Assembly: GCA_001443385.1 (NCBI GenBank) | Contig: LDXP01000008.1 | Coordinates: 1-49,178 of the forward strand | Length of the DNA stretch: 49,178 nt | Direction: 5' to 3' | Source: Candidatus Rokubacteria bacterium CSP1-6 | Lineage (GTDB): Bacteria > Methylomirabilota > Methylomirabilia > Rokubacteriales > CSP1-6 | Shown: positions 1 to 49,178 of the stretch, piece by piece | Layout of the letters: each line of letters opens with the position of its first letter | Numbering within the stretch: the stretch's first letter is position 1 | Position numbers and translations under genes: made by a program | The notes under the pieces: generated by a model | Database searches by the model: none | Seen by the model: only the letters and a program-made list of their open reading frames with translations | What the model was told of the DNA's origin: nothing

Positions 1-149
1 CCCCGCCCACTAGACGCCGTGCCGATAACCGTCGCATCCCGGCGTTCTCGGTCGTCGCCCTTCCTCAACGTACAGAGAGTACGTCTCCGGTGGGCTCCTC
101 CCTCGGGCCTTGGGCTGCTCGGTTCTCGCCACGGCGTGAACTGACCACC

Positions 150-1061
150 GTGCAGATCGGATTCGTAGGCCTCGGCCGGATGGGAGCCGGCATGGTGGAG
201 CGCCTCCTCGCGGGCGGGCACAGCGTTGCAGTCTATGATCTCTCCCGCGACGCCCGGCGCGCCGCCGCAGCCAAGGGCGCCTCCGACGCCGCCTCCCTCG
301 ACGACCTCGCCCGGGCCCTCGCCCCGCCCCGCGCCGTATGGGTGATGGTGCCTGCCGGCAACCCCACGGAAGAGACCATCCGGGCCCTCGCGTCACTGCT
401 CGCCGGGAACGACGTGATCATCGACGGCGGAAACTCCTATTACAAAGACGATGTGCGCCGCGCCGACGAGCTCAAGCCGCGCGGCATCCACTACCTGGAC
501 GTGGGAACGAGCGGAGGCGTCTGGGGGCTGAAGCACGGCTACTGCCTGATGATCGGCGGCGAGCGGCCGATCTTCGAGCGCCTGGAGCCTGCGTTCAAGA
601 CGCTGGCGCCGCCGGACGGCTACGCGTACGTAGGCGGCCACGGCGCCGGCCACTACGTCAAGATGATCCACAACGGGATCGAGTATGGGCTGATGCAGGC
701 CTACGCCGAGGGGTTCGAGCTGCTCCACGCCTCGGAGTTCCAGCTGGACCTGGCCGCCATCGCCCACCTCTGGAACCAGGGGAGCGTCGTCCGGTCCTGG
801 CTCCTGGAGCTCGCCGAGCTGGCCCTGAGGGCCGACCCGCGCCTCGAGGGCATCAAAGGGTACGTGGAGGACTCGGGGGAGGGGCGCTGGACGGTCGAGG
901 ACGCCCTCGAGAAAAACGTGCCTGCTCCCACCATCGCGCTCTCGCTCTTCGGGCGCTTTCGCTCCCGCCAGGGCGATCCCTTCGCCGACCGGATGCTGGC
1001 CGCCCTCCGCAACGCCTTCGGCGGCCATCCCCCGCGCAAGAGCGGCCCCGGCGGGCCCTGA
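150..1061 (+). CDS. gnd: 6-phosphogluconate dehydrogenase, decarboxylating (GndA/YqeC-type)
   Basis: GTG start at 150 gives MQIGFVGLGRMGAGMVERLLAGG (Rossmann GxGxxG); DGGNSYYKDD, GTSGGVWGLKHGYCLMIGG and HYVKMIHNGIEYGLMQAYAEGF are diagnostic; adjacent to zwf and pgl. Confidence 0.93.
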   Translation: MQIGFVGLGRMGAGMVERLLAGGHSVAVYDLSRDARRAAAAKGASDAASLDDLARALAPPRAVWVMVPAGNPTEETIRALASLLAGNDVIIDGGNSYYKDDVRRADELKPRGIHYLDVGTSGGVWGLKHGYCLMIGGERPIFERLEPAFKTLAPPDGYAYVGGHGAGHYVKMIHNGIEYGLMQAYAEGFELLHASEFQLDLAAIAHLWNQGSVVRSWLLELAELALRADPRLEGIKGYVEDSGEGRWTVEDALEKNVPAPTIALSLFGRFRSRQGDPFADRMLAALRNAFGGHPPRKSGPGGP

Positions 1062-1068
1062 GCCGTCC

Positions 1069-2562
1069 ATGCCCTCGGACGAGCCGTTCGCGCTGATCAT
1101 CTTCGGCGCCTCGGGCGACCTGACGAAGCGCAAGCTCGTCCCCGCCCTCTGGAGCCTCTTCCAGGGGCGCGTGCTTCCCGAGCCCTTCGTCATCCTGGGC
1201 GTGGCGCGCTCGGAGATGTCCGACGAGGACTTTCGCCGCCGGATGCGAGAGGCGGTGGGCGAGTTCGCCCGGGTCCAGCCCCCCGCGGCCCACGTCTGGG
1301 AGCGCTTCGCGTCCTCCCTCTTCTACTGCCCCGGGGATCCCGCGGATGCCGCGCTCTACGACCGGCTCGGCGCGCGCCTGCGACAGCTGGAGACGGACAA
1401 GGGCACGGGCGGCAACCGGCTCTTCTACTGCTCCACCCCGCCGAGCCTCTACCCGGCCATCGTCACCCGGATGGGCGCCTCCGGGCTCCAGCGGGAAGGG
1501 AACGGCTGGACACGCGTCATCATCGAGAAGCCGTTCGGCCGGGACGTGTCGAGCGCGCGGGAGTTGAACCGGATCGTCTCCCGGGTCTTCACCGAGGATC
1601 AGGTCTACCGGATCGACCACTACCTGGGGAAGGAAACGGTCCAGAACCTCCTGGTCTTCCGCTTCGCCAACGGCATCTTCGAGCCGCTCTGGAACCGCAA
1701 CCACGTCAACCATGTCCAAATCACCGTGGCGGAGAGCCTCGGCGTAGAGGGGCGCGGCGCGTACTACGAGGAGGCCGGCGCGCTGCGCGACATGATCCAG
1801 AACCACATCCTCCAGCTGCTCTGCCTGGTGGCGATGGAGCCGCCGGTCTCCTTCGACGCCGACCCGGTCCGCGACGAGAAGACCAAGGTGCTGCGCGCCA
1901 TCCGCCCGATCCCGCCCGACGGGGTGGACGAGGTGGCGGTCCGCGGCCAGTACGGCCCCGGTTTCCTCGAGGCCCACCGCGTCCCCGGCTACCGGGCCGA
2001 GAAGGGCGTGGCGCCGGATTCCAGGGCCGAGACCTTCGCGGCGCTCAAGCTCTTCATCGACAACTGGCGCTGGGCGGGGGTCCCCTTTTACCTCCGGACG
2101 GGCAAGCGTCTCCCCAAGCGGGCCAGCGAGATCGCCATCCAGTTCTGGGGCACCCCACACCTCCTCTTCCGGCGGCCCGATCCCGCCGACCGGATCGACC
2201 CGAACCTCCTGGTCGTCCGGATCCAGCCCGACGAGGGCATCGCGCTCACGTTCGGAGCGAAGCTTCCCGGTCCGGAGATCAACATCCGCCCGGTCACCAT
2301 GGACTTCCGCTACGGCGCCTCCTTCGGCGCCGAGCCGCCCGAAGCCTACGAGCGCCTCCTGCTGGATGCTATCCACGGCGACGCGACCCTCTACGCGCGG
2401 AGCGACTGGGTGGACGCGGCCTGGCAGGTTCTGACGCCGGTGCTGGAGGCGTGGGGGGCAGGGCCGGCGCCGAAGTTTCCGAACTACGAGGCCGGCACCT
2501 GGGGGCCTGCGGAGGCGGACGCCTTCGTCGAGCGCGATGGACGGCGATGGCACCGCCCGTAG
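1069..2562 (+). CDS. zwf: glucose-6-phosphate 1-dehydrogenase
   Basis: IIFGASGDLTKRKLVPALW, RIDHYLGKETVQNLLVFRFAN and NHVNHVQITVAE motifs. Confidence 0.97.
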   Translation: MPSDEPFALIIFGASGDLTKRKLVPALWSLFQGRVLPEPFVILGVARSEMSDEDFRRRMREAVGEFARVQPPAAHVWERFASSLFYCPGDPADAALYDRLGARLRQLETDKGTGGNRLFYCSTPPSLYPAIVTRMGASGLQREGNGWTRVIIEKPFGRDVSSARELNRIVSRVFTEDQVYRIDHYLGKETVQNLLVFRFANGIFEPLWNRNHVNHVQITVAESLGVEGRGAYYEEAGALRDMIQNHILQLLCLVAMEPPVSFDADPVRDEKTKVLRAIRPIPPDGVDEVAVRGQYGPGFLEAHRVPGYRAEKGVAPDSRAETFAALKLFIDNWRWAGVPFYLRTGKRLPKRASEIAIQFWGTPHLLFRRPDPADRIDPNLLVVRIQPDEGIALTFGAKLPGPEINIRPVTMDFRYGASFGAEPPEAYERLLLDAIHGDATLYARSDWVDAAWQVLTPVLEAWGAGPAPKFPNYEAGTWGPAEADAFVERDGRRWHRP

Positions 2563-3347
2563 CCGATGTTGTCGTAGTTGCAACTCCGGCGGGGCTGGCC
2601 GAGCAGGCCGCCAGCCGCTTCGTCGAGGCCGCGACCAAAGCGCTCGCCGACTTCGGAACGTTCCGCGTCGCCCTCTCGAGCGGCACGACGCCCCAGGGCC
2701 TCTACGCGCGGCTCGCGGCCGAACCCTTTCGCTCGCGCGTGGACTGGGAGCGCGTCCAGGTTTTCTGGGGAGACGAGCGCTGTGTCCCGCCTGACCACGC
2801 CGACTCCAACTACCGCCTCGCCCACGAGCTACTCCTCTCGAGGGTCCCGGTGCGCCCGGAGAACGTGTACCGGATGCGCGGCGAGGCAATCGACCCGGAC
2901 CTGGCGGCGGCCGAGTACGCGGGCGAGCTCCAGACGGCGTTCGGCCTGAAGCGGGGCGAGCGGCCGCGGTTCGACCTCATCCTGCTGGGCATGGGGGCCG
3001 ACGGCCATACGGCCTCGCTCTTCCCGCACTCCCCCGCGCTCCGGGAAGTCACGCGCCTCGCGGTGGCCGTCTATGTGGAGGCCGTCAAGGGCTACCGCAT
3101 CACGCTGACGCTTCCGGTGCTGAACAGCGCCGCCTCCGTCTTCTTCCTGGTCAGTGGCGGCGACAAGGCCGAGCGGCTCCGGGCGGTACTGGGGGGCAAG
3201 CCTTCGCACGCGGCGCCGGCCTCCATGGTGCGGCCCGAGCGTGGCACGCTCCACTGGATCGTGGACCGTGCCGCCGCCACCGGCCTCGCCGACACGAAGA
3301 GCTCCCCTCTCCCCCCGCGGGGAGAGGGGAATCCGGGGCGGGGCTGA
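2547..3347 (+). CDS. pgl: 6-phosphogluconolactonase (SugarP_isomerase family)
   Basis: ALSSGTTPQGLYARLA, FWGDERCVPPDHADSNYRLA and LLGMGADGHTASLFPHS; start ATG at 2547 inferred (MAPPVADVVVV), overlapping the zwf 3' end. Confidence 0.92.
   Translation: MAPPVADVVVVATPAGLAEQAASRFVEAATKALADFGTFRVALSSGTTPQGLYARLAAEPFRSRVDWERVQVFWGDERCVPPDHADSNYRLAHELLLSRVPVRPENVYRMRGEAIDPDLAAAEYAGELQTAFGLKRGERPRFDLILLGMGADGHTASLFPHSPALREVTRLAVAVYVEAVKGYRITLTLPVLNSAASVFFLVSGGDKAERLRAVLGGKPSHAAPASMVRPERGTLHWIVDRAAATGLADTKSSPLPPRGEGNPGRG
3303..3330. repeat. palindromic CCTCTCCCC/GGGGAGAGG repeat inside the pgl 3' end
   Basis: perfect 12-bp stem TCCCCTCTCCCC-ccgc-GGGGAGAGGGGA; related palindromes at 9371-9422 and 48121-48192. 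Confidence 0.8.
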
Positions 3348-3351
3348 GAGG

Positions 3352-3759
3352 TCAGCGAGTGGTCGTAGAACCGGGGGCGGCGAGGACGCGGGTGGTCGTC
3401 ACCTCCACCAGGGTGTTCCACCAGCCCTCGTAGATCAGGACCTGGAGGGAGTTGCCGCCCTTCTCGTAGACCTGGGTCGTCCCGTGGCCCGGCGCGCTCG
3501 TGGAGCTGATGTGGCGCCAGCCGTTGGCCTCCAGCGTCGTCCTGAAAGCGGTGCCGAGGCTTTCCGGCTCGACCCGCCCGGCGTACACCTGCCGCGCGGC
3601 CTTGACGCTCGGGGATTCGATGATCGTGGACCTGTCGGCCTTGAATTCGAGGCCCTTGGGAACCGGGATGTCCTCGAAGCCGCTCTGCACCGCCCGCGGC
3701 GGCGTCGAGGCGCAGCCCACGATGGTGAGCAGAATGACGGCAATGCTCAGGTACCGCAT
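3352..3759 (-). CDS. small putative lipoprotein, function unknown
   Basis: lipobox-type N-terminus MRYLSIAVILLTIVGCASTP; convergent with pgl. Confidence 0.75.
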   Translation of the reverse strand: MRYLSIAVILLTIVGCASTPPRAVQSGFEDIPVPKGLEFKADRSTIIESPSVKAARQVYAGRVEPESLGTAFRTTLEANGWRHISSTSAPGHGTTQVYEKGGNSLQVLIYEGWWNTLVEVTTTRVLAAPGSTTTR

Positions 3760-3839
3760 GCTTGATCCTCCCTTCTAAGGGTTCAACGTGAGCCTACCAC
3801 GGCGGGTAGGGCGCCCCCCAAGAGAATTCTTGCCGGTGG

Positions 3840-3845
3840 TATAAT
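3840..3845 (+). promoter_or_regulatory. extended -10 promoter (TGGTATAAT), 8 nt upstream of the ATG
   Basis: TGn-TATAAT immediately upstream of the 3854 start. Confidence 0.55.
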
Positions 3846-3853
3846 TTGGGCCG

Positions 3854-5140
3854 ATGAGTCTACGTCACCCATTCCTCCGGTGCGTCGCGTGGTCGCTCGT
3901 GACGGCCCTGCTCGCCGGGTGCGCGAGCACCAAGGTGCCGCCGATCGGCGCCGGGCGGCCGTTTCAGCTCGAGGCGGACGAGCGCCGGATCTGGACGGAC
4001 GCCGAGAAGGAAGAGGCAAAGCTCGAAAAGTCGGGGAAGGTTTACGACGACCCGCTGCTCGAGGAGTACCTGGGCCGGATCGGCGATCGGCTGGTGGGGA
4101 GCGAGGTCAAGGAGGCCGGGGTGGGCCTCCGCTTCACCGTCTTCCGCGATCCCAGCCTCAACGCCTTCGCGATGCCGAACGGGCGGGTGTACGTCCACAC
4201 CGGGCTCCTCGCGCGGATCGAGAACGAGGCCCAGCTCGCCACGGTCCTCGGCCACGAGCTGACCCACGTCACCAACCGGGACGCGCTCCGCTTCCAGCGG
4301 GACGCCACGAACAAGAAAATCGCATACACCGTGGCTGCCATTGCATTGAGCATCGGCGTCGCGGTGGCGGCCGGCAAGCAGGCCGAGCACGGGAACGTCG
4401 TGGGCGCCGCGGTGCTGAGCCAGACCGCCAACGCGATCCTCGGTCTCGGGCTCCAGCTCGCGGCTCTGGCCGCCATCAATGGGTACGGGCGGGACATCGA
4501 GCGCCAGGCCGACGAGGAGGGCCTGGCCCGGATGGTCAAGGCCGGCTACGACCCCACGCAGGCCCCGCGGGTCTACCAGCTGCTCAAGAAGGACGGCGGC
4601 GATCCGGGTCGGCTCGAGAACTTCTTCTTCGGCGACCACCCGCGCCTGGACGAGCGCATCGAGACCACCGGCGCGCTCCTCGCGAGCCGCTACGCCGCCC
4701 AGGCCCAGGCGCCGGACCGGATCGTCGATACCCCGGAGTTCAATCTTCGAATACGCACGGTGGTGAGGGAGAACGCCGCGCTGGACATTCGCGCCGGCCG
4801 CTTCAACCTGGCCAAGGCCCAGCTCGACCGGGTGCTGGCCATCATCCCGCGCGATCCGGTCGCGCATCTCTACTACGGCGACCTCTACCGGATCCAGTCC
4901 CAGCGGGCGAGGGCGCTGGCTGATAAGGAAAGCCTGGTTCGGCGCGCGATCGACGAGTACACCGAGGCCGCCCGGCTCGACCCCGCGTATCCGGACCCGT
5001 TCCGTCAGCTCGGCTTCCTCTACTACCAGCAGGAGGAACGGGACCGGGCGCGCGAAGCGTTCCAGACCTACCTCCGGCTCAAGCCCGACGCCCCCGACGC
5101 GCGCCGCATCAAGGAGTATCTCCTCGAGCTCGACCGCTAA
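3854..5140 (+). CDS. M48-family metalloprotease lipoprotein with C-terminal TPR (BepA/LoiP-like)
   Basis: signal/lipobox LLAGCAST; HELTHVTNRDA (HExxH); ERQADEEGLARMVKAGYDP; TPR-like C-terminus. Confidence 0.9.
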   Translation: MSLRHPFLRCVAWSLVTALLAGCASTKVPPIGAGRPFQLEADERRIWTDAEKEEAKLEKSGKVYDDPLLEEYLGRIGDRLVGSEVKEAGVGLRFTVFRDPSLNAFAMPNGRVYVHTGLLARIENEAQLATVLGHELTHVTNRDALRFQRDATNKKIAYTVAAIALSIGVAVAAGKQAEHGNVVGAAVLSQTANAILGLGLQLAALAAINGYGRDIERQADEEGLARMVKAGYDPTQAPRVYQLLKKDGGDPGRLENFFFGDHPRLDERIETTGALLASRYAAQAQAPDRIVDTPEFNLRIRTVVRENAALDIRAGRFNLAKAQLDRVLAIIPRDPVAHLYYGDLYRIQSQRARALADKESLVRRAIDEYTEAARLDPAYPDPFRQLGFLYYQQEERDRAREAFQTYLRLKPDAPDARRIKEYLLELDR

Positions 5141-5178
5141 GGCGTGGCGCAGCCCGTCCAGGCCTACCGCCTCCCTGG

Positions 5179-5184
5179 TATAAT
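5179..5184 (+). promoter_or_regulatory. extended -10 promoter (TGGTATAAT) close to the start codon
   Basis: TGGTATAATccgagccacccgATG; no Shine-Dalgarno-like sequence between. Confidence 0.5.
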
Positions 5185-5196
5185 CCGAGCCACCCG

Positions 5197-8100
5197 ATGA
5201 TCTGCCCCCGCTGCCGGCACGAGAACACCCCCGCCGCCAGGTTCTGCGTCGAGTGCGGACAGAAGCTGGCTCCCGGCTGCCCCCAGTGCGGCGCCGAGGT
5301 TCCGGCGGCAGCCAAGTTCTGCGCCCAGTGCGGGACGTCCCTGACGCCGGCGGCGCCACCCGAAAAAAACTTCGCGTCACCCCGCGCCTACACTCCCGCC
5401 CACCTGGCGGAGAAAATTCTCAAAGCCCGCGGGGCGCTCCAGGGCGAGCGGAAGCAGGTCACGGTCCTTTTCGCCGACGTGTCGGGGTTCACGGCCATCT
5501 CGGAGAAACTGGATCCCGAGGAGGTCCACCGCCTCATGAACGGCGCCTTCGAGCTGATGCTGGGCGCCATCCACCGATTCGAGGGGACGGCAAACCAGTT
5601 TCTCGGCGACGGCCTCATGGCGCTCTTCGGCGCGCCCATCGCCCACGAGGACCACGCCCAGCGCGCCGTGCACGCGGCGCTCGAGATCCAGCGCGCCCTC
5701 CGCGACTACCGCGAGCGGCTCGGGCGCGAGCGTGGCGTGGACTTCAGGATGCGGATCGGGCTCAACACCGGGCTCGTGGTGGTCGGCGCCATCGGCGACA
5801 ACCTCAGGATGGATTACACGGCCGTCGGCGACACTACCAACCTGGCGGCCCGGATGCAGCAGATCGCCCAGCCGGGCCAGATCATCGTGGCCGAACCCAC
5901 CCACCGCCTCGTCCACGGCTACTTCGAGACCCACTCTCTCGGCAGCGTCACCGTGAAGAACCGGCAGGAACCCGTCGGGGCGTGGGAGGTCGTGCGGTCC
6001 AAGGGGGTGCGGACCCGCCTGGCGGTCCAGGCCGAGCGCGGGCTGACGCCGTTTGTCGGCCGGGAGCAGGAGCTCCTGGCCATGGAGCGGGCCTTCGCCC
6101 TGGCGAAGGACGGCCACGGCCAGATCGTCTTCCTGGTGGGCGAGGCCGGCATGGGGAAGTCCCGCCTCCTCCTGGAGTTCCGGCGGCGGGGCGAGGGAGA
6201 AACGGTGACCTGGCTCGAAGGGCCGTGCATCTCCTTCGGCAAGTCCATTCCTTTCCTGCCCATCATCGAGATGCTGAAGCGGAATTTCCACATCGAGGAT
6301 GCGGACTCGGAGGCCGAGATCATCGCCAAGGTGGACCGGGGATTAGCGTTCCTCGGTGGTGATGCCCCGGCGGTCGCACCGTATCTCAAGTATCTGCTGT
6401 CTGTGAATCCCGGAGATCCCGCCGTGGCCGCCCTGGACCCCGCGCAGCGGCGACCGCGCATCTTCGAGGCCCTCCGCCAGATCACCCTCAGGGGAAGCCG
6501 GCGTCGCCCCATCGTCATGGTGATCGAGGACCTCCAGTGGATGGACGCGGCTTCGGAGGAATATCTGAAGTTCGCGGCCGACAGCCTGGCGGGCGCAGCG
6601 GTGCTCCTGATTCTGACGTACCGCCCCGGCTATTCCCAGCCCTTCGGGGATCGAACGTACCACTCCCGCATCGCGCTCGGGCCACTCTCCGACGAGGAGA
6701 GCGCCCGCATGGCGCGGGGGCTCCTCGAGGCCTCGGATCTGCCGGAAGAAGTGCGGGCGATGGTGAGCCGGAAGGCCGAGGGAAATCCCTTCTTCCTCGA
6801 GGAAATCCTCCGCTCCCTCGTGGAGACGGGCGCGCTCCGCCGCGACAACGGCCGGTACGTCCTGGCCCGATCGGCGGGAGACATTCACGTCCCCGACACG
6901 ATCCAGGATCTCATCATGGCGCGCATCGACCGGCTGGCCGACGAGCAGAAACGGACGGTTCAGGTGGCGTCCGTCATCGGCCGGGAGTTCGCGCTCCGCC
7001 TCCTCAAGCGGATCTCGGACATTCGCGAGCAGGTGGAGCGGTGCCTCGGCGAGCTGAAGAGCCTGGAGTTCATCTACGAGAAGACCATCTTCCCCGACCC
7101 GGAATACATCTTCAAGCATGCGCTCACCCACGACGTGGCCTACGCCTCGATCCTCCACTCCCAGCGCCGGGAGCTCCACGCGACCATCGGACTGGCCGTC
7201 GAAGAGCTGTACGCCGACCGGTTGGAGGAACGATTGGAGGAGCTGGCCTATCATTTCGGCCAGGGCGAGGTTTGGGATAAGGCGTTCCACTACCTCCGTC
7301 AAGCCGGGGCGAAGGCGGTGGCCCTCTGCGTGGACCGCGAGGCGGTGGGTTTCTACGAGCGGGCTCTGGAGGCGCTCGACCACCTCCCCGAAGACCCGGA
7401 GCGCGACCGCCAGGCCATCGACCTCCGCCTCGAGATGCGCGCCCCCCTCTGGCGCCTGGGACGGCTCGATCGGCTGTTCACCCTCTTCCAGGGGGCGGAA
7501 GAGCTTGCCCGGCATCTCGGAGACCCAGTCCGCCTCCATAAGATTTACGCTTTCCTGGTGCAGTACTACTGGGCCATGGGCGAGCCGATGCGCGCCATCG
7601 AGTACGGCCAGCGTTGTCTTGAGACGGCCGACGCCCTGAACAACCTGACGCTCCGGGTCACGGGGAACCTCTACCTCGGTCACGCCTACCATTCCCTCGG
7701 GCAGTTCGCCAAGGCTGTCGAGTACCTCGCCCGGAACGTGGAGCTGCTCGAGGGGGAGCGAGCCAGGGAGCAGTTCGCCCTATCAGGGTTACCCTACGTG
7801 GTCTCCTGCGCCTGGGCCCTTGAATCGCTTGCGTTCCTGGGAGAGTTCGAGCGAGCGGAGGAGCTCGCTCGGCGTGGCGCCCGGGTGGCGGAGGCTGCCG
7901 ACCACCCCTACAGCCTAGCCGCGATCCGGACCTGCACCGGCTATCTCCACACCTTCAAAGGGGAACTCTCGGAAGCCATCGCGCTGCTGGAACCGGCTCT
8001 GCGCGTCTGCCGCGAGAAGAACTTCGCGGGCTGGACGATGCGATCCGCCACAGCCCTCGGAATCGCCTACGCCCTGACAGGCCGCCCAGCTGAGGCTATA

Positions 8101-8562
8101 TCCCTCCACGAAGAGGCGATCCGCCTCCAGGAGGAGGCCGGAGCCCTAGTCAACCGCGGGCACTGGTGGACGAACCTGGGCGAAGCCCTCCTCCTCGCAG
8201 GCCGGACAGAGGAAGCGCGCCGCGCAGGCCAGGAGGGGCTGAAGTTCGCTCAGGCTCACGCCGAGCAAGCCCAGGAGGCCTCAAGCCGGTTGCTCCTCGG
8301 GGAAGTTGCCGCCTGTCAGACCCCGCCGGCGCGAACAGAGGCCGAGGAGCAGTTTGGGGGAGCCGCCCGCCTCGCCGAAACCCTGGGCCTCAAACCCCTC
8401 CTCGGTCGCTGCTGGATGAGCCAGGGAGTCCTAGCCAGGAAGCTCGGCGATGAAGAGAAAGCGAAAGTGTTCCTGCAAAAGGCCGCTGCCCTGTTCCGAT
8501 CTCTCGGGATGACCTGGTGGGAAGCCGAGGCCCGGAAGCTGCTAGAGTCCCCCTCACCGTGA
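5197..8562 (+). CDS. double zinc-ribbon / class III adenylate-guanylate cyclase / AAA (STAND-like) ATPase / TPR protein
   Basis: MICPRCRHENTPAARFCVECG...CPQCGAEVPAAAKFCAQCG zinc ribbons; VTVLFADVSGFTAISE...DYTAVGDTTNLAARM cyclase domain; FLVGEAGMGKSRLLLEF Walker A; TPR-rich C-terminus. Confidence 0.92.
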   Translation: MICPRCRHENTPAARFCVECGQKLAPGCPQCGAEVPAAAKFCAQCGTSLTPAAPPEKNFASPRAYTPAHLAEKILKARGALQGERKQVTVLFADVSGFTAISEKLDPEEVHRLMNGAFELMLGAIHRFEGTANQFLGDGLMALFGAPIAHEDHAQRAVHAALEIQRALRDYRERLGRERGVDFRMRIGLNTGLVVVGAIGDNLRMDYTAVGDTTNLAARMQQIAQPGQIIVAEPTHRLVHGYFETHSLGSVTVKNRQEPVGAWEVVRSKGVRTRLAVQAERGLTPFVGREQELLAMERAFALAKDGHGQIVFLVGEAGMGKSRLLLEFRRRGEGETVTWLEGPCISFGKSIPFLPIIEMLKRNFHIEDADSEAEIIAKVDRGLAFLGGDAPAVAPYLKYLLSVNPGDPAVAALDPAQRRPRIFEALRQITLRGSRRRPIVMVIEDLQWMDAASEEYLKFAADSLAGAAVLLILTYRPGYSQPFGDRTYHSRIALGPLSDEESARMARGLLEASDLPEEVRAMVSRKAEGNPFFLEEILRSLVETGALRRDNGRYVLARSAGDIHVPDTIQDLIMARIDRLADEQKRTVQVASVIGREFALRLLKRISDIREQVERCLGELKSLEFIYEKTIFPDPEYIFKHALTHDVAYASILHSQRRELHATIGLAVEELYADRLEERLEELAYHFGQGEVWDKAFHYLRQAGAKAVALCVDREAVGFYERALEALDHLPEDPERDRQAIDLRLEMRAPLWRLGRLDRLFTLFQGAEELARHLGDPVRLHKIYAFLVQYYWAMGEPMRAIEYGQRCLETADALNNLTLRVTGNLYLGHAYHSLGQFAKAVEYLARNVELLEGERAREQFALSGLPYVVSCAWALESLAFLGEFERAEELARRGARVAEAADHPYSLAAIRTCTGYLHTFKGELSEAIALLEPALRVCREKNFAGWTMRSATALGIAYALTGRPAEAISLHEEAIRLQEEAGALVNRGHWWTNLGEALLLAGRTEEARRAGQEGLKFAQAHAEQAQEASSRLLLGEVAACQTPPARTEAEEQFGGAARLAETLGLKPLLGRCWMSQGVLARKLGDEEKAKVFLQKAAALFRSLGMTWWEAEARKLLESPSP

Positions 8563-8586
8563 TCCCCCCCTCACCCTTGGGGGTTC

Positions 8587-9351
8587 TCAGCCCTGGATGG
8601 AATAGCCCCCGTCCACGGGGATGGCGGCGCCGGTGACGAAATCGGAGGCGGGGCTGGCCAGGAACACCGCAACGCCCGATAGGTCGTCGGGCACCCCCCA
8701 GCGGCCCGCGGGTGTACGGGCCAGGACGCGGTCGTGGAGCCCGGGGACGTCCTTGCGGGCCTGGAGGGTGAGCTCGGTGTCGATCCAGCCGGGCAGGACG
8801 GCGTTGACCTGGATCCCGTCCTTGGCCCACGCGGAGGCGAGCCCCCGGGTGAGCTGGACGATGCCGCCCTTGCTGGCGCCGTAGGGGACCGCAAAGGAGG
8901 CGCCGAAGAGGGATGTCATCGAGCCGACGTTGATGATCTTTCCTCCGCCGGCCTTCCTCATGTGTGGATAGACGGCCTTTGAGCACATGAAGGCGCTCGT
9001 GAGGTTGGTGTCGAGGATCCGGCGCCACTCATCGAGCGTGTAGGTTTCGGGCGACTTGCGGATGTTGATCCCCGCATTGTTCACCAGGATGTCCAGCCGG
9101 CCGAAGCGGTCGGCCACCGCCTGAACCATCGCTGCCACTGAGGGCTCGAGGGTCACGTCCACTTCCACCGCGAAGGCCTGAGCCCCGAGGGTCTCCAGCG
9201 ACTTCACCGCGGTGGCGCTCTTGGCCATATCGCGCGCCGCCACCGCCACGCTCGCCCCCGCCGCGGCCAGCCCCCGGGCCATCCCCAAGCCGATCCCGCC
9301 GTTGCCGCCCGTGACGATGGCCACCTTGCCTTTCAGGTCGAACCCGTTCAT
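8587..9351 (-). CDS. SDR family oxidoreductase
   Basis: KVAIVTGGNGGIGLGMARGLA, ILVNNAGIN, YGASKGGIVQLT, DGGYSIQG. Confidence 0.93.
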   Translation of the reverse strand: MNGFDLKGKVAIVTGGNGGIGLGMARGLAAAGASVAVAARDMAKSATAVKSLETLGAQAFAVEVDVTLEPSVAAMVQAVADRFGRLDILVNNAGINIRKSPETYTLDEWRRILDTNLTSAFMCSKAVYPHMRKAGGGKIINVGSMTSLFGASFAVPYGASKGGIVQLTRGLASAWAKDGIQVNAVLPGWIDTELTLQARKDVPGLHDRVLARTPAGRWGVPDDLSGVAVFLASPASDFVTGAAIPVDGGYSIQG

Positions 9352-9370
9352 GGACCCTCCCCAAGCCGGC

Positions 9371-9422
9371 CCCCCTCACCTTTATCCTCTCCCCCGATGG
9401 GGGAGAGGGCAGGGTGAGGGGG
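9371..9422. repeat. CCCTCACC...CCTCTCCCCC/GGGGGAGAGG...GGTGAGGG palindromic intergenic repeat
   Basis: nested perfect inverted repeats CCTCTCCCCC-gat-GGGGGAGAGG and CCCCTCAC/GTGAGGGG between two SDR genes. Confidence 0.85.
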
Positions 9423-9427
9423 AACTA

Positions 9428-10225
9428 CTAATGCATGACGGTGCCGCCATCGACGTTGAGCGCCTGTCCCGTGATATTCCGCGCCTGGTCCGAGGCCAGG
9501 AAAACGGCGGCCCAGCCGATATCCTCAGGCGTCTGCTCCCGCCCCATCGGGATCAGATCCTTCACCCGCTTGTCGAACACCTGGCGGGGCGTCATGCCCT
9601 TGAAGGCAGGGTTTGTCTCGGCGATGTGGGCCGCCAGCCCCTGCCAGAAGTCGGTCCAGAGCACCCCCGGGCAGAGGGCGTTCACCGTCACGTTGTGCGG
9701 GGCCAGTTCCTTGGCGAGGATCCGGGTGAAGGTGATCACGCCCATCTTGGACACGCTGTACGGTGGCATGGTCACGGCCGAGATCGGCCCCGCGATGGAG
9801 GCGATGTTGATGATCCGCCCCTGTCGACGCTCCATGAAGTGGGGGGTGAGGGCCTTCGCGAGCAGGAAGATGGACTTGACGTTCACCGCGAAGACCTGGT
9901 CCCAGTCCGCCTCCGTGTTGTTCGTGAAGGGCATCCCGGGGCGCGAGGCGACGCCGGCGTTGTTGACGAGAATGTCGAGCCTGCCGAAGGTCTCAAGCGC
10001 TTTGCTGACGATACGATCAATATCGGCCTGCCGGGTCACGTCGCACTCGAGGGCCAGAGCCCGGCGGCCGAGCCCTTTCACCTCGTCGGCCACCCGGGCG
10101 GCGTTGGCCGCCTGGATGTCGGGGATGACGATGTCCGCCCCCTCCCCCGCCATGCAGCGGACGATCCCCCGACCGATCCCGCTCCCCCCGCCCGTCACCA
10201 TCGCCACCTTGTCGGCCAGTCGCAT
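9428..10225 (-). CDS. SDR family oxidoreductase
   Basis: KVAMVTGGGSGIGRGIVRCMAGEGADIV, ILVNNAGVAS, YSVSKMGVITFTR, NVDGGTVMH. Confidence 0.93.
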   Translation of the reverse strand: MRLADKVAMVTGGGSGIGRGIVRCMAGEGADIVIPDIQAANAARVADEVKGLGRRALALECDVTRQADIDRIVSKALETFGRLDILVNNAGVASRPGMPFTNNTEADWDQVFAVNVKSIFLLAKALTPHFMERRQGRIINIASIAGPISAVTMPPYSVSKMGVITFTRILAKELAPHNVTVNALCPGVLWTDFWQGLAAHIAETNPAFKGMTPRQVFDKRVKDLIPMGREQTPEDIGWAAVFLASDQARNITGQALNVDGGTVMH

Positions 10226-10380
10226 GAGACAATCCTCCCCGGGAACTCTGCCCCGGGAGGAGCATAAACGAAAAGCGGGCGGTTGTCTCCCCTCAGGCGA
10301 CGAAGCGGGATGCGGCGCGCGGTCGTTAAGGCGGAATTTTGTCCTGGCTGGCCCGCGGGCTTAAGATCATCTCGACGCAG

Positions 10381-10824
10381 ATGTTCAACCTATTGCCGTG
10401 GCGGTGGACCCACTGGATCCTTCTGTTGGTGGGACCCCTCTTCGTTGTCGCCTACCTCAGCCTTTGGTCGTGGGGGCCGATCGACGAGGCGATCCAGCGG
10501 CTTCAGCACCAGCCGGAACTGCTCAACGCCGGTCGGAATGTCGGCGTCCTCCGAGCGGAGACGCTCGTCGGCTTGGTCTCATTGCTCCTGCTGACACCGC
10601 TCGTCGGCACGGTCGCGCTCTTCATGCTCCTGTTCGCCATGGTGATCCTGGCGGTCACCCTCGGCCCGCTCGTTCGCGTGCTGGGGTTGCCCGAATGGGT
10701 TCTCGTGCTGCTCCTGGGGGGCGCGATCTCCAGCGCGGTGTATGCCGAGAGCGAGGTGTGGCTGCCGTGGTCCTGGTGGTTGCTCGACCACCTCGCGACC
10801 GCCTACATCATCCTGGTTCTGTAG
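10381..10824 (+). CDS. hypothetical small membrane protein
   Basis: several hydrophobic helices (LVSLLLLTPLVGTVALFMLLFAMVILAV); an upstream TTG at 10339 is possible; stops 1 nt from the convergent gene. Confidence 0.6.
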   Translation: MFNLLPWRWTHWILLLVGPLFVVAYLSLWSWGPIDEAIQRLQHQPELLNAGRNVGVLRAETLVGLVSLLLLTPLVGTVALFMLLFAMVILAVTLGPLVRVLGLPEWVLVLLLGGAISSAVYAESEVWLPWSWWLLDHLATAYIILVL

Positions 10825-10825
10825 G

Positions 10826-11815
10826 CTACTGGATTACCTCGGTCGCCCGGAGGAGAACGGACTGCGGCATCGTGAGGCCCAGGGCTTTTGCAGCCTTGAG
10901 ATTGACGACTAGCTCGAACGTTGCCGGTCGCTCCACGGGCAGGTCGGCCGGGCTGGCCCCTTTGAGGATCTTGTCCACGTACGTCGCGGCCCGCCGGTGC
11001 ATCCCCGCGTAGCTCGGCCCATAGGACATCAACCCGCCCGCCTCAACCAACTCCCGGTACGCATGCACCCCCGGCAAGCGGTGCTGGGCGGCGAACTCCA
11101 TGATGCGCGCGCGATTATGAAGGAACAGGCGATCCGCCAGCACGAGGAGTGCGCCCGGCCGCTCCCTGGCGATTGCGGCGAGCGCGTCCTCGATCTCTTC
11201 CCGGGTTCGCACCCCCAGGGACAGCACTTTCATCCGCAACACCTTGGCCGCGGCTCGCACCTCCGTCTCCGCGATCACCTGGAACGGACTCACCGGATTC
11301 CAGAGCATCGCGACGTGGGAGAGTTTGGGAACGACTTCTCTCAGCAGCTCCAACCGTTTCCCCTCCAGTTCCGGTGAGATCGAGGTCAACCCCGTGATGT
11401 TCCCACCGGGCCGGTTGAGGGACGCGACGATACCCGTGCCGACGGGATCGCCGACGGCCACCATGACGAGAGGGACCGACGTCGTCGCCTTCTTGACGGC
11501 GAGGGTAGCAGGTGTGCCGGCGGTCACGATCACATCGATCTTCATGGCGATCAGCTCGGCGATGAGAGCGGGAAAGCGCTCGTACTTCCCTTCAGCCCAC
11601 CGATACTCGATCAGGACGTTTCGGCCCTCGACATAGCCGAGGTCACGCAGGCCTTCGCGGAACGGCCCGACGAGATTGGCCTCGAGGGCGGCGGTGGAGT
11701 TCCCCAGGAACCCGATTCGGTGAACCTTTCCCGACTGCTGGGCCTGAGTGGCCAGGGGTGCCAGAAGGATGCCGAAGGCGACGGTGGTGACAAGGCCGGC
11801 CGCTCGGATCTTCAT
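10826..11815 (-). CDS. ABC transporter substrate-binding protein (ABC_sub_bind/TrpX-like)
   Basis: MKIRAAGLVTTVAFGILLAPLATQAQQSGKVHRIGFLGNS signal peptide; GLRDLGYVEGRNVLIEYRWAEGKYERFPALIAEL; start placed at 11815. Confidence 0.9.
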   Translation of the reverse strand: MKIRAAGLVTTVAFGILLAPLATQAQQSGKVHRIGFLGNSTAALEANLVGPFREGLRDLGYVEGRNVLIEYRWAEGKYERFPALIAELIAMKIDVIVTAGTPATLAVKKATTSVPLVMVAVGDPVGTGIVASLNRPGGNITGLTSISPELEGKRLELLREVVPKLSHVAMLWNPVSPFQVIAETEVRAAAKVLRMKVLSLGVRTREEIEDALAAIARERPGALLVLADRLFLHNRARIMEFAAQHRLPGVHAYRELVEAGGLMSYGPSYAGMHRRAATYVDKILKGASPADLPVERPATFELVVNLKAAKALGLTMPQSVLLRATEVIQ

Positions 11816-11899
11816 GTTTACCTCCAGGGGCTGCGTCCCCAGCAATGTATCGGATTCTGGACGTTGACGCCAGAGGATCAGCGCCAGACAATCGCGGCT

Positions 11900-13420
11900 A
11901 TGCTGGCCCGGGTGCTCTCGGCCGCCGTGACCGGGATCGAGGCCGCGCTCGTCTCCGTCGAGGTGGACGTCACGTCAGGCCTTCCCGCCTTCAACATGGT
12001 CGGGCTCCCCGATTCCACCATCCGCGAGAGCCGCGACCGCGTCAGGAGCGCCATCCGGAACGCGGGCTACACCTTCCCCATGGAGCGCATCACGGTCAGC
12101 CTTGCCCCCGCGGATCTCCGAAAGGAAGGTGCCGCCTTCGACCTCCCGATCGCCCTGGGAATCCTCGCTGCCACGGGACTGGTGAAGGGTGACGCCCTCC
12201 AGCGTTTCCTCCTGATCGGCGAGCTCTCCCTCGACGGCGAGGTCCAGCCGGTGCGCGGCGTGCTGCCCATCGCGCTCGCCTGCCGCCGCGAGGGGCTCGA
12301 CGGCCTCCTCCTCCCCGCCGCCAACTGCCGCGAGGCCGCCATGATCTCCAACCTCACGGCCCTCCCGCTCCGACGCCTCAGCGAGGCCGTTGAGTGGCTG
12401 GCCGGCGAGCGAACGATCGAGCCGGCGCGCGTGGACCCCGAGGCGCTGGCCGGTCAGGCGAGCGTGGACGACGTGGACTTCTCCGAGGTCCGGGGCCAGG
12501 CCCACGCCAAGCGGGCCCTCGAGATCGCCGCCGCCGGCGGCCACAACGTCCTCATGATCGGCCCGCCCGGCGCTGGGAAAACGCTGCTCGCCCGCCGGCT
12601 TCCCACGATCCTGCCCCCTCTCGCGCTGGAGGAAGCGATCGAGGTCTCCGCCGTGTGGAGCGTGGCCGGGCTCCTGGCTCCGAATGATGGGCTGCTGAGA
12701 GTTCGTCCCTTCAGGGCGCCCCACCACACGATCTCCGAGGCCGGGCTCATCGGCGGCGGGAGTGTTCCCCACCCGGGGGAAGTGAGCGTCGCTCATTCGG
12801 GCGTGCTCTTCCTCGACGAGATGCCCGAGTTTTCCCAGCACGTGCTCGAGAGCCTCCGCCAGCCCCTCGAAGACGGCGCCGTGGTCGTGGCGCGCGCCGC
12901 GGGGGCCTCGCGCTTTCCCGCCCGCTTCCAGCTCGTGGGCGCCGCCAACCCCTGCCGCCGGGGCTGCCCCAGCCTCCAGGCCTGCCTCTGCACTCCCGGC
13001 GAGCGCGAGCGCTACCTGGCCCGCCTCTCGCGCCCTTTGCTGGACCGGATCGACCTCCACCTGGACGTCCCGGCGGTCCCCTTCCGGGAGCTCTCCCGGG
13101 ACGCGTCCGGGGAAACGTCGGCGGCGATCCGCGAGCGCGTCCTCAGGGCGCGCGCGATTCAGGCGCAGCGCTTCACGAAATCGGCGGCCCGCGTGAACGC
13201 GCGCATGAGCGCCAGCCAGCTCCGGCGATTCTGCGCCATCCCCGCCGACGGGCAGAAGCTCCTCGCCCTGGCCGTCGAGCGGCTCGGGCTCTCCGCCCGC
13301 GGCCACGACCGGATCTTGAAGGTGGCGCGGACTATCGCGGACCTGGAAGGTCGTGAGACAATCGCGGCCGAGCACCTCGCCGAGGCGATCCAGTACCGTG
13401 GCCTGGACCGGTGGCTCTGA
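11900..13420 (+). CDS. comM: YifB/ComM family Mg-chelatase-like AAA+ ATPase
   Basis: MLARVLSAAVTGIEAALVSVEVDVTSGLPAFNMVGLPDSTIRESRDRVRSAIRNAGY; GPPGAGKTLLARRLPTILPPL; C-terminal AEAIQYRGLDRW. Confidence 0.95.
   Translation: MLARVLSAAVTGIEAALVSVEVDVTSGLPAFNMVGLPDSTIRESRDRVRSAIRNAGYTFPMERITVSLAPADLRKEGAAFDLPIALGILAATGLVKGDALQRFLLIGELSLDGEVQPVRGVLPIALACRREGLDGLLLPAANCREAAMISNLTALPLRRLSEAVEWLAGERTIEPARVDPEALAGQASVDDVDFSEVRGQAHAKRALEIAAAGGHNVLMIGPPGAGKTLLARRLPTILPPLALEEAIEVSAVWSVAGLLAPNDGLLRVRPFRAPHHTISEAGLIGGGSVPHPGEVSVAHSGVLFLDEMPEFSQHVLESLRQPLEDGAVVVARAAGASRFPARFQLVGAANPCRRGCPSLQACLCTPGERERYLARLSRPLLDRIDLHLDVPAVPFRELSRDASGETSAAIRERVLRARAIQAQRFTKSAARVNARMSASQLRRFCAIPADGQKLLALAVERLGLSARGHDRILKVARTIADLEGRETIAAEHLAEAIQYRGLDRWL
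13349..13420 (+). repeat. 72-bp direct repeat copy 1 (functional comM 3' end)
   Basis: ggtcgtgagacaatcgcggccgag...gaccggtggctctga; matches 15404-15475 at 66 of 72 positions. Confidence 0.95.
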
Positions 13421-13442
13421 GTGTCGGAATCTCTCCCGTTGG

Positions 13443-15335
13443 CTACCGCCGCTCAGCGGGACTTCCAGCCGATGTCGGGGGAGGCAGTTGTCCGGCGAGG
13501 CGCGGATTGAGGCGACGGAGAATTTCGGATTGCTCCTGGGCCGCGGCGGTGTTCCCCAAGGCCAGATATGCACGCGCAAGCCCGAGGCGTGGCAGCGGGG
13601 CATTCTGATAGAGCGCGATCGCGCGCTGGAAGTAGGGGATCGCGTCCATAGGCCTGCCGAGTTCGACCAGTGCTATCCCGAGGTGCGTGAGGGCGCCCAT
13701 GTGAGTCGGGTTCTGTCGGATAACCAGCTCCAGGTGTGGAACCGCCTCCCCGGGCTTTCGTTGTTGGACGAGGGCTTCACCCAGATAGGCCCTCGCGTCA
13801 ACATTCCCGGAGTCCTCTGAAAGGACCCGCTGGAAGTGTTCGCTGGCTCTCGCTGGGTCACCAACTCGCAGCAGGACGAACCCGAGGTTGTGGTGGGCGA
13901 CGAGGAGGTGGGGTCTGGACGCCACGGCGCGCTCAAAATGCTCGATCGCCCGGGGGAAAAGGCCGCGGCTGCCCAGGGCAACACCCAAGTTGTTGTGGCA
14001 CCACGCGCAGTCCGGGTCGATTTGCAGAGAATGGCTCCACAGCGTGTCCGGATCTCGCCAGATCTGCACCTGGTTCCAGGTGAGCGCCCCCAGCCCGATG
14101 ATCCAGGCTGCGGTAGCCGCCAGTGCCGCGCGCGCCAGCGGTCGAGTAAGTGAGCGACCGGTCGCGCCCCTGACCATGGCGGCCACCGCCGCCCCCGCGA
14201 GGAGGGTCCAGCCGAGACATGAAAGATAGCTGTAGCGGTCGGCGGCGAGTTGTCCGCCATCATGGAATAGGCCGCTCACCGGCAGCAACATCACAATGTA
14301 AGTGAGCCACACGGCCAAGCCGGCAGGCCACCGCCGCCGGAGCAGGAAGAACCCCGCGGAGAGAATTCCGACCGCGATTGCGCTCCCGAGGAGCGGCAGA
14401 GCCAGCGGGTCGACCGGCCCACGTAACTCGTACAAGGGTGAGAGCCCCTGGGGCAACACGGTCTTCCAGACATAGAAGCAGAAGCTCCAAAGCGCGATGG
14501 CCACACGGGAGAGGAGAGGCAACTTCTCTAGGGATGTCGGTGACGACCCAGTCCGCACCGCGTAAAGCGCGATGGCTCCTCCGATGAGGGACAGGAGGAG
14601 ATAGGGCACCTTCTCCTTCCACACCTGCCGGACTTGGGGAGCGAACCAGTCCCGCAACCGTCCACCGATGCGGCCGAGCGGGTACGCGTCGATCACAATC
14701 AGAACAAAGGGGAGCGTCATGACAATGGACTTCGACGCCAAGGCAAGAATGTAGCATCCCACCGAACTGCCCAGCCATCTTCGTCGTGTTGCGCCCTGCG
14801 CGTCGCACGCGTTCAGGTACGTCAGGATCGTAAGCAGGAAGAAGAGGCCCGAGAGGACGTCGCGGCGTTCCGTCACCCAGGCCACGGACTCTGCTCGAAG
14901 GGGGTGCAGAGCGAAGGAGAGTGCCGCCGTCGCCGCGCCCAAGCGAAGCCCGATCTCTCCAAACCCCGTCATGGCCTTTGCAAGCAGCCGGTAGGCCACG
15001 AAATAAAATGCTGCGGCGTTGGCGGCGTGGAGCAGGATGTTCGTGAGGTGATAGCCGATTGGGTTCATTCCCCACACGAGATAATCCAGGCCAAACGTAA
15101 TCCAGGTCAGGGGAATCCAGTGCCCCATGAGGAAGGTGGTGAACATCCATCGGAGTTGCTCCCAGCCGAGTCCCCGGAAGTGCGGGTTGTTGAGGAAGTT
15201 TGCCGAGTCGTCCCAGTCCAGGAATTGGTTCGGAAGCGCGGGGGAGTAAATGACGAACGTCACCACCCCAATGGTGATGGCAAGGCCACTCCGACCCAGC
15301 AAGGCAGAAACAAGACGAAGGACACTGGCCGCCAT
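13443..15335 (-). CDS. polytopic membrane protein with C-terminal TPRs (TMTC / O-mannosyltransferase-like)
   Basis: multi-TM N-terminus, VTERRDVLSGLFFLLTILTYL, LAADRYSYLSCLGWTLLAGA, then TPRs (LGVALGSRGLFPRAIEHFERAVASRP...); start placed at 15335. Confidence 0.85.
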   Translation of the reverse strand: MAASVLRLVSALLGRSGLAITIGVVTFVIYSPALPNQFLDWDDSANFLNNPHFRGLGWEQLRWMFTTFLMGHWIPLTWITFGLDYLVWGMNPIGYHLTNILLHAANAAAFYFVAYRLLAKAMTGFGEIGLRLGAATAALSFALHPLRAESVAWVTERRDVLSGLFFLLTILTYLNACDAQGATRRRWLGSSVGCYILALASKSIVMTLPFVLIVIDAYPLGRIGGRLRDWFAPQVRQVWKEKVPYLLLSLIGGAIALYAVRTGSSPTSLEKLPLLSRVAIALWSFCFYVWKTVLPQGLSPLYELRGPVDPLALPLLGSAIAVGILSAGFFLLRRRWPAGLAVWLTYIVMLLPVSGLFHDGGQLAADRYSYLSCLGWTLLAGAAVAAMVRGATGRSLTRPLARAALAATAAWIIGLGALTWNQVQIWRDPDTLWSHSLQIDPDCAWCHNNLGVALGSRGLFPRAIEHFERAVASRPHLLVAHHNLGFVLLRVGDPARASEHFQRVLSEDSGNVDARAYLGEALVQQRKPGEAVPHLELVIRQNPTHMGALTHLGIALVELGRPMDAIPYFQRAIALYQNAPLPRLGLARAYLALGNTAAAQEQSEILRRLNPRLAGQLPPPTSAGSPAERR

Positions 15336-15403
15336 ATATCTCGAACTCCCTCCAGATGAGTGTAAGCCACACGCAGAGACATTCAAAGTATCATCGTCCC
15401 CCA

Positions 15404-15475
15404 GGTCGTGAGACAATAGCCGCCGAGCACCTCGCCGAGGCGATCCAGTATCGCGGCCTCGACCGATGGCTCTGA
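15404..15475 (+). repeat. 72-bp direct repeat copy 2 (orphan comM 3' end)
   Basis: ggtcgtgagacaatagccgccgag...gaccgatggctctga; encodes GRETIAAEHLAEAIQYRGLDRWL* identically to copy 1. Confidence 0.95.
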
Positions 15476-15502
15476 TGCCTGCGCGAGGAGGTAGAGGGAG
15501 GC

Positions 15503-16063
15503 ATGCCGCACCCGATGAAGCTCACCCGCGACGGGAGCGCGCTCATCGTGGTGGACGTGCAGGAGCGGCTCTTCGCCGCCATGGACGCCGAGCACCGGGA
15601 GGAAGTGGTCAAGAACCTCAAGGTGCTTGCGACGGCAGCCCGGCGACTCGGGCTGCCGACCCTGATCACCGAGCAGTACCCCGGGGGGCTCGGCCACACG
15701 CTGCCCGAGCTCAAGGAAGCGCTCGGTCCCGTCGAGCCGGTCGAGAAGGTGGCGTTCTCCTGCTGCGACGCCGAGGGGTTCAGTTCCCGGCTCAAGGCGA
15801 CCGGTCGGAGGCAGGTGATCCTGGCGGGGATCGAGGCCCACGTCTGCGTCCTGCTGACCGGCCTCGACCTCCTGGCGGACGGCTACACCGTGCACGTGGC
15901 CGCCGACGCCGTGACCTCGCGCACCCAGGGGAGCTGGCGGATGGGCGTGGATCAGCTCCGGCAGGCCGGCGCGGTGATCACCACGACCGAGAGCGTGCTC
16001 TTCCAACTCCTCCAGAAAGCCGACACGGACGACTTCCGCATCCTCGCCAAGCTGATCAGGTAA
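15503..16063 (+). CDS. isochorismatase-like cysteine hydrolase
   Basis: SALIVVDVQERLF, LITEQYPGGLG, VEKVAFSCCDAEGF, QVILAGIEAHVCVLLTGLDL. Confidence 0.9.
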   Translation: MPHPMKLTRDGSALIVVDVQERLFAAMDAEHREEVVKNLKVLATAARRLGLPTLITEQYPGGLGHTLPELKEALGPVEPVEKVAFSCCDAEGFSSRLKATGRRQVILAGIEAHVCVLLTGLDLLADGYTVHVAADAVTSRTQGSWRMGVDQLRQAGAVITTTESVLFQLLQKADTDDFRILAKLIR

Positions 16064-16491
16064 TGGCCCGCTACTTCGACATCCGCTCCACGATCCTCAT
16101 CGTGGTGGGGTACGGCATCCTGCCCGAGGAGGAGGATCGGCCCATCGCATACGAGCTGAGGCGCCTCGTCAACACGCGCGGCGCAGGGGCCGAGAACCGG
16201 TCGGCGGTGGTCCTCACGGACATGTGGGTGATGAATCAGGAGATGGCCGAGTTCTTTCCCGCCATCGCCATCGGCGGTCCGGGCGTCAACGCCTTCACGG
16301 CTCAGATCTACGAGGACCTGCCGGTGGCGTTCACGCGGGACCAGCAGCTGTTCATCCAGATGAACCCGGAGTCCGGCAAGCGCGCCGCCATCTGGGGCAT
16401 GGATCACCGGTCCACGCGCGAGGCGGTGGACGTCTTCGTCAACGACGGGTTCCTGGACCGGTTCCTGGATCTGGTCTGGCGCCGCGCCTAG
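16063..16491 (+). CDS. conserved hypothetical protein, translationally coupled (TAATG overlap)
   Basis: MARYFDIRSTILIVVGYGILPEEEDRPIAYELRRLVN; start overlaps the upstream stop. Confidence 0.7.
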   Translation: MARYFDIRSTILIVVGYGILPEEEDRPIAYELRRLVNTRGAGAENRSAVVLTDMWVMNQEMAEFFPAIAIGGPGVNAFTAQIYEDLPVAFTRDQQLFIQMNPESGKRAAIWGMDHRSTREAVDVFVNDGFLDRFLDLVWRRA

Positions 16492-16511
16492 CGCCTGGCG
16501 GGCCCGTCGGA

Positions 16512-16718
16512 CGGCGGGCCGAGAAGCGAGCCGGGTACCCACCGAAGGTGGGTGGAGGCCCGAGGGAGGAGCACACCGGAGGCGTAACGACCCAGCCCGC
16601 CTCCTGCGGGACTGGGTGCCCGCAAAGGAGTGGCGACGACCGAGAGGTCATCGGTCGCCGAAGGCGATCCCTGGCGGGCACCCGCGAAGCGGGTCGTGCG
16701 AAGCTTATCGGCCCGCCG
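16512..16718. other. structured intergenic element bounded by 11-bp inverted repeats
   Basis: CGGCGGGCCGA (16512-16522) / TCGGCCCGCCG (16708-16718) enclosing several hairpins, including 16590-16617 and TGCCCGC.../...GCGGGCA. Confidence 0.6.
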
Positions 16719-17385
16719 AGGGGAAGACGGGCGGGATGTTCGTGTAAACGATGCTGCCCTGCGAGTCCTCGTATCGGTAGATGACCTGGGGCGTGCCCGC
16801 GCCTGAGCCCCCGCCGTACAGGGAGAGGATGCGCCGGACGTACTGCTGCGTCTCGGGGTACGGCGGGATCCCGCGGTACCAATCGACCGCCTGGGCGCCG
16901 GCGTTGTAGGCGGCCAGCGCCAGCAGCAGATTCCCCCCGTAGCGATCAATCAGGCTCCGCAGGTGGCGCACGCCGCCGTCGATGTTCTGGGCCGGGTTGA
17001 AGGCGTCACGGACCCCGAGCGAGGATGCCGTCTTGGGCATGAGCTGCATGAGCCCCCGCGCCCCCTTGCGCGAGACGGCCCACGGGTTGAAGGCCGACTC
17101 GACCCGGATCACCGACTGGACGAGGCTCGGGTCAAGGCCGTAACGGTCAGCCGCGTCCACGATCTCCTGGGCGTACCGCCCCCGCACGGCTTCGGGGATC
17201 GCCAGCCAGCCTGACGCCGTGCCGCTCCACCCGGGCTGGGGCTGGTAGCGGGGACTGGTGGGAGCGTTGGTCAGGTGGACCACCCCATCCTTGTCCACCA
17301 TCCGGAAAGACGACGCCGGCGCCGGGTCGGCCCAGCCCAGGAATCCCAGCGCCGCCGAGAAGAGGAAAAGAAGCGAACGTCGCAC
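16705..17385 (-). CDS. lytic transglycosylase (SLT domain) with N-terminal DUF4124-like region
   Basis: DKDGVVHLTNAP; YGLDPSLVQSVIRVESAFNPWAVSRKGARGLMQLMPKTA; LALAAYNAGAQAV. Alternative ATG at 17397; GTG at 17385 preferred from promoter position. Confidence 0.9.
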   Translation of the reverse strand: MRRSLLFLFSAALGFLGWADPAPASSFRMVDKDGVVHLTNAPTSPRYQPQPGWSGTASGWLAIPEAVRGRYAQEIVDAADRYGLDPSLVQSVIRVESAFNPWAVSRKGARGLMQLMPKTASSLGVRDAFNPAQNIDGGVRHLRSLIDRYGGNLLLALAAYNAGAQAVDWYRGIPPYPETQQYVRRILSLYGGGSGAGTPQVIYRYEDSQGSIVYTNIPPVFPSAGR

Positions 17386-17506
17386 AGTACGCTCCATCGT
17401 AGAGGGCCGCGCTCCGGCCTGTCAAGTTTTGGGGATTTCGTTCTAGAGCAAAGGACGTGCCAGGGGCGACGGATCAAGAAGTCGAGAGGTTAGCCTCGGC
17501 TCGGTG

Positions 17507-19921
<2,415 letters not shown>

Positions 19922-19937
19922 GGTCGGTCCCCCACCG

Positions 19938-20324
19938 TCAAAACACGTCGAGCGGGCGGAGCTGGCCCGACGCCGCGCGGACCAGCGCCTCGCCGGGGCC
20001 CCGGTCCCGGTGCTCCCGGGACCGGCCGGCGTCCTCGCGGACGTAGGCCAGCAGGTCTTCGATCTGCTTCTGCATGTCGAGCATCCGGCGCCTCATCTTT
20101 AAGATGGTCTCGACGCCCGCAAGATTCACCCCGAGGTCGCGCGTGAGGCGGACGACGCGGGAAATGTCCTCGACGTCCTCCGCGGAGTACATCCGGGTTC
20201 GGCCCACGGTGCGGCTCGGCTGGATCAAGCCCTTCTTCTCGTAGAACCGGAGGGTCTGAGGGTGGAGCTTGAGCATGTCGGACACCACGCCGATCATGTA
20301 GAGCGGCTTGCCCTTGTTCGTCAC
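19938..20324 (-). CDS. hspR: MerR-family heat-shock repressor HspR
   Basis: YMIGVVSDMLKLHPQTLRFYEKKGLIQPSRTVGRTRMYSAEDVEDISRV; downstream of dnaK-dnaJ. Confidence 0.92.
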   Translation of the reverse strand: MTNKGKPLYMIGVVSDMLKLHPQTLRFYEKKGLIQPSRTVGRTRMYSAEDVEDISRVVRLTRDLGVNLAGVETILKMRRRMLDMQKQIEDLLAYVREDAGRSREHRDRGPGEALVRAASGQLRPLDVF

Positions 20325-21193
20325 GCGGCCCCCCCTCGAAAGCGCTCGCAGCCGGCGCGCGGCGTTTCCGGCAACAGGCGCTCGAGCTCGCGGAAGATCC
20401 CCTGGGTCCGCGCGTCCAGCCCCCGCGGGATGCTCACGCGCACCGTGACGTACAGGTCGCCGGTGCCCTCGCCGTGCAGCCGCCGCATGCCCTTGCCGCG
20501 GAGGCGAAAGACCTGGCCGCTCTGGGTGCCGGGCGGCAAGACCAGCGCCGTCTCGCCGTCGAGCGTCGGCACCCGAATCCGCGCGCCGAGCACCACCTCG
20601 CCGAGCGTCACGGGCACCTCGCAGTGCACGTTGTCGCCCTTGCGGATGAAGAATGGATGCTCCGCGACGCGCGTGATCACGATCAGGTCACCCCGCGGGC
20701 CGCCGAACGGCCCCGCATGCCCCTCCCCCGGCGCGCGGAGCTGCGCCCCCGTGTCCACCCCCGCGGGGATCGCGACCGGCACCTCCGCGACCTCCGGCTG
20801 AAGGCCGCGGTCGCGGCATGCCGGGCACCCCGCCGCGGCGCACTCCGGGCACGGCCGGAAGCGCTCCACGTTCAGCGTCAGCCCGACGCCGCGCGCCGCG
20901 TCGGCGAACGAGAGCTCCACGGGGACGTACACATCGTCCCCCCGCTGCCCCTGCGCTTCGCCCGCCGGTCGGCGGAACACGCGGTGGCCGAAGCGATCGT
21001 ACAAAGAGCGCGCACCGGGATCACTGAGAATCCGATAGGCTTCAGAGATCTCGTCGAACAGCCCCCCTGCCTCGACATCCCACAAGTTGACGTCGGGGGA
21101 GTACTGGCGGGCCAGCCGGCGGTAGGCCTGACGGAGCTCCCGCTGGCCGGCGCCGATACTGACGCCCAGCACCGCGTAGTAGTCCCGCCTCAT
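20321..21193 (-). CDS. dnaJ: DnaJ-type co-chaperone (J domain + reduced zinc region + C-terminal domains)
   Basis: [95 protein letters not shown]. Confidence 0.92.
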
Positions 21194-23107
21194 TTACTTC
21201 TTCTCGCCGAGATCCTCGAACTCGGCGTCCACCACATCTCCCTCGGGCGCCTTGGACTTGGCCTGGCCCGCCGCCCCGGCGTCGGTGCTCCCGGCGCCGG
21301 CCTTGGCCTGGGCCTCGCGGTACATGATTTCCGCCAGCTTGTGCGAGGCCTTCATCAGGTTCTCCTGGGCGCGCGTGATCCGGTTGATGTCGTCTCCCTT
21401 CAGCGCCTCGCGGGCCTCGTTGAGCGCGTCCTCGATCACCTTGCGCTCGCCCTCCGGAACCTTGTCGCCGTGCTCCCGCAGGGTCCGCTCGGTCGTGTAC
21501 ACCAACGAGTCCGCCTGGTTGCGGACCTCGATCTCCTGCCGGCGCTGGGCGTCCTCCGCCGCGTGCGCCTCCGCCTCCTTCATCATCCGGTCGATCTCTT
21601 CCTTGGTGAGCCCGGACGAGGCCGTGATCGTGATGTTCTGCTGCTTGCCCGTCGCCGTGTCCCGGGCCGAGACGTTCACGATGCCGTTCGCGTCGATGTC
21701 GAACGTCACCTCGATTTGCGGCACGCCGCGCGAGGCCGGTGGGATCCCGACCAGGTGGAACTTGCCCAGCGTCCGGTTGTCGCGCGCCATGGGCCGCTCG
21801 CCCTGCAGCACGTGCACCTCCACCGACGTCTGGTTGTCGGCGGCGGTCGTGAAGATCTCGGACTTTTTCGTCGGGATCGTGGTGTTGCGTTCGATGAGTC
21901 GGGTCATCACGCTTCCGAGCGTCTCGATGCCGAGCGACAGCGGCGTGACGTCGAGCAGGACCATGTCCTTGACGTCGCCGGTGAGCACGGCGGCCTGGAT
22001 GGCCGCGCCGACGCCCACGACTTCGTCCGGGTTCACGCCCTTGTGGGGCTCCTTCCCGAAGAGGGCTTTCACCATCTCCTGCACCTTCGGCATCCGGATC
22101 TGGCCCCCGACCAGGATGACCTCGTCAATGTCCCGCGGGCTCTTGCCGGCGTCCTGCAGCGCCTGCCGGCACGGGCCGAGCGTGCGCTCGATCAGGTCGG
22201 CCACCAGCGATTCGAGCTTCGCGCGCGTCAGCGTGAGCACGAGGTGCTTGGGCCCGTTCGCGTCGGCCGTGATGAACGGGAGATTGATCTCGGTCTGGAG
22301 GGTCGTCGAGAGCTCGCACTTGGCCTTCTCCGCGGCCTCCTTCAGCCGCTGGAGCGCCATCCGGTCCCTCTTGAGGTCGATGCCGTTCTCACGCTTGAAC
22401 TCCTCGGCGATCCAGTCGACGACCCGCTGGTCGAAGTCATCGCCCCCCAGGTGCGTGTCGCCGTTGGTGGCCTTCACCTCGAACACGCCGTCGCCGATCT
22501 CCAAGATCGAGATGTCGAAGGTGCCGCCGCCCAGGTCGTACACCGCGATCGTCTCGTCCTTCTTCTTGTCCATCCCATAGGCGAGCGCGGCGGCCGTCGG
22601 CTCGTTGATGATCCGGAGCACTTCGAGGCCGGCGATCTGCCCCGCCTCCTTGGTGGCCTGGCGCTGGCTGTCGTTGAAGTACGCCGGGACGGTGATGACG
22701 GCCTTCGAGACCTTCTCGCCCAGGTAGGCCTCGGCGGCCTCCTTGAGCTTGCGGAGGATCATGGCCGAGATCTCGGGAGGCGAGTACACCTTGCCGCGCA
22801 CCTCGACGCGCGCGTCCGCGTTGTCGGTCTTGACGACCTTGTACGGGACGAGCTTGGTCTCTTGCAGCACCTCGTCGTGGCGGCGCCCCATGAAGCGCTT
22901 GATGGAAAAGACCGTGTTCTCGGGGTTGGTGATGGCCTGGCGTTTCGCGACCTGCCCGACCAGGATCTCGCCGTCCTTCGTAAAGCCCACCACCGACGGG
23001 GTGAGGCGGCTCCCCTCCTGGTTGGAGATGACCGTCGGGTCACCGCCTTCCATGACCGCCACCACGGAGTTCGTCGTCCCGAGGTCGATACCGATTACCT
23101 TCGCCAT
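21194..23107 (-). CDS. dnaK: molecular chaperone DnaK (Hsp70)
   Basis: [65 protein letters not shown]-terminal [11 protein letters not shown]. Confidence 0.99.
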
Positions 23108-23150
23108 GTACGTTCTCCTTATCTGGCCTCGAAAACCTTAGTCTGTTCAC

Positions 23151-23179
23151 CTTATATCATCTGAGTTTAGGCTTGTCAA
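23151..23179 (-). promoter_or_regulatory. sigma-70-type promoter of the dnaK operon (TTGACA-N17-TATAAG)
   Basis: minus strand TTGACAagcctaaactcagatgaTATAAG; -35 at 23174-23179, -10 at 23151-23156. Confidence 0.8.
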
Positions 23180-23180
23180 T
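23160..23180. promoter_or_regulatory. degenerate HAIR-like HspR operator candidate overlapping the -35
   Basis: TCTGAGT-N7-TGTCAAT versus CTTGAGT-N7-ACTCAAG: correct N7 spacing, 9 of 14 matches. Confidence 0.45.
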
Positions 23181-23261
23181 ATGTGTCTCGAAAAACCCCA
23201 GGATCTCAAATAAAACCTTTTTTTATTGATCCTTATGAGACGCCGGTGCTAGGGTTCGGCT

Positions 23262-23909
23262 ATGAAGTTCGGTTGTATGGGGTGTTTCGTCCTCCTTTTG
23301 ATCCTGGCGGTGGCCCTCGTCGGGGGGGCGGTGGCGCTCTACTACGCGGGGTCGCTCTTCGACATGCCGGCCATTCCCAGCATCGAATACACCCCCTCTG
23401 ACGGCCACCGGGCCCAGCAAAAGCTGTTCGAACTCGCCACGCGGGACTCTAGGCGCTCCGCAGAGTCTGTGGTGCTCACCGAGCGCGAGCTGAACGCGTT
23501 CCTGGCCCGGCACCTGGAAGAGAGCGAGGGCCTCCCCTTCTCGCCGATCATCGTGAGACTCTCCCCGGGCACCATCGAGGTGCAGGGGCGGACGACACTC
23601 GTCAACCTCTTCCAGGGTTTCCCCTTTTCCCTGCTGGCAGAGTACCTCCCCGCCTCCGCGCTGGATCGTCCCGTCTGGGTGACGGTGAGCGGGACCATCG
23701 AGGTGCAGAAGCGGCGATCCAGGACCGAGCGCCCGTACGGGCAGCTCGTGGTCAGCGAATTCAGCCTGGGCAATCAGGACCTGGGTTCCTGGGTCCTGTC
23801 CTGGATGATCGGCGGAAGGCGACAGTCCCTGCTGCGGTGGCAGCTACCGCCGGCGGTGGACGGGATCACGATCGAGCAGGGAAGGGTGGTCATCACGCCG
23901 CGAACGTAA
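23262..23909 (+). CDS. hypothetical membrane-anchored protein
   Basis: MKFGCMGCFVLLLILAVALVGGAVALYYAGSLF TM segment; long ORF divergent from dnaK. Confidence 0.7.
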   Translation: MKFGCMGCFVLLLILAVALVGGAVALYYAGSLFDMPAIPSIEYTPSDGHRAQQKLFELATRDSRRSAESVVLTERELNAFLARHLEESEGLPFSPIIVRLSPGTIEVQGRTTLVNLFQGFPFSLLAEYLPASALDRPVWVTVSGTIEVQKRRSRTERPYGQLVVSEFSLGNQDLGSWVLSWMIGGRRQSLLRWQLPPAVDGITIEQGRVVITPRT

Positions 23910-23921
23910 TTCCTGCCCGGG

Positions 23922-24320
23922 TCAGCGCGAACGCGCCGCCCGGACGAAGCGCATCTCGCGGTCGTAGAGAATCCCTTCAAGAAGCCGGCTCTCGTCGGGC
24001 GACCGGTGCCCCTCGGTCTTCTCCCTCAACAGCCGCAACAGGTCGATGCTGAATTGGGCCTGGGCCAGGTCCACCGGGGCCGCCTCACCCGCCGCGTCCG
24101 CCCCCTCGCCCAGATGATAGAGGGCCGAGTTCGCCAGCAGCAGGAACAGCGCAGCGAGATCCGCCTCCGGCGCCGCCTCGGCAGCTCGCGGCGACGCCGG
24201 GGCCCCTTCCGGCAGGATGGTGGCAGCGCGCTCAAGAGGCCGAGCGGCTTCGGGCTCGTCGCCCCGGCCCCGGCGATCTCTGACGGTAAACCCTTCTTCG
24301 GGGGCGTCCTGGGGAGGCAA
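23922..24320 (-). CDS. DUF1844 domain-containing protein
   Basis: DLAALFLLLANSALYHLGEG...PVDLAQAQFSIDLLRLLREKTEGHRSPDESRLLEGILYDREMRFV. Confidence 0.8.
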   Translation of the reverse strand: MPPQDAPEEGFTVRDRRGRGDEPEAARPLERAATILPEGAPASPRAAEAAPEADLAALFLLLANSALYHLGEGADAAGEAAPVDLAQAQFSIDLLRLLREKTEGHRSPDESRLLEGILYDREMRFVRAARSR

Positions 24321-24423
24321 CGCTCCGAGCCTACCACACCGATCGGAGGCGGAACAAGGCGCGGGGCCAATGGTGCTTGGAGCCTGGATTTCCCCTTGTG
24401 TATAATGCGCTTACCATTCCCAG

Positions 24424-25257
24424 GTGCCGGACATGACCGACTCTCCCGGAACCCTCTTTGACTCCCTCCTCGCCGTGATGGCCCGTCTCAGGGCAGAGGA
24501 GGGCTGCCCCTGGGACCGCGAGCAGACCCGCGCCTCGCTCAAGCCCTACTTGATCGAGGAAGCCTACGAGGCTCTCGAGGCGCTGGAAGGCGGCGAGCGG
24601 GACGCCATCATGGAGGAGCTGGGGGACCTGCTCTTTCAGGTGGTGTTCCACGCGCAGGTCGCCCGCGAGCTGGGGGAGTTCACCATGGCCGACTTGCTCG
24701 AGCGGCTGGTCGCAAAAATGGTGCGGCGCCATCCTCACGTCTTCGGCGAAGCGAAGGTCTCCACCGCCCGGGAAGCCTTCTCCCAGTGGGAGCGGATCAA
24801 GCACGAGGAAGCGACCCGGGGCGGGGCGTCCCGCTCCGTGCTGGACGGCGTGCCGCAGAGCCTGCCGGCGCTCCTCCGGGCCCAGCGCCTCCAGGAGAAG
24901 GCGGCCCGCACCGGTTTTGACTGGAAGGACGCGGCGGGGGCGTGGGCCAAAGTCAAAGAAGAGGTCGGCGAGGTGGACGAGGCCCTCGCCGGCGGCGACG
25001 GCGCCCAGCTCCAGGAAGAACTGGGGGACCTGCTCTTCGCCGTCGTCAACGTCGCGCGCCTGCGCGGTCTCGACGCGGAAGGATGCCTCCGGGGATCGGC
25101 GGACAAGTTCCGCCGCCGCTTCATGCTTATGGAACGCGAGCTCGCCGCTGAGGGGAAGAGCCTCTCCGAGACTTCCCCGGAGCGGATGGACCGATCCTGG
25201 GAGGCGGCAAAAGCTCGGGAGAAGGACCCGGGCGGATCGGAGACCGGGCGGCCATGA
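24424..25257 (+). CDS. mazG: nucleoside triphosphate pyrophosphohydrolase MazG
   Basis: LRAEEGCPWDREQTRASLKPYLIEEAYEALEAL, EELGDLLFQVVFHAQ, EELGDLLFAVVNVARL; alternative ATG at 24433. Confidence 0.96.
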   Translation: MPDMTDSPGTLFDSLLAVMARLRAEEGCPWDREQTRASLKPYLIEEAYEALEALEGGERDAIMEELGDLLFQVVFHAQVARELGEFTMADLLERLVAKMVRRHPHVFGEAKVSTAREAFSQWERIKHEEATRGGASRSVLDGVPQSLPALLRAQRLQEKAARTGFDWKDAAGAWAKVKEEVGEVDEALAGGDGAQLQEELGDLLFAVVNVARLRGLDAEGCLRGSADKFRRRFMLMERELAAEGKSLSETSPERMDRSWEAAKAREKDPGGSETGRP

Positions 25258-25781
25258 AGGCGCGGATCGGGAAGACCGACGTTGTCATCGAGCGAGGCGA
25301 TCTCACCGACTGGGAGGTGGACGCCATCGTCAACGCCGCCAACTCCCACCTCTGGATGGGAGCGGGCGTCGCCGGGGCCATCAAGCGAAAGGGTGGAGTG
25401 ATCATCGAAGAAGAAGCGGTCCGCCAGGGTCCAATCGAGGCGGGGGAGGCCGTGATCACGACCGCCGGCAACCTTCCCGCCACGCACGTCATCCACGCGG
25501 CCGCCATGGGTCAGGATTTAAAGACCGACGCCCCGAAGATCGCCCAGGCGACCCGCTCGAGCCTGGCCCTGGCCGACAAGCGCAAGCTCACCTCCATCGC
25601 CTTCCCCGCCCTGGGCACCGGCGTTGGCGGCTTTCCGGCCGCCGCAGCCGCCGAGGCGATGCTCGGCGCCGTGGTGGCCCACCTCAAGGCGGGAACCACC
25701 AGCCTCCGCAAAATCGCGTTTGTGCTGTATCAGGAAGATGCGTGGAAGGCCTTCACGGATACGCTAAAGCGGCTCGTGTAA
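25254..25781 (+). CDS. macro domain protein (ADP-ribose/O-acetyl-ADP-ribose binding)
   Basis: DVVIERGDLTDWEVDAIVNAANSHLWMGAGVAGAIKRKGG; IAFPALGTGVGGFP; ATGA overlap with mazG. Confidence 0.95.
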   Translation: MKARIGKTDVVIERGDLTDWEVDAIVNAANSHLWMGAGVAGAIKRKGGVIIEEEAVRQGPIEAGEAVITTAGNLPATHVIHAAAMGQDLKTDAPKIAQATRSSLALADKRKLTSIAFPALGTGVGGFPAAAAAEAMLGAVVAHLKAGTTSLRKIAFVLYQEDAWKAFTDTLKRLV

Positions 25782-25803
25782 CGATTCCCGCCGTGACATG
25801 TCG

Positions 25804-25826
25804 GTCCATTACGGAGTCCATTACGG
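25804..25826. repeat. two tandem 11-mers GTCCATTACGG (12-bp period), candidate upstream activator site
   Basis: GTCCATTACGG-a-GTCCATTACGG about 90-110 bp upstream of the 25915 sigma-54 promoter candidate. Confidence 0.5.
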
Positions 25827-25914
25827 TGTCACAACGGCACAATCCAGCGAAGATTCTGGCCATAAAAAGTAGAAAAATTTAATGTTTCCCGGCTGTTGCA
25901 ATTTCCGGCTGTTG

Positions 25915-25931
25915 CTGGCATCCTCCCTGCA
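25915..25931 (+). promoter_or_regulatory. sigma-54 (-24/-12) promoter upstream of pilB
   Basis: CTGGCATcctcccTGCA; GG-N10-GC spacing. Confidence 0.75.
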
Positions 25932-26049
25932 CATTCCAAGACCGAATGCGTTGGGCCTGTCATTGCGCCACGTGGATTTCCAAATACCTGGACCGGCCCG
26001 CCTGCGGTACACTAACGGGAACGACACTCGGGTAGGGTGACAGCAGTTC

Positions 26050-27789
26050 ATGGCACAAAGCAAAGTCGGACAGCCAGTTAGCCGGCGCCTGGGGGATCTC
26101 CTCGTCAACGAGGGCCTCATCACCCAGGAAAATCTGCAACGCGCCCTCGCCGAGCAGAAGGGCTCGAACGAGAAGCTCGGCTCGATCCTCGTCCGGCTCG
26201 GGCTCATCCAGGAAGATCAGCTGATCGGCTTCCTCTCCCGCCAGTATGGCATCCCGTCCATCACGCTCTCCCAGCTCGACATCGACCCCGAGGTCGTCAA
26301 GCTCGTGCCGGCCCAGATCGCCAAGAAGTACGAGGTGCTCCCCGTCAAGCGCACGGGCAACGCCCTGACGCTGGCCATGGCCGACCCGACGAACGTCTTC
26401 GCCCTCGACGATGTCGCCTTCATGACGAACCTCCAGGTCCTCCCGGTGGTAGCCTCCCAGGGCGCCATCCGCCAGACCATCGAGCGCCTCTACGAGCCGC
26501 AGGCCTCCGCCTTCAGCGAGGTCATCACCGCCATGGAGGGGGAAGCCCCCGACGTGGAGCTCGTGGAAGGCGGGGAGGATGTCGCGCCGTCGAAGATCGA
26601 CATCTTCGAGCTGAAGGACGCGTCCGAGGAGGCGCCGGTCGTCAAGCTGGTCAACCTCATCCTGACCGACGCCATCCGCCGGGGCGCCTCCGACATCCAC
26701 CTGGAGCCGTACGAAAAGGTGTTCCGGGTCCGCTACCGCATTGACGGCGTGCTGCAGGAAATGATGGCGCCGCCGAAGCGGCTCGAGGCCGCGCTTCTCT
26801 CCCGCGTGAAGATCATGTCCAACTTGGACATCGCCGAGCGCCGGCTCCCCCAGGACGGGCGGATCAAGATCCGCTACTCGAGCCGGGAGATCGATCTCCG
26901 CGTCTCCACGCTGCCGACGATCTTCGGCGAGAAGATCGTGATGCGAATCCTCGACAAAGAAGCGCTCACGCTCGATCTGGCGAAGCTTGGCTTCGACGAC
27001 TGGAGCATGGAGAACTTCAAGAAAGTGATCCACCAGCCCTACGGCATGATTCTGATCACCGGGCCAACCGGGTCCGGCAAGACGACGACCCTCTACTCCG
27101 CCGTCCACACCATCAACTCGCCGGACATCAACATCATGACCGCCGAGGACCCGGTGGAGTACAACCTGAAGGGGGTCAACCAGGTCCAGGTCAACGAGGA
27201 GATCGGACGCACCTTCTCCGCGGTCCTCCGGTCCTTCCTCCGCCAGGACCCCGACGTCATCCTGGTGGGCGAGACTCGCGACCTCGAGACCGCTCAGATC
27301 GCCATCCGCGCCGCTCTCACGGGCCACCTCGTCTTCTCCACCCTGCATACCAACGACGCCCCCGGCACCATCGCCCGGCTCCAGGACATGGGGATCCCGC
27401 CATTCCTGGTGGCCTCATCCATCCTCCTGGTGCTGGCCCAGCGCCTGGCGCGCCGGGTCTGCAAGGAGTGCCGGGAGCCCTACGAGGTTGACGAGGAGAG
27501 CCTGACGCCCTACGGCCACGTCCCCCAGGGGCTGGGGAGGGTCACCCTGTACAAGGGCAAGGGATGCCAGGCCTGCAACTTCACCGGGATGAAGGGGCGA
27601 ACGGCGATGTACGAGGTGATGGTGGTCAGCAGCGAGATCCGGGAGCTGATCCTGCGTGGCTCCAGCACCACCGAGCTGCGCGAGCTGGCACAGCAGCAGG
27701 GGATGAAAACCCTCCGCCAGGCGGGGCTCTTGAAAGTGCTCGAGGGGGCCACCACGGCGGAGGAGATTCTCCGCGTGACGATCGGCTAG
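26050..27789 (+). CDS. pilB: type IVa pilus extension ATPase PilB (GspE family)
   Basis: GspE N-terminal domain; GPTGSGKTTTLYSAVHTIN; VGETRDLETAQIAIRAALTGHLVFSTLHTNDAPGTIARL; tetracysteine zinc motif CKEC...CQAC. Confidence 0.97.
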   Translation: MAQSKVGQPVSRRLGDLLVNEGLITQENLQRALAEQKGSNEKLGSILVRLGLIQEDQLIGFLSRQYGIPSITLSQLDIDPEVVKLVPAQIAKKYEVLPVKRTGNALTLAMADPTNVFALDDVAFMTNLQVLPVVASQGAIRQTIERLYEPQASAFSEVITAMEGEAPDVELVEGGEDVAPSKIDIFELKDASEEAPVVKLVNLILTDAIRRGASDIHLEPYEKVFRVRYRIDGVLQEMMAPPKRLEAALLSRVKIMSNLDIAERRLPQDGRIKIRYSSREIDLRVSTLPTIFGEKIVMRILDKEALTLDLAKLGFDDWSMENFKKVIHQPYGMILITGPTGSGKTTTLYSAVHTINSPDINIMTAEDPVEYNLKGVNQVQVNEEIGRTFSAVLRSFLRQDPDVILVGETRDLETAQIAIRAALTGHLVFSTLHTNDAPGTIARLQDMGIPPFLVASSILLVLAQRLARRVCKECREPYEVDEESLTPYGHVPQGLGRVTLYKGKGCQACNFTGMKGRTAMYEVMVVSSEIRELILRGSSTTELRELAQQQGMKTLRQAGLLKVLEGATTAEEILRVTIG

Positions 27790-27852
27790 GCGACAGGCCG
27801 GAAACCCGGCACTCGGCGAATCTTCGACTTGAGAATAAAGGAACGGTGACAC

Positions 27853-28962
27853 ATGGCCGCGACGATGCACGAGCTGTTGACCATCCTGATCGACCGGGGG
27901 GGGTCTGACCTCCACCTCACGACCGGCACGTACCCCCAGATACGGCTGCACGGGAGGCTCGTCCCGCTGACCGAATTCGAAGTCCTGGCGCCGCAGGACA
28001 CGCAGCGCCTGGGCTACAGCGTCCTCAACGAAGGCCAGAAGCAGAAGTTCGAGGAGGAGAACGAGCTCGACCTGTCCTTCGGCATCCAGGGGCTGGCCCG
28101 CTTCCGGTCCAACGTCTTCCGCCAGCGGGGGGCGGTGGCGGCCGCGATCCGCGTGATCCCCTTCAAGATCCGCTCCTTCGACGACCTGGGGCTGCCCCCG
28201 GTGGTGGCGCAGCTCGCGGAGCGCCCGAAAGGACTCGTCCTCGTGACGGGCCCGACGGGCTCCGGGAAGTCCACGACGCTGGCGGCCATGCTCGACAAGA
28301 TCAACAACGAACGCTCGGACCATATCGTCACCATCGAGGATCCCATCGAGTTCGTTCACCAGCACAAGAAGTGCATGGTGAACCAGCGCGAGGTCACCTC
28401 GGACACCCACTCGTTCACCCAGGCGCTGAAGTACGTCCTCCGCCAGGATCCGGACGTCGTCCTGATCGGCGAGATGCGTGACCTGGAAACGATCTCCGCC
28501 GCCCTCACCATCGCCGAGACCGGCCACCTGACCCTGGCCACCCTGCACACGAACTCCTGCGCCCAAACCATGAACCGAGTCATCGACGTGTTCCCCCCCC
28601 ACCAGCAGCCCCAGGTCCGGTCCCAGCTCTCGCTGGTGCTCGAGGGCGTGCTCTCCCAGACCCTGATTCCCCGGGCCGACGGCAGGGGGCGCGTGATGGC
28701 GCTGGAGATCATGATCAACACCCCCGCCATCCGAAACCTGATCCGGGAAGAGAAGATCCACCAGATCTACTCCGCCATGCAGGCGGGGACGAAGTTCGGG
28801 ATGCAGACCCTGAACCAGTCCCTTGGCTCACTGGTCCAGCGGGGTCTTATCACCCGCGACGATGCCATGAACCGGTCGACGCTTCCCGACGAGCTCAACC
28901 AGCTCCTGTCCGGAATGGCGTCGCGCGTCGCGGCGGAAGCGACCCCGTTCGCGAGACACTGA
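27853..28962 (+). CDS. pilT: type IV pilus retraction ATPase PilT
   Basis: MHELLTILIDRGGSDLHLTTGTYPQIRLHG; GPTGSGKSTTLAAMLDKIN; IGEMRDLETISAALTIAETGHLTLATLHTNSCAQTMNRVIDVFP. Confidence 0.97.
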   Translation: MAATMHELLTILIDRGGSDLHLTTGTYPQIRLHGRLVPLTEFEVLAPQDTQRLGYSVLNEGQKQKFEEENELDLSFGIQGLARFRSNVFRQRGAVAAAIRVIPFKIRSFDDLGLPPVVAQLAERPKGLVLVTGPTGSGKSTTLAAMLDKINNERSDHIVTIEDPIEFVHQHKKCMVNQREVTSDTHSFTQALKYVLRQDPDVVLIGEMRDLETISAALTIAETGHLTLATLHTNSCAQTMNRVIDVFPPHQQPQVRSQLSLVLEGVLSQTLIPRADGRGRVMALEIMINTPAIRNLIREEKIHQIYSAMQAGTKFGMQTLNQSLGSLVQRGLITRDDAMNRSTLPDELNQLLSGMASRVAAEATPFARH

Positions 28963-28978
28963 GGAGGAGGGAGTCGCG

Positions 28979-30192
28979 ATGCCGTTCTTCGCTTATCAGG
29001 GACGCACCACCCAGGGCTCCACCGCCGGCGAGATCGAAGCGCCCGACCGCACGGCCGCCGTCGCGGAGCTGCGCCGCAAGGCCATCCTGGTCACCCAGAT
29101 CAAGGAAAAGGCCGGCGGGCCGGCGAGGGCCGCCGGCGTCGGTGGGCGCTTCGGCGGCAAGGTCAAGGACAAGGAGATGGCGATCTTCACCCGCCAGTTC
29201 TCCACGATGGTGGACGCGGGGCTTCCCCTGGTGCAGTGCCTGACGATCCTGGCCGAGCAGAGCGAATCGAAGACCCTCCGCACGGTGACGTCCAGGGTGG
29301 CCGGAAGCGTGGAGGCGGGGTCCACCCCGCCGACGCCCTCCGGAGGCACCCGAAGACCTTCGACGAGCTGTACGTGAACCTGGTCGAGGTCGGAGAGGCG
29401 GGCGGTATCCTGGACACGGTCCTCCAGCGGCTGTCCGTCTACATCGAAAAGGCTGCGGCCCTGAAGCGGAAGGTCAAGTCCGCCATGATCTACCCCCTGA
29501 CCATCGTCGGCGTCGCGTTCATCGTGGTTATCTTCATGCTCACCTTCGTCATCCCGACATTCGCCAAGATGTTCGCCGGCATGGGGGCCGATCTCCCCCT
29601 GCCCACGCTGATCGTCATCAGGCTCTCCGACTTTGCGACCCGCTTCTGGTGGCTCATCCTCGGGGGCGCCATCGGCATCGTGGTCGGGATCCGCGCCTAC
29701 TACAGGACGGAGGGCGGGCGATCGCTCATCGACGCCCTCGTGCTCAAGCTTCCCGTGTTCGGCACGCTGATCCGAAAGGTGTCGGTGGCCCGCTTCACCC
29801 GCACCCTCGGCACGCTGGTCTCGTCCGGCGTCCCGATCCTGGAGGGTCTTCGCATTACCGCGCGGACGGCGGGCAACCGTGTCGTGGAGCGGGCGGTGCT
29901 GGAGACCCGCGCCTCCGTCACCGCCGGGAAGACGCTGGCGGAGCCGCTGAAGGCTTCCACGGTCTTCCCCCCCATGGTCGTGCAGATGATCTCGGTGGGC
30001 GAGCAGACGGGCGCCCTGGACGCGATGCTGAACAAGATCGCCGACTTCTACGACGACGAGGTGGACACTGCCGTCACCGCGCTCACGGCCCTGCTCGAGC
30101 CGATGATGATCGTGTTCCTGGGCGTGGTCATCGGCGGCCTGGTCATCGCCATGTACCTCCCGATCTTCAGGCTGGTGACCCTGGTCAAATAG
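28979..30192 (+). pseudogene. pilC: type IV pilus inner-membrane platform protein PilC, split by a -1 frameshift near 29323-29328
   Basis: frame 1 MPFFAYQGRTTQGS...VEAGST; frame 2 resumes ADALRRHPKTFDELYVNLVEVGEAGGILDTVLQRL...; one base missing in the ccacccc run. Confidence 0.9.
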
Positions 30193-30195
30193 CGA

Positions 30196-31842
30196 GTGGC
30201 AGTGCTCGAGGTCCCCAACCTCTCGGCAGTCCTACGCGGACTCAGCGTCGCGCGGCTGCTGGCGGCCGGCCTGCTCCTGGGCATGGGGGCCCTCCTCAGA
30301 CTGTGGGGAAGCCTCCTTTACCCGTTCCTTCCCTTCGCGCTGTGCCTCGCCGGCGCCGGGACGGCGTCGGTGATCTTCCTCCTCCTCCAGCCCGCGGCGG
30401 GAAACCTGCGGCGCTTCGCCTGGCTGCAGCTGATCCTCGACAGCCTGGTGGTGACGGCCATCGTCGCGTTCACCGGCGGGCCCCGGAGCATCTTCACATT
30501 CCTGTACGTGCTCGTCGTCACGGCGGCCTGCGTGGTGCTGGCGCGCCCGGGAGGGCTCGCCATCGCAGCCCTGTCCAGCCTCCTGTACACGGCGCTCGTG
30601 CTGAGTCGTACCGCGCTCTCCCTGCTCGTCGAGCCCACGGAAACGACCGCCCTGGAGGTCATGACGATCTTCCTCAACACGGCGGCCTTCCTGGTCGTCG
30701 GCGTCCTCGCCGGATCGCTCGGGGAGCGGTACCACGTCATGCATCGCGCCCTGGCGGACCAGAGCAAGGACCTCTCCGACCTCCAGGCCTTCAAGGACCT
30801 CATGTTCGAGTCCCTGGGCTCCGGCCTCGTCGGGATGGACCTCGAGCGGCGAATCACGGCCCTCAACCGCGCCGCCGAGGAGATCACCAGCTACCAGGCG
30901 GCCGAGGCCGTGGGACGCCGCTGGGAATCCGTCTTCGGTGACGGGATCCCCCCGGACGAGATCGACCTCGCCGCGCGCGTCGAGGGCTGGCAGGTCCGGC
31001 GCTACGAGATGCGGCTCCGGCGCAAGGACGGGCGGGAAGTTCCCCTGGGAATTTCGTTCTGGCCCCTCCGATCGGGCCGGGGAGAGCTGGCCGGCATCAT
31101 CGGCGTCTTCCAGGATCTCTCGAGCATCAAGCAGATGGAGGAGCGGATGCGCCAGGCGGACCGCCTCGCGACCATCGGGCGCCTGGCGGCCAACATCGCC
31201 CACGAGATCCGGAATCCGCTGGCGTCGATGTCGGGCGCCATCGAGGTGCTAACCCGGGAGCTGCCCCGCGGCGGGCCCCATGACCGTCTTATCGAGATCG
31301 TGCTGCACGAATCGGATCGGCTGAATCAGATCGTCAAGGAGTTCCTCGAATACGCGCGTCCGGCTCCCCTGCATCCCCTGCCGATGAACGTGGGGGAGGT
31401 GCTCGACGAGGTCCTGCTGCTGCTCGAGCACCGGGCCCTCCCCCCGGATCTGAAGATCGCGCGGGAGTACGACGGCACGGCGACCGCGCGCGTGGACCCC
31501 CAGCAGTTCCGCCAGGCCATCTGGAACCTCTGCATCAACGCCCTGGAGGCCATGCCGGCGGGAGGAGAGCTCCGCATCGGGGCCGGGATCGTGACCCAGC
31601 GGAAGACCAGGAAGCTGGAGGTTTGGGTGGCCGACACCGGAACCGGGATCGACCCGGAGAGCCTCCTGCACATTTTTGAGCCCTTCTTTTCCACCAAGCC
31701 CGCGGGCAGCGGGATCGGCCTCGCGCTGGTCCATCGGGTGATCCAGGACCACGGCGGCGACATCGAAGTGCGAAGCGAACCCGGAGTCGGGACGACGTTC
31801 ACCCTCCGGCTGCCCCTGGCCGAATCCGCCCGCGACGCCTGA
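30196..31842 (+). CDS. pilS: PilS-like sensor histidine kinase (TM, PAS, HisKA, HATPase)
   Basis: N-terminal TM segments; PAS region; LAANIAHEIRNPLASMSGAIEVL H-box; VADTGTGIDPESLLHIFEPFFSTKPAGSGIGLALVHRV. Confidence 0.93.
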   Translation: MAVLEVPNLSAVLRGLSVARLLAAGLLLGMGALLRLWGSLLYPFLPFALCLAGAGTASVIFLLLQPAAGNLRRFAWLQLILDSLVVTAIVAFTGGPRSIFTFLYVLVVTAACVVLARPGGLAIAALSSLLYTALVLSRTALSLLVEPTETTALEVMTIFLNTAAFLVVGVLAGSLGERYHVMHRALADQSKDLSDLQAFKDLMFESLGSGLVGMDLERRITALNRAAEEITSYQAAEAVGRRWESVFGDGIPPDEIDLAARVEGWQVRRYEMRLRRKDGREVPLGISFWPLRSGRGELAGIIGVFQDLSSIKQMEERMRQADRLATIGRLAANIAHEIRNPLASMSGAIEVLTRELPRGGPHDRLIEIVLHESDRLNQIVKEFLEYARPAPLHPLPMNVGEVLDEVLLLLEHRALPPDLKIAREYDGTATARVDPQQFRQAIWNLCINALEAMPAGGELRIGAGIVTQRKTRKLEVWVADTGTGIDPESLLHIFEPFFSTKPAGSGIGLALVHRVIQDHGGDIEVRSEPGVGTTFTLRLPLAESARDA

Positions 31843-31853
31843 GGCATCCGACC

Positions 31854-33251
<1,398 letters not shown>

Positions 33252-33392
33252 CGTTTTTTGACGGGGCCGCCAACAGATTGCGTCAGCGTTCGGACCGGAA
33301 TCGACGCAGAGACTAGCCCGGGGTGGTTCCAAATCGCTCGTCTTTCCCACCACTTACCCTGAGAGCCGTCCACCGGAGCGTATCCCCGATCC

Positions 33393-33409
33393 CTGGCATC
33401 GAACCTGCA
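33393..33409 (+). promoter_or_regulatory. sigma-54 (-24/-12) promoter upstream of pilA
   Basis: CTGGCATcgaaccTGCA; GG-N10-GC spacing. Confidence 0.8.
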
Positions 33410-33505
33410 GGATAACCGGGCAGGGATGAGGGAACTCATAGGCTCCCTCGAACGCTCGGAGGACAAAGGGTCCTCGGAATCCCTAAACCGAGAGAAAAAA
33501 GGAGG

Positions 33506-33988
33506 ATGACTCAGATGATGAAGTGGTGGAGGAAGCGGGTGACCTTCGGTAACCGACGGGGCTTCACGCTCATCGAGTTGATGATCGTGGTGGCCATCAT
33601 CGGGATCCTGGCGGCGATCGCGGTGCCGCTGTACCAGAACATCCAGTCACGGGCGCGGACCGCGAAGGCCCAGGCCGATACGCGCTCGATCGCCTCGGCG
33701 ATCGTCCAGTATTCCGCCCACTGCGGCGATTACCCAGCAAGCGCTGGCGATAGCTGCATGGGCCCCTTGCCGGGCGCTGGCGGCGCCCTCTATGCCGCGG
33801 GCGGCCTGACTGGGGTGGTGACCAATTCTGGCAACCAGACGGCTGGCCCGTTCTTCTCGGCGAATCCCGTTCCCCCCGCCGGCTGGGGCGCAGCCTATCT
33901 CGTCGCGTACCCGGCGCCAGGCACGTTCTCGGTCACCGCGACCCCGACCAACGGCGACAACAGCGGCAACCCGGTCGTAGCTCCGTAG
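33506..33988 (+). CDS. pilA: type IV major pilin PilA
   Basis: [53 protein letters not shown] prepilin motif; strong RBS ggagg. Confidence 0.93.
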
Positions 33989-34013
33989 CTGAGACCGCAA
34001 GCCCAAACGACGG

Positions 34014-34040
34014 AGGGGAGGCCAAAATCTGGCCTCCCCT
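34014..34040 (+). terminator. rho-independent terminator after pilA
   Basis: AGGGGAGGCCA-aaatc-TGGCCTCCCCT perfect 11-bp stem followed by ctttgt. Confidence 0.85.
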
Positions 34041-34117
34041 CTTTGTCTCCCGGGTGGGGCTGCTGGAAAGGACCCCCCCACTGTGATAGAGGACAGAGAG
34101 GATGGAGGAGGCTCCGC

Positions 34118-34240
34118 GTGGCGCGGTTCGTGCACCGAAGAGGCCCTCGCGGCTTCACGCTCATCGAGCTTCTGGTCGTCGTGGATATCATCGGGATCCT
34201 GGCGGCCAGCGGCGACGGAACCGTGGTGACGGTGCCGTGA
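34118..34240 (+). pseudogene. truncated type IV pilin (N-terminal helix only) or micro-pilin
   Basis: GTG start with ggaggagg [43 protein letters not shown]. Confidence 0.7.
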
Positions 34241-34262
34241 GGCCCGCGGTGGCGAGGAAGGC

Positions 34263-35027
34263 ATGATGGTGGCGGGTGCCCTCGCGCTGGGAGGAATCGT
34301 GGGGAGCTTCCTCAACGTCTGCGCCTCGCGCCTCCCCAATGGGAGAAGCCTCTGGAGGCCCGGCTCGGCCTGCCCCGCCTGCGCGCACCCCATCCGCTGG
34401 TACGACAACGTGCCCGTCCTCAGCTTTATGGTCCTCCGGGGGCGTTGCCGGGACTGCCGCGCGCCTATCGCGTGGCGGTATCCGGGCGTGGAGTTCGGAA
34501 CGGCGCTGCTCTTCGCCCTCGCCTACGTCCACCTCGGGCTCGGCTGGGAGCTGGCCCTCGCCTTCGTCTTCCTTTCGGCGCTCATGGTCATCACGGTCAT
34601 CGACCTCGAGCACCAGCTGATCCCGGACCGGATCACCCTGCCGGTCATCGCGGCCGGCTTTCTGGCCAGCGTGGTCCTGGGCCGGCCCTCCTGGCCCCAT
34701 TCGCTCCTGGGCATCGTCGTGGGCGGAGGAATCATCTACGCGATCATCCTGGGCAGCCGGCTGGTCATGGGGGTGGAAGGGATGGGCGGAGGCGATATCA
34801 CGCTTGCCGCCATGCTCGGCGCGTTTCTCGGCTGGAAACTTTTGCTCCTCGGCCTGTTTCTGGCGGTGCTGCTCGGAGCCGGCGTTGCCGTGGCGCTCCT
34901 GGCCACCGGCCGGAGAGGCGGGAAGGATCCGATCCCCTTCGGCCCATTCCTGGCCTTGGGGGGCGCGGTCAGTCTGTTTTGGGGGAAGGAGATCCTGCAA
35001 TGGTACCTCAGAGGATTCGTCGGCTAG
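34263..35027 (+). CDS. pilD: prepilin peptidase/N-methyltransferase PilD
   Basis: GGIVGSFLNVCASRLP; CPAC/CRDC cysteine pairs; VIDLEHQLIPDRITLP; GGGDITLAAMLGAFLG. Confidence 0.95.
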   Translation: MMVAGALALGGIVGSFLNVCASRLPNGRSLWRPGSACPACAHPIRWYDNVPVLSFMVLRGRCRDCRAPIAWRYPGVEFGTALLFALAYVHLGLGWELALAFVFLSALMVITVIDLEHQLIPDRITLPVIAAGFLASVVLGRPSWPHSLLGIVVGGGIIYAIILGSRLVMGVEGMGGGDITLAAMLGAFLGWKLLLLGLFLAVLLGAGVAVALLATGRRGGKDPIPFGPFLALGGAVSLFWGKEILQWYLRGFVG

Positions 35028-35485
35028 ATCGGGGAGGCTGGAGCCTCCTGGAACTCTTGGTGGTGGTCGCCATCATCGGGATTCTCGCCGCGATCGCGAT
35101 CCCGCTGTTCGCCAGCTATTGGCGGAGCGCGGCGGTCAGGGCGGGAGCCCAGGAGATGCGCACCGCCCTGCTCCAGGCCAAGCAGCTCGCCATCACGCGG
35201 CGCCAGCCCATCTGCGTCCTGCCCGTCGCAGCTCCCGTCAACGGGTACCAGTTCCGCCAGAACAACTGCGCTGGCGCGGTCGTCCCCCTCCAGTTCACGC
35301 CCGGGGCCTTGGCGGGGGGAACCTTCCGCCTCCAGAACAACGTCACGGTCGCCGCCCTCGCAGGGCCCCCCGTCTTCACCCCGCTCGGCGCGGCCGCCCC
35401 GGGCGGACAGTTCCGGGTGACCGGCCCGAGCGGCGATGCCCTTACCATCACGGTCTCGGCGGCCGGTCGCGTCACCTCCCCTTAG
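35000..35485 (+). CDS. GspH/FimT-like pseudopilin
   Basis: [63 protein letters not shown]; overlaps the pilD 3' end. Confidence 0.88.
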   Translation: MVPQRIRRLDRGGWSLLELLVVVAIIGILAAIAIPLFASYWRSAAVRAGAQEMRTALLQAKQLAITRRQPICVLPVAAPVNGYQFRQNNCAGAVVPLQFTPGALAGGTFRLQNNVTVAALAGPPVFTPLGAAAPGGQFRVTGPSGDALTITVSAAGRVTSP

Positions 35486-35496
35486 AACCTCGGGCC

Positions 35497-35531
35497 AAAG
35501 AGGGCCGGAGACCGGGTCTCCGGCCCTCTTT
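35497..35531 (+). terminator. strong intrinsic terminator (15-bp stem)
   Basis: AAAGAGGGCCGGAGA-ccggg-TCTCCGGCCCTCTTT. Confidence 0.85.
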
Positions 35532-35635
35532 GAATCCTGTCAGTAGCAAGACACCCTCTCAGACACCTGTCAGTATCCCTTGCCTCTCCTCGGCCGGGCG
35601 CCCCCGGAAACCCCTTGGTATGTCATCTCTATGGC

Positions 35636-35652
35636 CTGGCACATGCGATGCA
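35636..35652 (+). promoter_or_regulatory. candidate sigma-54 promoter upstream of the pilM operon
   Basis: CTGGCACatgcgaTGCA; GG-N10-GC; about 335 nt before pilM. Confidence 0.5.
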
Positions 35653-35851
35653 TTCCCATCGTCCGAGAGTCTGGGACTGATGGCAGCGACTCACAGAACG
35701 AACCGGGCCGACGGCCGCCCTGCAGGGACCTGGGGGCGTGGATCCTCAGGCCGGCCCCATCCACCCCTCCGCGTCGAAAACCCCTAGCCATTGCCCCTCC
35801 CCGGGCAACCCTCCAGTCCCCGTTGTGGTAAGGGCAATGTCCAGAGAAAAG

Positions 35852-35881
35852 TTGACTTTAAAAAATCGAACTACCTATAAT
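35852..35881 (+). promoter_or_regulatory. sigma-70 promoter of pilMNOPQ (TTGACT-N18-TATAAT)
   Basis: AT-rich island in GC-rich DNA with near-consensus hexamers. Confidence 0.75.
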
Positions 35882-35987
35882 TACTGCAATTCGACATTTC
35901 CGCTTATTTTAAAAGGGGTTCTCTTATCCTCAGTTCGGGGCCGATCCGGCCGGGTCGGCAGGGAGTAAAGGAAGAGGGTTAGGGGCG

Positions 35988-37055
35988 ATGGGATTGTTTT
36001 CCACCAAGAAGACCGGTTTTGGTCTGGATGTGGGATCGAGCGCGGTGAAACTCGTCCAGCTGCAGGAGGGCTCGAAGGGCTTCACGCTCGAGACCTTCGC
36101 GATGGTGGAGCTTCCGCCAGACGCCATCGGCGAGGGCATGATCAAGGACCCCCCGGTGGTCGTGGACGCGATCAAGGAGGTCGTGAGCAGGGCGGGGGTC
36201 AAGACCAAGGACGCCGTCCTCAGCGTCTCCGGCCGCGAGCTCATCATGAAGAAGATCCAGCTCCCCAAGGTCACCGCGAAGGAGTTGGGCGACGCGATCA
36301 TGCTGGAGGCCGAGCATCACATTAACCTTCCCATCGATGAGGTCTACCTGGACCACCAGGTCGTGGGACAGTCGGCCGGCCAGGGCGGAACGATGGACGT
36401 GATGCTGGTCGCCGTCAAGAAGAGCAAGATCAACGAGTACGTGGCGGTGGTGGAGGAAGCGGGGCTCACGCCGGTCGTGGTGGACGTGGACGCCTTCGCG
36501 CTCCAGAACCAGTACGAGATGAACAGTCCGGAGACGACGGCGGAGGCGGTGGCGCTGATCGACATCGGTGCCTCGATCATGAAGACGAACGTCGTCCGGG
36601 GAGGGGTTTCGATCTTCGCCCGCGACATCGCTTTCGGCGGGAACAATTACACGCGAGCGATCTCCCAGCGGCTCAACGTCCCCTTCGACAGGGCCGAAGC
36701 CGCCAAGAAGGGGGAAGAGGTCCCGGGCGTCCGCTGGGACGACCTCGTGCCGTCCCTCGAAGCGGTCTCCCGCGAGCTGTCGCTGGAGATCCAGCGCACC
36801 TTCGACTATTTCGCGTCCACGGCCGAATCGGAGCGGATCAGCCGGATCGTCCTCTCCGGGGGCTGCGCCAAGCTCTCCGGGATCGACGAGTTCCTCTCCT
36901 CCAGCTGGGGAATCCCGGTGGAGGTGGTCAAGCCGTTCCAGAACGTCCAGTTCGATCCAAACCGGTTCCCCGCCGATGACCTCTACGCGGCAGGCCCCCT
37001 GCTGGCCGTCGCGGTCGGGCTCGGGATGCGACGCGCGGAGGACAAGCCCGCATGA
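35988..37055 (+). CDS. pilM: type IV pilus assembly protein PilM
   Basis: GLFSTKKTGFGLDVGSSAVKLVQLQ; ALIDIGASIMKTNVVRGG; VLSGGCAKLSGIDEFLSSSWGIPVEVVKPF. Confidence 0.96.
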   Translation: MGLFSTKKTGFGLDVGSSAVKLVQLQEGSKGFTLETFAMVELPPDAIGEGMIKDPPVVVDAIKEVVSRAGVKTKDAVLSVSGRELIMKKIQLPKVTAKELGDAIMLEAEHHINLPIDEVYLDHQVVGQSAGQGGTMDVMLVAVKKSKINEYVAVVEEAGLTPVVVDVDAFALQNQYEMNSPETTAEAVALIDIGASIMKTNVVRGGVSIFARDIAFGGNNYTRAISQRLNVPFDRAEAAKKGEEVPGVRWDDLVPSLEAVSRELSLEIQRTFDYFASTAESERISRIVLSGGCAKLSGIDEFLSSSWGIPVEVVKPFQNVQFDPNRFPADDLYAAGPLLAVAVGLGMRRAEDKPA

Positions 37056-37603
37056 TTAAGATCAACCTCCTCCCGGCGCGCCCGCGCAGGCGGTTCGCGA
37101 TCGCGCTCCCCACCCTGCCGGGCCTCGGCCTGCTCTTCGGGGTCGTCTACGTCGTCGTGATCGTGGCGGTCGTCGGCTACTGGGTCTACCTGAACAACCA
37201 GGGCAACTCGCTCACAGCGGAGATTGTCCGCCTGGAGGCCGAAACGGCGCGGCACAAGGCGTCCATCGCCGAGGGCACGCGGTTCAAGAAGGAAAAGGAG
37301 GACCTGGAGCGGCGCGTGGCGCTCATCGACCTCATCGCCCGAAACCAGGCCCGCCCGATCTACCTCATGGACGCTCTGGCGGACACAGTTCCCCAGGACA
37401 TCTGGCTCACGTCGGTGGAAGAGAAAGAGCAGGTGCTGAAGATCGCCGGCTCGGCGTTTTCCACGACGGCGGTGGCCGACCTCATGTCGAACCTGAAAAA
37501 TTCGGGAAAGTTCAGGGACGTGGACCTGATCGTCTCCAGGCAGGACCTGGCCAAGACACCCCGGGTGGTGACCTTCGAGGTCACCTGCCGCTTCAGCATC
37601 TAG
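37052..37603 (+). CDS. pilN: type IV pilus assembly protein PilN
   Basis: MIKINLLPARPRRR, single TM, position after pilM. Confidence 0.9.
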   Translation: MIKINLLPARPRRRFAIALPTLPGLGLLFGVVYVVVIVAVVGYWVYLNNQGNSLTAEIVRLEAETARHKASIAEGTRFKKEKEDLERRVALIDLIARNQARPIYLMDALADTVPQDIWLTSVEEKEQVLKIAGSAFSTTAVADLMSNLKNSGKFRDVDLIVSRQDLAKTPRVVTFEVTCRFSI

Positions 37604-37607
37604 GCCC

Positions 37608-38243
37608 ATGGCGCTCGAGATCATCACCCAAGCCCCGCGCTCCCAGAAGATCGTCTTCGGGGTCATCATCTTCGTCGTCCTCCTCGCCGGCGGGTACTAC
37701 TTCCTGCTCTCCCCGAAGATGGCGGTGGTGGCCGACCTCCGGCAGCAGCGGGCGGCCAAGGAAACGGAGATGCTCCAGAGCCGGGCGCTGGCGGCGAGCC
37801 TGGCGCGTTTCAAGCAGGAGGCGGCGGCCCTCCGCGCGAGGCTTGAGACCGCGAAGGAACGGCTCCCGTCCGAAAAGGAGATCCCCGGCCTCTACCGGCA
37901 GGTCTCGGACCTGGCCTACCAGACCGGAATGGCCGTCAGCCTGTTCCAGCCCAGGCCCCCGGCCACGAGGGACGTCTACGAGGAGGTCCCGATCTCCATC
38001 AGCGCCGAGGCGGACTACCATCAGCTGGGCACGTTCCTCGATCGCATCGCCCGGCTTTCGAGAATCGTGAACCTGACGGACATGAAAATCACCGGGATCT
38101 CCCGACCTACGGGCACGATTCGGGCCGACCTCACCCTGGCGACGTACGTCTTCCGCCCGGAGGGGGCGCCCCCTTCGCCGGCGCCGGGAGCAAGGCCGGG
38201 AGCCAGGCCGCCCGCACCGCCCCCGCCGGGAGGCGCGCGATGA
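37608..38243 (+). CDS. pilO: type IV pilus assembly protein PilO
   Basis: single TM, coiled-coil, ferredoxin-like C-terminus; synteny. Confidence 0.9.
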   Translation: MALEIITQAPRSQKIVFGVIIFVVLLAGGYYFLLSPKMAVVADLRQQRAAKETEMLQSRALAASLARFKQEAAALRARLETAKERLPSEKEIPGLYRQVSDLAYQTGMAVSLFQPRPPATRDVYEEVPISISAEADYHQLGTFLDRIARLSRIVNLTDMKITGISRPTGTIRADLTLATYVFRPEGAPPSPAPGARPGARPPAPPPPGGAR

Positions 38244-38725
38244 GGTCCGCATGGATCGCCGCGCTCGGCCTGATTGGCCTGCTGGCAGGCTGCGGCGGCC
38301 CACCGGCGCCCGCGCCGGCCCCGCCGCGGCCCGCGACGTCCGCGCCGGCCGCCCCTGCCCCTGCTGCGCCCGCCAGGCCGGCGGGGCCCCCGGTGGCAAT
38401 GCCCAAGGAGCCGGAGGTCAAGCCGCTCGAGCCACTGGCCTACGACCCGAAGGGCCGCCGCGACCCGTTCGTCTCGTTGGCAACGGCCGAGGGCGCCAAG
38501 GGTCTCACCGTCGCTGCCGTGAAGCTCGTAGGCATCGTTCACGGGCGGCAGGGACGCCTGGCGCTGGTGGAGGCCCCGGACGGCCTGGGGTACATCCTGA
38601 AGGCCGGAGACCAGATCGGTGATGGCCGAGTGGCGGACATCGGCCGCGACAGCCTGACCTTTTCGGTGGCGGCTCGACCCGGGCTGCCCCCGACGCCGGT
38701 TGTGAAGCGACTCAGAACGCAGTAA
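38240..38725 (+). CDS. pilP: type IV pilus pilotin PilP
   Basis: lipobox LLAGCGG; YDPKGRRDPFVSL; GYILKAGDQIGDGRVADI. Confidence 0.9.
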   Translation: MRSAWIAALGLIGLLAGCGGPPAPAPAPPRPATSAPAAPAPAAPARPAGPPVAMPKEPEVKPLEPLAYDPKGRRDPFVSLATAEGAKGLTVAAVKLVGIVHGRQGRLALVEAPDGLGYILKAGDQIGDGRVADIGRDSLTFSVAARPGLPPTPVVKRLRTQ

Positions 38726-38737
38726 GGGAGGACAGCG

Positions 38738-41128
38738 ATGAAGCGGTTTGGGTGGATGTGGGGTTTCCTCCTCGGTCTCGGCCTGGTGGGCGGGCTGGCC
38801 GCCCCCGGTTCCGGGGAGTCTCCGACCGGTGAATCGCTCGTCCAGCTTCGAGACATCAGCGTGGAGCCGCGCGACGCCGGGCTCGCGGTCCAGATCAAGA
38901 TGAGTGGACCCGCGGCGTACGAGACCGCTCTGATCGACAGGCCGACCCGCCTCGTGATCGACCTGGAGTCCACCGGCTACGGCTGGCGCAAGACCCCGCT
39001 GAACGTGGGGATGGACCCGCTCCGCACGATCCGGGGAAGCCAGCTCAAGAAGGGGGTCTCCCGCGTCGTTCTGGAGCTGAGCCGGAAGGTCGGCTACCGG
39101 ATCGACGAGGGGCCTGAAGGGCTCACCGTGATGCTGGAGCCCGCGTCCACCGCGGGGGCGCCGGCGCAGGCCGAGACCAAGCCCGCCGAAGTCGCCAGGG
39201 CCGAGGCGCCCAAGGCACCTGTGCCCTCGCCCGTCGCGAAAGCTGAAACGGCGAAGGCTGAGCCTCCGGTCGCGGAAGGTGCGAAAGAGAGCGAGCCGCC
39301 CAAGGCGGAGCTCGCCAAGCCCGCAGCCCCCGCGCCAAAGGCGAAGACGGCGCGCCCGCCCGTCGTGGCGATGGCTCCGCCCCCGCCGTCACCCGCCGCG
39401 GCCCCGGCCCCGATTCGCGTGGCTCAGGCGCCCCAGGCTCAGCCGCCCGCCTCTAACGGCCCGCGGCCGATCTCGCTCGACTTCAAGGACGCGGACATCG
39501 CCAATCTCCTCCGGATCCTCGCGGCAGAGAGCGGCCGCAACATCGTGGCGGGCGAGGACGTGAAGGGAAAGGTCTCCATCTCCCTACAGAACGTCTCGTG
39601 GGAGCTCGCCCTGGATACGATCCTGGAAGCCAGGGGGCTCCAGAAGACGGAAAAGGATGGCGTGATCCGGATCGTGTCCACCGAGCAGCTCATCAAGGAG
39701 CGGGAAGGCCTGGCCAAGGCCCAGGAGGCCAAGCGGAAGGGCGAGGCGGAGGCTCGCGCCAAGGAGGCCGAGGCCGAGCTGAAGGAGGTCAACGCGAAGC
39801 TGGCCAAGCAGGCGCAGGAGGCGGCCATCGCCGAAGCCCAGGCCCGCGGGCCGCTCCGGGAAGAGACGATCCGCCTGAAATACGCCGATCCGGAAGAGGT
39901 GGTCACCACCCTCGAGGGAATTCTGGGGCTCCCCAAGGGCGGAGCGGTGGCCGCGACCGGTACCGTGCTGAAGCAAACCGGAGTAACGCCAGCCATCGGC
40001 CTTGGCGGCCCGCCGCCCATCGCGGAGCCGCCGTTCCAGCAGCTCTACGGCGCCCAGCCGGGGGCGCCGCCGGCCGGCCCGGTCTCCGTCAGCGCCGAGG
40101 TCCTGGCCAAGGGGATCACCATCCGCGCCCACAAGCCGACCAACACGATCTTCATCCGCCATTATCAGGCCGACCTCGAGCGGATCAAGAAGCTCATCGC
40201 GGAGACGCTGGACGTCCCGGTCCCCCAGGTCAAGATCGAAGCCCGGATGGAGATCCTCGACCGGCCTGCCCTGCTTGACATCGGCATCCAGTGGGGGGGG
40301 GCGGGGACCAGAAGGGATGGTCAAAATATCCTCCTCGCACAGGGAGCTAACGCTCGTACCGCCGGCATTTTGCCGGGGCCGGCCCCCATCTTTGATCCGG
40401 CGTCGCCCATCAACCCCAACCTCCCGCTGACGAACTTCCTCCCTGTTAGCGGGACTACGGGCCTGCCCACCGGCGGGAACCTTGTGAACATTCCGTTCGC
40501 CTTCCCGGGGTCGCCGCTGTCGCCTGGAGGTCCCACCGGCTCGATCAATTTCGGGATCGTTGGGACGCGGTTTAACGTGAACCTGGCCCTCCAGGCGCTC
40601 GAGGTCCTGCAAAAGACCAAGACGCTGGCACGCCCGGAGATCGTCACGGTGGAAAACAAGGCGGCTCAGATGTCGATCGGTGAGGAAATTCCCTACTCGA
40701 CGGTCAGCTCGGCGGGAACCCAGGTCCAGTTCAAGGAGGCGGTGCTCAAGCTCGAGGTGACCCCCACCGTGATCCGTGAGCCAGATGGCAACAAAATCAA
40801 GATGAAGGTCATCGTCGAGAATAACTCCCGCGGCACGGTAACCGGCGGCATTCCGGCCATCGACAAGCGGAGGGCGGAGACGGAGGTCATCGTAAAGGAA
40901 GGCGAAACTCTCGTCATCGGCGGGGTGAAGCAGCGTCAGGCGCGGGAAGTCATCACGAAAGTTCCCCTGTTCGGGAATATCCCCCTTCTCGGCTGGCTCT
41001 TCAAGACCCGCTCAGAGGAAGTCAATCCGGATCGGGAGCTGGTCATCTTCATCACGCCGTCGGTCATCAAGGGCGGAGGCCCCGTTCAGACCACGAAGCC
41101 ACCCGCGGAAAAGCCCAAGGGGTCATGA
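38738..41128 (+). CDS. pilQ: type IV pilus secretin PilQ (AMIN domain, secretin)
   Basis: AMIN-like N-terminus; ISLDFKDADIANLLRILAAESGRNIV; VPQVKIEARMEI; secretin core ALEVLQKTKTLARPEIVTVENKAAQMSIGEEIPY...LFGNIPLLGWLFK. Confidence 0.96.
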   Translation: MKRFGWMWGFLLGLGLVGGLAAPGSGESPTGESLVQLRDISVEPRDAGLAVQIKMSGPAAYETALIDRPTRLVIDLESTGYGWRKTPLNVGMDPLRTIRGSQLKKGVSRVVLELSRKVGYRIDEGPEGLTVMLEPASTAGAPAQAETKPAEVARAEAPKAPVPSPVAKAETAKAEPPVAEGAKESEPPKAELAKPAAPAPKAKTARPPVVAMAPPPPSPAAAPAPIRVAQAPQAQPPASNGPRPISLDFKDADIANLLRILAAESGRNIVAGEDVKGKVSISLQNVSWELALDTILEARGLQKTEKDGVIRIVSTEQLIKEREGLAKAQEAKRKGEAEARAKEAEAELKEVNAKLAKQAQEAAIAEAQARGPLREETIRLKYADPEEVVTTLEGILGLPKGGAVAATGTVLKQTGVTPAIGLGGPPPIAEPPFQQLYGAQPGAPPAGPVSVSAEVLAKGITIRAHKPTNTIFIRHYQADLERIKKLIAETLDVPVPQVKIEARMEILDRPALLDIGIQWGGAGTRRDGQNILLAQGANARTAGILPGPAPIFDPASPINPNLPLTNFLPVSGTTGLPTGGNLVNIPFAFPGSPLSPGGPTGSINFGIVGTRFNVNLALQALEVLQKTKTLARPEIVTVENKAAQMSIGEEIPYSTVSSAGTQVQFKEAVLKLEVTPTVIREPDGNKIKMKVIVENNSRGTVTGGIPAIDKRRAETEVIVKEGETLVIGGVKQRQAREVITKVPLFGNIPLLGWLFKTRSEEVNPDRELVIFITPSVIKGGGPVQTTKPPAEKPKGS

Positions 41129-41178
41129 GGTTCCCGGAGGGGGGCTACCGCCCCCCTTCCGGACCTCCCCCCCGGGCT

Positions 41179-41197
41179 GCGCCGGCAAAGCCGGCGC
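41179..41197. other. perfect short hairpin upstream of aroC
   Basis: GCGCCGGC-aaa-GCCGGCGC, preceded by a CCGGAGGGGGG/CCCCCCTTCCGG hairpin after pilQ. Confidence 0.6.
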
Positions 41198-41233
41198 TCG
41201 AACAGGAAATTTCAAGAAGCGAGAGGTAGTCCA

Positions 41234-42406
41234 GTGAGCCTTGCGTTCCGCTTCCTCACCGCGGGCGAATCCCACGGTGAGGCCTTGGTCGCCGTCATTG
41301 ACGGCGTCCCGGCCGGGCTCTCCCTGACGGAAGCGAACATCAACGAGGACCTGGCTCGCCGCCAAAAGGGCTACGGCCGCGGCGGCCGGATGAAGATCGA
41401 GCGGGACCGGGTCCACCTGACGTCGGGAGTCCGCTGGGGGCTCACGCTGGGCAGCCCCATCACGCTGACGATCCCCAACCTGGACTGGGAAAACTGGAAG
41501 GCGACCATGTCCGTCGGCCCCCCGGAGCCGGGCGCCGCCGCCAAGCAGATCACGCGCCCGCGGCCGGGACACGCCGACCTCGCCGGGGCGATGAAGTACG
41601 GGCACCGGGACATCCGGAACGTCCTGGAGCGCTCGAGCGCGCGCGAGACCACGGCGCGGGTCGCCGTGGCCGGGGTGGCGAAGAAGCTCCTGGGCGAGTT
41701 CGGCATCCAGATCCTGAGCCACGTCGTCGAGATCGGGGGGATCCGGGGGGGAGAGCTCGACCTGCCCTGGGCCGAAATCCAGCGCCGCGCGGAGGCCTCA
41801 GAGGTCCGCTGCGCCGATGGGGAGGCGGAGAGGCGGATCATCGAGGCCATCGACGACGCCAAGGCCAAGGGAGACACGCTGGGCGGGATCTTCGAGGTCG
41901 TCGCCCTCGGCTGCCCGGTCGGCCTGGGCTCCTACGTCCAGTGGGACCGGCGGCTGGACGGCCGCCTCGCCCAGGCGTTCTGCGCGATCCAGGCCATCAA
42001 GGGCGTCGAGGTCGGCCTGGGCTTCGAGACCGCGCGGCGCCCGGGCTCGCAGGTCCACGACGAAATCCTCTACGACGCCGACGCGGGGTTCAAGCGGACC
42101 ACCAACAACGCGGGAGGCCTCGAGGGAGGCGTCACGAACGGTCAGCCCGTCGTGGTCCGCGCCGCCATGAAGCCCTTGTCCACGCTCCGCACGCCACTCC
42201 GCTCCGTGGACGTGGCGACGAAAGAGGCCGTGGAGGCGGTGGTCGAGCGGAGCGACGTCTGCGCGGTCCCCGCCGCCGGCATCGTCGGTGAAGCCATGAT
42301 GGCGATCGTCCTTGCCCAGGCGTTCCTGGAAAAATTCGGCGGCGACAGCCTGGAGGAGATCCGCCGGAACTACGACGCGTATCAGGCATCTTTGAAGAAC
42401 TGGTAG
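41234..42406 (+). CDS. aroC: chorismate synthase
   Basis: [73 protein letters not shown]. Confidence 0.98.
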
Positions 42407-42410
42407 CGCG

Positions 42411-42450
42411 ACCACGCCGGCCTCCGGCCGGTCGTGGTGCCCGCAAAGGA
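42411..42450 (+). other. structured element B: bulged hairpin + GCCCGCAAAGGA, between aroC and aroB
   Basis: ACCACG-CCGGC-ctccg-GCCGG-t-CGTGGT-GCCCGCAAAGGA; shares architecture and a 15-mer with 16590-16629. Confidence 0.6.
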
Positions 42451-42523
42451 CTTGGCCTCCATCTACCCGCCGCGCCTCCGGCGCGGATCCACATGAGGAG
42501 GGCCCTTCATCACCGAGATAACC

Positions 42524-43603
42524 GTGAATCTAGGGCCACGATCCTACCCGATCCTCGTCGGGACGGGAGCCCTCCGGTCGGTCGGAGAGCGGCTGGCCGC
42601 GCTCGGAGCAGGGCGGAGAACCGCGCTCGTCAGTGACCGGTCCGTCATGGCGCTCCACGGATCCGTCGTCATCGAGAGTCTCCGCGCTTCCGGGTTTTCC
42701 GTGGCCGAGATCCGCGTGCCGGAGGGGGAAACCGCCAAGACCCTGGCCGTGGCCGAGCGCTGCTGGGACGATTGCCTGGCGGCCGGCCTCGATCGCACCT
42801 CCACGCTCCTGGCGCTGGGGGGCGGGGCCGTGGGAGATCTGGCCGGGTTCGTCGCCGCCACGTACATGCGGGGAATCCCCTTCGTCCAGCTTCCCACCAC
42901 GCTCCTCGCCCAGGTGGACGCGTCCATCGGGGGAAAGGTCGCCATCGATCATCCGCGGGCCAAGAACCTCATCGGAGCCTTCCACCAGCCCCGGCTGGTG
43001 GTCGTGGACCCCTCGGTGCTGTCAACGCTGCCCGACGCCGAGTTCAGGTCGGGGCTGTCCGAAGTGGTCAAGCACGGGATCGTGCTGGACACCGCCTATT
43101 TCGCCGACATCGAGGCCCACGTGCGCGAGATTCTCGCCAAGGACCTCCCCACCTTGGAACGGGTCATCGCGGGGTCCTGCCGGCTGAAGGGCCGCGTCGT
43201 CGAGGCCGACGAGCGCGAAGGCGGGCCGCGGGCGGCGTTGAACTACGGTCACACCGTGGGGCATGCCCTGGAGGCGGCCACCTCCTTTTCCAAGTGGCTC
43301 CACGGCGAAGCGGTATCGCTCGGCATCGCCGCGGCCGCACTGATCGCCCAGCGCCTCGGTATGGCCGACGCCGAGACCGTGACCCGTCAGGTCGGCCTGC
43401 TCAAAGCCCTCGGGCTGCCGGTCACGTTCTCGGGTCCGGCGCCCGACGCGGTCGTCCAGGCGATCGCTCGAGACAAGAAGGCGCGCGACGGCAAGGTTCC
43501 TTTCGTGCTGGCCCCGCGGATCGGCGAGTTCCGGCTCGTCTTCGACATCCCTCCCGACGCCGTCTTGAGCGTGCTGGGGAAAATGCAGGAAGCCGCCGGT
43601 TGA
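42524..43603 (+). CDS. aroB: 3-dehydroquinate synthase
   Basis: ALGGGAVGDLAGFVAATYMRGIPFVQLPTTLLAQVDASIGGKVAIDHPRAKNLIGAFHQP; ALNYGHTVGHALE. Confidence 0.97.
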   Translation: MNLGPRSYPILVGTGALRSVGERLAALGAGRRTALVSDRSVMALHGSVVIESLRASGFSVAEIRVPEGETAKTLAVAERCWDDCLAAGLDRTSTLLALGGGAVGDLAGFVAATYMRGIPFVQLPTTLLAQVDASIGGKVAIDHPRAKNLIGAFHQPRLVVVDPSVLSTLPDAEFRSGLSEVVKHGIVLDTAYFADIEAHVREILAKDLPTLERVIAGSCRLKGRVVEADEREGGPRAALNYGHTVGHALEAATSFSKWLHGEAVSLGIAAAALIAQRLGMADAETVTRQVGLLKALGLPVTFSGPAPDAVVQAIARDKKARDGKVPFVLAPRIGEFRLVFDIPPDAVLSVLGKMQEAAG

Positions 43604-43629
43604 CAACCACCACGCCCGACACTTATAAA
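43600..43629 (+). promoter_or_regulatory. sigma-70 promoter (TTGACA-N17/18-TTATAA(A)) overlapping the aroB stop codon
   Basis: ggTTGACAaccaccacgcccgacacTTATAAAA; the aroB TGA lies within TTGACA. Confidence 0.65.
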
Positions 43630-43638
43630 AGAGAGGCC

Positions 43639-44313
43639 ATGGCCGACAACGCCCCTCGGCCCGGCGGGGGAGGCATGGCGGAGGACACCGTGGCGGCCAG
43701 CGCCATCCGCCGCTACGCAGAGCGCCTGGCCAAAGACCCGACCTCGCTGGCGTTCGCTCCGCTGGCCGATCTCTACCGCAAGGCCGGGCGGAACGGGGAC
43801 GCGATCGCCCTCTGCCGCGACGGGCTCCGGCGCTATCCGACCTACGCGACGGCCCGGCTGATCCTCGCCAAGGCGTATCTGTCCGAGGGCAATCAGGAGG
43901 GCGCCCTGGCCGAGCTGAACCAGGTGGTCGCCCAGAGCCCGAACGACCTCCAGGCCCACCGGATGCTGGCGGATATCTATCGCCGCCGGGGTGACCTGGA
44001 CCGTGCCGCGCGCCACCTGGAACGGGTGGTGGCCCTGGATCCGGCGGATCGCGAGGCGGCGCGGCTCCGCGATCTGCTGAAGAGCGGCGGCGCGCCGGGA
44101 GAAGGATCGGGGCTCAGGAAAATTCTCGAGGATGACACCTTCGCCACCGTCAGCTTCGGAATCATCTGCCTCGAGCAGGGACTCCTGGACGAGGCGGCGG
44201 CGATCTTCTTGCGCGTCCTCAAGCGGGATCCCGGGAACCGCGGGGCGCGCGACGGGCTGGAAGAAGCGCTGGGTGGCAGGGGCCGGAAGCGCGCCGCGGC
44301 CGTGAAAGAATAG
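43639..44313 (+). CDS. tetratricopeptide repeat protein
   Basis: MADNAPRPGGGGMAEDTVAASAIRRYAERLAKDPTSLAFAPLADLYRKAGRNGDAIALCRDGLRRYPTYATARLILAKAYL; TPR periodicity. Confidence 0.88.
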   Translation: MADNAPRPGGGGMAEDTVAASAIRRYAERLAKDPTSLAFAPLADLYRKAGRNGDAIALCRDGLRRYPTYATARLILAKAYLSEGNQEGALAELNQVVAQSPNDLQAHRMLADIYRRRGDLDRAARHLERVVALDPADREAARLRDLLKSGGAPGEGSGLRKILEDDTFATVSFGIICLEQGLLDEAAAIFLRVLKRDPGNRGARDGLEEALGGRGRKRAAAVKE

Positions 44314-44337
44314 CCCCCCTCACCCCAGGGGAGACCG

Positions 44338-44916
44338 ATGCAGGTATCGACCAACGATTTCAGAAAGGGCATGAAGATCGAGGTGGACGGGGCCCCCTAC
44401 GCCATCGTGGACTTCCAGCACGTGAAGCCCGGCAAGGGCGGGGCGTTCGTCCGCACGAAGCTCAAGCACCTGAGGCTCGGGACGGTGATCGACAGGACCT
44501 TCCGGGCGGAAGAGAAGGTCCCGCTCGTCAACTTCGAGGAGAAGCGGATGCAGTTCCTGTACCGGGACGACCGCTTCCACTTCATGGACCTCGAAACCTA
44601 CGATCAGATCGCCCTCAGCGAGGACGAGGTGGGGGACGCGCGGCAGTTCCTCCAGGAGAACACGGAGGTGGAGGTGCTCTACGTGGACGGCGCTCCCATC
44701 GGGATCGAGCTGCCGAATTTCGTGGATCTCGTGGTGGTGAAGACCGAGCCGGGAGTCCGCGGCGATACGGCCTCGGGCGGCTCCAAGCCCGCCACGCTTG
44801 AAACGGGCGCCGTGGTGTCCGTCCCCCTCTTCATCAACGAGGGGGATGTCTTGAGGGTGGACACCCGCACCGGCGCCTACATCTCTCGGACGGCCGCTGC
44901 GGCCGGAGCGGGGTAG
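44338..44916 (+). CDS. efp: translation elongation factor P
   Basis: [55 protein letters not shown]. Confidence 0.97.
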
Positions 44917-44920
44917 GAGC

Positions 44921-45361
44921 GTGGCGAAGCGCAAAGAGGACTCGGGCCTTCCCCTCAACGAGGTGCGCCAGCTCATCGATCTCGCGCAGGCGCGCGGCCT
45001 GTCGGAACTGGAGGTGAGCCGGGGGGAAACCCGCATCCGTATCCGGCGGGAGGTGGCTCACGCCGCGGCGCCCGTCGCGCCGACCCCGCCGGAGCAGGCC
45101 GAGAGAGCCGGGGCCCCCCTCGTCACCGTCGAGGCACCCATGGTAGGCACCTTCTACCGGGCGCCTTCCCCGACCACCGACCCGTACGTGAGGGAGGGGG
45201 ACGTCATCAAGGAAGGGCAGGTGCTCTGCATCATCGAAGCCATGAAGCTCATGAACGAGATCGAATCGAAGGTGGCCGGCCGGATCTCCAAGATCCTGGT
45301 CGAGAACGGTCAACCGGTCGAGTACGGCCAACCCCTCTTCCTCATCGAACCCCGGGCCTGA
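44921..45361 (+). CDS. accB: acetyl-CoA carboxylase biotin carboxyl carrier protein
   Basis: APMVGTFYRAPSPTTDPYVREGDVIKEGQVLCIIEAMKLMNEIE biotinyl motif. Confidence 0.97.
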   Translation: MAKRKEDSGLPLNEVRQLIDLAQARGLSELEVSRGETRIRIRREVAHAAAPVAPTPPEQAERAGAPLVTVEAPMVGTFYRAPSPTTDPYVREGDVIKEGQVLCIIEAMKLMNEIESKVAGRISKILVENGQPVEYGQPLFLIEPRA

Positions 45362-45377
45362 CCCGAAGGAAATCCCA

Positions 45378-46772
45378 GTGGCGACCTGCCCCAACTGCGG
45401 GTCAACTCTCCTCAGCGCCGGCTCCCGGTGCGCGACGTGCCGGCCCCCGGCGCTGCGGCCGGCGTCAGGCGCCTTCAGGGGCGCCGCAGGGGTACTCAGC
45501 GCCGTCGCTCTCGCGCTGCTCGCCCTTTCCATCGCCGGTCCCGCGTTCCTCTGGAAGCCTCCCGCGCCGGCCGACCAGCCGGGCAATCCCGGAACCCGGC
45601 TCGTCGGGCTGCCGCCCTCGCGGGCCGAACTCCCCGAGGTCTCCCTCCTCACGGAAGAGGGAATCCGGTTCTACAGCGCCGGCCAGTATCCCGACGCCTG
45701 CCAGCGCTTCGCCGACGCCATGGAGCGGGAGCGAGAGAACTCGATCCTCCGCCAGAACGTGGCGCGCTGCTTCGAGGGCTGGGGCTGGCAGAGCCTCCGC
45801 GCCGGCAAGGCCGAGGAGGCCCGCCTTCTCTTTGGCCAGGGGCTCCAGCAGGAGCCCGAATCCTCGCCCCTCCTGACGGGATTCGCCCTGGCCGCCATCC
45901 ACGCGGGCCGGCCCAACGAGGCGCTGGAGCCGCTGGAGCGGGCGGTCAACGCCTCCCCGGATCCCGAAGCGACGCTGCTGCTGGCCCGGCTCTATGACCA
46001 GCGAGACCGGAGCGACCGCGCGATCGCGCACCTCCACCGACTGCTGGAGCGCGACCCTTCCCACCCCGAGGCCACCCGGCTCCTGGACAAGCTCGAGCGG
46101 GAGCGCCGGGCGGAGGCGGGGTACCGGAAGGACGAGACCGCGCACTTCGTGGTGAAGGACCGCGAGCCCGGGGAGCCCGAGATCCGCCGGGTGGTGCTCG
46201 GGATCCTCGAGGAGATCCGCGCCGCCGTCGGGCGCGAGTTCAACTTCCTTCCCTCGGAGAAGATCACCGTCATCCTCTATCCCGACGAGCGCTTCCAGGA
46301 GGTCACCGGCACCCACCACTGGGTGAGCGGGATCTTCGATGGGAAGATCCGGCTCCCTGTGGGAGCCCTCCGGGGGCGCACGCGAGCGCTGGAGCGCCTG
46401 CTGACCCACGAGTACACCCACGCGGTCGTCCACGTCCTCTCGAGGGGCCGGGCTCCCCGCTGGCTCCAGGAGGGGCTGGCCCAGCACGCGGAGCGGATTC
46501 CCGACGATCCCGATCTGCACCTCTCCGGAGGGATGACCCTGGCCGGCCTGGAAGCGCTGCTGCGGGATGGGGACCTGGCCAAGGCCCGGATGGGCTACCA
46601 GGTCTCGCTCTGGGTCGTCCGCGACCTGCTCCAGCGCGGCGGCATGGAGCGCATGCGTGAGCTGCTGGCGCGTCTCGGCAAGGGCGAGTCGGCGGCGGCC
46701 GCGGTCCCGCGCGTGTACGGGCTGCCGCTGGCCGAGCTCGAGGCCCAGTGGCACCGCATCCTTGGAGGGTAA
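45378..46772 (+). CDS. membrane-anchored zinc-ribbon/TPR protein with peptidase-MA-like gluzincin domain
   Basis: CPNCGSTLLSAGSRCATC; TM; TPRs; LERLLTHEYTHAVVHVLSRGRAPRWLQEGLAQHAE (HExxH...E). Confidence 0.85.
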   Translation: MATCPNCGSTLLSAGSRCATCRPPALRPASGAFRGAAGVLSAVALALLALSIAGPAFLWKPPAPADQPGNPGTRLVGLPPSRAELPEVSLLTEEGIRFYSAGQYPDACQRFADAMERERENSILRQNVARCFEGWGWQSLRAGKAEEARLLFGQGLQQEPESSPLLTGFALAAIHAGRPNEALEPLERAVNASPDPEATLLLARLYDQRDRSDRAIAHLHRLLERDPSHPEATRLLDKLERERRAEAGYRKDETAHFVVKDREPGEPEIRRVVLGILEEIRAAVGREFNFLPSEKITVILYPDERFQEVTGTHHWVSGIFDGKIRLPVGALRGRTRALERLLTHEYTHAVVHVLSRGRAPRWLQEGLAQHAERIPDDPDLHLSGGMTLAGLEALLRDGDLAKARMGYQVSLWVVRDLLQRGGMERMRELLARLGKGESAAAAVPRVYGLPLAELEAQWHRILGG

Positions 46773-46781
46773 AGTTGGGTC

Positions 46782-48116
46782 GTGTTTAACAAGATACTGA
46801 TCGCAAACCGCGGCGAGATCGCCCTCCGGATCCTGCGGGCCTGCCGCGAGATGGGGATCCGGGCCGTCGTCGCCCATTCCAAGGTGGACGCCAATTCCCT
46901 CCCCGTTCGCCTCGCCGACGAGTCCATCTGCGTCGGGCCCGACGATGCCCGGTCGAGCTACCTGAACATCCCGAGCATCATCTCGGCGGCGGCCGTGACC
47001 GACAGCGAAGCGATCCACCCCGGCTACGGGTTCCTTTCCGAGAACGCCGCGTTCGCGGATATCTGCCGGGCTTGCGGGATCACGTTCATCGGCCCGTCCC
47101 CGGAAGCCATCCGCCTCATGGGCGACAAAGCCCAGGCGCGGGAGCTCGCCCGTCAGGCCGGCGCGCCCATCATTCCGGGCAGCGAAGGCCCCCTCAAGGA
47201 CGAGGACCAGGCCCACAGCGCGGCCGAGGCCGTCGGGTTTCCCCTGATCCTCAAAGCGGCCGCCGGCGGGGGCGGGCGCGGGATGCGCATTGTCCGCGAG
47301 CGCGAGGCCCTGGCGCAGGCCTTTCACACGTGTCAGGCGGAGGCGGCCGCCGCCTTCGGCTCCTCCGAGGTCTATCTGGAAAAATTCGTGGAGGAGGCCC
47401 GCCACGTGGAGGTTCAGGTCCTGGGAGACCGGGCCGGCACGCGCATCCATCTGGGCGAGCGCGACTGCTCCGTCCAGCGCCGGTACCAGAAGCTCCTCGA
47501 GGAGTCCCCCGCGCCGGCCATCCCGCCCGCGACCCGGGCGGGCCTCCACAAGGCCGCGCTGGCCGTGGCGCAGGCCGTGAATTACACCAGCGCCGGCACC
47601 GTGGAGTTTCTCGTGGACCGGGAGGGAAACTTCTACTTCATCGAGATGAACACCCGCATCCAGGTCGAGCATCCAGTCACGGAGATGCTGACGGGGATCG
47701 ATCTCGTCCGCGAGCAGATCCTGATCGCCGGGGGAGAACCTCTCCGCTGGAGGCAGAGCGATATCCGCCCCGTCGGGCACGCCATCGAGTGCCGGATCAA
47801 CGCCGAAGATCCCGACACCTTCACCCCGAATCCGGGACGGGTCACCGCGTGGGTTCCCCCCGGAGGCCCGGGGGTCCGGGTGGACAGCCACCTCATGCCC
47901 GGCTACACGGTCCCGTCCGTCTACGACTCCCTCATCGCCAAGATCATCGTCCAGGGCGCCGACCGCCCGGAGGCGATCAACCGCATGCGGCGCGCGCTCT
48001 CCGAGACCATCGTCGAGGGGGTCAAGACCACGATCCCGTTCCACCTGCGCCTGCTCGAAGACCCCGTGTTCCGCGCCGGCAGTTTCCCCATTCCGAAGCT
48101 CGAGGTCGCGCTGTGA
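46782..48116 (+). CDS. accC: acetyl-CoA carboxylase biotin carboxylase subunit
   Basis: MFNKILIANRGEIALRILRACREMGI; HPGYGFLSENAAFADIC; AAAGGGGRGMRIV; FIEMNTRIQVEHPVTEMLTGIDLVREQI. Confidence 0.98.
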   Translation: MFNKILIANRGEIALRILRACREMGIRAVVAHSKVDANSLPVRLADESICVGPDDARSSYLNIPSIISAAAVTDSEAIHPGYGFLSENAAFADICRACGITFIGPSPEAIRLMGDKAQARELARQAGAPIIPGSEGPLKDEDQAHSAAEAVGFPLILKAAAGGGGRGMRIVREREALAQAFHTCQAEAAAAFGSSEVYLEKFVEEARHVEVQVLGDRAGTRIHLGERDCSVQRRYQKLLEESPAPAIPPATRAGLHKAALAVAQAVNYTSAGTVEFLVDREGNFYFIEMNTRIQVEHPVTEMLTGIDLVREQILIAGGEPLRWRQSDIRPVGHAIECRINAEDPDTFTPNPGRVTAWVPPGGPGVRVDSHLMPGYTVPSVYDSLIAKIIVQGADRPEAINRMRRALSETIVEGVKTTIPFHLRLLEDPVFRAGSFPIPKLEVAL

Positions 48117-48120
48117 ACTG

Positions 48121-48192
48121 CCCCTCACCTTCATCCTCTCCCCCCCCCTCACCCTACCTCTCCCCGCTGGGGAGAGGAGAAAAGGTGAGGGG
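48121..48192. repeat. CCCTCACC/CCTCTCCCC palindromic repeat between accC and thiE
   Basis: CCCCTCACCTT (48121-48131)/AAGGTGAGGGG (48182-48192) enclosing CCTCTCCCC-gct-GGGGAGAGG. Confidence 0.85.
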
Positions 48193-48200
48193 CATCTGAG

Positions 48201-48863
48201 TTGGGCAGGGTGAGGGGACGATTCGAGCTCGACCTGTATGTGATCCTGGACCGGACGGCCAGCCACGGGCGCGACCTCCGCGAGATTCTGGATGGCGTGA
48301 TTGCCGGAGGGGGTCGCTTGGTCCAGTTCCGCGAAAAGGAGTGGCCCCTCCGCCGCTGCCTCCCCCTCCTCGAGGATCTCCGGCGGAGGGCGAGGCAGGC
48401 CGGGATCGGCTTCGCCGTCAACGACCGGCTGGACCTGGCCCTGGCCGTGGAGGCCGACGGCTTGCACCTCGGCCAGGATGACCTTCCGGCCTCAGTGGCC
48501 CGCCGGCTCCTGCCGCCCTCGATGTTCCTCGGCGTCTCGACCCACACCGGGGAGCAGGCGAGACAGGCCGAACGCGAGGGGGCCGATTACGTCGCGGTGG
48601 GCTCGATCTTCCCCACCGCCACCAAGCCGGAGTTCCAGCTCGTCGGGCTGGACCTGCTCCGAGAGGTCCGCGGCCAGATCAGGGCCCCTCTCGTGGCCAT
48701 CGGGGGGATCACGGTGGACAACGCCGCCCAGGTCGTCGAGGCCGGCGCCGACGGGGTGGCGGTGATCTCGGCCGTTTGCGGGGCGCCCGATCCGGCGGAG
48801 GCCACCCGGCGCCTGCTCGAGCGAATCCGCCCCTCCTTGACAGCCCGGGACAGGCGGCTATAA
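48201..48863 (+). CDS. thiE: thiamine-phosphate synthase
   Basis: LYVILDRTASHGRDL; VQFREKEWPLRRCLPLLEDLRRRARQAGIGFAVNDRLDLALAVEADGLHLGQDDLPA; VGSIFPTATKPE; AIGGITVDNAAQVVEAGADGVAVISAV. TTG start 48201 or GTG 48210. Confidence 0.93.
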   Translation: MGRVRGRFELDLYVILDRTASHGRDLREILDGVIAGGGRLVQFREKEWPLRRCLPLLEDLRRRARQAGIGFAVNDRLDLALAVEADGLHLGQDDLPASVARRLLPPSMFLGVSTHTGEQARQAEREGADYVAVGSIFPTATKPEFQLVGLDLLREVRGQIRAPLVAIGGITVDNAAQVVEAGADGVAVISAVCGAPDPAEATRRLLERIRPSLTARDRRL

Positions 48864-48864
48864 T
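48837..48864 (+). promoter_or_regulatory. sigma-70 promoter (TTGACA-N16-TATAAT) overlapping the thiE stop
   Basis: TTGACAgcccgggacaggcggcTATAAT; the thiE TAA lies inside the -10. Confidence 0.75.
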
Positions 48865-48934
48865 CAGGGGCCAGACAGCAGCCTGGAGCCTGCCTTATCC
48901 ATTTGTGCGAAACCCAGCCAAGAGGAGGGAGTCG

Positions 48935-49178
48935 ATGAAAACCTTCCACATCCGAACGGCGCTCGTGATCCTCGCCGCCCTGGCGCTGGTGCTCCCGGTG
49001 GCCTTCACCGACGCCCAGATGAAAGGCACCATCAAGATCGCGACCCAGAGCCCGCTCTCCGGCGGCCAGGCGGCCCTCGGCGAGGGGATCAAGCTGGGCA
49101 CCCAGCTGGCCATCGAGCAGAAGAAGGGCCCGATCGAGAAGCTGGGCTTCAAGGTGGAACTGGTTCCCTACGACGACC
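48935..49178 (+). CDS. branched-chain amino acid-type ABC transporter substrate-binding protein, 5' part (runs off the window)
   Basis: MKTFHIRTALVILAALALVLPVAFTDAQMKGTIKIATQSPLSGGQAALGEGIKLGTQLAIEQKKG. Confidence 0.85.
   Translation, partial: MKTFHIRTALVILAALALVLPVAFTDAQMKGTIKIATQSPLSGGQAALGEGIKLGTQLAIEQKKGPIEKLGFKVELVPYDD

Follow-up and report, generated by a model that had tools for sequence, protein, structure and literature searches.

The 3' end of comM occurs twice within a 49,178-nucleotide stretch of DNA from Candidatus Rokubacteria bacterium CSP1-6 (hereafter the window, which is contig C8 of the G000 assembly, a single draft of 2.88 Mb in 158 contigs), and a single gene on the opposite strand lies between the two copies (Table 1). 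How did this gene come to lie there, and why does a second comM end survive beyond it? Re-alignment bore out the 72-nt repeat described by a first-pass annotation of the window. The copies lie on the same strand at an offset of 2055 nt and agree at 66 of 72 positions (67 of 73 counting the preceding A), with abrupt loss of identity at both edges. Mismatches fall at repeat positions 15, 18, 48, 51, 57 and 63, all of them third codon positions, and either copy translates to GRETIAAEHLAEAIQYRGLDRWL and a stop. Together with pilin N-termini, the repeat makes up the two longest and most similar direct-repeat families of the window. A separate set of dispersed GC-rich pieces (window 80-110, 16556-16629 and 42409-42450; 31-42 nt, 81-94% alike) may represent a REP-like family.

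Table 1. Features of the comM locus and its surroundings, in window coordinates.
Feature	Position	Strand	Remarks
comM promoter-like TTGACG-N17-GACAAT	11864..11892	+	-10 hexamer identical to that of the repeat
comM (YifB/ComM family; Mg_chelatase, ChlI, Mg_chelatase_C)	11900..13420	+	506 aa, full length
Repeat copy 1 (proximal)	13349..13420	+	final 23 codons plus stop codon of the working gene
Cargo gene: TMTC-like membrane protein, 630 aa, TPRs at the C-terminus	13443..15335	-	Pfam TPR repeats
Unique junction, cargo start to copy 2	15336..15402	.
Repeat copy 2 (distal), a displaced and probably native comM end within the present isochorismatase 5' leader	15404..15475	+
TGAGACAAT, extended -10-like element of the downstream gene	15409..15417	+	consensus-like and conserved; twin at 13354-13362 in copy 1
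Isochorismatase-family hydrolase gene	15503..16063	+	directly after comM in empty-site relatives
Site after pilR-like gene (31854-33251) where family relatives keep the TMTC-like gene	33252..35987	.	empty in G000

The first-pass annotation had argued that a local duplication could not leave only synonymous differences, which overstates the case. When the copies were compared with five relatives, the derived state was confined to copy 2 at positions 48 and 63 and to copy 1 at positions 15 and 18, with 51 and 57 ambiguous. Because copy 1 is under selection as part of comM, chance need account for the silence of no more than two to four changes in copy 2. These site counts make the argument weaker than it was stated, and the comparative evidence carries the case.

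The same annotation had predicted islet-free relatives in which a single comM end precedes the isochorismatase gene. Five such genomes were found: the congeners G001 and G002, and G016, G021 and G022, which represent three other genera of the same family. In all five the isochorismatase gene starts within about 25 nt of the comM stop codon. Downstream gene order agrees for approximately 18 kb in G002 and G016, and synteny is conserved on both sides of the islet. We are highly confident that the interval is an insertion that displaced the comM end, whatever the route by which it arrived.

Pfam models confirmed TPR repeats in the cargo protein; the TMTC label that it had also been given found no counterpart, as no GT-C family model matched. 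A check of third-position composition agreed with the earlier impression that the interval is less GC-rich than its neighbours: cargo GC3 is 0.758, comM has 0.903 and most other gene calls in the window fall at 0.83-0.95, two ORFs at 25960-28761 (GC3 near 0.64) being also low. The nearest relatives of the cargo, at 58-59% in G012 and G016, belong to homologues with GC3 of 0.85-0.94. Congeners G001 and G002 have no orthologue. Many family members carry a TMTC-like gene after pilR, approximately 18 kb downstream of comM, and tree comparisons rejected both a clade of the G000 and G016 copies (p=0.007) and a grouping of G000 with the G016, G035 and G018 copies (p=0.011). A donor search of 85,462 genomes returned only 40-41% matches, in a Planctomycetota and a Deltaproteobacteria bin, and found no genome in which comM is followed by this cargo gene. 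Judged from these comparisons, the cargo is likely to have come from outside the G000 lineage but within the wider gene pool of the family. Conservation of the TMTC-like gene after pilR, beside pilins (window 25960-36000), invites the guess of a role in pilin modification. A 51-nt direct repeat around the TMTC-like gene of G035 was considered as an insertion scar and rejected, the repeat being pilin N-termini.

A profile of the last 47 ComM residues, run over 95 genomes of the class, found extra partial comM ends in several of them, and other cargo occupies the site in G030/G094, G039, G042/G043 and G073, as had been predicted. In G042 and G043, which belong to another family, comM is followed by a DUF433 and DUF5615 pair and a 107-nt comM end, then by a small ORF, a 43-nt comM remnant, an MNT/HEPN pair and a 488-nt comM fragment; the last part of the array sits on another contig in G042. 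The G043 array (L052, reverse complement, 1636-6368) comprises one full comM and three partial ends with toxin-antitoxin-type pairs between them. G073 carries a type II methyltransferase and a restriction enzyme (REase_II, E=2.8e-119) followed by an 87-nt comM end, and G039 carries HigBA followed by a short comM end, beyond which the downstream sequence is native. The largest insertion, 43.6 kb in G030 (C75:72688-116280), holds a type I CRISPR-Cas system (30-repeat array, Cas3, Cas8a) and genes for sulphur transport and sulphite reductase; beyond it come a decayed comM end and the isochorismatase gene, after which gene order resumes. G094 shares the kind of foreign comM end seen in G030, and G085 has two comM ends with no gene between them. 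The working comM is full length in G000, G030, G043, G073, G039 and G085, and within each family comM and its downstream gene are conserved while the cassettes between them differ. Extra or short matches in G013, G033, G058 and G091, at contig ends or in incomplete assemblies, were not counted, and a 17-aa remnant on another contig of G055 was left aside. As controls, the C-termini of MetK (PF02773) and RuvB gave no displaced partial ends in 82-83 genomes. A further control, guaA, is a recognised island target; it showed extra 3' ends in three genomes (G049:C204, G054:C91 and G055:C64), two of them in tandem in G054.

The duplicated ends share their right edge, which lies at the stop codon or within a few nucleotides of it in all cases. 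Their left edges vary, at about 25, 73, 87, 96, 107 and 488 nt before the stop, and the remnant ends measure about 25-43 nt; a fixed att core or constant repeat length was rejected on the variability of these left edges among insertions. Some coincidences were seen. The left edges of the single event shared by G042 and G043, of G085 and of G030 all fall at the KVART codons, and the left edge of the displaced end reads AGGTCG in both G000 (window 15403) and G043 (L052, reverse complement, 3916) and GGGTCG in G085 (L109, near the second comM end). These three edges occupy different positions in comM. The first-pass remark that no recombinase is visible was upheld for G000 by a contig search with the tyrosine and serine recombinase models PF00589 and PF00239. 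This search covered ten genomes, and both families were absent from the comM contigs of G000, G030, G094, G042, G043, G073 and G085; the exceptions were G039, with a match 59 kb away, and a long contig of G044, at least 18 kb from comM. On viral contigs from IMG/VR (L110-L134), comM fragments begin near contig ends at codons for conserved motifs, namely Walker A (~215), Walker B (~300), MNPCPCGY (~350) and DRIDLH (~380), and the point near codon 350 is also where the 488-nt fragment of G043 begins. Among the 33 viral loci searched, none was an element with only the last 25-35 comM codons, and the one short fragment was cut by the contig start. These contigs suggest that prophages from a range of hosts insert into comM at several positions; the gene has probably been used by integrases, though its last 35 codons were not among the places where this was seen.

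In two genomes the donor end is distinguishable from the native one. The proximal comM end of G043 and the 66 nt past its stop match G044 (186 nt, 86%), and its distal end and the 250 nt beyond match G045 (84%). Likewise, the distal end of G030 is identical at 82 of 96 positions to the native end of its congener G010, to which the proximal end has no close match. These alignments mark the proximal end as foreign in both genomes and identify the distal end as native, a Campbell-like polarity. G000 offers few informative sites: copy 1 differs from G002, G001 and G022 at 6, 6 and 4 positions and copy 2 at 5, 4 and 5, which places copy 2 slightly closer to the congeners and copy 1 slightly closer to G022. 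Copy 2 is probably native, and copy 1, on these few sites, may be foreign. Empty sites, recurrence and the polarity in G043 and G030 together back the original proposal that the islet arrived with a homologous comM end, restored the reading frame and displaced the native end.

The displaced tail appears to contain more than the end of comM. Codons 484-488 (GGT CGT GAG ACA ATA) are invariant in six species when copy 2 is used for G000, and the sequence GGTCGTGAGACAATAG, at the repeat's left edge, does not vary among copy 2 and all five empty-site relatives. It begins a nine-codon run of invariant third positions, the longest in comM, against a background of 27%. The element includes codons that are rare in the genes of the window (ACA, 1.9%; ATA, 0.3%), and in copy 1 of G000 the ATA beside it has become ATC. 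G018 and G035 have a near-identical element in the interval between comM and the next gene. The displaced copies of G030 and G085 retain the element despite a broken stop or frame, while their working comM genes are without it. A simple consensus scan of 13250-15560 found no sigma-70 site, since the element has no good -35 in that interval. We infer, from conservation rather than a mapped transcript start, that the last codons of comM hold the promoter of the downstream gene, and the displaced tail probably survives for that reason. The 15-nt identical block that had been put forward as a crossover core is conserved in the relatives because it carries this promoter-like element.

In the explanation that we favour, incoming DNA would have consisted of a homologous comM end followed by the cargo. 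Its left side would have recombined with the resident comM, with the donor's end restoring the reading frame, and its right side would have been attached by a non-homologous joint within the comM tail of the recipient, thereby pushing the native tail beyond the cargo. Only joints upstream of the promoter-like element would have been tolerated in this lineage; that copy 2 starts a few nucleotides before TGAGACAAT would follow, as the tail would have to retain the next gene's promoter. Such one-sided homologous recombination fits right edges that lie at the stop codon, left edges that vary, a foreign proximal and a native distal end and the lack of a recombinase. The KVART coincidence and the AGGTCG edges speak against this homology-facilitated illegitimate route, which does not predict them with a non-homologous joint. 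Taken as a whole, the account of an acquired one-gene islet, one-sided homologous recombination, an illegitimate far joint and a promoter limit seems to us about evenly poised between right and wrong.

The islet might instead be the relic of a site-specific integrative element that used the comM 3' end as attB and restored the gene, its integrase since lost or acting in trans. In prophage e14 and phage 21 at icd, the gene end is restored by the incoming end, and silent differences are the classic signature; restoration of comM in frame with silent differences resembles these cases, and the KVART left edges, the viral cuts at conserved codons and the codon-350 start of the G043 fragment point the same way. 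Yet the repeat lengths differ among cases, the edge in G000 lies elsewhere than at KVART, neither PF00589 nor PF00239 was found in any islet, including that of 43.6 kb, and none of the 33 viral loci supplies an element carrying only the last 25-35 comM codons. We consider such a relic possible, though not probable. Positional preference also underlies an unlikely broader reading, in which the comM 3' end would be a recombinase-free accretion site across the class, where successive modules (R-M, TA, CRISPR-Cas and surface-protein genes) are stacked, each bringing a comM end, and a preference for KVART codons or an AGGTCG edge would imply a trans-acting enzyme or ComM-linked DNA uptake.

Explanations confined to G000 itself fare less well. 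Relocation of the family's TMTC-like gene from pilR to comM, with a local tail duplication that kept both comM and the promoter, would explain why G000 is without the gene at the place where its relatives have it, and separate later changes in one copy or the other could account for most of the six silent differences. But the cargo does not group with the G016 or G016/G035/G018 copies, as vertical descent would require, the congeners are entirely without the gene, the cargo GC3 departs from that of its nearest homologues and the same signature occurs with foreign cargo in other genomes, all of which makes internal rearrangement distinctly improbable. That two strains were joined at the repeat during assembly is a natural concern for a single draft, in which repeats at junctions are a common failure point; no exact stretch shared by the copies exceeds about 30 nt, synteny holds to the left and to the right, G042 and G043 each carry the array, and the foreign comM end of G030 recurs in G094, so a chimera is highly improbable.

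We found no report of this comM-end site in the literature. Gene-end islands and insertion with long target duplication are already known; the locus, the class and the involvement of a promoter are new. In bacteria known chiefly from draft genomes, the cases make up a natural series of insertions at the end of one gene, and in some of them donor and native ends are separable. They suggest a rule by which a gene tail that overlaps the next promoter must be duplicated for an insert to be tolerated, after which the protein function would stay with one copy and the promoter with the other. In this class, the comM end may also be worth searching for defence (anti-phage) and toxin-antitoxin genes.

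As in the gene 3'-end islands e14 and phage 21 at icd or SGI1 at trmE, the incoming end appears to restore the gene and silent differences result; unlike them, the comM islet is without an integrase or a constant core, and the draft assembly shows no sign of excision. SGI1 is described at the trmE 3' end in PMC8409611. The transposon-derived AbaR islands of Acinetobacter also target comM but interrupt and inactivate it (PMC7508600), whereas comM in G000 stays whole. The minimal mobile element of Neisseria, as defined in PMC3082526, likewise places cassettes that vary from genome to genome between a pair of conserved genes and has no recombinase of its own; at comM, in contrast, the end of the anchor gene is duplicated and right-hand homology is not needed. 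Insertion with long target duplication (Nobusato et al. 2000; reviewed in PMC3874152 and shown in PMC1643837) involves R-M genes and long, variable target copies. Our cases are similar in that cargo lies between long, variable direct copies of the target (~100 bp), relatives have the empty site and the cargo is R-M or TA in several genomes of the class (R-M in G073). They differ in that the cargo of G000 is neither R-M nor TA (R-M being typical rather than strictly required), the target is a recurrent gene 3' end with a promoter-like element and the two comM copies differ, one end being foreign in G043 and G030. Homology-facilitated illegitimate recombination has been proposed for T6SS immunity arrays and Rhs orphan tips in V. 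cholerae (PMC5361080), and there, as is proposed here, a one-sided homology anchor is combined with a non-homologous joint on the other side, the old 3' part is kept downstream and repeated events build arrays, as in G043; what is kept intact at comM is the end of a housekeeping gene rather than an effector or toxin tip.
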